Origin: Holophagae bacterium
Lineage (GTDB): Bacteria; Acidobacteriota; Holophagae; Acanthopleuribacterales; Acanthopleuribacteraceae
DNA: 64,000 bases
Assembly (NCBI GenBank): GCA_029263455.1
Contig: JAJCXM010000020.1
Coordinates: 1-64,000, forward strand
Direction: 5' to 3'
Below the pieces are notes generated by a model, which worked only from the letters and a program-made list of their open reading frames with translations, was not told where the DNA came from and ran no database searches. Of this stretch, positions 1-64,000 are shown piece after piece. The stretch's first letter is position 1. Each line of letters opens with the position of its first letter. Position numbers and translations under genes: made by a program.

Positions 1-1
1 C

Positions 2-157
2 GAATGCGTGCGCGAAATCCGCCAGGCCTGCAGCGAAGGCACACCGGTAACTCGCTGGTTCGAAACCAACGTGGTGACCGCCGGTGGGAAAGTGGTCGCC
101 CGAGTGCGCAAACAGCTGCACATCCGCTTTCGCAAGCCCAAAACATTAAAACCATAA
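2..157 (+). CDS. C-terminal fragment of an unidentified protein
   Basis: The window opens inside an open frame (frame of base 2) that runs 51 codons to a TAA at 155-157. The residues read like ordinary globular protein with a beta-strand-rich end (TRWFETNVVTAGGKVVARVR) and a basic tail. This strand pattern is vaguely like the end of hotdog-fold thioesterases (DUF4442), but that is only a guess. The overlapping longer frame from base 4 is arginine-rich and is probably a shadow. The gene ends 78 bases before the next start. Function cannot be assigned from this fragment. Confidence 0.45.
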   Translation, partial: ECVREIRQACSEGTPVTRWFETNVVTAGGKVVARVRKQLHIRFRKPKTLKP

Positions 158-235
158 CAAATACCAAACTGACCAAGTTGGTGACCTCCAAAAGAGCGGG
201 TCGCCTTTGGCACCAACAATTTAAGGAGTACCATT

Positions 236-925
236 ATGAAAATTAAACTGTTCTTTTCCACCCTATTCCTCAGCAGCATGGCAACCCTGGCAATTTGCGG
301 GACCCCAACCAGTCAGGACCACTCAGGCCTTGATACCAAAGGAATCGATCTCGACAAACTGAGTCAGATGGTGGAGGACATCCGCGCCAATCCTGCGCAT
401 GGCCAAATAGAGTTTCGTGCTGAAGGCGAGAGTGAGGAAATGATCTATCACGGTACGGCCCGTGTCGGTCCATTCAAAGTGGCCGGTCAGGAATTTGGGC
501 AAACGCGCCAATACGTGCTTCACCTGGGCCTGCCTGCCGAATTACAGGGCGAGGTCGTCCATCCTGTAGACCGCATTGAACCTGTTGAATTGGCGCTTGC
601 CGGGCTGAGCGACTGCGTCATTGGGACTGTTGCATTGCATGCATTGCTCAATGGCATTCAACTCGACCATATCTCGGCTACCGTTCGGGCACCATTGAGC
701 GTACAGGTCTTACTGGGCATTGACGGCGTTGAAAAGCGGGATCAGATTTACGGAAAAATTGCGATCAACGTGGAGATTGAGGGCCCGCATTTAACCGAAA
801 AGGAGCGCCTTTTCCTAAGCGAGCAGGTCAAGAGATCGCCCGTATTCAACCTGGTGGCCCTGGGCCATGACATGGACACAACCCTGAGAATCCGAGCGGA
901 ATTGGACACGTCGGCAGCCATGTAG
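236..925 (+). CDS. Exported OsmC-like protein, second cysteine missing
   Basis: This 229-residue protein has a signal peptide (about 1-21) and an OsmC-like domain over roughly residues 55-225. OsmC/Ohr proteins reduce organic hydroperoxides with two cysteines, one at the start of the long central helix and one in a later C-P motif. The first is present (Cys127 in GLSDCVIGT, after the usual P-x-E-L-x-LA segment). The second position reads SPV at 201-203, so the canonical pair is absent. OsmC enzymes are normally cytoplasmic, so an exported form is unusual. An AAGGAG site sits 7 bases before ATG 236. A role in peroxide removal is therefore doubtful; ligand or redox binding in the periplasm is possible. 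Confidence 0.72.
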   Translation: MKIKLFFSTLFLSSMATLAICGTPTSQDHSGLDTKGIDLDKLSQMVEDIRANPAHGQIEFRAEGESEEMIYHGTARVGPFKVAGQEFGQTRQYVLHLGLPAELQGEVVHPVDRIEPVELALAGLSDCVIGTVALHALLNGIQLDHISATVRAPLSVQVLLGIDGVEKRDQIYGKIAINVEIEGPHLTEKERLFLSEQVKRSPVFNLVALGHDMDTTLRIRAELDTSAAM

Positions 926-1083
926 CCAAATGCCATAGCCCGCCTGCTGGTCTGCACGCTAATGCCGCCCAGCAGCGGGTCCTGGCAACCGGTGCCTATC
1001 GACTCGTCTAGACAGATAGAGACACATACACTGACATAAACACGCACGGTCCCGGTAGTTGTCCGTCCTGCCGATGTAGACAA

Positions 1084-1440
1084 TCACTTACTAATTGTGT
1101 TTTGTTTCAACCACTCAATCGCTGCGGATAGCACACTATCAGATTCGTCATCGTTGTCTTCTAATAAAACGTCGGGCCGAACACTACCTGAATAGATTTT
1201 CCCGTGTCGATCCGCCATCCGTGTGGAGGCTAGCATCATGCGCGCTCCGTCAGAGAGGCAAATGCACCGTTGCCTGTTGTCAATCCCCAAGTTGGCTTGC
1301 CAAAAGAATTTGTCGACGAATTACCAATGAACGAAATAGCCACAATCTCTCCAGAGCTCCCCGTCTAGGGACCCAACAGTACGGCGATGGGGCGTTTTTG
1401 CGATTATTCTTGGATCACCTGGTCGACAAGCTTAACCAAA
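1084..1440 (-). pseudogene. Remnant of an S41 family (C-terminal processing-like) peptidase
   Basis: On the minus strand the frame upstream of base 1290 encodes RPIAVLLGP, then TGSSGEIVAISFIGN, then SFGKPTWGLTTGNGAF. This is the catalytic-serine region of S41 peptidases (T-x-S-S-G-E). The match then moves to another frame as CLSDGARMMLASTRMADRHG, followed by VRPDVLLEDN and an AAIEWLKQN end, which is the typical S41 C-terminus (G-x-x-PD). The frame change needs one lost base near 1275. Two in-frame stops also interrupt the first part (TAA at 1404-1406, TAG at 1365-1367). The N-terminal PDZ/S41 half was not found. Three lesions make this a true decayed gene, not a single sequencing error. Confidence 0.75.
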
Positions 1441-1751
1441 AGTGACCCTGCGCGTATACGGTGGACGCAACCCAACTAGGTAACGAGGGCCGCCAAGTGA
1501 TAATCAGGAGACGCTGACTGCCCAAAACACCGGAGACGGCTACGTCTTTAATGAGCGGCTAGGACACGGAAGTTAACGGTCTTTATTATCAAAGCGGTCC
1601 TACTTACACTGTCCCGTATTTTCGCACCCCTGCCGTCGTTTCGCACCCCACGAAATCGGATTTGAAGGAGGTTTGGGAGCTGGTAAAGGCGAACTCGGAA
1701 AATTAGCGCTGGCACTGGCTTGACTTGAAATATATCTTGAAATGTAAAGAC
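1441..1751. other. Non-coding or degraded DNA upstream of the cassette-like genes
   Basis: I see no convincing gene here. The open frames on the minus strand have no domain signature and no Shine-Dalgarno site. Minus-strand text just upstream of the S41 remnant could be more of the same decayed gene, but I could not recognise it. Confidence 0.4.
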
Positions 1752-1811
1752 ACATAACAAAGCGCGCAAGCTGATGGCTTCGCCGCCGATTCGCAGGCTT
1801 GGGCGTCAAGA
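1752..1811 (+). other. attC-like recombination site 1
   Basis: A plus-strand imperfect inverted repeat has the layout of an integron attC site. It starts with ACATAAC (R''-like) and ends with GTCAAGA, one or two changes from the GTTRRRY consensus. The left arm CGCGCAAGCT pairs with GGCTTGGGCG on the right with two mismatches. The centre GGC-TTC-GCC forms a short hairpin. It lies directly before the Shine-Dalgarno of the next small gene. Degenerate ends suggest it may no longer be active. Confidence 0.45.
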
Positions 1812-1833
1812 ACATCTCAAGGGGAGATCGATC

Positions 1834-2223
1834 ATGAGTGAGTCTGTAGCGGGAATCTTTGGGTTGAGTCAAATTGGCCAGATTGCGGTTCCGGTCAGCG
1901 ACGTTGAGAGGGCGATTCGCTTTTACCGGGATACGCTTGGAATGCGGTTTCTTTTTCATGCGCCGCCCGGACTGGGCTTTTTCGACCTGGGCGGCGTTCG
2001 CTTGATGCTGGATGGCCCGGCCAGAGCACAGGCCGGAAACAGCTCGGTCATCTACTATAGGGTTGCGGATCTCAGCGCTGCATTCGAAACGCTGTCAAAA
2101 CGAGGTGTTCAGTTCGAAGCAGAGCCGCATCTGATCGCGAAAATGCCAGATCACGAACTGTGGATGGCTTTCTTTCGCGATCCGGACAACAACCTCATTG
2201 CGCTAATGAGCGAGGTGAATTAG
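1834..2223 (+). CDS. VOC (glyoxalase/bleomycin resistance) family protein
   Basis: This 129-residue protein is one vicinal-oxygen-chelate domain: a first beta-alpha-beta module with IAVPVSDVERAIRFYRDTLG and a second with FFRDPDNNLIALMSE at the end. VOC members include glyoxalases, dioxygenases and antibiotic-binding proteins; the substrate cannot be told. An in-frame ATG exists at 1774, but ATG 1834 has an AAGGGGAG site just upstream and begins right before the conserved domain, so I chose 1834. It is flanked by attC-like sites, as in an integron gene cassette, a context where VOC genes are common. Confidence 0.82.
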   Translation: MSESVAGIFGLSQIGQIAVPVSDVERAIRFYRDTLGMRFLFHAPPGLGFFDLGGVRLMLDGPARAQAGNSSVIYYRVADLSAAFETLSKRGVQFEAEPHLIAKMPDHELWMAFFRDPDNNLIALMSEVN

Positions 2224-2241
2224 GTGATCATGCAGCGATCC

Positions 2242-2300
2242 GCTCAACAAGGCGATCCAGCGGACGCTCTACTCGCCGCGTCTAAACTTGATCGATGTGA
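2242..2300 (+). other. attC-like recombination site 2
   Basis: The spacer after the first VOC gene starts with GCTCAAC and has a hairpin core in which GCGG(A)CG pairs with CGCCGC around a short CTCTACT loop, with an extra-helical A as in attC sites. Outer CGATC on the left pairs with GATCG on the right. The right end GATGTGAG looks like a damaged version of the expected GTTGAGC. It is probably a degenerate attC. Confidence 0.4.
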
Positions 2301-2318
2301 GACTGGAGAAATTTTCAA

Positions 2319-2702
2319 TTGAATACGATTAGTATTAATGCCCCGCAGACCCCTATTCCGGAAGGAAGTTATTCGCAGGCTTTGCTCATCGAGCAGAGTT
2401 CGAAATTGTTATTTATAAGCGGCCAAATCCCCGAGACAATAGCAGGCAAAACTCCAGAAGACTTTGAGTCACAATGTCGACTAGTTTGGTCAAATGTCAG
2501 GTCTCAACTAGTAGCAGCAGAAATGGGCTTTCCTAACCTCATGAAAGTCACGATTTTTCTGTCATCAAGAGAGTTCGCTGACATCAACAGTAGGGTGCGC
2601 CAGGAAGTTCTTGGAATTCATTGCCCTGCTTTAACAGTCGTTATCACCGGAATTTTTGATAAAAAGTGGTTACTGGAAATTGAAGCAATTGCAGCCTCAT
2701 AA
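2319..2702 (+). CDS. RidA (YjgF/UK114) family protein lacking the catalytic arginine
   Basis: The 127-residue protein matches RidA in length and in motifs: YSQALLIEQ near the start, LLFISGQIP, the helix-strand VWSNVRSQLVAAEMGFPNLM, a KVTIFLSS strand, and the terminal LEIEAIA. Canonical RidA deaminates reactive imines and uses an arginine in a P-A-R motif before the last strands. Here that place reads CPALTVV, so the arginine is replaced by leucine. It is therefore likely a non-archetypal Rid subgroup protein with another activity. The start is TTG at 2319 behind GGAG. The TAA stop lies within the next attC-like site, as in many gene cassettes. Confidence 0.78.
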   Translation: MNTISINAPQTPIPEGSYSQALLIEQSSKLLFISGQIPETIAGKTPEDFESQCRLVWSNVRSQLVAAEMGFPNLMKVTIFLSSREFADINSRVRQEVLGIHCPALTVVITGIFDKKWLLEIEAIAAS

Positions 2703-2748
2703 CAAACCGGACCTAGCAGAGCTGAGCCGCTGATGCTGGGCGTTAAGC
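2697..2748 (+). other. attC-like recombination site 3
   Basis: This is the cleanest of the four sites. It runs from TCATAAC to GTTAAGC, which fits the GTTRRRY consensus exactly. Paired parts nest as AAC with GTT, CC with GG, then AGCA-g-AGC with GCT-ga-TGCT around a TGAGCC loop, leaving unpaired bases on one arm. The left end contains the stop codon of the preceding RidA-like gene. Confidence 0.5.
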
Positions 2749-2784
2749 AATCATCTCGACGTCCAAGGTACCAGAAAGGTCGTA

Positions 2785-3159
2785 ATGCCAATGAGAATTA
2801 GCTATGTCATCGTGTTTGTGCGTGACATGAAGGTATCGGTTGAGTTCTACAGAGATACCGTCGGCGTGCCTGTCCGATTTGAATCAACGCACTGGACCGA
2901 GTTCGAGACTGAGGGCGCAACCCTGGCTTTGCATCTCGGTGAAGGCACTGGCGATAGAGGTCTTTCTACCAAAAACGGAGCGCCCGGGATATGTCGCCCC
3001 GGCTTCAGCGTTCCAAATCTTCAAGACTTTCACCGCCGCGTCATTTCAAAGGGGGTGCAGTGCGTACAAGAACCCAAGGATGTATTCGGGGCACAAGTCG
3101 CGTTGTACCTTGATCCCGACGGCCTCGCAATTTCTGTGGGCGAGGAGCGAAGTGTTTGA
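2785..3159 (+). CDS. VOC family protein (second in cluster)
   Basis: The 124-residue protein starts ISYVIVFVRDMKVSVEFYRD, the classic first strand and helix of VOC proteins, and ends with VALYLDPDGLAISVGE, the second module's final strands. Substrate is unknown. It differs clearly in sequence from the VOC protein at 1834, so it is not a recent duplicate. ATG 2785 or ATG 2791 could be used; an AAAGG lies upstream of both. It sits between attC-like sites 3 and 4 in the same orientation as its neighbours. Confidence 0.82.
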   Translation: MPMRISYVIVFVRDMKVSVEFYRDTVGVPVRFESTHWTEFETEGATLALHLGEGTGDRGLSTKNGAPGICRPGFSVPNLQDFHRRVISKGVQCVQEPKDVFGAQVALYLDPDGLAISVGEERSV

Positions 3160-3169
3160 GCCAGCGACA

Positions 3170-3244
3170 GCCTAGCAAATCATTGCAACGGTCCTTACCG
3201 CCAGCTTCGCGGCCAGCATTGCATCTGAATGCCAGCCGTTAGCG
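3170..3244 (+). other. attC-like recombination site 4
   Basis: The spacer after the second VOC gene is a longer imperfect inverted repeat. AACGG (3187-3191) pairs with CCGTT (3236-3240), and the centre CCGC-cagcttc-GCGG forms a hairpin. The right end GTTAGCG is close to the GTTRRRY consensus. The left end could be either GCCTAGC at 3170 or TTGCAAC nearer the core. Confidence 0.42.
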
Positions 3245-3355
3245 AGATCGAGAGTTCGATGAACTTCCGCAATCGATCCATTTCTGCCAATTGTTATTTT
3301 AACTAGAATCTATCAGCAGGTTCTGCTTAGATTGATCAGATGCGAGGTTAAGACC

Positions 3356-3895
3356 ATGAGTTTCGATGTAACAGAATTCAAACAGATGTTAGCAGACTAT
3401 CTTGATGACTGTGTTGAGATAAGAATCATGGACTATATTGGTGACACAAACCCAATAGGGGGGCCAAGCCAAGGAGTAAATATTGACGTTGGTGAAACCC
3501 ATAGCTTCGATATAGAAGCGAAGAACAATGGATCTCTAGGCTTGATGAACGTTCACGTCGAAATAGAGGCGAGGCGTGGCAAGGTTAGCAATTCCTGGTA
3601 TGGCCTGATTAACACGGCGGGTTCCCATTGGATGGCGCCGTGGCATACGTCAATGGCAGTGCGAGCCTTTAATCTCGACCCGGGCCAATCCTATTTACAC
3701 AAACACGAAACGAGCGGTGGCCACCTGTTCGGATACAACGCGGAGGAACCCACAGGGGGTAGCGACAACAATCGAGACGTAGAGATCCTACTTACTGCGA
3801 AGATTGTTGCGTGGCAGCCAGACTTATCGAAGTTTGGTTTTGACACCAAGAATGGACCACAAGATACGTGGGAGACTTTCATTCAACGGACCTGA
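3356..3895 (+). CDS. Unrecognised 179-residue protein
   Basis: I do not recognise this family. The product has an acidic N-terminus (about 1-35) followed by a beta-rich segment with GETHSFDIEAKNNGSLGLMN. That resembles the start of an Ig-like or CARDB-like beta-sandwich, where a phrase about added length of an unstructured linker is common. Trp residues cluster near 80-95 and the C-terminus is acidic. There is no signal peptide. The frame could begin 24 bases earlier, but ATG 3356 has GAGGTTAAG upstream and starts the natural reading MSFDVTEF. It is the last gene of the cassette-like cluster; no attC-like site was seen after it. Confidence 0.6.
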   Translation: MSFDVTEFKQMLADYLDDCVEIRIMDYIGDTNPIGGPSQGVNIDVGETHSFDIEAKNNGSLGLMNVHVEIEARRGKVSNSWYGLINTAGSHWMAPWHTSMAVRAFNLDPGQSYLHKHETSGGHLFGYNAEEPTGGSDNNRDVEILLTAKIVAWQPDLSKFGFDTKNGPQDTWETFIQRT

Positions 3896-4100
3896 TTCTG
3901 CACAGCAGGATACTCTAGTAAGGCGTACGTCTACTTCTCGCTGAATCTGCGGGTAATAACCATCGGCGGATAATATCGATGGTAACTGGGATTAGGGCAC
4001 TGCCTGAGTCATCGCACGACGTGAAAAAGAGCGAGTGTATTCCCAAACCCGTGGATGTGTGCCAAGTTCCTGGCTCTGAAGCATGGCGCAAAGTGACGAC

Positions 4101-7100
4101 CTAGTTTGGCGCTACCACGACCTCAACCATATTGTCGCTGCGGTCGGCTTCTAGCTTTAGCAGGGTGGGGTCTATGACCGCTCGCTTGGGACGCACGTTT
4201 GTTTTTAGGTCCAGGCTATGTTGACCCGCCTCCAGAACGTAATCGCGTTCGAGGATGACTTCATCGTTGTCAGCCACGAGCTGGATCCGGTAGGATTTTG
4301 GTCCGTCGATATGGTCCCCTCGTGGTTGCACTTCCATGACCAATAGCGTTAGCCAAGCATCGGTTTCGGCCCGTGTGCTTGCGCTGCTAATGGATAAGTC
4401 GTACCAGGCCACACGCTGGAATAGGGTTTCGAAAAGAGAAAGCTGATCGGCTTGTAGGTGCGGGCGGATGAGGTCAAGCAAATCACTTGCTGTGGGCTTC
4501 TTCGGGTATCTGAACTCATCGATTAACTGGCGCAGAATCTCGTTAACGCGCGCTTCACCCAACATGTCTCGCAACAAGTACATCGCGTGGGAACCTTTGA
4601 AATAGGCCACATAGGCTTCAGATCCAACTTGGTGGAGCGGTGGTTCTGGGTTCTCGTCATAACTGCGCCAAGTAAAGTAGAAGGCGTCCATGGCCTTCTG
4701 GTAGGCGAGCGTCGAGGTCAGGCCAAATCGTTTTTCGGTCACCACCATTTGCGAATACTCGGCCAGCGTTTCTGCGAGCATACGCGCGCCGTGACAATCG
4801 GCCGGATCAACTTGATGCGCCCACCATTGATGGCTCAGCTCGTGTGCCATCAAGCGGTAAAAGATATCCGACGAAGAGGTCCCTTCATCAATCCGCAACG
4901 CTCGATCTTCTACTACATAAATCAGACCCGGATACGCCGTTGCCGCAAATGAATCTGAAAACGATGGGATCTCTGCGATCACCAATTGCTCATGAGGGTA
5001 GGGCCCAAAATTGGCTTCGAAATAGGTCAGGGCATCAACCGCGCTCATTAATATAGTATCTACGTTTTCCTGATGATGCGCGCCAGTCAATACTCGAATC
5101 GGCACATCACCGTAAAGCGTGGAACGCTCGACGTAAAGACCGCATGATATGCCCAACCCCAGACTGATCGGGTCACGCGACTCATACACGTAAGTGGTTC
5201 TGGGTCCAGAACTGCTGACGTCAAGGCAGGATCCCGGTGCCAGAACCTGCTGGCCTGTATCCGTGGTAATTCGAGCTTTGAAAAAGACATGGTCCTCAAG
5301 GGTTTTAGGCAGACCGGCACAATCATCACGAGTAGGAAGTGCCTGAAGCCCGCGCTTGCTCCGTTCCCGCTTGTTGGTTATCACCATGGCGTTCTGATAG
5401 CCAAGACTTGGGATAGCTTTGTCCATTTCCAAGTAACTCGATCCTGGCGTGACGTAGAGTTCCGGGTTCGGGGCTCTTAGCCCGCTGAAATTCGCCTCGA
5501 CGGTGAAACTCAGTTGATCCACTTGGCCCACCTGTAATCCAGATTGCCAAAGAATCACGTAATAGCCAAAAGAGTCATCCACTTGACGAATCGATCCCAA
5601 ACTACTTTCAATTCCAAGCAAATTGACCGAGTCGGGAATATGAATGAGTAGTTCGTGAATGGGATCAGCGTGTTGGTTGATTAACTCGAAGCTGCCTTGG
5701 GCGAGTAAGTTGCGTTGATCGGGCGCAATATCCATATTCAATGAAACGGTTGTTATCTTCGGAATCTGGTCCTGCGCCCGATGGGCCCATTTCCTCTCAT
5801 GTCCTGCCAACCAATCGTACCGAGCAGACTTGGAGGTCATCCGCGGTCTGAGGTCGACTTTCGATCTAAGGGTCAGGCCCGACGCGGTTAATATGAAAAC
5901 ACCCAAGAAAGCCATTCCCACTAACAGTGGGTGGTGACCTTGACCGAATCTGCGATTCTGCCAGTAGGCGATGGTGCCCGCGGACAAAACGGTCAGGATG
6001 CTTACTGCATACGCGAATGGCCATAAGAAACTCCAACCCACAATGCTGGTTCGGGCAAAAGTGGAGTAGTCAAAAGAGGGCGACCAAATGATTCGCCAGA
6101 ACGGGTGGTTGAAGCCAGGAACCCTGGAAATAATGACGCCGGTGAAGAGCATTACTACCAGGAAAGAGACCAACATGCCGGCATACTTGTTAGGAACCAG
6201 GTTCAGTACCACCAATGACAGCGCCGCTACCAAAGTGAGCGGAATCCAAGCCTGCACCACAAATAGGCTGACGGCCGTCAGATCCACACCCGCTGAGCCT
6301 AATAACGTTTGGAACCCTAAACCCAGCGCTAGGGTGCCAACAACCAACGCCAAAGTCAATGTTGCCAAGACGATGAGTTTTGCAGCGAAGTGAGACCAGA
6401 CTCTTAGACCGCTGGTGAAAATCAATTCGTGGATTCGGCATTGACGTTCAGCCCAAAAGAGTTCGGCAGTAAAGAAAAGAACCATTAATGCGCCTAGCTT
6501 GACCAGCGGCTCATGCAAAACATTGAGCACCAGGGCGGTATCCACATAAAGTCGATGATTCAAAAAGCCACCGCGCTGCTCATCAAACAAGGTCACCGCG
6601 CAAAAGAACACCCAAAGCAAGAGAAGTAGGTAAAAAGGGGCACTTCGAAAGATACCGCTTAAGCCAAGACGGACCTGGGCACCAATCTGCCGAATATCCC
6701 TAGAAACGCCCACAGAATGTCTGGAGACTGCCTGGTAAGCGACTGTGGCCCAAGTCTCATTGACCTCAATTTCCTTTGTGCCCTGAAGCGGTTCACGAAA
6801 CCTGAAGAAACGCAACGTCAGAGCAAATAGACTAGAGGCCATTCCCAGCCACAAGAGCCGATTCATGAGCAAAGCTCCTTGGACGGGGATCAGCGAATCG
6901 TTTTGCTGCTCCACCGTCCAGAAGCGCACCGCCTCAAGGATTCCAATCAATCCGAACGGCTCTAATAAGGTGATGGGATTGGAATCGCTAGGCGCGTAGG
7001 GCGATGATTGCGCCATCAGCGGAGAATTACCCAACGCAGACGCTAGCCAATAGGCAATGAACAAGCCAACCCCTACGACGTAGGTAGCCATTGAGTTACG

Positions 7101-7595
7101 CGTCAACGTGGCCGCCGTAAAAAGCGATGAGCAACAGATGAGCAGATTGGGAATCACAAGCACCACGAACGCCCAAATGTAAGGTGCCGCGACAATTGTC
7201 CCCATATTGCTGCGGTCCGCAAAGAAGAGGTGGCCGAATACCAAACCCAAAACAGCCGGCGAGAATGCCAATATGGCACTCAAACACAAGCCCACGAATC
7301 GACTGACCAAGTACTGGAAGTGGGTGATTGGCGTTGAGAAAATCAATGGCTCCATACCGCTTTCTCGATCTCGTAACACTGACTGCGGTGCGAACAGAAC
7401 GACCGCGAACAGAGCGTTTAGGCTCAATATCCCGATTCTCAGAGCGATGGCAATGGGCGCATTCTGGAGAGCGCCACCGGGCATAGGCGCGACGGCCATG
7501 AGCAGACCGAGCACAAAAAAGATGGCTGCCGCAAGCCGGAACGTGGTTTGTTTCGAAAAGTAGCGCAGCTCAAAGGCGATCAAACGAACTAGCAT
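4101..7595 (-). CDS. ABC-2 type permease fused to an M1 family aminopeptidase
   Basis: This 1164-residue fusion has about 12 membrane segments in its first ~590 residues, arranged as two ABC-2-like halves. A large extracytoplasmic part follows with an M1 aminopeptidase domain. Zinc ligands are visible: HELSH at about 918-922 and a Glu 20 residues after the second His, in AETLAEY. The extra residue compared with classic M1 enzymes is, from memory, normal for this fused family. It overlaps the upstream ATPase gene by one base (TAATG), so the two are surely co-translated. The likely role is ATP-driven transport or sensing linked to peptide cleavage outside the membrane; the substrate is unknown. 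Confidence 0.9.
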   Translation of the reverse strand: MLVRLIAFELRYFSKQTTFRLAAAIFFVLGLLMAVAPMPGGALQNAPIAIALRIGILSLNALFAVVLFAPQSVLRDRESGMEPLIFSTPITHFQYLVSRFVGLCLSAILAFSPAVLGLVFGHLFFADRSNMGTIVAAPYIWAFVVLVIPNLLICCSSLFTAATLTRNSMATYVVGVGLFIAYWLASALGNSPLMAQSSPYAPSDSNPITLLEPFGLIGILEAVRFWTVEQQNDSLIPVQGALLMNRLLWLGMASSLFALTLRFFRFREPLQGTKEIEVNETWATVAYQAVSRHSVGVSRDIRQIGAQVRLGLSGIFRSAPFYLLLLLWVFFCAVTLFDEQRGGFLNHRLYVDTALVLNVLHEPLVKLGALMVLFFTAELFWAERQCRIHELIFTSGLRVWSHFAAKLIVLATLTLALVVGTLALGLGFQTLLGSAGVDLTAVSLFVVQAWIPLTLVAALSLVVLNLVPNKYAGMLVSFLVVMLFTGVIISRVPGFNHPFWRIIWSPSFDYSTFARTSIVGWSFLWPFAYAVSILTVLSAGTIAYWQNRRFGQGHHPLLVGMAFLGVFILTASGLTLRSKVDLRPRMTSKSARYDWLAGHERKWAHRAQDQIPKITTVSLNMDIAPDQRNLLAQGSFELINQHADPIHELLIHIPDSVNLLGIESSLGSIRQVDDSFGYYVILWQSGLQVGQVDQLSFTVEANFSGLRAPNPELYVTPGSSYLEMDKAIPSLGYQNAMVITNKRERSKRGLQALPTRDDCAGLPKTLEDHVFFKARITTDTGQQVLAPGSCLDVSSSGPRTTYVYESRDPISLGLGISCGLYVERSTLYGDVPIRVLTGAHHQENVDTILMSAVDALTYFEANFGPYPHEQLVIAEIPSFSDSFAATAYPGLIYVVEDRALRIDEGTSSSDIFYRLMAHELSHQWWAHQVDPADCHGARMLAETLAEYSQMVVTEKRFGLTSTLAYQKAMDAFYFTWRSYDENPEPPLHQVGSEAYVAYFKGSHAMYLLRDMLGEARVNEILRQLIDEFRYPKKPTASDLLDLIRPHLQADQLSLFETLFQRVAWYDLSISSASTRAETDAWLTLLVMEVQPRGDHIDGPKSYRIQLVADNDEVILERDYVLEAGQHSLDLKTNVRPKRAVIDPTLLKLEADRSDNMVEVVVAPN

Positions 7596-8473
7596 TAGTT
7601 GGCTTCCTGATTGCGCTGAAGAACTCTGAAATACACGTCTTCCAGACCTGGCTCGATGAGCTTGAAACCGGGTTCCGGTTGGCCATCGTGTAGGACATGA
7701 ACTTGTAAGTGACCAGATCGGAAACGCGTGGAAAGGACAAGGTACTTCTCCTTACATTCGACCAGCGCGTTTGTAGGTAGTGTCTTGAGCCATACCCGGT
7801 CGCGGATATTGGCCAGCAGTTTGTCGGGCTGACCCTGCTCGAGAATCTCGCCGTCTCCCATAATGGCCACCTGTTCACATAGGTCGCGAATATCTTCAAC
7901 TATGTGGGTGGATAGAATCACCACTCGATCGCGACTCACATCGCTTAAAAGGTTCAGGAACCGATAGCGCTCCTCGGGATCCAATCCAGCCGTAGGTTCA
8001 TCCACAATTAACAACTGAGGGTCGGCCAGTAGCGCTTGCGCGATGCCAAAACGCTGGCGCATGCCTCCGGAAAATGTACCGACAGCCTTGTTTCTGACAG
8101 CGTATAAATTGGTCTGCTGCAGCAAAGCGTTGACCTGCTCTATGCGGGTCTTTTTTGTGATCAGGCCCTTGAGAATGGCCAAGTGGCTCAGCAAATCAAA
8201 AGCTGAAATGCGGGGGTAAACGCCAAACTCTTGCGGTAAATAGCCGAGCCTTTCGCGTACCACTTGCGGGAATTTTACGATATCGACGCCATCGAGTAAG
8301 ATTCGGCCTTCATCAGGCCGCTGAAGCGCTGCAATGGTTCGCATGAGCGTGGTTTTGCCAGCGCCATTGGGACCCAGCAAGCCAAACAAGCCGCGGTCGA
8401 TCTCGAGATCAATGCCCTTTAACGCTTTGGTCCCATTGGGGTATGTCTTTCGTAGACTTGTAACTGATAGCAT
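7595..8473 (-). CDS. ABC transporter ATP-binding protein
   Basis: The 292-residue protein carries Walker A GPNGAGKTT at 34-42, the signature FSGGMRQR, Walker B LLIVDEPTAGLD and a switch histidine in STHIVEDI. The last ~80 residues form a C-terminal extension seen in exporter ATPases that pair with ABC-2 permeases. It is the first gene of the pair with the permease/aminopeptidase fusion and supplies its ATP hydrolysis. It faces away from the LytS/LytTR pair across a 196-base gap that should hold both promoters. Confidence 0.95.
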   Translation of the reverse strand: MLSVTSLRKTYPNGTKALKGIDLEIDRGLFGLLGPNGAGKTTLMRTIAALQRPDEGRILLDGVDIVKFPQVVRERLGYLPQEFGVYPRISAFDLLSHLAILKGLITKKTRIEQVNALLQQTNLYAVRNKAVGTFSGGMRQRFGIAQALLADPQLLIVDEPTAGLDPEERYRFLNLLSDVSRDRVVILSTHIVEDIRDLCEQVAIMGDGEILEQGQPDKLLANIRDRVWLKTLPTNALVECKEKYLVLSTRFRSGHLQVHVLHDGQPEPGFKLIEPGLEDVYFRVLQRNQEAN

Positions 8474-8669
8474 GGGATTTCCCTCTCGACGACGCTTCTC
8501 GTAAACTCACTGACATCACTATTGAACTCTATTTGATGGCTGCTTGTTGCCGCTTCTGGACCAACGCACGTTATTGGGCTGTCAACGTCACGATTGGACG
8601 GGTCAACGACCTTAGCCAATCGGCGAACGTCACGTCAATCAGCTGTTTGCGAGGACTGAGAGGTTTACA

Positions 8670-9446
8670 ATGGGCAACATGCGAGCTCAAACCAAAAGGG
8701 TCGCCATCATTTTGGGTTTTGTGGTGGTCTTTCTCTCGATCGCCACTTGGCTCTACTCTTACCAACAGCACGACATCTTGCTGTTGGTGCTGAGCCTATC
8801 CGTGATTCTGCCTATTGGATACCTGGTCCTGGAACGACTGGTGCAGCGCAACGAATTACTTCGTGTGCGCCAAGAAGCCATGCGCTCCGAGTTGGAGCTC
8901 TTGAAAAGTCAAATTAATCCCCACTTCTTCTTCAACACCTTGAACTCGCTGTATGCCCTATCCGTGGCGGGTTCGCCCGAAGCGCCGCAAATGATTTTGA
9001 CGCTTTCGGACCTTATGCGATTCACGATTTATGAAGGAAAACGAGACCACGTTCCGCTGCACCAAGAGCTTGCTTACCTTAAGAATTACGTAAGCTTGCA
9101 GCAAATGCGGTTCGGGGAAAAGTTACAAGTCTCTTTTGATGTGAACGTCTCCGATGATCAATTTCAGATTCCACCGCTCCTGTTGATTGTGCTCTTGGAA
9201 AACGCGTTCAAGCACGGCGTTGCATCCAAGGTTGAGGCCGCTTGGGTTAAGGTAGGCTTGCATGTTGATGCTGATCAAGTTTTGTTTTCCGTAGCCAATA
9301 ATCATCAGGTAAGTGGTCGATCTATCAGTGGCATTGGCTTAGCCAACCTTAAGCGCCGGTTGGCGCTAATATATCCACGCAAACACCAGCTAGACGTTGA
9401 ACAAGACAATGAACTCTACCGAGTAAGACTGGAGCTGCAAAGATGA
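8670..9446 (+). CDS. LytS/YehU-type sensor histidine kinase
   Basis: This 258-residue kinase has two N-terminal membrane helices (about 10-30 and 36-54) with almost no loop between them, then a His_kinase domain with the phospho-acceptor His85 in QINPHFFFNTLNSL. The N box LLENAFKHG and G box GIGLANLKRRL complete the ATP site. The lack of an external domain suggests it senses membrane state or a partner protein, possibly the divergent ABC/M1 transporter. The start could be ATG 8670 or 8679; AGAGG lies before the first. It overlaps the regulator gene by four bases (ATGA). Confidence 0.92.
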   Translation: MGNMRAQTKRVAIILGFVVVFLSIATWLYSYQQHDILLLVLSLSVILPIGYLVLERLVQRNELLRVRQEAMRSELELLKSQINPHFFFNTLNSLYALSVAGSPEAPQMILTLSDLMRFTIYEGKRDHVPLHQELAYLKNYVSLQQMRFGEKLQVSFDVNVSDDQFQIPPLLLIVLLENAFKHGVASKVEAAWVKVGLHVDADQVLFSVANNHQVSGRSISGIGLANLKRRLALIYPRKHQLDVEQDNELYRVRLELQR

Positions 9447-10150
9447 TGCGTTACCTGGTGGTAGACGACGAGCCACTTGCCCGGCAGATCATCGTTGCTT
9501 ATGCCGAGCAGATCCCGTTTCTGTCATTTGCCGGTCAATGTGACAATGCCTTTTCAGCCATCGAAATATTAGGCAAAGAACAGGTTGACCTGCTGTTTTT
9601 GGACATCGAGCTGCCTAATTTGAACGGATTCGACATGCTGCGCTCGCTAAGGTCGCCGCCCAACGTGATTGTCGTTACCGCGCATAAGGACTACGCACTC
9701 GAAGGGTTTGAGCTCGACGTACTCGATTTCCTCCTGAAACCCTACAGTTTCGAACGCTTCCTGCGTGCCGTTCAAAAGGCCATAGCCAGCCTGGCTCTAT
9801 CACAAGATTCCGACACGTTGGCGGCAATATTCGTTAAAGACGGGAAACGCATGCACCAAGTTAAATTGGCCGATCTGTGGTGGGTAGAGTCGGCCGGCAA
9901 CTACTGCCTGTTGCACACCGAGAAAGGGAACATTCTTTGTCAGGACACTTTGACCCAAATCGAGCACATGCTTCCATCTGATGCATTTATGCGGATCCAC
10001 AAATCACATATTGTGGCGCTGGCGGGCATCGAGTGGGTTGAAACACAGGTGGTTGCGATTCGCGGATCCGAGGTCCCGGTTGGAAGGACATTCCGCAAAC
10101 AGCTTGAACAGAAAATACAGCAAGGGCGCGGATCCTCCAGCGCACAATGA
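9443..10150 (+). CDS. LytTR family response regulator
   Basis: The 235-residue regulator has a receiver domain with acidic pair DDE at 8-10, phospho-acceptor Asp54 in FLDIELP, and Lys in LLKPYSF. A LytTR DNA-binding domain follows from about 135 (KDGKRMHQVKLADLWWVESA, then RIHKSHIVAL and the VGRTFRKQL end). LytTR proteins bind paired direct repeats upstream of targets. Position suggests regulation of the divergent ABC/M1 pair or of its own operon. It is co-translated with the kinase by an ATGA overlap. Confidence 0.94.
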   Translation: MMRYLVVDDEPLARQIIVAYAEQIPFLSFAGQCDNAFSAIEILGKEQVDLLFLDIELPNLNGFDMLRSLRSPPNVIVVTAHKDYALEGFELDVLDFLLKPYSFERFLRAVQKAIASLALSQDSDTLAAIFVKDGKRMHQVKLADLWWVESAGNYCLLHTEKGNILCQDTLTQIEHMLPSDAFMRIHKSHIVALAGIEWVETQVVAIRGSEVPVGRTFRKQLEQKIQQGRGSSSAQ

Positions 10151-10356
10151 TTCGGTTCCAATAGCCACCACAAAAGTCCTGTCTGAATGGCGCATGTTAG
10201 AGGCGCCAGAGGCAGCTTCAACGCCATCAAAGAAGCGCCAATTTCCGGCATAGCCACGTCCTAATCCTATGTTAGGCTCACATCCAAAGACAAAAACCAA
10301 ATAGCTCTGCATCGTGAGTAGATGCTAAATCACGTCAAATCGGATCGGAGGATAGC

Positions 10357-10761
10357 ATGGCTAAGATTACTGGCATCGGGGGCGTATTCTTCAAGAGCAA
10401 GGGAGATAACGCAGCTTTAGCATCGTGGTACAACAAGCATTTGGGCATGCCGCTGGAGGACTTTGGCGGCGCTATTCTCAGGTGGCCGGACGACAAGGCC
10501 GAGGACCAAGGGATGACCGTCTGGCATCTGGCTGCAAACGATAGCCAGTGGTTCAGTCCAAGTTCGTCTTCCTTTATGATCAATTACCGTGTCGACGACC
10601 TTGTCGAGATGCTCGCGCAACTGCGCACAGCCGGTGTGGAAATCGTCAACGGACCAGAGTCGCATGAGAATGGGAAATTTGCATGGATCATGGATCCGGA
10701 GGGAAACAAGGTCGAGCTATGGGAGCCGATGAACTGGGACGAAAAGAACAAGGATGTCTAG
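10357..10761 (+). CDS. VOC family protein (glyoxalase/bleomycin resistance-like)
   Basis: The 134-residue protein is a VOC domain: GIGGVFFKSKGDNAALASWYNKHLGMPL in the first module (first 20 residues quoted only in part), YRVDDLVEMLAQLRTAGVEI in the second, and the WIMDPEGNKVELWEP ending typical of the family. GGAGG lies 8 bases before ATG 10357. It stands alone between the LytTR gene and the cyclase gene, with no attC-like flanks that I could support, so it is probably an ordinary chromosomal gene. Substrate unknown. Confidence 0.85.
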   Translation: MAKITGIGGVFFKSKGDNAALASWYNKHLGMPLEDFGGAILRWPDDKAEDQGMTVWHLAANDSQWFSPSSSSFMINYRVDDLVEMLAQLRTAGVEIVNGPESHENGKFAWIMDPEGNKVELWEPMNWDEKNKDV

Positions 10762-10971
10762 ACCTTGTCCTCTTGTGTCTGATTCAACCGCATAACTGGT
10801 AGAGACATTATTAAATGTCGACTGGGAAACCGAAAATCATCAACAACAGCTGTAGGCAGAAAGCACTGAGCTTCCCAATCTTGCCCACCGCGATGTGATG
10901 CTCGGATTTGTGTTAGTATTTAGGCAACAGCCAAACGTCGTCTCAGCATCAATATGGGAAGGAGAGCGCCA

Positions 10972-11814
10972 TTGCCTCTCTACATGGATCGTCACGACAT
11001 CGATGGCCTTACGGCCCAATCTCTTGCAGACGCCCACGACAAGGACCTTAAAGTCCAAGACAAATATGGCGCCAACTACATGACCTACTGGCACGATGAA
11101 GCGCGTGGGCACGTGTTCTGCCTTTGCGATGCACCTAGCAAAGAAATCGCCGTCCAGGTACATCGCGAGTCCCATGGGTTAGTGCCCCACGAGATTATCG
11201 AAGTCGATCGCACGACGGTGGAGGCATTTTTAGGCAGCATCGAGGAGCCTACCTCTAGTTTAAGCATCACGCCTGTATTAACGACTGAGCCTCAATCCGA
11301 GAACCCTTTTCGCACCATCCTATTTACGGATCTTGCAGGCTCTACGGCTTTTACGCGCGAGCTCGGCGATGCCAAGGCGATGGTATTGTTGCGTACCCAC
11401 AATGCCATTGTGCGCGAAGCCGTACGTGCCCACGGTGGTCGCGAAGTCAAACACACAGGTGATGGGTTTATGGTGGCATTCGCTTCCGTTTCACTTGCTG
11501 TCCAGTGTGCCATTGCCATTCTGAGAGCTTTCGAGGGATATAACATCCAAAATCCAGACGCGGCCCTTCACTTGCGAATTGGTCTTAGTGCTGGCGAGCC
11601 CGTAGCTGAAGATGAAGATCTATTCGGGGCTACCGTTCAGCTTGCCGCACGGCTATGCGACTGCGCAAAAAACGATTCAATTCTCGTGGCAAGTGTCGTT
11701 CGAGATCTATGTCTGGGCAAGAAACTGCCCTTCATAGACGAGGGCGAACGATCACTCAAGGGATTTGACCGGCCAGTACGCGTGTATACGGTTCAGTGGC
11801 TGGATGCATCCTAG
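10972..11814 (+). CDS. DUF4242 domain fused to a class III nucleotide cyclase
   Basis: Residues ~1-85 read PLYMDRHDIDGLTAQSLADA with a His/Cys-containing second half (HVFCLCDAPSKE, HRESHGLVP), the pattern of DUF4242, a small ferredoxin-like domain reported to bind nickel in one member. Residues ~105-280 are a class III adenylate/guanylate cyclase: FTDLAGSTAFTREL (first metal Asp), KHTGDGFMVAF (second Asp), and the transition-state Arg in QLAARLC. The start is likely TTG 10972, seven bases after AAGGAG; ATG 10954 lies on top of that site. The domain order suggests metal- or redox-sensitive cyclic nucleotide synthesis, which is inference. Confidence 0.8.
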   Translation: MPLYMDRHDIDGLTAQSLADAHDKDLKVQDKYGANYMTYWHDEARGHVFCLCDAPSKEIAVQVHRESHGLVPHEIIEVDRTTVEAFLGSIEEPTSSLSITPVLTTEPQSENPFRTILFTDLAGSTAFTRELGDAKAMVLLRTHNAIVREAVRAHGGREVKHTGDGFMVAFASVSLAVQCAIAILRAFEGYNIQNPDAALHLRIGLSAGEPVAEDEDLFGATVQLAARLCDCAKNDSILVASVVRDLCLGKKLPFIDEGERSLKGFDRPVRVYTVQWLDAS

Positions 11815-12137
11815 CAGAGCATGAGAGCCCAATTCCCATTGAAAAATAGTGGGATACAGCCTTGCTTTACGTACTGTGTCTCGATGATTATATTATGAGG
11901 ATTCTGTCCTCGTAATTGTCCTAGCTATTGTTTCCTGGATGGTGTCCGGCGTTCAGGCAAAAGGCGTGCTAGTGTCCTCCTGATGGTCGAAACCGTCTCA
12001 GTTTGATCATGGGGTCCTTCAGGGACCCAGCCGATAAAAAAAACATCTCAACAGAAAAAAGCCTGCAAATCTTGCGGTAGATTGTGGTACGGTCGGATGA
12101 TTTTTTTATTGCCACAGTTTTATAAGGAGAGTTTTTT
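11815..12137. other. Intergenic region with small hairpins, no gene seen
   Basis: This AT-rich gap separates the cyclase gene and the IPTL-CTERM gene. It holds a short hairpin (GAGGA-ttctg-TCCTC near 11896) and the stronger hairpin listed separately at 12012-12028. The stretch before 12138 carries an AAGGAGAG ribosome site followed by a T-run. I see no open frame with coding character. Confidence 0.5.
12012..12028. repeat. Short hairpin in the leader of the IPTL-CTERM gene
   Basis: GGGTCC and GGACCC form a 6-base perfect stem around TTCAG. It is followed on the plus strand by an A-run, not a T-run, so it is not a plus-strand terminator. It could shape the 5' leader of the gene at 12138. Confidence 0.35.
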
Positions 12138-12809
12138 ATGAGATATATCAGCATCTTTCTCGCGTGTTTTTGTGTTTATGCCCAAGACAACAGCCGTTTG
12201 GACGAAGGAACAATACAAGGTATTCCACCCGTAATTCGCGGTGGGGCGACCACCATTAATGGTGTTTTAGGAGCCGGCAGCATCGATTGGCCTTCAACTC
12301 AAGGACAGCAAACGGGACGTCTAAACCGAAATGCGGTATCTTCGTTATGCGGCGTGCCTAAAGCTTGTGACATATTTCTTGCTTCAGGGGCTCGTGATTT
12401 CGACGCCTATGAATTTTTTAACACGACCGCTGGATCTCAATGTGTGAATGTTATGTTGGACGTTCAAACGATGGCGGGTGCCAATTATCAGGTCAATGCA
12501 TATCTGAACAGCTTCGACCCGGCAAATATTTGTACCAGTTACTTAGCTGACCCGGGCGTAAGCTCCGGTTCACCACCCAGCGTGGTCACCCTCGGTTTCG
12601 ATGTGCCGCCAGGCGATTCTGTCATCTTGGTTGTACATACCACGAACCCAGGAGAAGTTGGCGGTGACTATATCTTGACTGTCGACGGCGATGTCGGTGC
12701 TGCTGTAACTATTCCTACGCTCAGCCAATGGGGCCTAGGCGCGTTTCTGCTTCTGATCACAGCCGTTGCCGTTTTTATCATGCGACGCAATCGCAATCTG
12801 ACTGCTTAA
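12138..12809 (+). CDS. Secreted protein with IPTL-CTERM sorting tail
   Basis: The 223-residue protein has a short signal peptide (about 1-15, ending VYAQ), a beta-rich central part of unknown fold with paired cysteines, and a C-terminal sorting signal IPTLSQWGLGAFLLLITAV with a basic end MRRNRN. IPTL-CTERM tails are a PEP-CTERM-like signal thought to be processed by a dedicated exosortase-type enzyme; none is present in this window. The central region resembles pre-peptidase C-terminal-like domains (residues about 65-190), but I am not sure. AAGGAGAG lies nine bases before ATG. Confidence 0.85.
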   Translation: MRYISIFLACFCVYAQDNSRLDEGTIQGIPPVIRGGATTINGVLGAGSIDWPSTQGQQTGRLNRNAVSSLCGVPKACDIFLASGARDFDAYEFFNTTAGSQCVNVMLDVQTMAGANYQVNAYLNSFDPANICTSYLADPGVSSGSPPSVVTLGFDVPPGDSVILVVHTTNPGEVGGDYILTVDGDVGAAVTIPTLSQWGLGAFLLLITAVAVFIMRRNRNLTA

Positions 12810-12828
12810 TAGGTAAGTTTAAATCGGT

Positions 12829-12857
12829 CGATTCGAGGCAACCGCCTCGAATCGTTT
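12829..12857 (+). terminator. Rho-independent terminator after the IPTL-CTERM gene
   Basis: CGATTCGAGGC (12829-12839) and GCCTCGAATCG (12844-12854) form an 11-base perfect stem with an AACC loop, starting 20 bases after the stop codon and followed by TTT. The T-run is short, but the stem is strong. Confidence 0.7.
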
Positions 12858-13392
12858 CCGACCACTGACCCTGGCTATGCCCGCCTGCCCATTGGTCTGA
12901 CAGTTGTCGATGCGCACAGGTAGCAGGTGTGCATTATTCCACGGCCACCGGCCCGTGAAATAAGCGTTGCTATCCTGAAAACGATTCATAAAGCTAACGC
13001 TAGCGAACAGGGACGACGCATTCCCTTGGCCAACTAATCCCTCACCGAATGAGAGCAGGGCAGGGCGATGAAGTTACCGGTCGCTGGCTATTTGGGCTGT
13101 GGGAGATAAGATGCGCTCACGATCATCTATGTTGGGTCGTGTGCCTAGACATTCAACCCAATAACAACGATTCGTCCAGTCAAAGCCAGTTAGCCGATTG
13201 CGATAGATCTATGGTGATCAGGTATCCCTCCGTCTGATCGGTGTCCCCTGCAATACGCAGCCGTCTCAAATACAGAACAGGCTGAATAGCATTTCTGTGC
13301 TGCCTACGTAGGGTTCCACACTGGCATGACCTTTGCCATAAAGAGAGATTGTTACGAAAACAATCATTCAAGGCGGTTGGTCTGGGGGTAGC
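12858..13392. other. Long intergenic region without a recognisable gene
   Basis: The open frames in this 535-base gap are short, lack ribosome sites and show no domain signature. Codon pattern is unlike the neighbours. The only structured element noted is the inverted repeat at 13347-13365 just before the next gene. Confidence 0.5.
13347..13365. repeat. Inverted repeat upstream of the esterase-like gene
   Basis: GATTGTT and AACAATC are perfect 7-base arms around ACGAA, 27 bases before the GTG start at 13393. It could be an operator or a weak leader hairpin; nothing in the sequence decides this. Confidence 0.35.
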
Positions 13393-14787
13393 GTGGTTAG
13401 ACTTCTATTCAGTGGTCTGGGTATCATGGTTTTGTTGGGGTGTTCTGATCCGGATATCATTGAGTTTATTGATTTTAACGAGAATGCATTGATCAACCAG
13501 GTTATGAACGAATCGGTTCCCATCGACGCTGATCCTCTCCTGTGGAGCAACCCTCATTTCATTGACGCTTACGCGAATCGACCCGTGATTGGCCTTGGTG
13601 AAGCCACCCACGGAACCCAGGAATTCTTTGAAGCGAAGGCCATGTTATTTCGCTATTTGGCCGAAGAGCAGGGGTTTCGCACATTCTGTATCGAGGCGGA
13701 CTTTGCCGAGAGCCTCTATATCGACGACTGTCTTCAGGATCCAGAATGTGATGTCTCGGCAGTGATGGCCGATCGCATGATCTTTTGGACATGGCGAACC
13801 GCTGAGGTACGTGACCTTCTCCTTTGGATCCAGGAATTCAATCGGAGCCGCGATGATGATGACCGGATTCACTATGTCGGCATAGACGGTCAAGCCCTTA
13901 TCTATCAATCGCAGCTGTTGTTGGACTTCTTATTGATCACTGAGACCGACCTATATGAAGATTGGGGCGATGACATCCGCTCTTGGACAGACAACACGTT
14001 CACTTCTAGTAGGTTCGAGTCCATGACCGAACAAGAGTATGAAGATCAACTGGTCACAATGAATCTGTTCTTGGCCTCTTTGCTAAACAGGAAAGAGGCG
14101 TTGGAGCAACAGGTCACGCCGACTGTTTTCGCAAACAACGTGCAGCTGGTCGTCACCATTATTCAAGCGTTTGAGGTGAACTATCACTTCCCAAACAACA
14201 AAGCCTATCACCGTGACCAGTGGATGGCGGAAAACGTACTTTGGGCGAAAGCGACATATGCGCACGAACGAGGATTGGCGATTTGGGCCCATAACGGGCA
14301 TGTTGCCAAGGACAAGTACTACGACTTCTATCGCAACCCATCGATGGGATTCTACTTATTCGAGTCTTTGGGAATGGATTATGCCGTGGTTGGCTTTGGC
14401 TTCAGTCGCGGCAGTTTCACCGCGGTTTCGCCCGACGGCTCTTTGGAGACCATGACCATCGACAAAGATCCAAAACGCGGATCATTAACGGAACTATTTC
14501 ACCACGCCAAGCGCGATGCCTTTTGGCTTGATGTCCAACGAATCGCCGAACAGTCAGAATTGGGCCGTTTTGCCAGCTCATACAAGCCGTACCTGACGAT
14601 TGGAGCAGCTTTCAATGGTTTTCCGGAACAGTATTACCGCCAAACCGATTTGGCACGCGAATATGATGGCGTGATTTTTTTTGAAAATACCCATGCTAGT
14701 GACACTATACCGCGCTCATCGGCCAAAGGTGTGGAATCTACTGTTAATTTACGTCGTCCCAAAGTCACTCGTGCAAGTCCCATCTAG
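13393..14787 (+). CDS. Erythromycin esterase family lipoprotein
   Basis: The 464-residue protein has a lipoprotein signal (LLGC lipobox, Cys about 17) and then an erythromycin-esterase-like fold. The hallmark motif GLGEATHGTQEFFEAK is present, with a second histidine in WAHNGHVAK. Family members include erythromycin-hydrolysing EreA/EreB and many succinoglycan-biosynthesis-like proteins of unknown substrate; this divergent chromosomal lipoprotein need not act on macrolides. The start is GTG with GGGGGTA upstream. The tail after about 440 is low-similarity and basic. Confidence 0.85.
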   Translation: MVRLLFSGLGIMVLLGCSDPDIIEFIDFNENALINQVMNESVPIDADPLLWSNPHFIDAYANRPVIGLGEATHGTQEFFEAKAMLFRYLAEEQGFRTFCIEADFAESLYIDDCLQDPECDVSAVMADRMIFWTWRTAEVRDLLLWIQEFNRSRDDDDRIHYVGIDGQALIYQSQLLLDFLLITETDLYEDWGDDIRSWTDNTFTSSRFESMTEQEYEDQLVTMNLFLASLLNRKEALEQQVTPTVFANNVQLVVTIIQAFEVNYHFPNNKAYHRDQWMAENVLWAKATYAHERGLAIWAHNGHVAKDKYYDFYRNPSMGFYLFESLGMDYAVVGFGFSRGSFTAVSPDGSLETMTIDKDPKRGSLTELFHHAKRDAFWLDVQRIAEQSELGRFASSYKPYLTIGAAFNGFPEQYYRQTDLAREYDGVIFFENTHASDTIPRSSAKGVESTVNLRRPKVTRASPI

Positions 14788-14849
14788 TTCTCGCACTGGC
14801 ACAGATAGTCTATTGCCGCTATGGATCAATGAATGGCCACTATAGTCGG

Positions 14850-15556
14850 TCAGTCAACGGAAAAAGATGCCAATTTTACCGGTAGCCCGGGATTGGTGAA
14901 CGGATCGAGGACCAAAGTAAGATTGGTAGCGCCACTGCTAGTGGTGAAGTTAGCCGGATTCGTCAAGTCCGAAGGAGTTGCGGTGCTTCGATCTACTACG
15001 TAATCGACCCCTACCCAGTTCGACCCAATAAAGATTAAAGGCATGTTGATGACAGGTTAATGTACATCAGGTCCAAGACCGTGATGATGCCGTCGCCGTT
15101 CGCGTCGTCAGGATAAGCTTCGCGCCATTGGGCGCCTAGCTCCCATAGATCGAGTTGGTTGTTGCAGCCATCACCGTTGTAGTCGTCGAAATCTGGGCTC
15201 ACGGCCACCAGGACCACGGCCGAAGCCGTCGCCATTTCCATCGAGGCAGAATCGGTTACCGTCACCTGGAACACCGTGGTTTGAACGGGTGGCGGGTCCA
15301 AGACAATCCCGGCTTCCATGGCAGTCATGGGCGTGGGGGGATCGCCGTCCCAAGAGATGATGGCTGAGCCTTCCAGGCAACCTATGTCTACTCCGATTTC
15401 GGGAAGCGACAGGCCCAATGCCTGGGCCGCCGGATTGGTGTCAACAGAAAGGCTACCCTCGAGGCTGAGCACAGCCATGTCCGAAGTGATCGTCTCGCAG
15501 ACTCCCGTGATGTCGCAGGTGTAAGTGCCTTTCTGTAAGTGCGAAGGTCTCTTCAC
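14850..15556 (-). pseudogene. Remnant of a secreted Ig/dockerin-like protein
   Basis: A 173-codon frame (15035-15556) begins in the middle of an Ig-like domain (KGTYTCDITGVCETITSD), continues through beta-rich text, and ends in an EF-hand/dockerin-like tail (DYNGDGCNNQLDLWELGAQW, then DANGDGIITVLDLMYIN). It lacks a signal peptide and the front of the Ig domain, so the 5' part appears deleted. However, GGAGG sits 8 bases before a GTG at 15556, so translation may still occur. A second fragment in another frame (14850-15044, containing VDYVVDRSTATPSDLTNPAN) looks like the tail of another secreted protein. Related full-length tails occur at 20964 and 27513. Confidence 0.55.
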
Positions 15557-15583
15557 GATTCTGACCTCCGGATAATGGCTAAC

Positions 15584-17461
15584 TTAGTTGGATTTGTCTT
15601 TTGAGTGCTTGCTGGATTGTAATGGTTCATTGGCCTGCCGAAACGCTAGGTAACCAATGAAACTCAAAGCAATCAGCAAGGGCAACAAACTTAGTCGCGA
15701 ATGGCCGAAGATGAACTCTCCTGCATTGAAGGAGTTCCAGTCATTACGCGCATTTTGATATATCCGCCAATACCAACTTTCGTACATGCCCATTGGGTTG
15801 GCCGAAATGGGGCCGATCACCAAGGATGGCGCATAACTGATTGTCCTAGTTGCTGCTCGATCGGAGACTTGCCGACGCATACGACGCATGGTGGCATCAA
15901 TGGATCGTTCATTGGATTTCTCGCGTAACTTCTGCTCGAAGTCTTCGAGGACAAGTTCCGTTTGGGCGTTGATCAGAGGTATGGCGCGATTGTGCCAAAA
16001 TAGGGGCCACAAATAGTCGGTCACATGGTTATGTTTCCATAACTTTATCGGTAAACTAAATTCTCGATTGGTGCCTATTGGCGACTGGGGATCAACGACT
16101 GTGATCAATAAGAACAGCAAGCATGAACAGATCGCAACGAGTGCCGTTTGTAGCGGGAACCGATTGAGTACGGGCGCTAATCCCAAAGCCAGAAAAGGAA
16201 CCATGGGACCCAAATACCTCGGCACTACCGACCAACCACCATACCAGCCGCCAAAACTTATGTTGAAGAGCACAAAAAAGACGATGACGGACGCGATCAC
16301 CATCAATTCAGCGCGCCGGCTCTTCCACAATCCGATCAGCCCAACCACAGCAAGAAGCAAGATCGGGGAGCTAAAGAAGAGACCCCGAAAAGGCGAAAAC
16401 AACAAGGAGATTAAGCGGCCGAATTGAGGTCCATCAAAAACACCAAGGATAGTGCCTTCAGTTTTGAAAGTAGGGTTTTGGTAGGCGTAATTAGTCGTCA
16501 GAATGTGACCAAAACATGCTTGGTTGTAAATCAACAGAATGGACATGGGGAGCAAGCCGCCGAGTACAAAGAATGTCAACGGTCGAGGCTGTCGAGATTT
16601 GAAAAGCAAGTACACAGCAAAGAAAATCACGGGGAAAACAGCGATGTAACTGGCTAGCACCGCGCCACCCGAAAGCATGCCAGCCATTGCCAGGGGGGTT
16701 GATTGGTATACGCCTGATTGGGTTGCCTTCACTAAAAAGTAAAAGGCAATCAAAAGGCAACTGGCGGAAATATTCTGCTCGTAGAGCATGGTCGCGTAAG
16801 GGAACCACATGGTTCCCGTAGCGAAGATTAGCGAAACGGCAAGAGCGTTACGCCGTGAAACCGGCCACAAGAGCAAGATCAACTTGAAAAAGAAGACAAC
16901 TCCTAGTGCAGAAATCAAGGCGTTGCTGAACATATTAGTCAGCCAAGCATTGATCGTCAGCTGCATGTGGGTGTCGGGATTACCAGACAATAGCCTTGTC
17001 AGGAAATAGATAACGGAATAGGCCGGTACGGCGGCAAACGAACTGCCCGGTGCTTTGTTGGGGACGATGTGCCCCAAGGCAAATGAGATGTCGGCGCTGG
17101 CTGCGATGCTCTCCACATGGATTTGCTTCGTATCCGCTGGTGAGATGACGTCACCGTTTAGAGCTGAAATGCCGATTTGATCGTTACCCCACACAAGTTG
17201 GTAGGATTGACCTTTTAGCTCAAACAGACCGTTCTCAATGGGCACTCTTCCGAGTTGAGGACTGCCCGGTTCGTGAATGACGTAAATCAGGTAGTTATCA
17301 ATAGAGAGACTGCGTTGCTCGACAATGGCGCGTACCATGGCGAATCGCGCGTTTTGGTTCCAACCTCCGCCTTGATGGAAGTAAGCAAAAGCGATCCAAC
17401 ACCCGATAAAGAGGAGGAACGACAAGGATGGACGCTTAATACCCAGCTTTTTTATTAACAC
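15584..17461 (-). CDS. Polytopic membrane protein, GT-C type glycosyltransferase-like
   Basis: The 625-residue protein has about 11-13 hydrophobic segments and an external soluble stretch after the first one, containing EQRSLSIDNYLI. This arrangement and the phrase RFAMVRAIVEQRSLSID resemble integral membrane glycosyltransferases of the GT39/ArnT clan, which use lipid-linked sugars on the outer face of the inner membrane. A catalytic aspartate cannot be fixed without alignment. A short hydrophilic region near 520-560 is rich in Arg. The start is GTG at 17461 with a weak GAG site. It is divergent from the HlyD/ABC operon. Confidence 0.65.
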   Translation of the reverse strand: MLIKKLGIKRPSLSFLLFIGCWIAFAYFHQGGGWNQNARFAMVRAIVEQRSLSIDNYLIYVIHEPGSPQLGRVPIENGLFELKGQSYQLVWGNDQIGISALNGDVISPADTKQIHVESIAASADISFALGHIVPNKAPGSSFAAVPAYSVIYFLTRLLSGNPDTHMQLTINAWLTNMFSNALISALGVVFFFKLILLLWPVSRRNALAVSLIFATGTMWFPYATMLYEQNISASCLLIAFYFLVKATQSGVYQSTPLAMAGMLSGGAVLASYIAVFPVIFFAVYLLFKSRQPRPLTFFVLGGLLPMSILLIYNQACFGHILTTNYAYQNPTFKTEGTILGVFDGPQFGRLISLLFSPFRGLFFSSPILLLAVVGLIGLWKSRRAELMVIASVIVFFVLFNISFGGWYGGWSVVPRYLGPMVPFLALGLAPVLNRFPLQTALVAICSCLLFLLITVVDPQSPIGTNREFSLPIKLWKHNHVTDYLWPLFWHNRAIPLINAQTELVLEDFEQKLREKSNERSIDATMRRMRRQVSDRAATRTISYAPSLVIGPISANPMGMYESWYWRIYQNARNDWNSFNAGEFIFGHSRLSLLPLLIALSFIGYLAFRQANEPLQSSKHSKDKSN

Positions 17462-17816
17462 AGCTCGCTCAATGATATTAACGATGGATAGAAAATATCA
17501 TAAAGGACGATATTTCGTTCTTTTATGACTCCTCCGATTTTGTTATCGGGTTCCAATGCACCTTGGAATGATGAAATGATCGTCCGTACCAGAGATGTCT
17601 TCTCACTCAAGGTTGACTAGCGCGTCATTAATCCTGTTCCAGCCTGTTGGCATGGTTCTGCGAAGAAACCGAACGCCATTACGGCGAACGCCTGTGCTGG
17701 GACAACGCATGTCATCATTGATTAACAGCCGAGTTGGATCCTGAACATGACGTGTATTAGATTGAGTTATGATCATATGGGTTATCGCTTAATGTTAACT
17801 ATGGAGATGACGACTG
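17462..17816. other. Divergent promoter region, no gene seen
   Basis: This gap lies between the minus-strand glycosyltransferase-like gene and the plus-strand efflux operon. A short frame around 17655-17720 reads CEETERHYGERLCWDN and ends at a stop; it may be a chance frame or a scrap of a lost gene. TATGAT near 17768 could be a -10 box, but I see no good -35 partner. Confidence 0.4.
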
Positions 17817-18800
17817 ATGACAAGTGCCCTAATGAGTTATCGTCGGATGACTGTACTGACGGTTGAAGCTGTCGTGCTCATGTTATTCGGATGTCAATCA
17901 ACGCCTCCTCAAACATGGCAGGGTTACGTAGAAGCAGAGACCTTGTTTCTGTCATCGCCAATACCTGGAACTCTATTAGATGTGCTACCTGATAGAGGCG
18001 ATTGGCTTGTTGCCGATGAAGTTGTTTTTGCTCTGGAGTCCGCGCCAGACGATGCCGCTCTTGAAGCCGCACTGCAAGAAGCGGCGGCTATTGAAGCAGA
18101 AATCGCCAATTTGGAGAAAGGTCTTCGATCTAACGAAATTAGGGTTATAGAAGCGGATCGCAATCTTGCGCACTCCGGTATCGAACTTGCCACGCTAGAG
18201 CTGGGCCGCATCAAGAATCTGGTTGCTCAGAACATGTCGAGTCAGGAGTCCCAAGACTTGGCGCAGGCGGACCTGACTGCCCAATTAGCTAAGTATGAGC
18301 AGGCGTCAGCCCAATTGGAGTCGGCAAAATTGGGCGCTCGCCCCGATCTCATTGAAGCCGCACAAGCGCGCCTAAATGCGGCTCTAGCTCACGCCGAAGA
18401 GGTTCGTTGGCGACTAGACCAGAAAAAGCGCCATGCTCCCATTGAGTCTCAAGTCCAGGACATCTTGTTCCGACCCGGCGAGTTTGTAGCCGCTGGTCAG
18501 CCAGTTATTGCCCTGTTGCCGGCTGATCGTATTAAGGTCCGATTCTTTGTGCCTGAACCGGAGCTATATCGATTAAAGATTGGGGATGAGATTAAGGTGC
18601 AGGCTGATGGAATGACGATGTTCACCGCACGGATCGGGTTCGTGAGCCAAAAAGCCGAGTACACACCGCCCTTTATCTATAGTAAAGAGAACCGCCAACG
18701 TTTCCTTTTTCTTGTAGAGGCTTGGCCTGAGCCGTCAATGGCTCGTCAATTACATCCTGGAATACCGGTGGATGTCTTGCCCCCGATTTCGGTGCCATGA
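17817..18800 (+). CDS. HlyD-family periplasmic adaptor lipoprotein (YbhG-like)
   Basis: The 327-residue adaptor has a lipoprotein signal (LFGC, Cys about 26), a biotinyl-lipoyl-like strand region (GTLLDVLPDRGDWLVADEVV), a long coiled-coil hairpin (about 80-205, rich in Ala/Glu/Gln), the returning lipoyl strand (RPGEFVAAGQPVIALLP) and a beta-barrel end. These proteins link an inner-membrane ABC transporter to the outer membrane. It resembles E. coli YbhG in gene order. It overlaps the next gene by four bases (ATGA). In-frame ATGs at 17832 and 17847 are alternative starts; the first has GGAG upstream. Confidence 0.88.
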   Translation: MTSALMSYRRMTVLTVEAVVLMLFGCQSTPPQTWQGYVEAETLFLSSPIPGTLLDVLPDRGDWLVADEVVFALESAPDDAALEAALQEAAAIEAEIANLEKGLRSNEIRVIEADRNLAHSGIELATLELGRIKNLVAQNMSSQESQDLAQADLTAQLAKYEQASAQLESAKLGARPDLIEAAQARLNAALAHAEEVRWRLDQKKRHAPIESQVQDILFRPGEFVAAGQPVIALLPADRIKVRFFVPEPELYRLKIGDEIKVQADGMTMFTARIGFVSQKAEYTPPFIYSKENRQRFLFLVEAWPEPSMARQLHPGIPVDVLPPISVP

Positions 18801-19717
18801 GCGAAGCGGTTATTCAAGTTAAGGAACTATCGAAGCATTTTGGTAGCAAGACGGCTGTAAATAAGGTTTCCCTAACCGTGAATCAGGGCGATATCTTCGG
18901 CTTTCTTGGCCCAAACGGCAGTGGCAAGACGACCACGATTCGCCTATTGTGTGGACTCTTGACACCAGACCATGGCGAAGGGCATTGCTTGGGTTACGAT
19001 ATTCGAACTCAGGCGACTCAAATAAAACGCGAAGTTGGGTATATGACCCAACGTTTTAGCTTCTATGAGGACCTCACCATTCGCGAGAATTTAGAGTTTG
19101 TTGCTCGCATCTATGCGATGCGACGGCTCAAAACAGCGGTGACGAAAGCGATTGAGAATCTGGGGCTCACCCATCGACAACATCAGTTAGCTGGGGCGCT
19201 TTCAGGTGGCTGGAAACAACGTTTGGCCTTAGCTGCATGCATGTTGCATCGTCCCCGTTTGTTGTTGCTTGATGAACCCACTGCAGGGGTTGACCCTCAG
19301 GCGAGACGCGACTTTTGGGACGAAATCCACGCGTTGGCGTCAAGCGGCGTTACGGTTTTAGTGTCAACCCATTACATGGACGAGGCCGAACGCTGTAATC
19401 GGTTGGCTTACATCTCTCATGGCGATTTAATGGCCGCAGGTACGCCCCAAGAATTGATAGACATTTCTGGCTTAGTCACCTGGACACTGGAGGGGCCCAA
19501 CATCCATGAATTAGCTCGCGAGCTGCGTCAATCACCCGCTGCACAGCAGGTGGTGCCATTTGGGAATAGTCTCCATGTTTCCGGGACAGACTCTGTAGCA
19601 TTAGCGAGAGTCTTGGACCCCTTTCGGCACAACCCAGACTATCGGTTCCAAGAGGCAAAACCTAGTTTAGAAGATGTGTTTATTGATCTGACGAGTCGGT
19701 CTGTGGATACGCGATGA
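18797..19717 (+). CDS. ABC exporter ATP-binding protein (YbhF-like)
   Basis: This 306-residue ATPase has Walker A GPNGSGKTT, signature LSGGWKQR, Walker B LLLLDEPTAGVDP and switch His in STHYMDEAE. The signature has Trp in the fourth position, as in the drug-export YbhF/CcmA group from memory. The C-terminal ~75 residues resemble the DUF4162-type extension. Unlike E. coli YbhF, which has two ATPase halves, this is a single half, so it should work as a dimer with the ABC-2 permease. It overlaps both neighbours by ATGA. Confidence 0.93.
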   Translation: MSEAVIQVKELSKHFGSKTAVNKVSLTVNQGDIFGFLGPNGSGKTTTIRLLCGLLTPDHGEGHCLGYDIRTQATQIKREVGYMTQRFSFYEDLTIRENLEFVARIYAMRRLKTAVTKAIENLGLTHRQHQLAGALSGGWKQRLALAACMLHRPRLLLLDEPTAGVDPQARRDFWDEIHALASSGVTVLVSTHYMDEAERCNRLAYISHGDLMAAGTPQELIDISGLVTWTLEGPNIHELARELRQSPAAQQVVPFGNSLHVSGTDSVALARVLDPFRHNPDYRFQEAKPSLEDVFIDLTSRSVDTR

Positions 19718-20850
19718 GGCATCGTTTTTCGATACTTCGATTCGTCGCAATAATTCGCAAGGAATTCATCCAGATGCGCCGAGACCGTTTGACCTTTGCC
19801 ATGATGATAGGTATCCCAATCATTCAGCTGACTCTGTTTGGGTTTGCCATCAATTCGGACCCAAAACATCTGCCATTAGCGGTGCGGGCTGCAGAGAATA
19901 GTGTTTTTTCGAGGAGCGTCACTCAAGCCCTTATTAATAGTGACTATTTCGAACTGGTTGAGGTCACCGAATCAGAAGCACAGGCCGAGGAGCTGCTGAC
20001 TCGCGGCGACGTACAATTTGTCCTCGACATTCCTCCGGGTTTCAGTCGCGAATTGATGCGAGGCGAAAATCCTGAATTGTTGTTAGAAGTAGATGCATCC
20101 GACCCCGCAGCCACATCAAATGCCTTAGCTGCCATCCAAAACTTACTCAGTGATCCTTTACCCCACGACCTCAAGGGACCATTGGCAGCTTTGAGGCCAA
20201 CTCGACCACCCTTCCAGATTGTGTTCCACCGTCGCTATAATCCCGAAGGTATTACTCAGTACAATATTGTGCCCGGTCTGATGGGCGTAATTCTCACCAT
20301 GACGATGATCATGATGACAGCGTTGGCGGTAACCCGCGAAAATGAGCGCGGCACAATGGAGAATCTATTGGCCATGCCCGTTAGGCCGCTGGAAGTGATG
20401 TTAGGCAAAATCGTGCCTTTCATCCTAATCGGCTACATCCAGGTGGCTGTTATTTTGTTGGCTGCACGTTGGGTTTTTGAAGTGCCGATGTTGGGCTCCC
20501 TATGGTTGCTTCTCTTGTGTGTGTTTGTTTTTATCGTGGCTAATCTGACGATGGGCATCACGTTCTCTAGCGTTGCTAGAAACCAAACCCAAGCCATGCA
20601 AATGTCTTTTTTCGTCTTCCTACCATCCATCTTGTTGTCGGGCTTTATGTTTCCCTTTCGCGGCATGCCTGGTTGGGCGCAAGTGCTCGGGGAATTATTA
20701 CCCCTAACCCATTTTCTGCGGCTCGTCAGGGGCATCCTACTTAAGGGCCACAATCTGACACAAGTGTGGGGGAACTTGTGGCCGCTGTTGGTGTTTACGT
20801 TTCTGATCCTGTTAATCGGTCTGATGAGGTATCGACGTACCCTGGATTGA
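19714..20850 (+). CDS. ABC-2 type permease (YbhS/YbhR-like)
   Basis: The 378-residue permease starts with a cytoplasmic helix holding the FIQMRRDRLTF motif of this family, one membrane segment, a ~140-residue periplasmic domain, and five more membrane segments. NEREHGT-like text (ENERGTMENLLAMPVRPLEVM) marks the coupling region. Drug or lipid-like compound export is the usual inference. Only one permease gene is present, so a homodimer is expected, compared with the YbhS/YbhR pair in E. coli. It ends the three-gene operon. Confidence 0.92.
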   Translation: MRHRFSILRFVAIIRKEFIQMRRDRLTFAMMIGIPIIQLTLFGFAINSDPKHLPLAVRAAENSVFSRSVTQALINSDYFELVEVTESEAQAEELLTRGDVQFVLDIPPGFSRELMRGENPELLLEVDASDPAATSNALAAIQNLLSDPLPHDLKGPLAALRPTRPPFQIVFHRRYNPEGITQYNIVPGLMGVILTMTMIMMTALAVTRENERGTMENLLAMPVRPLEVMLGKIVPFILIGYIQVAVILLAARWVFEVPMLGSLWLLLLCVFVFIVANLTMGITFSSVARNQTQAMQMSFFVFLPSILLSGFMFPFRGMPGWAQVLGELLPLTHFLRLVRGILLKGHNLTQVWGNLWPLLVFTFLILLIGLMRYRRTLD

Positions 20851-20963
20851 TATTGCAAACCAATTTGGTCGTTACCTTTTTTGGCGTGCTGCACGACTCT
20901 TCAGGATTGGTTATCTAGGCATAATCAGGACTTTCTGGCATCCTCAACAAACATGACTGTTTT

Positions 20964-22493
20964 TTATTCTTGATTGACGAGCGCGCTTAGGTCCCGGCAG
21001 TCAATTAGACCGCTGCTATCAATATCCAAGCAGGGATCGTTGACAGGTTCGCGCCAGCTTGGCAACAGATTCATATGGTAGATAGGCTCATCAATGGATA
21101 GCGTGGCACTTTGGGATATCAGTTGGCCACATTGATTGGATATGACGCAGTCATATTGACCGACATCATTCTCATTAATAGGTCCTAGGCTGAGCGTGTC
21201 CATATTGCTGTCGGAAATGTTCACGCTATCCTTGCGCCACTGATAAACCACATCTTCACCTTGTGAGACGACCCGAAAGTTGACCTGCCCGTTTTCACAG
21301 CTGGTCACGTTTTCGGGTTGCGCGAAGAACCCTAACGTACATTGAGGCCATGGCCCCGTGAAGGTGTCAAAGAACAGATCCATTCTTTGCCTGATAGTGG
21401 TCGTGTATGACGGTGTGTTTAGACTCCTTTGATTCATCAACACCACATAGTTGATGCCATCGCCGCGCTGCCTGGCCAGCGCATTTGTACCCGCAAGGCT
21501 GCCTGTGTGGTTGCTCCGCCAGCTTGGCAACTCTAAATGAGTTCTGGTCACGCCGATATTGGATCCGGCGATGTACCGATTCTCAAGCAAGAAGAGCAAG
21601 GGTGCGACAGTTGAAACGATAGCGCCTTGACCTGTGCGAGCTTCATGATTCCAGCCACCATTTGGCCACAACACCAAACTGCCTAACGGGTCATAAACAT
21701 TCTGGGTCATGAACTGGTAATGGTGATACCAAGGTTCGCGTGGATTGCGATCTTGAGGAAATGTACGTCCCAGGAAGATTTCGGACGTGGCCATTCCCGA
21801 TTCGCCAAATACCTCAGGAAAAACAAAGTCCATATACGCTTGACCGCTGACTGCCTCGATAACTAGCCCCAAAACTAGAAATCCGATATTTGAGTAGGCA
21901 TAAACTTGGCCCGGGTCAGATTGTAGTGGTTGGCCCAAAATGTAACGCAGGGTATTTAGGCGGGACGGCGGACTTGGGATACCCATTTGATTGGCAATCA
22001 ATATTTCCATATAGGTCAAGTCGCCTACCAGGTCACGGTCCCAACCGCCACGGTGCCTTAAACAATGATCGATGGTGATGTCGTTGAGCCGTTGGTCGCC
22101 TAGGCCGGGGAAAGGCGTGATTGTTAGAATGCCACCGCCAGGTTGGCCCAAATCGAATACGTGAGCGTTGATGTCCAAGCCACGGGAAATCAAAATTCGG
22201 ATGCCGGCTGCTGTGATGGGTTTGGTCACGCTGGCGATTCGCATTGGCGCATCGGCTTCAATGGCAATCGTCTCGGCAGCGTCCGACCAGCCAAATCCTC
22301 GTTGATAGACAATAACGCCGTCCTTCATGACGCCAACTAGGGCGCCTGGGATCCCGTTTTCGGACATGAAATCAAGCATGAGCACGTCTAATGCCACCAA
22401 TTCGGGCACGGGCTCTCCGCTGACAGGTAGGTCGGCGAAGGCAAACGACCAGCTGAAGAGCAAAAAACACGTCGTCAATTTGGGCGTGTTCAT
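20964..22493 (-). CDS. Secreted class C beta-lactamase-like serine hydrolase with Ig domain and EF-hand-like tail
   Basis: After a signal peptide (about 1-20), residues ~25-375 form a serine beta-lactamase/DD-peptidase-like domain. The catalytic S-x-x-K is in RIASVTKPIT, the Y-x-N in AYSNIGF, and the third motif appears as HTG in NHTGSLAGT. Such secreted proteins are often esterases or peptidases instead of antibiotic-degrading enzymes. Residues ~385-475 are an Ig-like domain (QWRKDSVNISDSN, DVGQYDCVISNQCG). The end DIDSSGLIDCRDLSALVNQ is a short dockerin-like calcium loop. The tail suggests cell-surface retention. The first codon is ATG at 22493. Confidence 0.85.
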   Translation of the reverse strand: MNTPKLTTCFLLFSWSFAFADLPVSGEPVPELVALDVLMLDFMSENGIPGALVGVMKDGVIVYQRGFGWSDAAETIAIEADAPMRIASVTKPITAAGIRILISRGLDINAHVFDLGQPGGGILTITPFPGLGDQRLNDITIDHCLRHRGGWDRDLVGDLTYMEILIANQMGIPSPPSRLNTLRYILGQPLQSDPGQVYAYSNIGFLVLGLVIEAVSGQAYMDFVFPEVFGESGMATSEIFLGRTFPQDRNPREPWYHHYQFMTQNVYDPLGSLVLWPNGGWNHEARTGQGAIVSTVAPLLFLLENRYIAGSNIGVTRTHLELPSWRSNHTGSLAGTNALARQRGDGINYVVLMNQRSLNTPSYTTTIRQRMDLFFDTFTGPWPQCTLGFFAQPENVTSCENGQVNFRVVSQGEDVVYQWRKDSVNISDSNMDTLSLGPINENDVGQYDCVISNQCGQLISQSATLSIDEPIYHMNLLPSWREPVNDPCLDIDSSGLIDCRDLSALVNQE

Positions 22494-23013
22494 CAGCGTC
22501 TCGCATATATTTGAGTAAACATATGTATCTCTAGATCAGGCCATGAGTTTCGATTCATCCTTGTTTGAGCAAAGCAAGCAATGAAAAAAATTGTAACAGG
22601 CTTTGTTGCTTAATCAAGGCCAGCAAAATTCTTATCTCTGGATTGTGCCGTACATCACAACTACCGCGTGATGCCGAACTCGATCGATCATGGATCAAAT
22701 CGACAGTTACCCGCGAGATTTATGGATTTCTAGTCTAGAAGCGGACAAGCACCTCATAGTTGTGCCAATCGCCGGTTCAATCCCTTAGTGGTTTCGAAGT
22801 CTCTGTCAACCTAGTGGCCTTAGACTGGCCGGATAGATCCGTTCGTTTGCAAGCCAACGCGTCTATCAAAACTCGAGAATTTGAATCTGAGCGACATCGC
22901 TGTGTTGAGCTGCTTAATGGTGCCTTGAACTGTTGTGCATGTGTAAATTTGGATAAAACAGCATAATACGCAAGAATTGATATCGGAGTAAAAGTGTTTT
23001 GGAGGTTGAATTC
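22494..23013. other. Intergenic region without a recognisable gene
   Basis: The gap holds only short frames with no domain signature or ribosome site. It must include the promoter of the minus-strand hydrolase near 22500-22620. I see no tRNA, hairpin or repeat that I can support. Confidence 0.45.
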
Positions 23014-23043
23014 TTGACTTGCTTGTTCGGGCGCTCATATGAT
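23014..23043 (+). promoter_or_regulatory. Sigma-70-like promoter for the SnoaL-like gene
   Basis: TTGACT (23014-23019) and TATGAT (23038-23043) are separated by 18 bases. Both boxes differ from consensus by one base. The promoter lies about 110 bases before ATG 23155 and no other gene intervenes. Confidence 0.55.
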
Positions 23044-23154
23044 GGATTGGTATCATTTGTACACAACCCATAACGCGACTGGCTAAGTCGCATTCATGTG
23101 CCGCGAGCTACAGGGTTCGAGCTGTGTCTCAGGCATGACGGTCGAGGAGGAATA

Positions 23155-23613
23155 ATGCGTATTCTTATATGGATCAGTGTGTTTTTAATGTCGACGGGTA
23201 TTTTTGCTCAGAGTAACGATCAAGCTGCCAAAGAGGTAATCGCGGCCGCACGGGCCCAATGGGCAGCCGAAATAGCCAAAGACTACGATGCTTCTAATGC
23301 CATGTTGGCGGATGAATATACGGAGTTCAACCCCCAATTCCCGTATAGGCTTGATGGCAAGTCACTGCTAAGTAGAATGAGCGAAGCTCAGCGTGAGGAC
23401 GGTGGTGCGTCACTATTTGGAGATATGGTTAACGCCAAAGTACAGGTCTATGGTGATGTCGCCATCCTAACCTATAACTACATCGGACTTGATCAAGACA
23501 AAGATGGTGCGGTGAGCCCATCGATGGCTAAATCAACCCGTGTTTACGCCAAGAAAGATGGCAAGTGGATGTTGGTTCACGCCAATTTCGCGCCGGGCAA
23601 TATCCCAGACTAA
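23155..23613 (+). CDS. Exported SnoaL/DUF4440-like protein
   Basis: The 152-residue product has a signal peptide (about 1-19, ending IFAQ) and a single NTF2-like cone domain: a helical start (VIAAARAQWAAEIAKDYDAS) followed by ADEYTEFNP, then strands with VYGDVAILTYNYIG and the end KSTRVYAKKDGKWMLVHANF. That order is the DUF4440/SnoaL-like pattern, a fold used for small-molecule binding or isomerase activity. No catalytic residues can be assigned. ATG 23155 follows GAGGAGGAA; an earlier in-frame ATG lacks a signal peptide. Confidence 0.82.
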   Translation: MRILIWISVFLMSTGIFAQSNDQAAKEVIAAARAQWAAEIAKDYDASNAMLADEYTEFNPQFPYRLDGKSLLSRMSEAQREDGGASLFGDMVNAKVQVYGDVAILTYNYIGLDQDKDGAVSPSMAKSTRVYAKKDGKWMLVHANFAPGNIPD

Positions 23614-23651
23614 CTTACAGTTGCGGCGGACATTGACGCCCGACTAATTTT

Positions 23652-23703
23652 GGACCCGTGGAATGGCGCAGAAAAAGGCTGATTCGCGGGTCCTTCTTTT
23701 TCT
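23652..23703 (+). terminator. Probable terminator after the SnoaL-like gene
   Basis: GGACCCG (23652-23658) pairs with CGGGTCC (23687-23693), with a 28-base interior that can fold further, and TTCTTTTTCT follows at once. It begins about 40 bases after the stop codon. Confidence 0.6.
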
Positions 23704-23769
23704 CTAAATAGTGGCTGGCTGCAAGAGTTGTCTCTTCGCGCATGATTTCAGAACAGCTCGTTTAGACAT

Positions 23770-23809
23770 CCAAAAGGGAAGGGCCCTTGGACGTGTGTCC
23801 AAAGACCCT
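23770..23809 (-). terminator. Terminator after the two-repeat secreted protein (minus strand)
   Basis: Reading the minus strand, AGGGTCTTTGGAC (23809 to 23797) pairs with GTCCAAGGGCCCT (23792 to 23780) around a four-base loop, a 13-base stem with two G-U pairs. TCCCTTTT follows. It lies just after the stop of the gene ending at 23817. Confidence 0.7.
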
Positions 23810-23816
23810 ATTGCCA

Positions 23817-24653
23817 TTACATGTCTTTGACTTGGTAATAAATGATGTTGGTCAGACCCTGCCGGAATGTATCAACCTCAATGACGTCTTTTATGGAGGC
23901 CCAACGAGCGCGTCGACCCTCTTTGTCCAACGTTGCCCGTTCTGCTTCGAAGGCTGCGCGCACTTTGTCCAGTGCAGCTGCGCTGGATGCCACAAACCAC
24001 AAGCTGTAACCACCCGATTCCGTTAGTATCTCTTCGTCGGAGATGCCGTAGGAAACGATGGTGCCATCACCTAAGAGCTGTTCGTAAACAGATTTGAGTC
24101 GGTTATTGTAAAAGCTCATGAAGTCTTCAAATTTCCCATCTTTGACTTCAAAGTAGTTGCCTTTAAAATATCCCGCTTTTGACAAAGAAGCGGCTTTAGC
24201 CCGCTGTCCGTCTGTTTTGACAAGATAGTCTCGATGTTTAGTAACCATGCCCGCGAATTTGACATCGTTTTCTTTGGCTTTCTTCTCACCGAGCTTCTTA
24301 TTGAATGCGTCATAGACATCCCATACGCTTTCCAGCTTCTCGTAACTGTCGGCAGAGAACCAAGTTGAATGTGTGTAGCCGTCTGCTTTGTGCACTGACA
24401 TGGCATCATAACCCCACTCCGTAATCACACCATCGGCAAATAGTTGTTCCATCACGGGTTTATCGACGGCGTCGAACATGGTGGTGAAATCGTCCCAGTT
24501 AGCGCGCTTCACTTGCCACATCGCAACACGGGTATAGGTTCTGGTTTCGTCGTCCTGGCCAAAGACATTGCTTCCAATTGCACTGGCGATGGTAATGGCT
24601 GTTAACAGCATTCCACGCATAAATCCCTTGTTTCCTTGAAGACTCAAAGACAT
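23817..24653 (-). CDS. Secreted protein of unknown function with two tandem similar domains
   Basis: I do not recognise a named family. The 278-residue product has a signal peptide (about 1-33) and two related halves. The first reads MWQVKRANWDDFTTMFDAVD and later DGVITEWGYDAM. The second reads YFEVKDGKFEDFMSFYNNRL and later DGTIVSYGISDEEI. Each ends in a W-F-S/W-F-V strand followed by a helix that starts with a Leu/Val-rich stretch. The strand-helix pattern suggests two dimeric alpha-beta barrel (ferredoxin-like) units. An upstream in-frame start exists at 24710, but ATG 24653 is preceded by GGAGG and starts the signal peptide. Confidence 0.7.
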   Translation of the reverse strand: MSLSLQGNKGFMRGMLLTAITIASAIGSNVFGQDDETRTYTRVAMWQVKRANWDDFTTMFDAVDKPVMEQLFADGVITEWGYDAMSVHKADGYTHSTWFSADSYEKLESVWDVYDAFNKKLGEKKAKENDVKFAGMVTKHRDYLVKTDGQRAKAASLSKAGYFKGNYFEVKDGKFEDFMSFYNNRLKSVYEQLLGDGTIVSYGISDEEILTESGGYSLWFVASSAAALDKVRAAFEAERATLDKEGRRARWASIKDVIEVDTFRQGLTNIIYYQVKDM

Positions 24654-24952
24654 ATTTCCTCCATTTTGTTTTCTATTCCTGAGTAGACGTAAAAATCCCT
24701 CTAGCTGCATAAGTAAAAACGTATCCGAAGGTCTTAGTTATGTAGAGAGACTAGCCTAATCCTTATCGGCAGATTTGAGGCTAAGCAATAGGCCTTATTA
24801 AGTCGTATCAACCGGTCTGAAGAACAGCACTGGCGCCAATGTTTGGCTTAGGTTCAAACGTCTGCTGCGAGCCGTTTTTGCTTTGTGAATCTGATTTAGC
24901 AGTGCATAAACACGACGACATGTTAACGTTTGGCTTTGCCTAGGAGGTTGGC

Positions 24953-27394
24953 GTGCAGAAGCATGCTTGGATTATGGGACGGACCCCGGATATGGCGCTC
25001 TTGGTGGCCACACCCCTACTGATCATGCCGTTAACTTTGCTAGCCGCCGTGCTTTGGCAAGCTGAACAAATAGCCTTGGTTATTGCCGCCTTTGGGGCTA
25101 CGGGTCACCACCTGCCAGGTATGATGAGAGCCTACGGAGACCGCGAACTATTCAGTCAGTACAAGATACGATTCGTGGTTGCGCCTCTTTTTTTGCTAAC
25201 TATCTGTACGCTTTCGTTTTTCTTTGGCTTGCGTGGCATTGAATTAATTGTGTTGACCTGGGGAATTTGGCACGGGCTCATGCAGACCTATGGCTTTGCA
25301 CGTATCTATGATGCTAAGGCTTCAGTGTCTTCCCGCTTGGGAGCCCGCCTCGATTTCCTGATGTGCTTTTCTTGGTTCGCTGCGGGCTTTATTTTCTCTG
25401 AGACCCGCATGACGGGTTTCTTGGATCAATTCTATACAAGTGGTGGTCCGTTTGTAACGGCATCTCTAATCAGCACTACCAGGATGTTTTTCCTTGTTCT
25501 AACTGTGTCGGTAACCCTCGCATTTGTGACACATACTTACAGGCAAGCTCGCAAACAAGCTTGGAGTTTATTAAAGGTCTTGCTACTAATATCTAGTTTT
25601 GCCTTCTGGTGGTTTTGCATGTTTTGGCCGCAGAACATGATATTGGGTATCGTCATGTTCGAAGTCTTCCATGACGTCCAGTATTTATCAATCGTTTGGC
25701 TTTTCAACCGCAACCGCGTGGAAAAAGGGGCCAATGTGGGCCCGCTGACGACCTTTTTGTTTCAACGCCGAAATGCCAGGCTGCTTTTGTATATATGCTG
25801 TGTTTTGATTTATGGAGCGTGGGACTATTTTGGCGATTTTGTCGCTAATGATACCGCTAAGACGGTACTTTTGGCCGTGGTCACAGCTTCAACGCTCTTG
25901 CATTTCTATTTTGACGGTTTCATTTGGAAGATAAGACAGCGCCAGACAGGTGAGGCGCTTGGCGTTGAAACTGGATTAAGAAGATTTGTGGCTCCCAAAT
26001 CGGTGGCTGTCTTTAAATGGGCCATATTTGTCGTCCCCCTATTTTGGTTGGCATACGCTCAATTAGAATCCAACAGAACCGAACTAAAAAAGCATGAAAT
26101 GATCGTCGAATCGCTGCCAAATAGCAGTATGGCGCAAAACAATTTGGGTGTGGTATTGCAGTCGAAAGGCGACATTACGAGTGCGCAGCACGTTTATCAA
26201 CGGGCACTAAATCTTTATCCCGAATATGCAGACGCCATGGCTAATTTAGGTCGCACTCATTTGTTGAATCACCAGTATGCTGACGCCCTTGCCTGTTTCC
26301 GCAGAGCTGTCGACATACGTGTCTTGCCATCGATGTTCCATCGTGATTTTGCAAATGCCCTAAGATTAGTTGGTCTTAATCAAGAAGCCGAAACCCAATA
26401 CGCGTTGACCCTCCAAAAAAACGCATCGGATGTGGAAACTATGTCGTTTCGCGCATTAAACCTGATCCAGTTGGGTAAGCTTGATTTAGCTCAGCAGCTC
26501 TTGGAGGAAGCGTTAGCGCGTTCGCCCGACCACGTTATTGCGCATGCCAACCTGGGAAGCCTCCATAGAACGCTCGGTGACCATGATCTGGCAGTAGAGC
26601 ATCATCAACGCGCCGCAGAACTGAGTCCCGAGCCTAACATGTTAATGGAGTTGGCTATTTCTCATATGCAAGCTGGTCAAGTGGCTCAAGCATGTGAACG
26701 ATTGGAACGAATACTCGTTCTTGATAGCGGCTCTATCCAAGCTCATCGATACTTAGCTGCTTTGCATGCGCTCTCTAATAGGCCTGAAGAAGCGTTGCCT
26801 CACCTTCTCTACCTAGCCGAAGAGTCACCCGACCTAGATACGCGAATGGGTCTGGCCAATGTATATGTTGAGTTGGGTCAATATCCTTTGGCCACTGCAC
26901 AGTTGCAGCTTGTTCTGGATCAAGAAGAATTTCACCGAGATGCTATGCAACTGTTGGCCGATATTTGGATTAAGGAGGGTCAGTTCCAAAAAGCACTTGG
27001 GACCTTACTTTCATACTTGGGTATGCAACCTAACGATGTAAATGCCTTGGATCAATCTGGCATGTTACAGGCCAAATTGAATCGTTTTGTTGACGCGAGA
27101 ATGGCCTTTGAAAGAGCGTTGCAAATCGATGAGCGATTTGTTCCTGCAAGGGTACATTTGGCGCAATTATTGGTTCACATGCGTGATTGGCAAGAGGCAG
27201 ATTCTCATTTTCAGATGGCAACAGAGTTGGATGCGAATCACTTAGGAGCGCATCTGGGTCGACTTCGTTTAGCCCAATTACGCGGTGATTCGGCAAGTAT
27301 TAAGGCCTTCGCCGAAGCGGTCTTGACTGTAGATCGCCATAATCAGCAAGCGTTAGATGCGATGCAGGGCATCACATCTCCAAGAGCCAATTGA
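24953..27394 (+). CDS. Histidine-rich polytopic membrane domain fused to a TPR array
   Basis: This 813-residue protein has about 9 membrane segments in residues 15-370 and about 11-12 TPR repeats from ~390 to 805. The membrane part carries charged motifs that look like metal sites: GHHLPGMMRAYGDR (52-53), WHGLMQTYGFARIYD (107), EVFHDVQYLSIVW (240) and LHFYFDGFIWKIRQ (317). Spaced membrane histidines of this kind occur in desaturase-like and Brp/Blh-like oxygenases, but I cannot place this one. The TPR part probably binds proteins at the inner face or periplasm. The start is GTG behind AGGAGG. Single gene; function unknown. Confidence 0.75.
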   Translation: MQKHAWIMGRTPDMALLVATPLLIMPLTLLAAVLWQAEQIALVIAAFGATGHHLPGMMRAYGDRELFSQYKIRFVVAPLFLLTICTLSFFFGLRGIELIVLTWGIWHGLMQTYGFARIYDAKASVSSRLGARLDFLMCFSWFAAGFIFSETRMTGFLDQFYTSGGPFVTASLISTTRMFFLVLTVSVTLAFVTHTYRQARKQAWSLLKVLLLISSFAFWWFCMFWPQNMILGIVMFEVFHDVQYLSIVWLFNRNRVEKGANVGPLTTFLFQRRNARLLLYICCVLIYGAWDYFGDFVANDTAKTVLLAVVTASTLLHFYFDGFIWKIRQRQTGEALGVETGLRRFVAPKSVAVFKWAIFVVPLFWLAYAQLESNRTELKKHEMIVESLPNSSMAQNNLGVVLQSKGDITSAQHVYQRALNLYPEYADAMANLGRTHLLNHQYADALACFRRAVDIRVLPSMFHRDFANALRLVGLNQEAETQYALTLQKNASDVETMSFRALNLIQLGKLDLAQQLLEEALARSPDHVIAHANLGSLHRTLGDHDLAVEHHQRAAELSPEPNMLMELAISHMQAGQVAQACERLERILVLDSGSIQAHRYLAALHALSNRPEEALPHLLYLAEESPDLDTRMGLANVYVELGQYPLATAQLQLVLDQEEFHRDAMQLLADIWIKEGQFQKALGTLLSYLGMQPNDVNALDQSGMLQAKLNRFVDARMAFERALQIDERFVPARVHLAQLLVHMRDWQEADSHFQMATELDANHLGAHLGRLRLAQLRGDSASIKAFAEAVLTVDRHNQQALDAMQGITSPRAN

Positions 27395-27512
27395 GGGTGA
27401 ACTCTGGGTCAGCCTTCTGTTAAGTAATCAATAATTAAACTTTATTGCGGCTTTTTGAGCCAATGCTACTTCTTTTTGCGCGTGTCTTTATCAAACGCCC
27501 TGAGGAGTGACC

Positions 27513-30443
27513 ATGGTTTTGATTCCAATGTTGTTTACCATCATCGCCAATTTGCCAGCAAACCGTGCATTGGAGCTAGATGACACCTATGTGACCGGAC
27601 CCGTCATCGCACTAGATGATCAAAGTGACTGGACCGTTGAGTGCGATTTTGTGATCGAGGAATCATTTGGTGCCCTAATTGATAACCAAGCAAGTTCTGC
27701 TGGTGACGGTTTTATGATTGAAGTTTCTCCTTCTGGGCGCTTGGCTTTGACCGTTAACGGAACGGTTGCAGGGAATAGCTTCGATGAACTGACAGAAGTA
27801 TTTTTGGATTACGGACGTCACTATCACGTGGCCGTCACCTATGAATATGACGTGGGTACCGGACTTGGCGATATGTATTGGTATCTAAACGGCGTACGCT
27901 ACGAGGCGTTGTTGCAAGTGGACTATGCCAAGAGCACCTTCACGCCTCTGCACATTGGTCGCTTGGATACGGCCGCTGTTAAATTCTTTCATGGCCGTAT
28001 CGACAACCTGCATATGGCAGAAGAGCTTTTGTATGCGGCTGATTTTGAACCTTCACCGATGCCACCAACCCCAACAGCAAGCAGCGTCTTGTTGGCTAGC
28101 TTTGATATGGCAGAAGACGGAGACCCAACTTACGATGACGAGAGCGGGCAGGGTAATACGCTGACGGCTCAGGGCAGCAGCATCGTCCCTATCGATACCA
28201 TTGGGCTTAAGGGTGGATACGCCAGGTTGAATGGATTCACGTCAAAGTTGACATTGGATGATTTGGATCTCGGCGCGGGTACCAGTGTCACCTTTGAATG
28301 TGATTTGCGTTTCATTAGCAATGTAGGGTTTGTGCCCGATATGACCTTGATCGATCTCTTGGAATCAGGCGCTGCCGCTATGGGCGGCTTTGGTGTCCGT
28401 TTAGATCCATCTACCCAATTCCTGGAGGTGGCTTGTAAAGCTGACGGTCTTCCAGTGTCCGTTACGGCTGTGCCCTACTTAATAACAGAAAACCAATGGC
28501 ATCGAGTTGCGGTCGTACTTGAGTATAGCGCGGCAAGCCTTGCCGATTTGCGCGTCTATGTGGATGGTCAGCTTAGATTTCAGGGCAGCGTTGGCTATGA
28601 TCAACCGCCTTCCCGCGCGTTGACGATTGGGGCAGCACGCAGTGATGCTGGGATCTTTGATGATTTTTTTGGCGGACACTTGGACCAGATGCGCCTCAGC
28701 ACAAGTGCGCGTATTTCAGGACTCAGTTATGGTCACTATCCGGGAATCATTGAAGACGATGCGGACACAGTTGGACTCTGGTTCTTTGACGAAAACGACG
28801 TGTCACCCGCTGCCTTTACCGATTCAACGTCAAATGGCTTGGATCTTCTAGCCACGGAAGTTGAGGCAGCCCACACTTGGACCCTTCCGTTTTGGCCGAC
28901 TCCCGATATTTCACCTTCACCCTACGTTTACGTGACGCCTCAATTACCATGGCCGGATGAATGGACGATTGAGTTTTGGGCGAGACGACCCACCAACTTA
29001 GAGGAAGTCATTCTCGACGCTTACGACAGCACAAACATGACGGGTATGGAGTTGTTCGTCGATGCGACTCATCAACTGATCATGAATAGCAGTGGGACAG
29101 ATCGCGTATTAGGGACATTAAATCTAAATGAGTGGAATCATGTGGTTATCCGACAACGAATCATTGCGCCAGGGTCGCCGCCTACGGTTCCGCCAACGGT
29201 TCGTCAGATCGCCACAATCAATGGTGTTTTGCAGACCGTGACAGGCACCTTCAGTGGGCCTGTGATTACGGCAACTCATTTGCTATTAGGAAACAACGAT
29301 GACAGCACGAAGCCGATGGCGGGAGGTATCCATTCGCTTCGCATCTCTTCATCGCTAAGGTACTCGGGCGACAGTCCGCCATCCCGATCATCGATAGGCT
29401 CTGATTCTGGCACTTTGGGTGTTTGGTCCATTGATGAAGGTCTCGGTGAGACATTGGTGGATCGCGGTCCTGGCGGTCATGATTTCGTGTTATGCGATGG
29501 GACGATCACCTTTACAAGTCAGCCTGTCGACAAAACGTCTTGCTTGGGCGAAACGGTTTTGATTTCTGTTTCCACATTAGACCCCGTGACCACGTTTCAA
29601 TGGCGTAAGGACGGTGTTGAGCTCGCTGGCCAAACCCAAGGGACACTGGTACTTGAAGATGTCACATTAGCCGACGAAGGTGACTATGATTGTATCGTCT
29701 CAATTGGCTGCGATACAGTCGCTAGCGATTTGGCAACTTTAACTATCAATGACACTTATGAGTTCACAAGCTGGCCGATGGATCAGACAATTTGTGCCGG
29801 TGACTCGGTTGATCTTGTCGTGACCGTAGAAGTAGCGAAATTGGGTGGATCCTTCGATCTTCAATGGCAGAAAGATGGTGTTGACTTGGCAGGTGAAACC
29901 AATGAGACGCTGAGTATTGCCAATGCTGAGAGTGCAGATTCAGGAAGCTATCGTTGTCGCATGCAGCCACAACCTTTTTGTTCGTTCCAATACTCACCGT
30001 TGGCAGTCCTAGACATCACCGGCCCTAGCGCAACAGCTGGTCCCGATCAAGTGCTTTGTTTACCGGGCGAGTCCATAACCTTGCAAGGTAATATCGATTG
30101 CCTGGTCACGGGAACGGTCACATGGTTGGGACCTGGTTCGATTCTCAATGGTGATACGCTTTCCCCAACCGTAACGCCAACTGCGTTAGCGGGTGACTAC
30201 GTTTACACGCTGCAGTTTGATTATGTCGGAGGGTCCAGTAGTGATGATCTCACGGTACAGGTCAGAGATTATGGCTTCGCCTTTGGGAACGGTATGGTGG
30301 ATCTAGGCGATATTTTGGTGATGGCGGCACAATGGTCGGATCTAGTTGATGTCAGCTTCGATGTCTACCCTTCGGGAGGCGACGGTAGTTTGGATATACG
30401 TGACATGATTAGCCTGACTCAGTGCCACAGTTTTAGCCCTTAG
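27513..30443 (+). CDS. Secreted protein with LamG-like, Ig-like and dockerin-like modules
   Basis: The 976-residue protein has a short signal peptide, three LamG/concanavalin-like domains in roughly the first 660 residues (each with a YVDGQL- or YLNGVR-like strand and an IGR/IGAA strand), two Ig-like domains (about 670-840, with QWRKDGVELAGQTQGTLV and QWQKDGVDLAGETNETLS) and a PKD-like strand set. The tail has two EF-hand-like loops (GNGMVDLGDILVMAAQW, GGDGSLDIRDMISL), the dockerin-like signature. It is likely an adhesin or surface scaffold. ATG 27513 follows GAGGAG; a GTG six bases earlier is possible. The ECF sigma/kinase pair follows at once. Confidence 0.82.
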   Translation: MVLIPMLFTIIANLPANRALELDDTYVTGPVIALDDQSDWTVECDFVIEESFGALIDNQASSAGDGFMIEVSPSGRLALTVNGTVAGNSFDELTEVFLDYGRHYHVAVTYEYDVGTGLGDMYWYLNGVRYEALLQVDYAKSTFTPLHIGRLDTAAVKFFHGRIDNLHMAEELLYAADFEPSPMPPTPTASSVLLASFDMAEDGDPTYDDESGQGNTLTAQGSSIVPIDTIGLKGGYARLNGFTSKLTLDDLDLGAGTSVTFECDLRFISNVGFVPDMTLIDLLESGAAAMGGFGVRLDPSTQFLEVACKADGLPVSVTAVPYLITENQWHRVAVVLEYSAASLADLRVYVDGQLRFQGSVGYDQPPSRALTIGAARSDAGIFDDFFGGHLDQMRLSTSARISGLSYGHYPGIIEDDADTVGLWFFDENDVSPAAFTDSTSNGLDLLATEVEAAHTWTLPFWPTPDISPSPYVYVTPQLPWPDEWTIEFWARRPTNLEEVILDAYDSTNMTGMELFVDATHQLIMNSSGTDRVLGTLNLNEWNHVVIRQRIIAPGSPPTVPPTVRQIATINGVLQTVTGTFSGPVITATHLLLGNNDDSTKPMAGGIHSLRISSSLRYSGDSPPSRSSIGSDSGTLGVWSIDEGLGETLVDRGPGGHDFVLCDGTITFTSQPVDKTSCLGETVLISVSTLDPVTTFQWRKDGVELAGQTQGTLVLEDVTLADEGDYDCIVSIGCDTVASDLATLTINDTYEFTSWPMDQTICAGDSVDLVVTVEVAKLGGSFDLQWQKDGVDLAGETNETLSIANAESADSGSYRCRMQPQPFCSFQYSPLAVLDITGPSATAGPDQVLCLPGESITLQGNIDCLVTGTVTWLGPGSILNGDTLSPTVTPTALAGDYVYTLQFDYVGGSSSDDLTVQVRDYGFAFGNGMVDLGDILVMAAQWSDLVDVSFDVYPSGGDGSLDIRDMISLTQCHSFSP

Positions 30444-30508
30444 AAGCCACCAAATAGGAATTGTTGCTCATGATATGATGTTTTTCCCAAAGATCATTTT
30501 GAGCTTAA

Positions 30509-31069
30509 ATGGACGCAAGCGAAATCACCGAATTGCTGCAGTTGTGGCACTTGGACAACGATACAACATGGCATCAGCTAGTCCCGCTTATTTACGAAGA
30601 AATGCGGCGTCTGGCTCGATATCACTTGAACCAGCGCGGCGAGTCGGCTGAGTTTCAAACAACCGAATTGTTGCACGAAACGCTCATGCGTCTTGAGCAG
30701 CAAGATCGCGTGCAGTGGTCCGATCGCAAACATTTTTTTGCCGTGGCTACTACCTTGATGCGAAGAGTGCTTTTAGATCATGCTCGAGAACGAAGGGCAG
30801 GTAAAAGAGGTGCGCTGGCCGTTCATGTGCCAATTCAGGCCCGCGATTTGGAACAACCCATCGCCGATCATGCCCTAATTGCCTTAGATCAGGCGCTGAC
30901 TGATTTAGCGCGTATGGATCCATCTTTAGCCAAACTGGTGGAATTACGGGTTTTCGGAGGGCTCACGATTGCGGAGTCAGGACGCGTTATGGAGTGTTCG
31001 CCTGCAACCATCAAAAGGGAGTGGCAAACGGCGCGACTATGGCTGTTTGATTATCTCAGCGTTTCATGA
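30509..31069 (+). CDS. ECF-type sigma factor (Acidobacteria/Planctomycetes group)
   Basis: The 186-residue protein has sigma region 2 (LVPLIYEEMRRLARYHL, then FQTTELLHETLMRL and the KHFFAVATTLMRRVLLDHAR element) and region 4 (LVELRVFGGLTIAESGRVME, ATIKREWQTARLWL). The L-x-H-E-x-x-x-R-L phrase and the RVLLDHARER helix are typical of the sigma-70 subgroup known as TIGR02999, common in Acidobacteriota and Planctomycetota. It overlaps the kinase gene by four bases (ATGA), so the kinase is the natural partner and may control it by phosphorylation. There is no anti-sigma factor gene nearby. Confidence 0.92.
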   Translation: MDASEITELLQLWHLDNDTTWHQLVPLIYEEMRRLARYHLNQRGESAEFQTTELLHETLMRLEQQDRVQWSDRKHFFAVATTLMRRVLLDHARERRAGKRGALAVHVPIQARDLEQPIADHALIALDQALTDLARMDPSLAKLVELRVFGGLTIAESGRVMECSPATIKREWQTARLWLFDYLSVS

Positions 31070-33504
31070 ATTCCGCTCATTGGCAAAAGATCAAACAAGC
31101 TCTGATTGAGCTTCAGGACACAGACAATCCGGAACTTGTACTCGCTAAAATCAAAGCCCAAGAGCCTGAAATTGCTAGCGAAGTGGCACGCTTGTTCCAG
31201 TTCAAAGATTCGTTGGGGGATTTTTTAGAGCCCTCCGGGGGTCATGACCGTGACCAGTGGTTAGAGGAATTGCAACTTGAGCTAGGCGACAATTTCACCG
31301 ATTTTGAGCAAGTGGGCGTCGGTGGTTCGGGCCTGGTTTACCGAGCTCGTCAGCTTCGTCCGGTACCTCGTCATGTCGCCATAAAAGTCATGGACACACG
31401 GCTACTACATTACTCTGTCCGTCAACGCTTCCAAATGGAGCGTGAGTCGTTAGCATCCCTGAATCACCCCCACATCTCAGTCATCCATAGTGCGGGTGAG
31501 AGTTCGCAAGGTTTTCAGTATCTGGTCATGGAGTGGATCGACGGTCAGCCGATAACCGCCTACTGCGACACGGCCAGCTTGTCCTTATCAGAAAGACTTG
31601 TCCTATTTACACAAGTGACTAGCGCGGTCCAGTTTGCACACCAAAACGGGATACTACACCGCGACCTTAAGCCTTCTAATATCTTGGTCGCCGATTCGGC
31701 AGATGGTCCCCAGGCGAAAGTCATCGATTTTGGCATTGCCACTCGCCTGAATCCGCAAGCAGATGCCAGAATCACCCGCGATTTGGGTGTTTTTCCTGGC
31801 ACGTTGCCCTATGTTGCACCTGAACGATTGCGACATCCAGATGGCTCACCGGATACGCAAACCGATGTTTACGCGTTAGGTATCGTTTTATTTGAGTTGC
31901 TCGTCGGTGGCCGGCCGTTCATGGCGGCTTCTTCTTTCGATTTGGCGCATGCAGTCATGAATTTGGATCCCAAACGGCCTAGTAGGCACCTGCGTGATTT
32001 ACCTGGATCTGAGGCGATAGCAAGTGCTCGTAATACATCCGTAAAAGAGCTTTGTCGGGCCTTGAGCACGGATCTTGACTGGGTTGTCTGTCAAGCGATC
32101 GAAAGGGACCCTGAACGAAGATATGCAACGGTCTCGGAATTGAGCCATGACCTGCAAAGAGAACGCACAGGTTTGCCGGTCAATGCTCGCCCGCCGGATT
32201 GGCCATATTTGATGCGTAAGTTTGTAAAAAGGCATGCTGCCCTGGCGCTAGCGGCCAGCGTACTTGTGGCCACGATGTGTTTGTCTTCGGTGGGGTTTTA
32301 TGTTCTCTATCAACGTTCTGAGTCAGCAAGGCAAGCAGAAACTCGGGCTCGACAGCAGACGGAGAAAGAAGCCCATCGTACACAAGCCGTTGCTCAATTC
32401 TTAGAAGACATGTTACGTGCACCGGATCCAAGTCATATGGGAGAAGATGCGCGCGTCATAGATTTCTTGGATCGGAGTGCAGAGGATGTGCAATCCCGCT
32501 TTGCAGATGATCCAGAAACGTTAGCTCAAGCGCTGATTTCCTTGGGTGATACCTATTTGAGCCTGGGCAGTTTCGACAAGGCTGAAGTTCACTACCTAAA
32601 TGCACTTCAACTGATGCGGGATGATGTTGAGTCTGCACGTATGCATAACAAGCTGGGTCGACATGCAATCTTCACCGCACAATATGAATCAGCGGCTCGT
32701 CACCTAAATCGTGCCCATCAATTGTCTTTGGAAAGGCCGGATATGGATCCAGGATTGGGCCTGACGATTCGTTACAATTTAGCCATTCTGGCGGAAGAGA
32801 CCGGTGACCTGCGTGGGTCTTTTCGTGAATTGAAGATCCTGGAAAAGCCCATAAAGGAGCTTCAACCCTATGATGCATCTCTCTATTTCGCATGCGTGGC
32901 AAGCATCGCTCGGGTGCAATCTTGTTTGGGCAAATTCAAGGAAGCCGAACAGAATCTAAAAACGATCTTGAAATTGCAGAGTGAACAATTTGGAGAATCC
33001 CACCCAGAAACCCTGACCACGTTATTTGATTTGGGCAAAGTCTTACGAAATCAGGGTCGCTTTGCTGAAGCCGAAACCATTCATCGCCGTGAATTGGCGC
33101 TAAGTACGGAAGTGCAGGGCGCTAAACACCCGGAAACATTGGTGTCGCAAGAAGCCTTGGTACGCACGCTCATCGCTCAGCACAAATTCGAAGAGGCTCG
33201 ACCATTAGCCGAAGAGAACTTGAGCCTGTTCTTGGAAGTATTGGGTCGTGAACACGCTTTCACTCCTTATGCCGCATTTAATCACGCGCAAGTGCTAGCC
33301 GATTCTGGAGAATGGGCCCTTGCGGAGCAACAGTTTTTGATGGCCATAGAAATTTCGCTGGCGTCAGCTTATGTTGAGGAACAAGGCATAAACCGGTTTC
33401 GCCAAAGCTATGCTGAATTTCTTATGTCAATTCAGCGCGAATCTGATGCAGGTGAGCAAATGCGATTGATTCGCGAATCCTCTGATGAACCTGAAGTCCC
33501 ATAA
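31066..33504 (+). CDS. Membrane Ser/Thr protein kinase with C-terminal TPR domain
   Basis: The 812-residue protein has an N-terminal ~75-residue extension, a Hanks-type kinase domain (glycine loop VGVGGSGLVYRARQ, HVAIKVM lysine, catalytic HRDLKPSNIL, DFGIA), one membrane helix at about 390-412 and a TPR region of about eight repeats from ~450 to 790. The extension before the kinase is typical of kinases coupled to sigma factors in these phyla. The TPR part is outside the membrane and should sense or bind a partner. It is translated with the ECF sigma factor; the surface protein gene upstream could be a target or ligand. Confidence 0.92.
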   Translation: MNSAHWQKIKQALIELQDTDNPELVLAKIKAQEPEIASEVARLFQFKDSLGDFLEPSGGHDRDQWLEELQLELGDNFTDFEQVGVGGSGLVYRARQLRPVPRHVAIKVMDTRLLHYSVRQRFQMERESLASLNHPHISVIHSAGESSQGFQYLVMEWIDGQPITAYCDTASLSLSERLVLFTQVTSAVQFAHQNGILHRDLKPSNILVADSADGPQAKVIDFGIATRLNPQADARITRDLGVFPGTLPYVAPERLRHPDGSPDTQTDVYALGIVLFELLVGGRPFMAASSFDLAHAVMNLDPKRPSRHLRDLPGSEAIASARNTSVKELCRALSTDLDWVVCQAIERDPERRYATVSELSHDLQRERTGLPVNARPPDWPYLMRKFVKRHAALALAASVLVATMCLSSVGFYVLYQRSESARQAETRARQQTEKEAHRTQAVAQFLEDMLRAPDPSHMGEDARVIDFLDRSAEDVQSRFADDPETLAQALISLGDTYLSLGSFDKAEVHYLNALQLMRDDVESARMHNKLGRHAIFTAQYESAARHLNRAHQLSLERPDMDPGLGLTIRYNLAILAEETGDLRGSFRELKILEKPIKELQPYDASLYFACVASIARVQSCLGKFKEAEQNLKTILKLQSEQFGESHPETLTTLFDLGKVLRNQGRFAEAETIHRRELALSTEVQGAKHPETLVSQEALVRTLIAQHKFEEARPLAEENLSLFLEVLGREHAFTPYAAFNHAQVLADSGEWALAEQQFLMAIEISLASAYVEEQGINRFRQSYAEFLMSIQRESDAGEQMRLIRESSDEPEVP

Positions 33505-33650
33505 TGGATTCGAGGCAAATGAAGGTCCTTCAAATTGCTGTTTGATGGTCTCGAAAAGGCAGCAGCTAGCGCCCTTTTTGACCCATACAAATGCACCCAA
33601 CCACTGTCAGCAAGACAATGATTGGGTATGCGCAAGAGAAGTGAAGCTAT

Positions 33651-34115
33651 CTATTCTGAGATGCTTGCGTAAATTCCTGTGATGGTCGACTGCATGCCCT
33701 CGATATCACCCAGGCCAATAATCACCATCGAAGATCTTGAACCCTGTGTGAAAGTTAGGTCCCAGTCGATTTCTTCACCCTCGACATAGCCATCACCCTC
33801 GACGTATGACTGAGTCATTCCGTTGACGACTTCATCAATAGCAGCGGTCGTGATTTGCGCGTCTTCGATGATGCCATCTAGCTCTTGGACAGCAAGCCTT
33901 AGCGCTTCTTCAACCACAGCCGACTTGCCGGTAAAGAACAAGAGGACCACGCTTTCGTCAGGTGATGTGGCTTCAAAGTGATCACCTTCAGCCGTGTAGG
34001 ACCAGTTAGCTGGAAGAACGAAACTTAGACCGCAGGTGTGCGTGAAACGCTCCTGCGCCATAATCGCTCCGGATATTAAAAAGAGAAAAACAATCATATT
34101 GGATGAACGAAACAT
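33651..34115 (-). CDS. Small secreted protein of unknown function
   Basis: The 154-residue product has a signal peptide (about 1-20, ending AMAQ) and a ~130-residue domain. It begins THTCGLSFVLPANWSYTAEG, then has a strand-rich part with EATSPDESVVLLFF and a helix LDGIIEDAQITTAAI. This opening, a P-x-x-W strand followed by a polar segment, resembles PsbP-like/DUF1795 proteins, but the match is weak. GAGG precedes the ATG. It is a single gene, convergent with the kinase gene. Confidence 0.7.
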   Translation of the reverse strand: MFRSSNMIVFLFLISGAIMAQERFTHTCGLSFVLPANWSYTAEGDHFEATSPDESVVLLFFTGKSAVVEEALRLAVQELDGIIEDAQITTAAIDEVVNGMTQSYVEGDGYVEGEEIDWDLTFTQGSRSSMVIIGLGDIEGMQSTITGIYASISE

Positions 34116-34278
34116 GGAGACCTCGCATTAATTTTGATATCCCTAGTTGCTTAAAGGGTTTGACTGCCTGACTTATCGACTCAATTAGAGTCTGGGTCAA
34201 TCCTTTTTTGTCGATCAACTTCTATAAATGTGATTTTTTGAGACGTTTGCTTGCAGGTGTTGTGTCTTCAAAAACGAG

Positions 34279-35091
34279 ATGATTTTGTATATGCTCAAAA
34301 TAATGGACAGTTTAACCTCGTCGCAACTATCCCAATATCTGCATCGAATAGGCCTCTCAGAGCCGCCTGACGTCGATTTGTCAGGGCTGCGAATCTTACA
34401 AACGGCGCAGTTCTTTTCGATCCCCTTCGAAAATTTCGATATTAGGCTGGGTCTACCGATTGATGTAAGTAACGAGGCCATATTTGAAAAATTGGTTAGG
34501 CAGCGTAGGGGCGGTTACTGTTTTGAGCTGAACGGGTTGATGTTGCAGGTGCTAAAAAAGCTGGGGTTCAGTGCTCGACCACTGTTAGCTCGCGTTCACA
34601 TGACAGATCCACCCAGTGCGAGGACTCATCAATTGACCCTGGTAGAATTTGGAACGGATGCGTGGCTGGTCGATGTTGGCTTCGGCGCTGGAGGGCCTCG
34701 GACAATTATTGAGCTGAAGGACGCCGAAACCCAACTATCAGACGAATGGGCCTATAGGCTGTCTGTGCTTGAGCCATGGGGCTGGATGTTACAAACACGC
34801 GAGTCGGGTGGGTGGAAGAACAGTTATAGTTTTGATCTGGGTCACGTCATTTTTTCAGATATTGAGTTGGGTAATCACTTCACCTCAACTTCTGAAAATA
34901 CTCATTTTACACAGGTTAGTGTCGCCAGTTTACCAACGCCAGAAGGCCGCATTAGTATTCGTGACCTCATTTTTACCGAGGTAGATGCGACGGGAACCCA
35001 GTCCTATCCCATTAGTCGGGAATGGTATCTTGAAAAAGTCGAAAGCGCTTTCGGGATCGAGCTTCCAGCTATCCCACCAATGTCATGCTAA
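34279..35091 (+). CDS. nat: Arylamine N-acetyltransferase
   Basis: This 270-residue enzyme (about the usual NAT length) transfers acetyl groups from acetyl-CoA to arylamines. The Cys-His-Asp triad is visible: Cys in RRGGYCFELNGLM (about residue 80), His in ARTHQLTLVE, Asp in WLVDVGFGAGGP. The phrase IPFENFDIRLGLPIDV is also typical. Several starts are possible (34279, 34291, 34303); the last begins MDSLTSSQL and fits the family best, but I kept the first. It converges with the thiDE gene, with stops overlapping by four bases. Confidence 0.93.
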   Translation: MILYMLKIMDSLTSSQLSQYLHRIGLSEPPDVDLSGLRILQTAQFFSIPFENFDIRLGLPIDVSNEAIFEKLVRQRRGGYCFELNGLMLQVLKKLGFSARPLLARVHMTDPPSARTHQLTLVEFGTDAWLVDVGFGAGGPRTIIELKDAETQLSDEWAYRLSVLEPWGWMLQTRESGGWKNSYSFDLGHVIFSDIELGNHFTSTSENTHFTQVSVASLPTPEGRISIRDLIFTEVDATGTQSYPISREWYLEKVESAFGIELPAIPPMSC

Positions 35092-36539
35092 CGAAATAAT
35101 GCCAGCCACTTACGGGTGTCGGACTCGGGGTTGGCGGCTTGGGTGATGGCGGATACAACCGCAATACCGTCGGCCCCTGCCCGCAAAACGGTGGGCGCAC
35201 GCTCTAAGTTGATGCCAGCGATGGCGACAAGCGGATAATCTAAACATCGTCGCCAACGAGCCAATGCCTCAATGCCTTGGGGCGCATAAGGCATCCTTTT
35301 AAGCGTCGTTTCATAAACAGGTCCGATGGCTATGTAACTTGGTCGATAGGCGTGTGCCTTTGCCACTTCACGGTAGTTATGAGTGCTTATACCCAACCGT
35401 AAACCCGCGTCGGCGATAGCCTGCATATTGGCCGTCGCTAGGTCGTCCTGTCCCAAATGCACGCCATAGGCGCCCAAGGCGATAGCTTCTTGCCAAAAGT
35501 CATTCACATAAAGTCGAGCGCCATGCGAGTTGGCGCATTCAATGGCGCTGCTCAATTCGCTTCGTAACGCATCGCCGGCTAAATCCTTGATGCGGATTTG
35601 AGCCGTCGTCACACCCCACGAAAAGAGGCGCTGCAACCAATTGGCACGATCAACGATGGGATAGAAACCAAGCCGGTCGCATGGCGGGAACGATAAGCGA
35701 CTATCTGAACAACGGTCTGAAATCCATGGAAAATCACCTGCTGATTCGGGCCATCCCAGGTGAGCAAGACAGCCGTGACCGGCGCCTGTAGCCTGGCTCA
35801 ATCTGATGCCTTGGGTCACGTAAGCTTTACCGATCACAATTGCGTCGATTAAAGGGTAGCCAAGCGCACTAGCTGCTGTGATTGCCGAAGACAACGTGCA
35901 TCCGGATCCATGTGTGTGTTGGCTATCAAACCGCTTCGACGATATCCAAAACGACTGTTGTGAATCTTGAAAATAGTCAGACGATAAGGAACCTGTCTGA
36001 TGCCCGCCTTTTATAAGCACAGCCTTGCAGCCCATCGCCAGTATTTGGCCTGCCGCCTTTTCGATTTGTTCAGGCTCGTCTAGCTTTAAGCTGGTCAACC
36101 ATTCGGACTCCATAAGGTTGGGCGTTAGAAGGTCAACATAGGGGAATATTTCGGAGATCATCGTCTGCCGTGATTCGACGTCCATCAGTGGATCGCCGCT
36201 TGTGGCTACCATGACAGGATCACATATGACAAGACACGACATGGTCTTAATGACTTCGGCAACAACATGCATTCGACGACTGTCCGGTAACATGCCTGTC
36301 TTTATGGCGCTTGGTTCTAGATCTGATGCCAGACTTCGCAGCTGCGCGTCTAATAATTGGGTTGAGATGGGTTCGTAGGCGTCAACACCGCGACTATTTT
36401 GGGCTGTCACAGCAGTTAATGCGCTGCAACCGTGGACGCCCAGACCTTGAAAGGTTTTTAAGTCAGCCTGGATACCCGCACCGCCGCCAGAGTCAGAGCC
36501 AGCAATCGTCCACGCGATGGGCCTGCTTTGCTTTTCCAT
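35088..36539 (-). CDS. thiDE: ThiD-ThiE fusion: HMP-P kinase and thiamine-phosphate synthase
   Basis: Residues ~1-265 are ThiD, which phosphorylates [22 protein letters not shown] start, [10 protein letters not shown], and the ATP-site [13 protein letters not shown]. Residues ~285-483 are ThiE, which joins HMP-PP and thiazole phosphate: [35 protein letters not shown], and [12 protein letters not shown]. Fused ThiD-ThiE proteins are known in several bacteria. It is the last gene of the thiC-thiO-thiS-thiG-thiDE operon, three bases after thiG. Confidence 0.95.
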
Positions 36540-36542
36540 TCA

Positions 36543-37334
36543 CTATTCCTTATTGGGACTGTGATGCCAAAAGGGGGTACCAATCGTCGGCGTACTAGGG
36601 CGCGCGATATCCCGTTCTGGCATCGGTTGGGCTTCATAAGCCATGCGTCCAGCTTCAATAGCCTGTGTAAATGCGCGAGCCATTAACGCCGGGTCACCGG
36701 CCAGGGCCACAGCTGAGTTAATCAGCACGGCATCGTAGCCCATCTCCATGGCCTTGGCGGCGTGCGAAGGCAACCCGATGCCAGCATCTACGATGAGGGT
36801 AACGGGCCCAAGGCGTTCGCGTAAGACTCTTAATTGATACGGGTTAAGTAGACCCTTGCCTGAGCCAATAGGTGCGCCCCACGGCATGATGATGCGGCAG
36901 CCCGCGTCTACAAGTCTTTGGCAGAGGACTAAGTCATCGGTACAGTATGGAAACACTTCGAATCCTTGTTGGATTAATTCGCGCGTTGCTTCCACCAGTT
37001 GGAATGGATCCGGTTGAAGGTTGTAGTCATCGCCAATGACTTCGAGTTTGATCCAGTTCGTTTCAAATACTTCACGAGCCATCTGAGCGGTGGTGACGGC
37101 TTCTTTGACGGATCTGCACCCCGCCGTATTAGGTAGGATGTCGACGGAACATTGCTTCAACATATCCCAGAACGCCTGACCTCCATCTCCGTGAGGCGAT
37201 TGCCGTCTGAGAGAGACGGTCACAACTTCCGTTTTTGCCGCGCTAATCGCTTGTTGCAGGATTTCTGGGGAAGGGTACTGGGCGCTTCCCAGTAATAGGC
37301 GACAGGAGATTGATTTGTCAGCTAGTTGCCACAT
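36543..37334 (-). CDS. thiG: Thiazole synthase
   Basis: The 263-residue enzyme forms the thiamine thiazole ring from DXP, dehydroglycine and sulfur delivered by ThiS. The Schiff-base lysine lies in [11 protein letters not shown]. Other family marks are [35 protein letters not shown] and [20 protein letters not shown]. Length matches typical ThiG. The start codon lies two bases after the thiS stop. ThiF, the adenylyltransferase needed to charge ThiS, is not in this window. Confidence 0.97.
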
Positions 37335-37335
37335 G

Positions 37336-37539
37336 TCAACCCCCTTGCATAGGACTGACGATTTCTAGGGCGTCGTGTTCCGTCAGTTGGGTTTGCTGGT
37401 ACGTACTCTTTGGTACGAAATGACCATTTATGGCCACGGCAAATTTGCATTCCAGGTCGTATCCTTGGTTAATGAGGAATTCGACCAGAGAAACAGGGCT
37501 AGCGCAGCGATGTAACTGGCCGTTCAAGTTAATGTTCAT
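37336..37539 (-). CDS. thiS: Sulfur carrier protein ThiS
   Basis: The 67-residue beta-grasp protein ends in the required Gly-Gly (SPMQGG), which carries sulfur as a thiocarboxylate. It reads [20 protein letters not shown] and then [19 protein letters not shown] 37539 overlaps the thiO stop as ATGA, so I preferred it to the longer frame starting at 37554. Confidence 0.95.
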
Positions 37540-38600
37540 GACTTGGTCTCGCAAATAAGGTTTTGATAGCGAGAGCCGTCTTTTCCATCAATCCTGTCAG
37601 CGACTAACTTCGCGAGTGCCGGTGCGACTAAGTAACCGTGCCTGAATAACCCGTTGACGGCCATGAGTCCGGGCTGAATCACCACTTTGGGTAGGTTATC
37701 TTCGAGGCCTGGACGGCAATGGGTCACCAATTCTGTGATGCGGGCCTCAGCAAAACCCGCGTGTAAACTGAACGCGGCCGACAAGAGTTCAAGTGCGGAC
37801 TGGACACTGATCGGGCTCATATCGTTGCTCTCGATACTTGTGGCGCCCACTAGGTAATTGTGATTTGGTCGCGGCACGATATACAGCGGGTAACGTGGGT
37901 GCATGAGCCGCACTGGCCGCTGGATTTGAACGTCGGGTGCATGTAGATGGATCAGTTCTCCACGTACACCTCGTAAACTCGGGTGGTGTTGTTTGCCGCC
38001 TATACCTCGGCAATCAACCACTAAATCAAATGTATGCGCCTTGTTTTTCGTTGTTATTGTCCGGCCGCCCACATCCTCGATATGGGTGGACACGTGCCAG
38101 GTTGTCCGCGTCTGCAGCCAGGCGGTTGATGCGGTGTAGAAATCCCTTGGCGAGACTTGCGCTTCAAAAGGCAAATAGAGGGCGCGTGCGAATTTATGCA
38201 ACTCAGGTTCAAGTTGTCTTACGCCTTGATCGTCTAACCATTCGACGCCAATGGGGCTTGGTAAGCGCCGCATAATCTTTCTATGCAGATCGTCTAACTC
38301 GTGCCGATCTTGATGATGAGCCACGATCAGACTGCCTTCACTTTGGAAATAAATATGTAGATCAAGTTGTTCGGTCAGTTTTTTCCACAGCGGAATGGCG
38401 TCCATCCCAAGCATGTGAATAATAGGCTCTGCTACACCCAATTCTGCATAGGGAGCCAGCATACCTGCGCCAGCGTAGCCGCAACTGGTGGCGCCGTCAG
38501 ATTCGCCCTTGTCAAAGAGTTCGATTTCATGTCCGCGATCGAGTAATTCGATCGCGGTGATTCGGCCTAGTAACCCAGCGCCTGCAATCCCGATCTTCAT
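37536..38600 (-). CDS. thiO: Glycine oxidase ThiO
   Basis: The 354-residue flavoenzyme oxidises glycine to the imine used by ThiG, using oxygen. The FAD-binding GAGLLGRITAIELLDRGHEI lies at the N-terminus, with the GYAGAGMLAPY motif next and the closing NGLFRHGYLVAPALAKLVAD of DAO-type ThiO. Its presence in place of ThiH shows the aerobic route. It lies five bases after thiC and overlaps thiS by ATGA. Confidence 0.95.
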   Translation of the reverse strand: MKIGIAGAGLLGRITAIELLDRGHEIELFDKGESDGATSCGYAGAGMLAPYAELGVAEPIIHMLGMDAIPLWKKLTEQLDLHIYFQSEGSLIVAHHQDRHELDDLHRKIMRRLPSPIGVEWLDDQGVRQLEPELHKFARALYLPFEAQVSPRDFYTASTAWLQTRTTWHVSTHIEDVGGRTITTKNKAHTFDLVVDCRGIGGKQHHPSLRGVRGELIHLHAPDVQIQRPVRLMHPRYPLYIVPRPNHNYLVGATSIESNDMSPISVQSALELLSAAFSLHAGFAEARITELVTHCRPGLEDNLPKVVIQPGLMAVNGLFRHGYLVAPALAKLVADRIDGKDGSRYQNLICETKS

Positions 38601-38605
38601 AGTAC

Positions 38606-40522
<1,917 letters not shown>

Positions 40523-40604
40523 CTAATGGCCTAGAACCACCTTTTTTAATCACAAAATTGCCAAGGAATCTCGTTGAGTCTATGGCTGTTGCTTGCAAAG
40601 AATA

Positions 40605-41270
40605 TTAGTCGATGTTCGCAATATTTTTTGCCTCATTGAGCAAGTCAGTCAACATGTTCTGTGTCAGTCTTTTTGTGTAGGTATTGTGCGGGCTGGGGTG
40701 GTAGCAGGCCAGAAGGGGAATGCCGCTATCGGTTTTGGCAAGAACGCGATGACCGAATTTGAGGCGAGGCTGATTGAAATGGCGGAAAAGAGCGTCCCAA
40801 GCGACACCTCCCAATGCAACAATCACTTTTAGTTTTGGAAGAGCGTCGATGGTTCTCACAAGGAAGGGCGCACAGTTGGCACGTTCCTCGGCCGTCAATT
40901 TGTTGGCGGGTGGAGCACAGTGCGCGACGCCAGTAATCATGACTTGATTGAGCACTAAACCATCATTGCGATCGGTTGAGGTCGGCTGATTAGCCAGACC
41001 TACATCGAAAAGAGCTTGAGTAAGAAAATCACCTGAGGGGTCGCCTGTGAACATACGTCCCGTTCGATTAGCGCCTTGCGCACCAGGGGCCAATCCCACC
41101 AGCAGGATGGCCGCATGGCTGTCTCCAAAATTAGGCGCTGGTTTTCCCCAATAAACTTGGTCCTTGTAGGCCGCCCGTTTATGTTGGGCAGCTTCGCGAC
41201 AGTAAGGGATTAAGCGAGTGCAGCGTTCACAGTGGATGATGTCATGGTTCAACGCGTCATTCGGATTCAT
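40605..41270 (-). CDS. Uracil-DNA glycosylase, family 5 (UDGb-like)
   Basis: The 221-residue protein removes uracil or related bases from DNA. Motif A reads GLAPGAQGANRTGR, which lacks the polar catalytic residue of family 4 and fits family 5 (UDGb). The end motif CYHPSPHNTYTKRLT also fits. Cysteines for the iron-sulfur cluster occur as CERC near residue 14 and at later positions. It overlaps the recQ 3' end by 14 bases, so both DNA repair genes are co-transcribed. Confidence 0.9.
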   Translation of the reverse strand: MNPNDALNHDIIHCERCTRLIPYCREAAQHKRAAYKDQVYWGKPAPNFGDSHAAILLVGLAPGAQGANRTGRMFTGDPSGDFLTQALFDVGLANQPTSTDRNDGLVLNQVMITGVAHCAPPANKLTAEERANCAPFLVRTIDALPKLKVIVALGGVAWDALFRHFNQPRLKFGHRVLAKTDSGIPLLACYHPSPHNTYTKRLTQNMLTDLLNEAKNIANID

Positions 41271-43107
41271 GTTTTTCCCTGTCCAAATAGTTTTGAATGG
41301 CGTCTAGCATGCGTCTACCAAAACGCTCCCATTTGGCGGTACCAACGCCAAAGACTTGCATGAATTCGGTCTCATTGCCGGGGATTCGTGTTGCCATGTC
41401 CCGGAGGCTACGATCGCCAAAAACAAGGAAGGCGGGGACACCGAGTTCATTCGCAATCTGTTTACGTTCGAGACGTAGGGCATCAAATAGTTGACGATCA
41501 TAGAGTGTAATGCGTTCGTCTGCGGCTTTCCGCTTTTGAGGTTTTCGCGTTTCTATGAGAATGACGGGCAGGTCGGATTCCAATTTATCGAACTTGTCAG
41601 GGCGCAAGAGCCAGCGACCCCGTTTGCTCACTCTCATGGTTGGCAGAGGGCTGCCAACGCTTTCCAAGTATCCTTGCTGTTGCAGTTGATTGACCCAGTC
41701 ATGAACTTGGCTCTTAGATACGTGCTCCAAAAGGTTGTACACGGTCAACTGGTTGTGGCGATTGCTCAGAATGCGTTTGTCTTTAGAGCCTGTTAAGACC
41801 TGAGCAACATAGCCGGCGCCAAACATCGCGCCCGTTTTCAGCACGGCTGAAAGGATCATGCGGCTTGTGCGACGAGATTCGGGGATCGACTGCACTTCGC
41901 CTAAACAAAAATCACAGGCGTGGCAAACGCTTGCCTCAAACTTTTGCCCAAAATGTTCAATTAACGAACGATGACGGCAGCGTAATTGGTATGCGTAATC
42001 AGAGATAGCCTGTAACTGGGCCTTCCGCAGTGCAGGCGATGCTTCTTCTTGCTCGATGATGCGCCGCCAGAATGCGACATCTTGATCACTAAACAGCAAG
42101 ACACAGTGAGCTGGAAGTCCATCGCGCCCAGCACGTCCAGACTCTTGTTGGTAATGCGAAATGGAGCGCGGCATGCCAGCATGAACGACAAAACGTACGT
42201 TTGATTGGTCAATGCCCATACCAAAGGCAACGGTTGCGACGATGATCTTGGTATCTTCTGCCGAGAAAGATTTTTGGTGTTTATTTCTTGTTTCGTTGTC
42301 CAATCCAGCGTGATACGGCTTCGCCGAATAACCCAAATCAGACAGCTTGGTAGCGATACGCTCGGTTTCTTTACGCGTCAAACAATAAATGATGCCTAGG
42401 TCAGTGCGATAATTAGGTTCAATGATGTCCAGGATTTGTTGGACGGCATCGTGCCGTGGCAACGCGCGATAAATGAGGTTACTGCGGAAGTAATCGCCTA
42501 CTTGTACGAGCGGCTCGTGAAGCCCCAATTGTTCAACAATGTCACGTTGTACGTCTGGTGTGGCCGTTGCCGTGAAGCCATGAATAGAAACGTTGGGGAA
42601 CCGGGATCGGATGGTGGCTAGCTGGCGGTATTCTGGTCTAAAGTCATGTCCCCATTGGCTAATACAATGGGCTTCATCAATGGCGATAAAACTAATCGTG
42701 ACGTTCTGCAGCAGGGCTAAGAAACCGTCCATAACGAATCGTTCAGGTGACACATACAAGAGTTTCAGTTCACCACGTACAAGGTCACGAACGCGTGACT
42801 TCGCCGACGCGGAATCTATGCTGCTATTGAGTACACCAGCCGGTACTCCCAAGATCGAGAGCGCGTTTCCTTGGTCCTCCATCAGGGATATTAGCGGCGA
42901 GATGACCACTGCCGTGCCCGTTCGAACCACCGCTGGCAATTGATAACATAGCGACTTGCCGCCGCCTGTGGGTAAGACGGTCAACGAATCCTTGCCGGCA
43001 AGAATCGAATCGATGGCTTCGCGCTGATGGGGTCTAAACTGTGGGTAACCCCATATTTTTTTTAGGGCTGCGTCAACTAATTCAGCTTCCGGTATGGCAG
43101 TTTTCAG
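41257..43107 (-). CDS. recQ: RecQ-family ATP-dependent DNA helicase, apparent CTG start
   Basis: The helicase shows Q-motif text WGYPQFRPHQREAIDSILAG, Walker A VLPTGGGKS, DEAH box in IAIDEAHCISQWGHDFRPEY, motif IV-VI regions (GMGIDQSNVRFVVHAG, QQESGRAGRDG), the zinc-binding region (CRHRSLIEHFG, CHACDFC) and an HRDC-like end. The first ordinary start codon in frame (TTG at 42984) would cut off the Q motif. The frame runs open to CTG 43107, seven bases after GGAGG and overlapping the upstream gene's stop (CTCTGA). That gives 616 residues, a normal length. CTG initiation is inference. Confidence 0.9.
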   Translation of the reverse strand: MKTAIPEAELVDAALKKIWGYPQFRPHQREAIDSILAGKDSLTVLPTGGGKSLCYQLPAVVRTGTAVVISPLISLMEDQGNALSILGVPAGVLNSSIDSASAKSRVRDLVRGELKLLYVSPERFVMDGFLALLQNVTISFIAIDEAHCISQWGHDFRPEYRQLATIRSRFPNVSIHGFTATATPDVQRDIVEQLGLHEPLVQVGDYFRSNLIYRALPRHDAVQQILDIIEPNYRTDLGIIYCLTRKETERIATKLSDLGYSAKPYHAGLDNETRNKHQKSFSAEDTKIIVATVAFGMGIDQSNVRFVVHAGMPRSISHYQQESGRAGRDGLPAHCVLLFSDQDVAFWRRIIEQEEASPALRKAQLQAISDYAYQLRCRHRSLIEHFGQKFEASVCHACDFCLGEVQSIPESRRTSRMILSAVLKTGAMFGAGYVAQVLTGSKDKRILSNRHNQLTVYNLLEHVSKSQVHDWVNQLQQQGYLESVGSPLPTMRVSKRGRWLLRPDKFDKLESDLPVILIETRKPQKRKAADERITLYDRQLFDALRLERKQIANELGVPAFLVFGDRSLRDMATRIPGNETEFMQVFGVGTAKWERFGRRMLDAIQNYLDREKHESE

Positions 43108-44255
43108 AGCTGGGCCTCCGCGGCCCGAATCGCATCCACATGCTTGAGTATGTAGCCCGGGTAGATTTCAGGGTCGGGCGAAAATCCAGGGCTTAGTTCG
43201 AAGGCGCGCGAAATTTCCTGTTCACCACGAGCGATGAGTTCGGGACTTTGATCGTGATATTGATAGTAGGTGGTCAACAAGAAGAGTCCCTTCAGCCAAT
43301 GGTAACTGCCCACTTCTTCATGGCCTTTGACGTCTATCGACTCCAGCATTTTGAGTGCCGCGGTAGGGTTGCCTTGTTTAAACGGCTTTACCGCCGCCAA
43401 CAAAGCTTGGCGAAGTGCCTGGCGATCGATTGTATCTGAGCCTGATTTTTTGGTTACAGTTGGGATAGGGGTGGTGTCGACTTTCGTCACGATCGGATTT
43501 GAACGGGTTGTCTGAGGTTGCGTGACTTGGGGTTTGTCTTTTGTGCTGCTGACAACTGCCTCTTTTTGTTGGGCATCCTTGAGCTGCTGATTGAGGAGTG
43601 GCAGACTGGTGTGCTTTGGTTCCAGGGCGGCGATTTCGCTTATCAATTGCTTTGCGTCATCGAAGCGTTCTTCGCCGAGTGCAAGCCGAGTCTCTAATTC
43701 TTTTCGTTCAACAAACGCATTGCGAGCTAAGGCTACTTTTTGTATGCCAGCATAGGCATCGGAATTCTCTGGGTCGGCCGTGAATACGTCGTGGTAGATC
43801 GTCTTGGCGTCGTCAAAGCGGTCTTGGGCTAGATATTGATCCGCTTTATCTAGCTGAACGCGTACTTTGGCGACTCTAGCTGAACGTACACTTTCGGCCG
43901 ATCTGAGGATCCGTTCGCAGTCCGTATTGAATTGGGCGACTAATTTCCGGTTCTTGTCGACCTCGCCTTCACCGGCTTGACGTGCCTGTTCTACCCAAAC
44001 TGCGGCCTGCTCAACATCCAACTGCTCGTGACACAGAGCTAGCCAGTAGCGAGGTTGGTAGGGCTCAAAAAAAGTACCTTCAATTTTGATGCGTTGCGGT
44101 TTTCCGTCTAAACGTAGGGCTTCTTGAAAACGGTCGGCGGCTGCTTGATAAGAATTCTGCTCGTAAAGCGCTTTGCCTTCCGCATAAAAGACCTTAAATT
44201 GACGGTCGCTTTGCAAGGGGAAGATGACGAAGTAAAGACACAAAATGAAATTCAT
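43104..44255 (-). CDS. TPR protein, exported
   Basis: The 383-residue product has a short signal-like N-terminus (about 1-16) and a first TPR unit (YAEGKALYEQNSYQAAADRF). A coiled, Lys/Asp-rich middle (LDKADQYLAQDRFDDAKTIY) follows. A low-complexity linker rich in Thr/Pro/Lys lies at about 235-275 and a final TPR-like domain at 290-383. No enzyme motif is present. It overlaps the kinase gene upstream by ATGA and the recQ start downstream, and its translation likely drives recQ expression. It may be the binding partner of the kinase's external domain. Confidence 0.75.
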   Translation of the reverse strand: MNFILCLYFVIFPLQSDRQFKVFYAEGKALYEQNSYQAAADRFQEALRLDGKPQRIKIEGTFFEPYQPRYWLALCHEQLDVEQAAVWVEQARQAGEGEVDKNRKLVAQFNTDCERILRSAESVRSARVAKVRVQLDKADQYLAQDRFDDAKTIYHDVFTADPENSDAYAGIQKVALARNAFVERKELETRLALGEERFDDAKQLISEIAALEPKHTSLPLLNQQLKDAQQKEAVVSSTKDKPQVTQPQTTRSNPIVTKVDTTPIPTVTKKSGSDTIDRQALRQALLAAVKPFKQGNPTAALKMLESIDVKGHEEVGSYHWLKGLFLLTTYYQYHDQSPELIARGEQEISRAFELSPGFSPDPEIYPGYILKHVDAIRAAEAQL

Positions 44256-45751
44256 AAGTCACCCAAGAAAAGGAGCTCGTCCGTAAAGGCAAATTCAGCA
44301 TGGGTACGGGCGACACTGTTAGGTGCGACCAGGGCCGTCATCTTCTTTTGGTTACCCATGAAAGAAACATAGATGGTGTATTCACCTTCTGCCAGCGACA
44401 ACTTGGCTGGTAACTTCGTTTCGCCCAAATCCAGTTTCTCGCCGTTGGCATCAAGAACTTGGATTAGCTGGCCAGTGGGAAAAGCGCTGATCACAATTTG
44501 ACCCTTCGACAAGACAGGCTCTGGAGGTGTTGTTGGTGCCCAGAACTGCGGAATGAGCAAGGCGGCAACGATAAGTACAGCAACGGCGATTAGCGGAACT
44601 TTCCAGAAACTCTTTTTTGACCCCGTCCTCGGTTTTGGACCAACTTCATCAGCTCGAACCGGCGGCTCTACCACTTCTCTTTGCAACATCGTGGCATCTG
44701 TCGCCTGTGATTTCATCACACGGGCGCGCGTTTGAATTTCGTCTAATGGGGCGGTCGAGACATCGTCACCACCCATCTTTTGGTATATGTTGGCGAGCGC
44801 CATGTAGGCGTGATGTGCATTCTGGAAGCGAGATTCTGGCTTTTTCTCAAGCATCTTGAGAATCACGTTTTGAAGATCGCGATCAATTTCCTTGTGAAAA
44901 GCCTCTGGTGGGTCTGGTGCCTGATGGATGTGCTGGTAGAGCACCGTCATCCAAGCTTCAGAATCAAAGGGAACGGTGCCGGTGACCATCTCGTAAAGGG
45001 TGATTCCCAATGAATAGATGTCGCTGCGACCATCGATTTCGTTACCCATCGCCTGTTCTGGCGAAACGTAGCGAGCGGTACCCATGAAGGTTCCAGCAGC
45101 TGTCATTCGCGTTTGATCCGCCACTTTCGCAATACCAAAATCACTAACGATGGCTTGGTTGCGTCTATCGACCAAGATGTTGTCGGGCTTTATGTCTCGA
45201 TGAACGACGCCTTTTCCGTGGGCATATTGCAATGCTAGGCACGTGTCCATTGCAATCTTGATCGCCTTTTTCTCAGTAATTTTTCCTTGGGTACGGATGT
45301 GTTTTGTGGCCGTGTCACCTTCGATAAATGACATCGTGAAGTAGACAAAGGGCTCTTCGTGGCGCTTGATTACTTTGCTGGGTGCTTTGAAATTCAACCA
45401 ATAGCCGGCTTTTTGAACCTCGTAAATCGTGACAATGTTTTGGTGATTGAAGTTGGCAGAAATGCGCGCTTCTTTAACGAATCGATCAATCACTTCTTGG
45501 TCTTCACTTAGTTTCGATGACAGGATCTTGAGTGCCTCAAGTCGATCGAGATGAAGGTTCTTAACTAAATAGACCCAAGCAAATCCGCCTTTTCCCAATG
45601 CGCGAATAATTTCGTACTTAGGCACATCGTCTTCGGCCTTAGCTGGAGTAGGAGGACGAGTCTCGTCACCTTCCAACATGATGGTCTCGTCATGAGAGCC
45701 TGCGTTCGTGTCGTCAGCGTTTTGAAGTTCTGGATCTGAATTTTGGGTCAA
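44252..45751 (-). CDS. Membrane Ser/Thr protein kinase with PEGA-like outer domain
   Basis: The 499-residue kinase has a Hanks-type domain at about 50-320 (GKGGFAWVYLVK, LEALKIL, catalytic HRDIKPDNILV, DFGIAKV, the activation segment GTARYVSPEQAMGNEID). A membrane helix lies at about 395-417, and a ~75-residue outer domain follows with the GEYTIYVSFMG strand of PEGA-like proteins. The start is TTG 45751 with GGAGG four bases upstream. It is followed by the TPR protein through an ATGA overlap, suggesting the two act together. Confidence 0.92.
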   Translation of the reverse strand: MTQNSDPELQNADDTNAGSHDETIMLEGDETRPPTPAKAEDDVPKYEIIRALGKGGFAWVYLVKNLHLDRLEALKILSSKLSEDQEVIDRFVKEARISANFNHQNIVTIYEVQKAGYWLNFKAPSKVIKRHEEPFVYFTMSFIEGDTATKHIRTQGKITEKKAIKIAMDTCLALQYAHGKGVVHRDIKPDNILVDRRNQAIVSDFGIAKVADQTRMTAAGTFMGTARYVSPEQAMGNEIDGRSDIYSLGITLYEMVTGTVPFDSEAWMTVLYQHIHQAPDPPEAFHKEIDRDLQNVILKMLEKKPESRFQNAHHAYMALANIYQKMGGDDVSTAPLDEIQTRARVMKSQATDATMLQREVVEPPVRADEVGPKPRTGSKKSFWKVPLIAVAVLIVAALLIPQFWAPTTPPEPVLSKGQIVISAFPTGQLIQVLDANGEKLDLGETKLPAKLSLAEGEYTIYVSFMGNQKKMTALVAPNSVARTHAEFAFTDELLFLGDL

Positions 45752-45793
45752 GCTTCCTCCAAAAGGAAGTTAGTTAATGTCGTCGATGACAAA

Positions 45794-46201
45794 TCAGCGG
45801 ATGCCGCGAGACACGGAAATTGCATTTCGTAGAGCCATTAATATTAAAGCACTGATCAAAATCAAAGCGGGCCCACGCCAAAAATCGATGCGCGAATAAT
45901 AGCGTGCCGTTTGTTTTGGGTCTTGCCTCTGGTATAGGACCGTTACCGCGTCGTCATGGTTGAGACGCTGCAAGAAGTTATCTGGAACCGTTACCAGAAA
46001 GCGGTTGTTGCGGAAACTAGCATCCTCAAAAATGATGGTTACATCCAGGTCCCGACCAATGGACACAACCTTATCAACCGTGCCATCGGCTTTAAGGCCT
46101 GAGTTTACGTCATACAGCACATAAGCAACGTAAACCAAACCAGCCATGAACAGTAAGCTGGCGAGCTTTGTAACATTATTTCGAACGTTTTCCTTACTCA
46201 T
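45794..46201 (-). CDS. DUF3592-like small membrane protein
   Basis: The 135-residue protein has one helix near the N-terminus (about 14-30) and one near the C-terminus (about 108-126), enclosing a beta-rich periplasmic segment (GTVDKVVSIGRDLDVTIIFE, NDDAVTVLYQ-like). This two-helix layout with a V-x-Y-x-P-like strand fits DUF3592 proteins of unknown role. It is the first gene of the minus-strand kinase operon, 42 bases before the kinase start, and is divergent from the rhomboid gene. Confidence 0.7.
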   Translation of the reverse strand: MSKENVRNNVTKLASLLFMAGLVYVAYVLYDVNSGLKADGTVDKVVSIGRDLDVTIIFEDASFRNNRFLVTVPDNFLQRLNHDDAVTVLYQRQDPKQTARYYSRIDFWRGPALILISALILMALRNAISVSRGIR

Positions 46202-46322
46202 ATGGTTCCCATATTAAACAATCCACCCGGATCGGGCCAGAGTCAGATGGATTGGCAGCGTGGCTTTTCTCGTCTATACTCGCTGCGCGTCCCACTATGA
46301 CGCCGAGGCCGATGCTTTTTAA

Positions 46323-47042
46323 ATGATCAAAATATGGGATAACTACCGCATACCCGGTCGCGCGCGACTGGTTTATGTCCTGATATTCGCCAACTTTTTG
46401 GCACACTGGGTGTCGTTGCAGCATGGCGGCATATTTGTTGAGGCCGGGGCTGTAATCCCCGCTGAATGGTTTGCGGATAGTAGCGGATCCCCAGCAGGGC
46501 GCGCTCCCATATTGGTCACCGTCTTCTGGAGCCTGTTCTTGCATGGCAGCTGGGGACATCTCTTTTGGAATATGGTTTTTCTGCTCATATTCGGTCGTAA
46601 TTTAGAAGCGAAACTGAAGAGCTGGCGTTTTTTGGTTCTCTACCTTTCTTGTGGCGCAGGAGGTACGGTCGCCCAAGTCTTGGCGGAAAGCCACCCACAG
46701 GCCTTAATTATTGGTGCTAGCGGTGCCATTAGTGGCCTGATGGGTGCCTATTTTGTCTGGTTTCATGATCATATGTTGAGGGTGAGAATTGGGTTAAAGG
46801 CCTCGAATATCCGAGAATTCGAATTCCCAATTTGGATGGCAATCAGTTTGTGGCTGATGCCGACACTCATCAATGCCTTTTTGCCCTTGCCTGGAGTTGA
46901 CTCCCGCATCGCCTATATGGCCCATGTAGGTGGGTTTGCGTGGGGATTTATGGTGGCAAAACAACCCTTTAGCCGTAAAGGTGCAGGGTTGCGGGTGGTT
47001 AAAGGCGGAAAAGCGGGCCAGGGTCCCTTTGTGAACGATTAA
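46323..47042 (+). CDS. Rhomboid family intramembrane serine protease
   Basis: This 239-residue protease has six to seven membrane segments. The catalytic serine lies in IGASGAISGLMG (G-x-S-G), the catalytic histidine in YMAHVGGFAWGF, and the conserved loop reads HGSWGHLFWNMVFLLIFGR. It should cleave membrane proteins within the bilayer. It is the first gene of a plus-strand run and has an 11-base gap to the next gene. Confidence 0.95.
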   Translation: MIKIWDNYRIPGRARLVYVLIFANFLAHWVSLQHGGIFVEAGAVIPAEWFADSSGSPAGRAPILVTVFWSLFLHGSWGHLFWNMVFLLIFGRNLEAKLKSWRFLVLYLSCGAGGTVAQVLAESHPQALIIGASGAISGLMGAYFVWFHDHMLRVRIGLKASNIREFEFPIWMAISLWLMPTLINAFLPLPGVDSRIAYMAHVGGFAWGFMVAKQPFSRKGAGLRVVKGGKAGQGPFVND

Positions 47043-47053
47043 GGAGCAAAATA

Positions 47054-48676
47054 ATGGTTATTTTCTTGAGTCTTTGGACGGTGATTATGGGTGCCAATGA
47101 ACATGCGTCAAGTGATCTACGCGCGGAATTAGATAAGTTTGCCGAAGTGGAAATGTCGGTGGACCTCACTCACCTGAAACCTTGGGAGCGCCAGGTTCTG
47201 AAGAAGTTGTCTGAGGTTGCGGTAGTGCTAGATCGTATCTATTTATCCCAAGTGGCTGAGTCCAACCCAAAGACGCGAGAACAAATTGCCGCATCTGAGA
47301 ATAAACAACGCGAGCAACTGTTGCTGATGTTCGATTTGCATTATGGCCCGTGGGATAGCTTAAATGGTGACGCCATCTTTTATGGTGATCAGCCCAAGCC
47401 ATTAGGTGCTGGCGTGTACCCCGTGGACATGACCAAGCTTGAGTTTGAGACATGGATCAACGCGCATCCAGAAGATAAGGCATCCTTTGAAAGCCTTTAT
47501 ACCGTCATTCGTCGCGATCAAGATAAGTTGGTGGCCATTCCTTACAATGTCTATTACCGCGGTGATTTGGAAAAGGCCGCAGGGCTTTTGGCAGAAGCTT
47601 CCCACCTAAGTCAAAATGCTAGCTTAAAGAAGTTCCTGGCTTTAAGAGCGAAAGCTTTTCTAAGTGATGATTACCAGGAATCAGAAATGGCTTGGATGGA
47701 TTTGGATAGCTCTATTGAAGTGGCTGTAGGCCCCTACGAAACCTATACAGATCAGCTGTTTGGTCAAAAGGCTTTTTTTGAGATTTTTCTGACGGTTCGT
47801 CATCCAGAAGAGAGTGCCAAGCTCGACAAATATAAGAAGTTCCTGCCCGAATTCGAAAAGAACTTGCCAATTGCAGACGAACACAAAAATTTTAAGCGTG
47901 GCTCTGAGTCTCCGCTGGCGGTGGTTGATCAAGTATGCGGTGGCGGCGATAACCGGCCGGGCGTGCAAACCATCGCTTTCAATTTACCCAATGATGAAGT
48001 TGTGCGCGAGAAGAAGGGCTCAAAGAAGGTGATGCTACGCAATGTCATGCGCGCCAAATTTGACAAGATTCTGCAGCCGATGGCCGAACTCATCCTTCCA
48101 GAGGATCGTCGCAGTATGGTGAATTTCCGTGACTTTTTTGATGAAGTTCTCTTCCACGAGTTGGCCCATGGGCTGGGTCCCGGTTCGATTCGCATCGATG
48201 GCCGTGAGACAACGGTTGCAGCTGAGTTAAAAGAAACATATTCAAAACTCGAAGAAGGTAAAGCCGATGTCATGGGTGTCTATAACTTGCTCTTCCTTAT
48301 GAATCGGGAAAAGGCAGCGCCCGAACAAAAAAGCGAATTGTTGGCAACTTACTTTGTTGGTCTCTTCAGGTCCATGAGGTTTGGTGTCCACGAGGCCCAC
48401 GGAGCGGGAGCAGCCTTCCAATTCAATTACTTACAAGAGCGCGGCGGTTTCACGAGAGACGGTCAAAGTGGATTATTTATTCTTAACGAAGCGGCGCTTG
48501 TAAAAGCAATAGATGAACTTGTGCATGAAGTGTGTATGATACAAGCCGAGGGTGACTATCAAGCAGCGGTTCAATTCCTCAATAAATATGCATCCATGCC
48601 GAAGGATGTCGCCGAAATAACGAAACGGATGACATCGATCCCGGTAGATATTCGGCCTCAATATCCTCAACTCTGA
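47054..48676 (+). CDS. M49 (dipeptidyl peptidase III)-like zinc metallopeptidase, exported
   Basis: The 540-residue protein has a weak signal-like N-terminus. Its core carries FHELAHGLGPGSIRIDG, in which HELAH would hold the zinc, and about 45 residues on KLEEGKADVMGVYNLLFLM, whose E-E-x-K-A-D is the matching ligand motif. From memory, this pairing marks a bacterial DPP III-like group with HExxH in place of the six-residue HExxxH of classic M49. The preceding VCGGGDNRPGVQTIAFNLPN segment is also family-like. AAGGAG precedes the ATG. Its likely role is peptide degradation outside the cytoplasm. Confidence 0.78.
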   Translation: MVIFLSLWTVIMGANEHASSDLRAELDKFAEVEMSVDLTHLKPWERQVLKKLSEVAVVLDRIYLSQVAESNPKTREQIAASENKQREQLLLMFDLHYGPWDSLNGDAIFYGDQPKPLGAGVYPVDMTKLEFETWINAHPEDKASFESLYTVIRRDQDKLVAIPYNVYYRGDLEKAAGLLAEASHLSQNASLKKFLALRAKAFLSDDYQESEMAWMDLDSSIEVAVGPYETYTDQLFGQKAFFEIFLTVRHPEESAKLDKYKKFLPEFEKNLPIADEHKNFKRGSESPLAVVDQVCGGGDNRPGVQTIAFNLPNDEVVREKKGSKKVMLRNVMRAKFDKILQPMAELILPEDRRSMVNFRDFFDEVLFHELAHGLGPGSIRIDGRETTVAAELKETYSKLEEGKADVMGVYNLLFLMNREKAAPEQKSELLATYFVGLFRSMRFGVHEAHGAGAAFQFNYLQERGGFTRDGQSGLFILNEAALVKAIDELVHEVCMIQAEGDYQAAVQFLNKYASMPKDVAEITKRMTSIPVDIRPQYPQL

Positions 48677-48690
48677 ACGAATTCAGGTGC

Positions 48691-49674
48691 ATGACGTCTG
48701 TCACTGGTATTTATGTCACATCTGAGATAATCTTTATGACCAGTATGCGTGAAGAACAAGAATCCACACAAGAATCGAAACGGGACTCGGGCATTCGCGA
48801 GCGGCTTGGGTCATGGTTACGTGACTCGATATCTGGAATCAATATTGTCCAGCGTATCCAAAGCAATCTGCGTTGTGTTTTTGGACTCAGCGAATCGGAT
48901 TTTGAAACCGAAAGTGGTCGTGAATTCATAGCCGCTATCGACCTCATTGTGCGCAAGGGTAAGCCCATAACCACGATATTTGAGAAGCCCGAGGTGTGGC
49001 ATTCATTTGAAGCACTGGTCAATCATTTTTCTGAAGATACAGTGACCATTACGCTCAAGTCGGGTAAAGAGCAGGCCGAACAAGAGTTCAAACTATTTCA
49101 GAGCCTCCACCAATATGCGCTCGTATGTCGTAGTGACGAACATCGAATTCTTGACTACCAAAAAATGTTGGAATCGGACGTCGGTTTCTTTGAGAAAAGA
49201 CGACTGCAAAAGCAAATAGCTGAAGCCAAAGCACGAATCAGTGACCGTACCAGTATGTTTCAGAAACTGGTTTTTTCGGAGGCCGATCGCATAGAGCGCG
49301 GTGAGCCAGGAAGGGTTATCGAAGTCGACGGTCAGGCACATTCGTTCAAGGATTTGACCGATGGTCTCCTGTCTTTGTCTCAGCGGTTCGAAAGTCTTAA
49401 TGACGATGGACCCCCTCTCTCGATGGATGAATCGGCTTCTGGCGCTCAAGATGGCGATAATTTATTACGACCGGCACCGCTGCCGTTTGATACGCCTGCG
49501 TCTGTGCAGATTGAGAAGCAGGCTGACAAGGAATCTTCTAGCCGTTTAACATTGCGCAAGCCCCCACCACGACCGGCTTTGAAACCGGCCGATATTATTG
49601 AATGGCAGGAACTGACCGGCAAGAAACAGGTCGAAGAAGACGAAATAGATAAATCGTTTAGGCTAGATTTTTAA
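48691..49674 (+). CDS. Unrecognised coiled-coil-rich protein
   Basis: The 327-residue product has no signal peptide or membrane helix and I do not recognise a family. Residues ~45-140 read as mixed alpha-beta (SDFETESGREFIAAIDLIVR), then a charged helical hairpin (~140-200) with EKRRLQKQIAEAKARISDRT, and a Pro/Asp-rich linker. The C-terminal motif IIEWQELTGKKQVEEDEIDK is separate and may be a docking peptide. Start could be ATG 48736 (MTSMREEQ), which begins a more typical N-terminus. It lies 15 bases after the M49-like gene. Confidence 0.6.
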   Translation: MTSVTGIYVTSEIIFMTSMREEQESTQESKRDSGIRERLGSWLRDSISGINIVQRIQSNLRCVFGLSESDFETESGREFIAAIDLIVRKGKPITTIFEKPEVWHSFEALVNHFSEDTVTITLKSGKEQAEQEFKLFQSLHQYALVCRSDEHRILDYQKMLESDVGFFEKRRLQKQIAEAKARISDRTSMFQKLVFSEADRIERGEPGRVIEVDGQAHSFKDLTDGLLSLSQRFESLNDDGPPLSMDESASGAQDGDNLLRPAPLPFDTPASVQIEKQADKESSSRLTLRKPPPRPALKPADIIEWQELTGKKQVEEDEIDKSFRLDF

Positions 49675-49686
49675 GGTCTTGAGCTT

Positions 49687-50403
49687 GTGAACCACGCTCC
49701 CTTGATACGCCGCTACGGTCCGTTGGATGTGGTGGAAATTGGCCGTCTCGAAGCGAAAGTCGTCATCGTCATGTTCCACGGCTATGGAGCGGATGCTTTT
49801 GATCTCTTTCCCTTGAGTCAACAGATAGCTTCCGGATCGGATGTTCGTTGGCTATTTCCGCAGGGACTCATCGAAGTGCCAATTGGATTCCAACAAACAG
49901 GTAGAGCTTGGTTCCCCATAGACATGGTGGCGCTTAATCAAGCGATGTCCACAGGTAGCTTTCGGAATTTCTCCGACGTCAGGCCGGCAGGCCTGGATGA
50001 TTCTGTATTAGCGGTAAAAGCCATGCTAGGTGAGATCGAGCACCCATTTGACCGAACCGTTCTGGCTGGTTTCAGTCAGGGAGCCATGATAGCCACGGAG
50101 CTATCTCTAACCGCTGAATGCGCGCCCGCTGGACTGGGCATCTTGTCAGGCACGTTGTTAGATCGGGAAGCCTGGCGAAAAGCGGCGCGGTCGCGTCTAG
50201 GGCTTAATTTCGTCCAGAGCCACGGTCGAATGGACCCAGTTTTGTCGTTCGCTGCGGCTGAGGAACTTAACCAGATCCTACGATCGGCAGGTTTGATCGG
50301 ACATTTCTACCCATTTCATGGTGGACATGAAATACCCGTTCAAGTTTTAAAAGGTTTAGACGAGCTCGTTCGAAAAGTGGAGAGGGCTTGTGTCAAAAAG
50401 TAA
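49687..50403 (+). CDS. Phospholipase/carboxylesterase family alpha/beta hydrolase
   Basis: The 238-residue protein is close to the usual length for small esterases of this family. It has VIVMFHGYGADAFDLFPL (oxyanion-hole strand), the nucleophile elbow GFSQGAMIATEL (Ser in G-x-S-x-G), Asp in QSHGRMDPVLSF and His in FHGGHEIP. It hydrolyses small esters or lysophospholipids; the true substrate is unknown. The start is GTG with a weak AGG upstream. It lies within the same-strand run after the rhomboid gene. Confidence 0.9.
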   Translation: MNHAPLIRRYGPLDVVEIGRLEAKVVIVMFHGYGADAFDLFPLSQQIASGSDVRWLFPQGLIEVPIGFQQTGRAWFPIDMVALNQAMSTGSFRNFSDVRPAGLDDSVLAVKAMLGEIEHPFDRTVLAGFSQGAMIATELSLTAECAPAGLGILSGTLLDREAWRKAARSRLGLNFVQSHGRMDPVLSFAAAEELNQILRSAGLIGHFYPFHGGHEIPVQVLKGLDELVRKVERACVKK

Positions 50404-50488
50404 TTTGTATTTTTGACGATTATTAGTTGTAAAAAGTTGTAGTGGTGTAAGCTTACGGCGACCGCGTTTGCATGTTGGGGGTGTTTTG

Positions 50489-52510
50489 ATGAAGTGTTGC
50501 TATGCATGGGTCGCGCTGTGGGCCTGTATATTTACGTACGCGCAAGGACCCATATTTGAACAGCCGTTGAGTCCTCGAATAGCCAGTTACCGGATAGATG
50601 TGGATTTACAACCAGAACATCGATTGCTAACCGCAACGCAGCGTATCCTCTGGCGAAACACAACCGATCACCCGGCAACAGAATTACAGTTTCACCTTTA
50701 TCTCAATGCTTTTCGAAACGATCAATCCACCTTTATGAAGGAGTCGGGTGGTCGCCACAGAGGTAACGAAATTGACGGCAAAAAAGGCTGGGGTTTTATT
50801 GATTTGCATCATTTGGCAGGTCGACTTTTGACCGAGGATGAGACGGGGCCTTTTTGGAGCGAATCGCAATGGCCGGCTATGGGTGATGAAGAGTGGGTCT
50901 TGAACCATGAATTTATTCAGCCTGATGACGACAATAAAGACGATAAAACGACCATTCGGGTTCCGCTGCCGGAACCGGTTCCGCCGGGCGGTAGTATCTT
51001 GTTAGAAGGATCATTTGAAGCTTGTCTACCGTCCCCGCCTTTCGCGCGCACAGGCGCTAAAGAGGATTATTTTTTTGTTGGCCAATGGTTCCCCAAAATA
51101 GCGGTACTCGAAGCAGACGGTCAATGGAATTGCCACCAGTTCCACCTCAACTCTGAGTTTTTTGCCGATTACGGCACTTACGACGTCTACATGACGGTGC
51201 CCAGCGACTACGTCGTCGGTTCAACCGGGCTGGAACAATCGGTTTCAGACACTGAAGATGGGCGTAAGATCCACCACTACCATGCCGAGGACGTGCATGA
51301 TTTTGCTTGGACCACCAGTCCGGAATTTGTCGAGTTCAGTGGTCAGGCTCAGGATGTGGCGATTCGCGTTTTGATGCAGAAAGATCATGTCGGTCAAGGT
51401 GAAAGACACTTGCGCGCGGCCAAACATGCGGTTGAATACTTTCAAAATTGGTACGGCGATTACCCATTCCCTAATTTGACCGTTATTGATCCCCGACGTG
51501 GGGCGGCAGGTTCGGGTGGCATGGAGTACCCAACTCTAATCACAGCGGGTACTCACTACGGATTACCCGAAGGGATACGAGCCGTTGAATTGGTCATCAT
51601 CCACGAATTTGGCCATAACTTTTGGTATCACTTGTTGGCTTCTAATGAGTTCGAAGAGACTTGGCTTGACGAGGGCATAAATAGTTACACCGAAGCAAAG
51701 ATCATGAATGATATTTATGGCGAGCATGCGAGCGTCATCGATATTCCTGGCTTGAAGATCGGTAATATGGTTTTTCACCGCTCTCGTTATGTGTCGGGGT
51801 CGAATCTTGACCCAACCGTACGCGACGCTTGGACTTATTACAACGGTTCTAGTTACGGCATCAACTCATATAGCAAACCTGCCATTATATTGAGCACCTT
51901 GGAACACTATTTGGGTGAAGACAAGATGTCACGGCTGATGAAAACCTACGTAAAACGACATTCGTTTACCCATCCCACAAGTGATGATTTTGTAGCGATC
52001 GCATCGGAAATTGCCGGTGAAGACATGGGTTGGTTCTTTGACCAGGCTCTGTATACAAATAAAGTCATCGATTACAGTGTCAGCTTCATCAAGTCAGTGG
52101 AAATTAAAGAGGCTAGCGGATTCGATTTCTCCATGACGCGCGACGATTTACTAAATGACGTGGAGCTGGATGAAGAAGAGGAAGCTGCGGATGAGGACAA
52201 GAACTACCGTAGCGAAGTCAGGGTGAGACGTCTGGGCGACTTTGTGTTTCCTGTTGAAATAGAAGTGGTGTTTGATGATGGCGAGGTCGTTAGAGAGAGC
52301 TGGGACGGCCAGGATATATGGAAGAAATTCTTTTATGAGCGCCAAGCTAAAGTCACATCAGCGACGGTCGACCCGGACGCCAAGATCCCTATGGACATTA
52401 ATTTGGTGAATAACAGCAAAACGGAAAAGATCGCCCGTGCACCCGTCACTCGAATGACTGCGTCATGGCTGGACAAATTCCAGATCCTCCTGGATCTGTT
52501 GGCGCTATAA
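50489..52510 (+). CDS. M1 family zinc metallopeptidase, exported
   Basis: The 673-residue enzyme has a signal peptide (about 1-19, ending TYAQ), the substrate-binding GSGGMEYPTLI and zinc motif HEFGHNFWYHLL followed by Glu 19 residues after the second His in WLDEGINSYTEAK, the standard M1 pattern. Acidic stretches near 560 (DELDEEEEAADEDK-like) may be a linker. It cleaves N-terminal residues from peptides outside the cytoplasm. The frame opens at 50468, but ATG 50489 has GGGGGTG upstream and starts the signal peptide. It is distinct from the ABC-fused M1 gene at 4101. Confidence 0.92.
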   Translation: MKCCYAWVALWACIFTYAQGPIFEQPLSPRIASYRIDVDLQPEHRLLTATQRILWRNTTDHPATELQFHLYLNAFRNDQSTFMKESGGRHRGNEIDGKKGWGFIDLHHLAGRLLTEDETGPFWSESQWPAMGDEEWVLNHEFIQPDDDNKDDKTTIRVPLPEPVPPGGSILLEGSFEACLPSPPFARTGAKEDYFFVGQWFPKIAVLEADGQWNCHQFHLNSEFFADYGTYDVYMTVPSDYVVGSTGLEQSVSDTEDGRKIHHYHAEDVHDFAWTTSPEFVEFSGQAQDVAIRVLMQKDHVGQGERHLRAAKHAVEYFQNWYGDYPFPNLTVIDPRRGAAGSGGMEYPTLITAGTHYGLPEGIRAVELVIIHEFGHNFWYHLLASNEFEETWLDEGINSYTEAKIMNDIYGEHASVIDIPGLKIGNMVFHRSRYVSGSNLDPTVRDAWTYYNGSSYGINSYSKPAIILSTLEHYLGEDKMSRLMKTYVKRHSFTHPTSDDFVAIASEIAGEDMGWFFDQALYTNKVIDYSVSFIKSVEIKEASGFDFSMTRDDLLNDVELDEEEEAADEDKNYRSEVRVRRLGDFVFPVEIEVVFDDGEVVRESWDGQDIWKKFFYERQAKVTSATVDPDAKIPMDINLVNNSKTEKIARAPVTRMTASWLDKFQILLDLLAL

Positions 52511-52521
52511 GGGGGGATGAG

Positions 52522-53622
52522 ATGATTAAAGCGTTTCGACTTGGCTGGAAGGGTGCCGGAAGGTACCCGGTCCTAGTAGGTATCTGGTTTACAACTAACA
52601 TTTTGTTCGCGTGGATCGCAACTGCCCCTTTCCGCCGAGTATTTGCCTCCCATGCGGGCCATTCTCTGATTGGCGATCAACCGCTCGGACTGATGAGTTT
52701 TAACTATGTTTCCGACTTAATGGTGACAGAGAAAGTTGCATGGACCAGTGCCCAAGCTGGTTTCTCTATGGTTGTTCTACTCTGGATTTTGCTTTCCGTT
52801 TTTATGGCTGCTGCCACGCTTGGGACTTTGGAGAGTGGACGACCTTTTAGTTGGGTTCGATTTGCTGGCAACGGCGGTCGATACTTCTTTTCGTTCTTAG
52901 GGCTGTTCTTGGTAATGGCAGTCGTATTGGTTCTAATGCTCTTGGTCGTGCCTTTATTTGCTTGGCTGCAGACTCTTATTTTGGGTGAGGATCCTTACCA
53001 AAACATAGTCGTTTGGATGAATGTATTTAAGTGGACACTTGCTTTCTTACTGACCTGGTATTGGAAACGGATCTTCGATTATGCGCGCATCGATTTGGTA
53101 CTGACCAAGAAATCATCGTTTCGGATATCCCTCAAACGAGCGCTTGTATTTTCAGTTCGTAATTTTCGTTCCGCTTTTGGTTTGGGCCTATGTTTTCTCG
53201 GCGTTTCGTTGGTCGTCTTTACGATCTATACCTGGATAAAAATAGGCGCTAATGTGTCGTCTACGATGTTGGCGGTGGTGGTGATCCTGGTTGGGATACT
53301 GTACACGGCGATTCGAAATTGGATTCGCGTTGCTCAATGGAGCGGCGAATTGGCGTTGTATTACGGTTTGCAACCCAATATCCGAGAAGAGGCCTTTGTT
53401 GAATCTGAAATAGAGACCAACGTAGATGAGATTTTTGAAAGCACACTGCCCGGTATCGATCAGTTTCAGGTCGTAGCGGCGGAAGCTGTTCCAGCAGTAG
53501 CTGTTCCAGCTGATGACGATGAAGTTGATCCAGAGACAAATATACCTTTGCAAAGCAACTCTGGTGTGGATCAGGTGGCTAGTGATGACGACGACCTTGG
53601 GACCAATAAACCGGAGGTCTAG
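52522..53622 (+). CDS. Polytopic membrane protein of unknown function
   Basis: The 366-residue product has about six hydrophobic segments and an acidic, probably disordered end (about 300-366, rich in Asp/Glu/Val) with PDDDEVDPETNI-like text. No enzyme motif is visible. The hydrophobic region with KRIFDYARIDLVL, a cytoplasmic loop followed by SFRISLKRAL, resembles glycerophosphoryl/DUF-type membrane proteins of unknown role, and I cannot name it. A frame open from 52465 overlaps the M1 gene, but ATG 52522 follows AAGGGGGG. It is the last gene of the run and is followed by a hairpin terminator. Confidence 0.65.
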   Translation: MIKAFRLGWKGAGRYPVLVGIWFTTNILFAWIATAPFRRVFASHAGHSLIGDQPLGLMSFNYVSDLMVTEKVAWTSAQAGFSMVVLLWILLSVFMAAATLGTLESGRPFSWVRFAGNGGRYFFSFLGLFLVMAVVLVLMLLVVPLFAWLQTLILGEDPYQNIVVWMNVFKWTLAFLLTWYWKRIFDYARIDLVLTKKSSFRISLKRALVFSVRNFRSAFGLGLCFLGVSLVVFTIYTWIKIGANVSSTMLAVVVILVGILYTAIRNWIRVAQWSGELALYYGLQPNIREEAFVESEIETNVDEIFESTLPGIDQFQVVAAEAVPAVAVPADDDEVDPETNIPLQSNSGVDQVASDDDDLGTNKPEV

Positions 53623-53940
53623 CAGAGTGGGCGCAAGAAAGGCCCTCGGTTCACTGGTTCTCGACGGGATTGACGGTCTGTTGAGTCAGGGGGAGGGTTT
53701 GTCAGTCCAAATGTCAAGATGGGCTAGGAACCAAGGGCCGTAAAAGATGATTAGTTGTGGCGCTTATTGAACCTAAATATTAGGTTCTGTTTTGAATATA
53801 CGTAGCCGATGCCATCAGGGTCGTGTTTAAGATCACATTCTGCAAATAACCTGTCTAGTGCGATGTAGGAAAAGGGGTCACGTCCATCGTGAACATTTGC
53901 TACACTCCCATGCCAAGCGTATCAGCGAGAGGTGAATTTT
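53623..53940. other. Intergenic region between the membrane protein and hutU
   Basis: It contains the terminator at 53769-53793 and, after it, the leader of hutU. I see no open frame with coding character. Confidence 0.5.
53769..53793 (+). terminator. Rho-independent terminator
   Basis: GAACCTAA (53769-53776) and TTAGGTTC (53780-53787) form a perfect 8-base stem with an ATA loop, followed by TGTTTT. It lies about 147 bases after the membrane protein gene and separates that run from hutU. Confidence 0.6.
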
Positions 53941-55590
53941 ATGCGAGTAATACGAGCCAAAACAGGTAACCAATTAACATGCAAAGGGTGGGTCCAAGAG
54001 GCCGCCTTGCGTATGTTAATGAACAACTTGGACCCCGACGTGGCCGAACGGCCCCAAGACTTAGTCGTCTATGGTGGTATCGGAAAAGCGGCTCGCAACT
54101 GGGAATGTTACGACGCGATTGTGCGAGAACTTACCCAACTCGAGGACAACGAAACCTTGCTGGTGCAATCAGGTAAGCCGGTTGGCGTGTTCCGTACCCA
54201 TACCGACGCCCCACGTGTGCTTATCGCTAATTCCAACCTCGTGCCTAAATGGGCAACATGGGATGTTTTTCACGAGTTAGATCGTAAAGGACTCATGATG
54301 TATGGCCAAATGACGGCCGGTTCTTGGATATACATCGGGACACAAGGGATCCTGCAAGGGACGTATGAAACCTTTGCCGAAGCGGGTCGACAACACTACA
54401 ACGGTGACTTGGGTGGACGAGTTATCCTTACGGCCGGACTCGGCGGTATGGGCGGCGCACAGCCTCTGGCTGCCACCATGGCAGGTGCCATATGTTTGGC
54501 CATTGACGTAGACCCCACAAGTATTGAAAAGAGACTGCAAACCCGCTATCTGGACGAGAGCTTTAGCGATCTGGACCTAGCGTTGCAAAGAGTGGAACAG
54601 GCGAGGACCAATAAGGAGGCGGTTTCCATTGGTATCTTAGGAAATGCAGCTGATGTATTACCTGAACTCTTGAAGCGTGGTTTTGTGGCGGACATGGTGA
54701 CCGACCAAACTTCAGCCCATGATGAGCTGAACGGATACGTACCCAATCACTTCACCCTCGCGGAAGCTTTGGCTCTGAGATCAAGTGACCCGGAACGCTA
54801 TCAACAGGAAGCCGTACGCGCCATGGGCGAGCACGTACAAGCCATGCTGGAATTTAAGGAACGCGGCGCAAATGTCTTTGATTATGGCAACAATATCCGC
54901 GCCCAGGCCGTACGCGCCGGCGTTGAGAGGGCCTTTGATTTTCAAGGGTTTGTGCCTTTGTACATTCGACCTCTCTTTTGTCAGGGAAGTGGTCCTTTCC
55001 GTTGGGCCGCTTTGTCAGGTGACCCCGAAGATATCCATACAACCGATCGCGAATTGAAACGCCTCTTTCCCGATAATAAACCACTACACCGATGGTTGGA
55101 TAAGGCCCACGAACGAGTGCAGTTTCAGGGATTGCCTTGTCGCATTTGTTGGTTGTCCTATGGTGAGCGTGCAAAAGCCGGCCTGATGTTTAATGAATTG
55201 GTCGCGAGCGGGAAAGTGAAAGCACCGCTCGTTATCGGACGTGATCACTTGGACTCGGGTTCGGTCGCGTCGCCGAACCGAGAAACTGAAGGCATGAAAG
55301 ATGGCTCTGATGCCGTCGCTGATTGGCCAATCCTCAATGCGCTGATCAATACAGCCGCTGGCGCATCGTGGGTGAGCGTACATCATGGTGGTGGCGTAGG
55401 TATGGGTTACTCGCTGCATGCCGGCATGGTCGTTGTGGCCGACGGAACTGACGCTGCTGCGAAACGGTTGCAACGGGTTCTAACGACCGACCCAGGTATG
55501 GGTGTCGTTCGTCACGTGGATGCTGGTTACGAGGACGCTCAACAGGCGGCCCGTGAAAAAGGTGTGCAGATTCCGATGATGAAGAATTAG
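53941..55590 (+). CDS. hutU: Urocanate hydratase
   Basis: This 549-residue enzyme hydrates urocanate in histidine breakdown, using tightly bound NAD. It matches the normal ~555 length and the conserved order: [17 protein letters not shown] near the start, [28 protein letters not shown] (NAD fold), [31 protein letters not shown] and [18 protein letters not shown] 53941 has GAGAGG upstream; a GTG nine bases earlier is less likely. Other hut genes are not adjacent. Confidence 0.97.
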
Positions 55591-55950
55591 GGCTTCTTTG
55601 CCTCGACCCATATGCCTAATACACGATCGTCTGGATCCATGAATAAGCAGAATGAACCGACACCGGGCACCGTTTGTTCGGGAACCAGAATTTTACCGCC
55701 CGCGGCGACAATGCGGTCACGGTAGGACGATAATTCGTCGACGGTGATATAGAGACATGTTACTGGGCCACGGGCTTTCTTTGGGTTTCATGATACCGCC
55801 GCCAATCCCGCCTGTTTCCGATTCGGGCACCAGCCAATAATCCATCTCAGGAATATGGTGGATTGGCCAGTCAAAAACTTGTTTATTAAAATCGGCCAAA
55901 GTTGACGGATTTTGCGACCAGAATTCGAAGTGCTTCACAGAGTTTGCCAT
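55587..55950 (-). pseudogene. VOC family gene with a single-base frameshift
   Basis: The minus-strand gene begins MANSVKHFEFWSQNPSTLAD (GGAGG seven bases before the ATG) and continues to GGIGGGIMKPKE. The second half lies in another frame: PVTCLYITVDELSSYRDRIV, then [31 protein letters not shown] and a TAA. Together they make one complete VOC domain. The halves join if one base is removed near 55774-55784 (an extra G in the AAAGAAAGCCC stretch). The stop overlaps the convergent hutU stop by three bases. Either a recent frameshift or a sequencing error explains it; the rest is intact. Confidence 0.75.
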
Positions 55951-56089
55951 AACGCCTCCAATTTGGATTGTTCTGATCCTACCAATATGCCGATGATTGA
56001 AGGCAGCCCTGACTTGCGGTGGCATTCGAATTCTGGATTAAGGAGTTGCTTTCTGCTATGGTGTGGGGGATGTTTGCAGGGAGTTGGGA

Positions 56090-57370
56090 TTGCTTCGTAC
56101 ACTCATATTAGGGTTTTTGGGATGTCTGTTGTTGTGCTCTTGTACGCGGTCGCCGAACGTTCCGTTGGTGGCACAAAATGAGGCGTCTGAGGACATCGCT
56201 CCCGTTGAAGAACCTCAGCTCTTAGAACCGCAATACGACTGGGCATACGGAAACTTCGATGCAGGTAAGGCCTTTTTTGATCAGATGCTGCAGGAAAATG
56301 TAGCTCCCAATAAAGTCCAGGAAATTGTCGATACATTAACGCCCGTGTACGATTTTCGAAAATCTCAGGCGAGCCATCGGTGGGGGTTGGGTCGTTTAGA
56401 TGGCGAACTCACTGCTTTTTCGTTGGATGTCTCTCCCATCCTCAGTTATTCGCTTGTTTTCGGCGAAAACGGGGCAGAACTTAACCGCCTAGAAATGCCG
56501 CTAAAAGTGGTGCCAGAAGTGATCCGAGGCGAGATTGAGTCAAGTTTGTTCGGGGCTCTACAACACGAACCGCATGGCCCATTACTGGCCATGAAACTGG
56601 CCAAAGTCTTTGCGTGGGATATCGATTTTTACCAAGACCCACGTAAAGGGGATCAACTTGAAATACTGGTAGAACGCCAGTATATAGAAACCGACGACGG
56701 CCTCGTGTTTTTTGAGTATGGTGAACTTTTAGCCGCCCGATACATCACAAAACGCTCTACGTACGATGCTTACCTGTTTGAAGATGAAGACGGCGACCCT
56801 GCTTATTTCAATGCCAAGGGACAATCTCTCATACGTGACGTACTTCGTTCGCCATTGAAGTTTCAACGCATCACATCCAAATTCACACATCGACGCTTCC
56901 ACCCTATTCTAAAGAAGAATCGACCTCATCGTGGTGTCGACTATGGGGCACCAACCAACACGCCCGTCATGGCGGTGGCTAAAGGTAAAGTTAAGAGTGC
57001 TGGCCGCAATGGCGGAGCAGGTATTGCGGTGGAGATACGGCATCGCGGTGAAATGGTGACGCAGTATTTTCACCTAAACAAGATCGCAAAAGGCGTCAGG
57101 GCGGGTCAAAAAGTACGTCAGGGTCAAGTGATCGGATACGTGGGTCAGACGGGCTATGCCACCGCTCCCCATTTGCACTTTGGCATGAAGATACGCGGTT
57201 CCTATGTGGATCCGATGAAACAGAAATTTGAACCTGGTCGACCAGTCGCGCAAGCACGGATGCCAGAGTTCCTAGCGATGGTAGACACTTTGTCTCAACC
57301 GTTTGAGGGCACAAATCGTTCTCAACCTGCACAGGTAGTACAGAAATCCTCGAATAAATCAGCGCGTTAA
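56090..57370 (+). CDS. M23 family (LytM) peptidase lipoprotein
   Basis: The 426-residue protein has a lipoprotein signal (LLLCSC) and a C-terminal M23 metallopeptidase domain. Zinc ligands are visible in HRGVDYGAPTNTPVMAVAKG (H-x3-D) and TAPHLHFGMKI (H-x-H). The middle region with QYDWAYGNFDAGKAFFDQML and an OapA/LysM-like segment should bind peptidoglycan. M23 enzymes cleave cell-wall crosslinks or activate amidases. The frame extends to GTG 56063, but TTG 56090 follows GGGAG at the right spacing and gives a normal signal peptide. Confidence 0.88.
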   Translation: MLRTLILGFLGCLLLCSCTRSPNVPLVAQNEASEDIAPVEEPQLLEPQYDWAYGNFDAGKAFFDQMLQENVAPNKVQEIVDTLTPVYDFRKSQASHRWGLGRLDGELTAFSLDVSPILSYSLVFGENGAELNRLEMPLKVVPEVIRGEIESSLFGALQHEPHGPLLAMKLAKVFAWDIDFYQDPRKGDQLEILVERQYIETDDGLVFFEYGELLAARYITKRSTYDAYLFEDEDGDPAYFNAKGQSLIRDVLRSPLKFQRITSKFTHRRFHPILKKNRPHRGVDYGAPTNTPVMAVAKGKVKSAGRNGGAGIAVEIRHRGEMVTQYFHLNKIAKGVRAGQKVRQGQVIGYVGQTGYATAPHLHFGMKIRGSYVDPMKQKFEPGRPVAQARMPEFLAMVDTLSQPFEGTNRSQPAQVVQKSSNKSAR

Positions 57371-57440
57371 GCGTTAATCATAGAGGCGCAGAATAGCCAG
57401 GGCCGGATATGATGTCTGGCGAATGTGACGGAGGCAATGA

Positions 57441-58517
57441 TTGACGTTAAATGAAAGTCAACTAAGAAGCTTGCTAGGCGATGTTCTTTTGCCTGATGGC
57501 AGTGGAACACTTGAGTCTAGCGGGGCTATTCAAGCTCTTGAAGTGACGAAAAAGGGTTGCCGTGTCGAGTTATTGCTTCCTTTGGTCGATCCAAAGGCGC
57601 GTCTTGACGTTGAAACGCGATGTCGGGAACTCTTGAAGACTAACGGCGTCACCGTAGACATGGTTGTTCGGTTTGGCGCTCATAAGGTACCCGTTCCAGA
57701 ACGTAAACCCATTCCTGGTGTCAGCAACCTAGTCGCTGTTGCCAGCGGTAAGGGCGGCGTGGGTAAGTCCACCATTAGCGCCAACCTAGCTGTGGCCCTG
57801 TCGAAGCTAGGTGCCCGTGTAGGATTACTTGATGCCGACATTTATGGTCCTAATGTGGGCGTCATGTTTGGCGTCGATGCGCCACCACAGGTGAATGACG
57901 CTCAAAAGATTATCCCCTTTGAGGCCCACGGTATTCGTCTCATATCTATGGGTATGCTAGTGAAACAGGGTCAGCCAGTCATCTGGCGTGGACCCATGAC
58001 CCATAAAGTCATTCAACAGTTCCTGTTTCAAGTCGAATGGGGCGAACTTGATTATCTGGTTTTAGATTTACCGCCCGGAACGGGCGATATTCAGTTGACG
58101 CTGACCCAAGAAACGCCCCTGAGCGGAGCCGTGTTGGTGACCACGCCGCAGAAAGTAGCCACAGCGGATGCGCGAAAAGGTTACGAAATGTTTAAAGAAG
58201 TAGGCGTGCCTGTATTGGGCATCATCGAGAACATGAGCTGGTACCGCTGTGGTAAGTGTGATAAGAAACATGAATTATTTGGCAGCGGCGGCGCCCAACG
58301 TTTAGCGCAAGAGCTCAAATGTGACTTATTGGCGCAGCTACCGCTTGACCCAACAATTCCTTCTGATTTGGGTAAGGGAGTGCCATACGTGACGCGTTTT
58401 CCCGAAAGTGAGCTAGCCAAGACGATGTCGCAATTGGCGGTGAAATTGGGCTCGAAACTACACGCACTAAGCCTTCAAAGAAAACAGTCCGGGACTTTTT
58501 TCCCGATGGAGGTTTAA
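57441..58517 (+). CDS. apbC: Mrp/NBP35-type Fe-S carrier ATPase
   Basis: The 358-residue ATPase has an N-terminal ~90-residue MIP18-like (DUF59) domain and a deviant Walker A ASGKGGVGKSTISANLAVAL at about 98. Next come YGPNVGVMFG, the Walker B-like LVLDLPPGTGDIQ, and the C-x2-C WYRCGKCDKKHELFG that carries the transient iron-sulfur cluster. Mrp proteins deliver Fe-S clusters to target enzymes. The start is TTG 57441, six bases after GGAGG. The next gene begins directly at its stop codon. Confidence 0.93.
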   Translation: MTLNESQLRSLLGDVLLPDGSGTLESSGAIQALEVTKKGCRVELLLPLVDPKARLDVETRCRELLKTNGVTVDMVVRFGAHKVPVPERKPIPGVSNLVAVASGKGGVGKSTISANLAVALSKLGARVGLLDADIYGPNVGVMFGVDAPPQVNDAQKIIPFEAHGIRLISMGMLVKQGQPVIWRGPMTHKVIQQFLFQVEWGELDYLVLDLPPGTGDIQLTLTQETPLSGAVLVTTPQKVATADARKGYEMFKEVGVPVLGIIENMSWYRCGKCDKKHELFGSGGAQRLAQELKCDLLAQLPLDPTIPSDLGKGVPYVTRFPESELAKTMSQLAVKLGSKLHALSLQRKQSGTFFPMEV

Positions 58518-59693
58518 GTGGGGCACGGAGAAACAACGAGCGTACGCCATTTTGTGGCCGTCCATTCGGCCAAAGGCGGAGTTGGTAAGTCTACTGTGAC
58601 CGCCAACCTGGCCATTGCACTACATCAAAGAGGTTTGCGGGTTGCCATTATTGACGCCGACGTGCATGGCCCGAGTATGGGCATGATGTTAGGCGACCAA
58701 CAACGACCGGAGCCCGGTCCTAACGAGAATGTTGTCTATCCCCGCGAACGCTGCGGATTGCGCTTTATTTCTATGGCTAATCTGGTCACGGAACAGACGC
58801 CTCTAATTTGGCGCGGAGCCATGGTTCACAATATGATTCAGCAATTTCTGAATGGCGTGTTGTGGGGTGAGTGTGATGTTCTGTTCATTGATATGCCCCC
58901 GGGGACGGGCGATGCCCAATTGAGTTTGTCACAGAGTATCCCGTTGTCAGGTGCGGTTGTGGTATCCACCCCTCAGGAACTGAGTTTGGTTGACACGGTT
59001 CGAGGGATGAACGCCTTTCGGCAACTTAACGTACCCATCCTGGGCGTGATCGAGAATATGGCTGGTTTTGTTTGCGATGATTGTGGTGAATCCGCCGCAC
59101 TATTTGGCGAGGCAGGTGGCGAAATACTTGCCGAAGAATTTGAGCTGCCGTGGTTGGGGCGCGTGCCCATTGATGCCATGATTTGTGAAGATGGCGACGC
59201 AGGCACGCCAACGATGGCCGTTCACGCTGATAGCAAAGCGGCGGCTGCTTTTGGCCATATTGCCGATGCCCTTGTGCAACGTTTGGAGACATCAAACAAC
59301 GCATTAGCTTTCCATTTTGAATGGAAAGAGATGGGCTGGAATGATCGCGTAAGTGAACCGGCAGAAAGCGAAGCGGGCTCTTTAGATGTGCAATCGGTTT
59401 GGCAAGTCAGTCAAGACGAATTAGGTATTAAGTGGGCTGACGGCAGCATGTCTACCTACGGATGTCGTGAACTCAGGCTTGCCTGTCCGTGTGCGGTTTG
59501 TATCGACGAATGGACGGGAGCCAAGAAAATCAATGAATCGAAGATCGATATGGCCATGACGATTAAAGAGGTTTCGTCAGTTGGTCGTTACGCGCTGGCC
59601 ATCACCTTCAGTGACGGCCATAGCACAGGAATTTATCATTACGAACGCCTACGCAAGCTTGCAAGAGCCGTTGGCGAAGGGAGAAGCAAATGA
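58518..59693 (+). CDS. Second Mrp-like ATPase fused to a DUF971 domain
   Basis: Residues ~1-265 are an Mrp ATPase without the DUF59 part (HSAKGGVGKSTVTANLAIAL, DVHGPSMGMMLG, FIDMPPGTGDAQLSLSQ). The cluster ligands read CDDCGESAALFG. Residues ~290-391 are DUF971 (gamma-butyrobetaine hydroxylase-like N-terminal domain): LGIKWADGSMSTYGCRELRL, ACPCAVCIDEWTG, FSDGHSTGIYHYERLRKL. DUF971 proteins are associated with Fe-S or iron enzymes and its fusion here supports a Fe-S delivery role. The start is GTG in the base after the preceding stop. Confidence 0.9.
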   Translation: MGHGETTSVRHFVAVHSAKGGVGKSTVTANLAIALHQRGLRVAIIDADVHGPSMGMMLGDQQRPEPGPNENVVYPRERCGLRFISMANLVTEQTPLIWRGAMVHNMIQQFLNGVLWGECDVLFIDMPPGTGDAQLSLSQSIPLSGAVVVSTPQELSLVDTVRGMNAFRQLNVPILGVIENMAGFVCDDCGESAALFGEAGGEILAEEFELPWLGRVPIDAMICEDGDAGTPTMAVHADSKAAAAFGHIADALVQRLETSNNALAFHFEWKEMGWNDRVSEPAESEAGSLDVQSVWQVSQDELGIKWADGSMSTYGCRELRLACPCAVCIDEWTGAKKINESKIDMAMTIKEVSSVGRYALAITFSDGHSTGIYHYERLRKLARAVGEGRSK

Positions 59694-60088
59694 TGAAAAT
59701 GTTTATCATCGCAATCGCGTCTATCGCATGTCTGTCATGCGGTCAGTCTGTCGAATCGACGGGCAAATTAGTTGTCCAGGAAGTAACAGAAACGATCGCT
59801 ATTCCGCAAGTCGTATTGGTTGATCGCATCGAGGAAGTGAAATCGCGTCTTGGTTATGCGGACGCCTTCGACGGTGCCACAGATCATGTGGTTAGCAAGT
59901 GCCTCAGTTGTCAGCTGCAAATGTCTGGGAACGCCGACTATGCCGTTCATGTTGAGGAATACTCCGTCAATTTGTGCTCGGACGCTTGCCGCAAGGCCTT
60001 TGTTGAGGACCCAACCACTTTGGCATTGGCGATTGTTGATGCCAGTGCGGCTGATCCAAGCGAAGAGTCTGCTACCTTAACCCAGTGA
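59690..60088 (+). CDS. Lipoprotein with TRASH/YHS-like cysteine motif
   Basis: The 132-residue product has a lipoprotein signal (LSC, Cys about 17), a linker and a motif KCLSCQLQMSGNADYAVHVE followed by VNLCSDACRKAFVEDP. The spacing C-x2-C ... C-x3-C matches the TRASH/YHS type of metal-binding unit, often linked to copper or iron handling. ATG overlaps the end of the Mrp-DUF971 gene by ATGA. It may deliver or sense metal at the membrane for the same system; this is inference. Confidence 0.75.
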   Translation: MMKMFIIAIASIACLSCGQSVESTGKLVVQEVTETIAIPQVVLVDRIEEVKSRLGYADAFDGATDHVVSKCLSCQLQMSGNADYAVHVEEYSVNLCSDACRKAFVEDPTTLALAIVDASAADPSEESATLTQ

Positions 60089-60387
60089 GCAAGTTCCGTA
60101 CATTTTCCGAGTTTTACCCGTTCTACTTAGACGAACATCGTGATGCTAGATGCCGTTACTGTCATTTTGTTGGCACGACACTCGTCTTGGTTTGTCTCTA
60201 TCTGGCCGTGACGGCCAGCCTCTATTGGCTGGCCGCCATGCCATTGGCAGGGTACGGCTTTGCCTGGATTGGTCATTTCGTGTTTGAAAAGAACCGACCG
60301 GCCACTTTTAAACACCCCCTCTACAGTTTCATGGGCGACTGGGTGATGTATTTTGATATGTGGCGTGGTCGCGTATCCTGGCGCTAG
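60085..60387 (+). CDS. DUF962/Mpo1-like membrane protein
   Basis: The 100-residue protein has two central helices and the DUF962 motifs YLDEHRDARCRYCHFVGT at the start and FVFEKNRPATFKHPLYSFMG near the end. The yeast relative Mpo1 is an iron-dependent dioxygenase of 2-hydroxy fatty acid alpha-oxidation, with histidines as metal ligands; those His residues are present here. The start is GTG in a GTGA overlap with the lipoprotein gene. Its place in an iron-sulfur related operon fits an iron-dependent enzyme. Confidence 0.88.
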   Translation: MSKFRTFSEFYPFYLDEHRDARCRYCHFVGTTLVLVCLYLAVTASLYWLAAMPLAGYGFAWIGHFVFEKNRPATFKHPLYSFMGDWVMYFDMWRGRVSWR

Positions 60388-60842
60388 CCCTCGACAGTTA
60401 TTCCCTTAGTCTGGGTTTTCAGATATTCGAGCATAGTTTCAAAGGTGCGACCGGGCATTTGCAGCTTGATGTCGGGGGCCGATTGGAATGTGATTCGATA
60501 GCCCTTGAACATGAATCTCTTGAATGATTCTGCATGTATTTCTGACCATGGAATCAAGAGTGGTTTATGAAACGGACGGAACAGGATCATGGGAACCAAG
60601 TACAGTCCTTCCGCATTCACGGCTATCACAAGGGTGCCGCCGAATCTGATCGACTTCATGTGTGCCGACTGGAAGTGGTAGTACTTGCCTTGGAATTTGC
60701 CCGGGTAGTGGAAATGCTCTGCAAGTTGGGTCCATCCACACACGGAAGAAAGGATGCGCAACACAAAGCACCACAAGCCCACAAAAAAGAAGGGAAAGAC
60801 AATGGCAATGAGGAAAGGCAGTGCGTTTACAAATTGGTCCAT
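60384..60842 (-). CDS. Membrane protein of unknown function
   Basis: The 152-residue product has one N-terminal hydrophobic region (about 5-30) and a soluble, beta-rich end with RFGGTLVIAVNAEGLYLVPM and PLLIPWSEIHAESFKRFMF, which resembles a bacterial PH-like domain. Function is unknown. The frame runs to 60902, but ATG 60842 follows GGGAGC and lies four bases after the upstream stop. It converges with the DUF962 gene with four overlapping bases. Confidence 0.6.
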   Translation of the reverse strand: MDQFVNALPFLIAIVFPFFFVGLWCFVLRILSSVCGWTQLAEHFHYPGKFQGKYYHFQSAHMKSIRFGGTLVIAVNAEGLYLVPMILFRPFHKPLLIPWSEIHAESFKRFMFKGYRITFQSAPDIKLQMPGRTFETMLEYLKTQTKGITVEG

Positions 60843-60846
60843 GCTT

Positions 60847-61419
60847 TTATGCTCCCGAGACCAACGCAGAAGCTTGCCAATTCGCAGCGGCCAATCCAGC
60901 AAATAGACAGCTTTCTGCTATGCGTTGAATCATGCCACGCACGGACGTAGATGGCAAAAATGTAAGCGCAATGGCTGACGCTATAACTAGGAAACCCGCC
61001 GCTTTGAAGGGCTGGCCGAAGGACTCAGCAAGGGTGAAGAACGCGAAACCGCCTCCTATATACTCGATGCCACCACAGAGGTTGTGGACGCCTTGACGAG
61101 GGCTACCAGAAGCCGGAGAACCGGGATCGCAAGGGAATATCGCCGCACCTACGTAACCCACGGAAATACATAGAGCCAAAGCTGCAGAGACAGGAGACAG
61201 CGGGCGAATTAGGTAGGCTGCCAGCAGAATGAGCAAGCCGATCGGCAGAAAGACGCCAAAGGCAACAAATCGCTGATTGGGCGAGCCTATCTCTCCGATC
61301 TCACTAATGGTGTGACGCACGTGGCTGTATCCGGGCTTTTTGGGAGCTAGGAGTAGCAGGCTTGCGAATAAGTAGGCTGCAGACACAGCGGTTAGGGTAA
61401 CTGGGAGCATGGATGTCAT
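60847..61419 (-). CDS. DUF998-like membrane protein
   Basis: The 190-residue product has about six membrane segments and the DUF998 pattern: YSHVRHTISEIGEIGSPNQR near residue 30, IFPCDPGSPASG after the third helix, and HNLCGGIEYIGGGFAFF. DUF998 proteins are of unknown function. It is the first of a two-gene minus-strand pair with the PH-like gene. Confidence 0.85.
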   Translation of the reverse strand: MTSMLPVTLTAVSAAYLFASLLLLAPKKPGYSHVRHTISEIGEIGSPNQRFVAFGVFLPIGLLILLAAYLIRPLSPVSAALALCISVGYVGAAIFPCDPGSPASGSPRQGVHNLCGGIEYIGGGFAFFTLAESFGQPFKAAGFLVIASAIALTFLPSTSVRGMIQRIAESCLFAGLAAANWQASALVSGA

Positions 61420-61569
61420 TTAGGTCCAATCCTTCAACGATGGCTCAATCGAGCAATGTATTTTCTGGAAAAAGTCATGTGGTTTATCTTCCCAGGGTCG
61501 CGATACTAAGACTAGTGATGTAGTGATTCAATTGCATTTCTCTATCTCGTGTGACGTTTTGAGTTAAGA

Positions 61570-62074
61570 CTATGGGTCTGCGAGCATCTCGCGATACTTA
61601 GCCGCTTCGTCTTCTGGCATTGTTTTTAGCAGCGGTCGCAAGGTGTAGTTGCCATGCATCTTTTTGTTGCGCATGTACATCCAATCTGAGATCTCCGCTT
61701 TCTTGATGGTCCATTTCTGCCCGAACTCGACGTTGCTGACGAATCCGGGGTCGTTGTTGATTGTTCCCTCGAATTCACCGTTTTTGTAGATTAGATCGCT
61801 CAGCCAAAAAATGCTCAATTTCACCACCATCTTCGATTGGGGCTTTGACGGCATGAGCGCTGCCGCCTGGATCCATTAATTCGCGGATGAAGAAATCGAC
61901 TTCGTTTCGCGCACGATCAATGGCGGCATCCATTTCTTCTTGATCGTACCCAGAGGCAACCAACGTGTCGGGCTTCGTCTGTCCACATTCGCAACTGGCC
62001 TGGACAACCAGGGAGAAATTATGAGTTGTTTCATCGATCTTTCCTAGCGAAGGTAAATCATCAGCGGCAATCAC
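61570..62074 (-). pseudogene. DUF2314-like gene with a homopolymer frameshift
   Basis: The first frame (from GTG 62074) reads TTHNFSLVVQASCECGQTKP and ends the homology at GGEIEHF. The second frame continues WLSDLIYKNGEFEGTINNDP, then FVSNVEFGQKWTIKKAEISDWMYM and ends ADP. Joined, they give one DUF2314 domain (H-x-x-V...E-H-x-W-x-x-x). The joint falls in a run of six A at 61806-61811; five would restore the frame. It is either a sequencing indel or a real mutation. It is a single gene between the DUF998 gene and the methyltransferase. Confidence 0.7.
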
Positions 62075-62199
62075 ATTGCCAATCCCAAAATCTTAGCCGA
62101 AGCGCCAATTTGAAGCGAGTAAGTCTCCACCCGAGGCATCGCTCTGTTAGAAAACATGGCTTGTTAGGTGACCAGCTCTGACGTTAGACTGCGGAATCT

Positions 62200-62835
62200 A
62201 TGTCAGCTGCAGATCCCGAATTAGAAGAACTGGCGTTACGAACACAGGCCATTTACGAACGTAACGCCGCTCGCTTTGATCGCGAACGTCCGAAACGACT
62301 TCACGAGCAGGCCTGGCTGGACCGCTGGCTGGCAAAGGTACCAAATGGCGGGCGTCTACTTGATCTAGGCTGCGGTGCCGGCGACCCTATCGCTTCGTAT
62401 TTAATTCAGCGTGGCTTTGTCGTTACCGGATTGGACTTTAGCGAACCTATGCTGGCCATCGCCCGGGAGAAAATGCCCAGCGCTCATTGGATTCATGCCG
62501 ACATGCGGCTCATGGCCCTAGGTCGTTCGTTTCACGCGATATTAGGTTGGAACAGTTTTTTCCATTTGACTCAGAACGAACAGCGCCATCTATTGCCATT
62601 ACTCTCCAATCATTTGTTGCCCGGCGGTTCTTTGATGCTAACGGTGGGACCTGAAGCCGGTGAGGTTACTGGGCATGTGGGTGACGACTTGGTGTACCAC
62701 GCTAGTCTCGACCCATCTGAGTACCGGCAAATTCTGGAGCAAAACGGGCTTGAGCTTGACGCGTTAGTGTCAGAAGATCCTACCTGTGATCATCAAACCA
62801 TCTTGCTAGCCCATAAACGGTCGGCATCTTTGTAA
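62200..62835 (+). CDS. Class I SAM-dependent methyltransferase
   Basis: The 211-residue protein has the SAM-binding GRLLDLGCGAGDPIASYLIQ (motif I, about 45-56), acidic end of strand 2 GLDFSEPMLAIAREKM, motif with IHADMRLMALG and post-motif WNSFFHLTQNEQRHLL. The Methyltransf_25/ubiE-like layout does not reveal the substrate. It starts at ATG 62200. It is followed by the cdsA gene 82 bases on. Confidence 0.88.
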   Translation: MSAADPELEELALRTQAIYERNAARFDRERPKRLHEQAWLDRWLAKVPNGGRLLDLGCGAGDPIASYLIQRGFVVTGLDFSEPMLAIAREKMPSAHWIHADMRLMALGRSFHAILGWNSFFHLTQNEQRHLLPLLSNHLLPGGSLMLTVGPEAGEVTGHVGDDLVYHASLDPSEYRQILEQNGLELDALVSEDPTCDHQTILLAHKRSASL

Positions 62836-62917
62836 CGGAAGCTCCTGCCCTGAGACAGTGGTTTTGAGGGCAATCTGACTCACAGTTGCGAGACGATCTT
62901 CGCTTGGATGCGATAAA

Positions 62918-63931
62918 ATGCATTGGCGAGAGATTAAGGCACCTAAGTTTTCAAGTAGGTTCCTGGTCTCACTCATACTTATGTCGCTGTTGCTCAGGAA
63001 ATCCGCGCCAAGCTGTGCTGCGTTTCTCGATCGCTGGCTTTTGGAAGTTAGGAATTGTGTGATTGAATTTGCGGCCAGCATATTGGCGTTATTAATTGTT
63101 GCGACCATCATCGTCGAAGTCCTGTTTCGAAAGTCTAAGAGCCCAGAGATGCGACTAAACCGACAACGAGCGGCAACTTGGTGGCTCATTGTCGGCGTTT
63201 GCTTGTCCGTACTGTTGGTAGGCGGCTGGCTCTTGAATATATTTGTGGTTGGGCTTGTGTTGGTTTCCGGCTATGAGCTGTGCCGCATGCTAGGTATCAA
63301 AATCACGGTTTTCAGAGTCGTATTGTGGTTGGCGGTCTTCTTGGGCTACCAGCTATCTATTTATGGAAATACTTTATACATTTTCACCTTCACCCTGCCT
63401 TTTGCCTTCTTGATATTGTCGATACTCTTCTTCGCGAACGGGAATATCAGGAATGCGACGATTCTGATCTTCAGTACGACTTCATTATTGTCTGTATTGG
63501 CCTATAGCGAGCTTAGCGAAAGCCAGCAATTCGACGCCCAACTATTGCTGGCCTTTTTGTTTTTTGCCACCGCCATCAATGACATCGCACAATACGTATG
63601 GGGCAGATTGTTAGGGCGCCACTTCATCGCCCCAACCCTTAGCCCCTACAAGACCCTTGAGGGCGCGCTGGGCGGGGTTATGACTACCTCGATCCTGTGC
63701 CTATTCATGTTGCCGAAAATGATTGGTGTTCATTGGGCTAAGGGGCTACTGTTTGGCATGGTGCTATCTACTTTGGGTTTACTCGGCGACCTATTCATAT
63801 CTCGTATCAAACGCGTTTCCAAGACAAAAGATAGTGGGCGTCTGCTGCCTGGACATGGTGGTTTACTGGATCGCGTTGATAGTTTATTGCTGACGGCGCC
63901 AGGATTCGCTCTATGTGTTTTGCTGGGATGA
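62918..63931 (+). CDS. cdsA: Phosphatidate cytidylyltransferase
   Basis: The 337-residue membrane enzyme makes CDP-diacylglycerol from phosphatidate and CTP. It ends with the signature SRIKRVSKTKDSGRLLPGHG followed by GLLDRVDS, matching the CDS family pattern S-x-x-K-R-x4-K-D...PGHGG-x-x-D-R-x-D. About eight membrane segments precede it. The first ~80 residues are longer than in typical CdsA and may include a later start. Confidence 0.93.
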   Translation: MHWREIKAPKFSSRFLVSLILMSLLLRKSAPSCAAFLDRWLLEVRNCVIEFAASILALLIVATIIVEVLFRKSKSPEMRLNRQRAATWWLIVGVCLSVLLVGGWLLNIFVVGLVLVSGYELCRMLGIKITVFRVVLWLAVFLGYQLSIYGNTLYIFTFTLPFAFLILSILFFANGNIRNATILIFSTTSLLSVLAYSELSESQQFDAQLLLAFLFFATAINDIAQYVWGRLLGRHFIAPTLSPYKTLEGALGGVMTTSILCLFMLPKMIGVHWAKGLLFGMVLSTLGLLGDLFISRIKRVSKTKDSGRLLPGHGGLLDRVDSLLLTAPGFALCVLLG

Positions 63932-63941
63932 AGGCCAACCC

Positions 63942-64000
63942 ATGAGCTTGTGGACTGAGTCGGAATTTCATAGTTTTGATGGCGTTCGATTGTTCTTTCG
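63942..64000 (+). CDS. Start of a gene, possibly an alpha/beta hydrolase (partial)
   Basis: An ATG at 63942, 10 bases after the cdsA stop and behind AAGG, opens a frame that reads MSLWTESEFHSFDGVRLFF to the end of the window. The phrase F-x-S-x-D-G-x-x-L resembles the first strand of alpha/beta hydrolases, but nothing more can be said. Confidence 0.45.
   Translation, partial: MSLWTESEFHSFDGVRLFF

Follow-up and report, generated by a model that had tools for sequence, protein, structure and literature searches.

Clusters of attC sites lacking an integrase (CALINs) and degraded integrons in general are well-known phenomena (PMC9024848), and the cassettes of CALINs can be mobilized in trans by a functional integron integrase, IntI (PMC12444791). 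In the Xanthomonas chromosomal integrons with an inactivated intI gene, intI is lost or broken, the arrays are kept, and further CALINs are found at other loci (PMC12444791). Chromosomal integrons are also present in the bacterial class to which the genome studied here belongs: of 93 class members, 46 have an intI that scores above the family cut-off, and class genomes G011-G079 (e.g., L046-L051) carry arrays with nearly identical attCs of about 124 nt, like large chromosomal integrons. Another system of interest is an integron of Tibeticola sediminis (L148), whose first cassette lies between a truncated intI (2357-2935, minus strand, opposite to the cassette gene; TIGR02249, 5e-35, covering about 100 of 315 profile positions) and an attC that scores 23.4 bits and folds with a z of -4.8. 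Our coverage of the literature was partial, and in it we found no paper dealing jointly with Acanthopleuribacter and integrons.

Here, we describe an array of four small genes in a Holophagae genome that is very probably a decayed integron cassette array, i.e., a CALIN relic, fixed in the chromosome, whose integrase has been lost. We regard it as a well-supported example of a relic type that is already known. As in a CALIN, attC-derived sites are found among same-strand, cassette-type genes with no integrase nearby; unlike in a CALIN, decay of the sites has gone so far that the covariance model we used recovers fewer than the two attCs by which CALINs are recognized. The likeness to the Xanthomonas integrons extends to the loss or breakage of intI, the retention of arrays, and the presence of attC clusters at other loci; the lineage is different, however, and the intI fragments here adjoin repeats shared with REP-associated tyrosine transposase (RAYT) elements. 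The integrons of the same class include one in which a homologue of the third array gene is a cassette, but these integrons have long attCs (about 99-126 nt) that resemble one another, whereas those in our array and on a second contig of the genome (C11) are mostly short and mixed. Lastly, the first Tibeticola cassette encodes an 81% identical homologue of the first array gene, and the attC behind it can be aligned with one of our sites; in that case, by contrast, the cassette adjoins a truncated intI, and the attC is intact and folds well.

The array and its genomic setting

The stretch of DNA analyzed (“the window”) spans positions 1-64,000 of contig C20 (JAJCXM010000020.1), which is 291,910 bases long and belongs to assembly GCA_029263455.1 (6.25 Mb, 40 contigs, 95% complete). 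The array is 1.75 kb from the contig end. On its left flank are an OsmC-like gene (236-925) and, just beside the array, the remnant of a peptidase S41 gene on the minus strand (1084-1450). The remnant is not a cassette; it contains frameshifts and stop codons, carries adjoining pieces in two frames, and matches PF03572 with an E-value of 0.0013 and 18.8 bits, below the Pfam family cut-off of 24. On the right flank, a gene encoding an ABC-permease/M1-peptidase fusion (4101-7595) lies on the strand opposite to the array genes, as does the gene for its ATPase. An Rfam search of window positions 1-8000 gave nothing beyond a chance 5.8S-like match.

An initial reading of the locus, made from the letters alone (“the sequence-only reading”), had described four small same-strand genes encoding a VOC protein, a RidA-like protein, a second VOC protein, and an unknown protein. 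Pfam matches and coordinates bear this out, with all four genes on the plus strand. Cassette 1, VOC1, encodes a protein of the glyoxalase/fosfomycin-resistance fold (1834-2223; PF00903, 1.7e-15 when the longer frame from 1774 is taken). Cassette 2 encodes the RidA-like protein and has a TTG start (2319-2702; PF01042, 5.6e-17). Cassette 3, VOC2, encodes another glyoxalase-fold protein (2785-3159; PF00903, 6.4e-12). Any substrates ascribed to the VOC and RidA proteins are presumptive. The orphan, gene 4 (3356-3895), belongs to no family: it has no Pfam or PDB match, and no relative was found in a collection of genome contigs, in plasmids, or, at 1e-5, in a further 395 genomes from the phylum. 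Its single-sequence structure model had a pLDDT of 33.9 and was set aside. The status of gene 4 as a complete cassette may be doubtful, as the downstream attC is missing; a scan of the region after the gene (s5, 3890-3987) gave background scores only, none of them convincing.

Two of the four genes have homologues that are integron cassettes elsewhere. VOC1 homologues with 70-83% identity occur in several phyla, the first Tibeticola cassette being one of them. At two further loci (L152 and L153), attC-like remains could be seen by eye after the stop codon of the VOC1 homologue. No attC was found at the threshold used at 34 of the 37 VOC1 homologue loci examined, so VOC1 also travels or resides outside integrons. 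In a relative (G066), a homologue of VOC2 with 58% identity comes after the 99-nt attC of a GNAT cassette. RidA had no match at 1e-25 in the 395 other phylum genomes, and no cassette homologue was found for RidA or gene 4. Comparison of VOC1 with four homologues gave dN of 0.11-0.13 against dS of 0.9-2.1 (dN/dS of about 0.06-0.15), indicating that VOC1 has been kept by purifying selection.

The array was not found as DNA in 60 relatives. In the sole congener (G004), an unrelated gene directly follows the M1-peptidase orthologue (47% identity), and that genome lacks an orthologue of the left flank. Among seven relatives that were searched, none matched the left neighbor of the array, so that no empty site could be compared.

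Sites between the genes

Four decayed attC sites, s1 to s4, can be recognized on the plus strand, before and between the genes. Site s1 (1752-1811; R'' ACATAAC, R' GTCAAGA, with GTT changed to GTC) precedes VOC1 and would be the attC of a lost cassette on the left; its first 14 query letters are identical to an attC on C11. Site s2 (2242-2303; R'' GCTCAAC, R' GTGAGAC), between VOC1 and RidA, extends to 2303, past the nearest palindrome, and is the site that can be aligned with the attC downstream of the stop codon of the Tibeticola VOC1 homologue. In s3 (2697-2748; R'' TCATAAC, R' GTTAAGC), the R' box is intact. As the sequence-only reading had noted, it fits GTTRRRY exactly, and the RidA stop codon, TAA, sits inside the R'' box. 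The best preserved site is s4 (3170-3244; R'' GCCTAGC, R' GTTAGCG), which has an R' two positions off GTTRRRY and shares 74% identity with a pair of intact C11 attCs. The same reading had called s1, s2, and s4 degenerate, as their R' boxes indeed are: GTT is lost in two of the four sites (s1 and s2), and since only one of the four, s3, has an exact GTTRRRY at the cassette end, we consider the sites to be relics rather than functional.

To score the sites, separate profiles were built for the left arm (R''-L'') and the right arm (L'-R'), and the training set consisted of attCs from plasmid-borne cassettes of class 1 integrons, together with attCs of integrons found in the same bacterial class. 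A Kovacikia plasmid integrase locus (L065) was also tried as a training source and gave no useful sites. With a profile trained on no sequence from the source genome, s4, s2, and s1 had left arms that ranked first, second, and fourth among 127,958 window positions, and just one further window position attained the same score; for s3, the right arm ranked sixth among 127,970 positions. When the C11 sites were added to the training set, the left arm of s1 and the right arm of s3 each ranked second. Only s4 has both arms recognizable. Within 2.2 kb on one strand, 0.014 such left arms are expected, and the Poisson P for three or more is about 5e-7, a value that needs no correction for position because the place of the array had been named beforehand by the sequence-only reading. 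In a full-site scan of both strands, the array supplied four of about ten best matches, although the outer boundaries of s1 and s3 were misplaced. Two other searches were rejected: a profile scan demanding both arms missed the window sites, and a stringent attC finder, which required 7 of 8 L pairs without gaps, did not detect any site even in genuine arrays. An isolated attC-like sequence elsewhere in the window (34451-34501, minus strand; profile score 26.8; covariance model 12.4 bits, E = 1.1) has no partner site near it and is perhaps due to chance.

Covariance and folding analyses gave a weaker signal. A home-made covariance model, built from 16 attC sites, placed s4 at the top of its matches in the window, albeit weakly (15.4 bits, E = 0.19), and did not list s1, s2, or s3; a standard covariance model would probably fail to pick up these three as well. 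Against the IntegronFinder 2 rule of at least two attCs, four attC-derived sites can be counted by profile and one by the home-made covariance model, and an integron finder run with default settings would probably not call a CALIN of two or more sites here; for this reason, “CALIN relic” is a better name than CALIN. Single-strand folds of s1-s3 were no better than those of shuffled sequences, and the fold of s4 was modestly better (z of -2.2) but non-canonical, i.e., not an attC hairpin. This test is a weak one, since the intact C11 attCs themselves reach only z of -1.3 to -1.5. What is recognizable in the array is therefore the box sequences, not stable hairpins. The attC architecture that the sequence-only reading had seen in the spacers accordingly stands for the attC-derived boxes, as ranked by their arms, and finds no clear support in the bottom-strand folds. 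That reading had also named what would count against it, namely that covariance models call no attC and that relatives conserve the gene order with unrelated spacers; in the event, the covariance model ranks s4 first, though weakly, and the array DNA is absent from the 60 relatives.

These results also bear on whether the array could be an ordinary gene cluster whose spacers resemble attC by chance. Genes of the VOC and RidA types are often found outside integrons, three of the sites fail the covariance model, and the folds are weak. Nevertheless, such a coincidence is very improbable given the arm ranks and their clustering, the cassette homologues of two genes, and the true attCs in the same genome.

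Integrase fragments and attC clusters elsewhere in the genome

No integron integrase gene was found within the 64,000-base window, the left side of which is limited by the contig end, and no intact intI was found in the genome, where no place scores above the integron-integrase family cut-off. The sequence-only reading was therefore right that the window lacks an integrase gene, and its proposal of a CALIN is supported by the attC-derived sites, the cassette homologues of VOC1 and VOC2, and the failure to find an integrase. Other integrase matches in the genome are partial and similar to what control genomes give; they probably represent XerC/XerD. With an assembly of 40 contigs that is 95% complete, an intact intI may sit in a gap.

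A CALIN that can still be mobilized, with poor sites but with cassettes that could be moved by an integrase supplied in trans, would be consistent with the exact GTTRRRY of s3, the two arms of s4, and the trans mobilization by functional IntI on record (PMC12444791). We consider this unlikely, because GTT is gone in s1 and s2, the folds of s1-s3 do not surpass those of shuffles, and the genome yielded no intact intI. The array is probably no longer mobilizable.

Remains of an integron are present on C11, as a broken platform at C11:34700-38400 and 45900-52900 (L043 and L044). The two C11 attCs that match s4 score 40-47 bits with the covariance model and have a RelE-type/NadS-type toxin-antitoxin pair between them; further attCs, in both orientations, lie nearby. 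To the right of the C11 attCs are two copies of the intI 5' region, encoding an N-terminal fragment (C11:46771-46953 and C11:52609-52848). Among NCBIfam models, the products match only those for integron integrases, and they are 45% identical to the N-terminus of a relative's IntI. The copies adjoin different cassettes and are 93% identical to each other from an attI-like junction onward, the junction being the point at which the neighboring cassette terminates with GTTAGGC. One copy ends at a repeat that recurs on C11 beside RAYT genes. Another piece of this intI stretch, 46 bases long, is found at C11:39137-39182. A third cluster is located at a contig end, at C30:1-4000 (L143), with two attC-like sites (918-978 and 1367-1433), a YefM/YoeB toxin-antitoxin pair (1477-1991), and an adjoining RAYT-type fragment. 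The attCs on C11 and C30 are better preserved than those of the C20 array. A stem-loop pattern search over the genome gave no match, and our attC census of genomes is a lower bound, with 150 candidates per genome scored in the covariance search.

The position of the array apart from C11, with which it shares s4-like sites, raises a variant of the best explanation that concerns its origin: that no standing integron was ever here, and that cassettes excised from a C11-like array were inserted at a secondary, attG-type site and then decayed. Insertion of this kind has been described (Loot et al. 2024, as cited in PMC12444791). We regard this origin as possible but rather doubtful, as s1 is itself an attC, so that the left end is no bare insertion, and the left neighbor, unmatched in the seven relatives, leaves no empty site to compare. 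Equally tentative is the broader suggestion that the genome holds an integron in the course of breaking up, a process hardly described in this lineage, with intI broken into several pieces next to RAYT-type repeats and the cassettes remaining in three or more attC clusters (C11, C30, and C20) decayed to various degrees, C20 being the oldest.

A possible history of the array and its implications

For a decayed cassette array whose integrase has been lost, the following order of events may be proposed. At least three cassettes (VOC1, RidA, and VOC2) would have been inserted successively by an integron integrase cutting attC at G^TT, possibly the same enzyme that acted on the C11 cassettes. The attC of a lost cassette would precede VOC1, with the orphan gene 4 after VOC2. 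The integrase would then have been lost, leaving N-terminal intI fragments on C11. With no recombination left to select for the sites, the attCs would have drifted: GTT to GTC in s1, GTT to GTG in s2, and TAAC to TAGC in s4, with loss of the left arm in s3. Since VOC1 has been kept by selection, the array genes are probably ordinary residents now, hardly mobilizable; the loss of GTT in two sites, together with selection on VOC1, fits resident genes in a frozen array.

The array indicates that integron relics can be recognized below the usual level of detection, through the clustering of half-sites and through cassette homologues in other integrons. Counts of arrays without intI are thus probably too low. 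The genome also allows the loss of intI and the decay of attCs to be compared among arrays within a single organism, and VOC1 provides an example of a cassette gene that is kept by selection once mobility has been lost.
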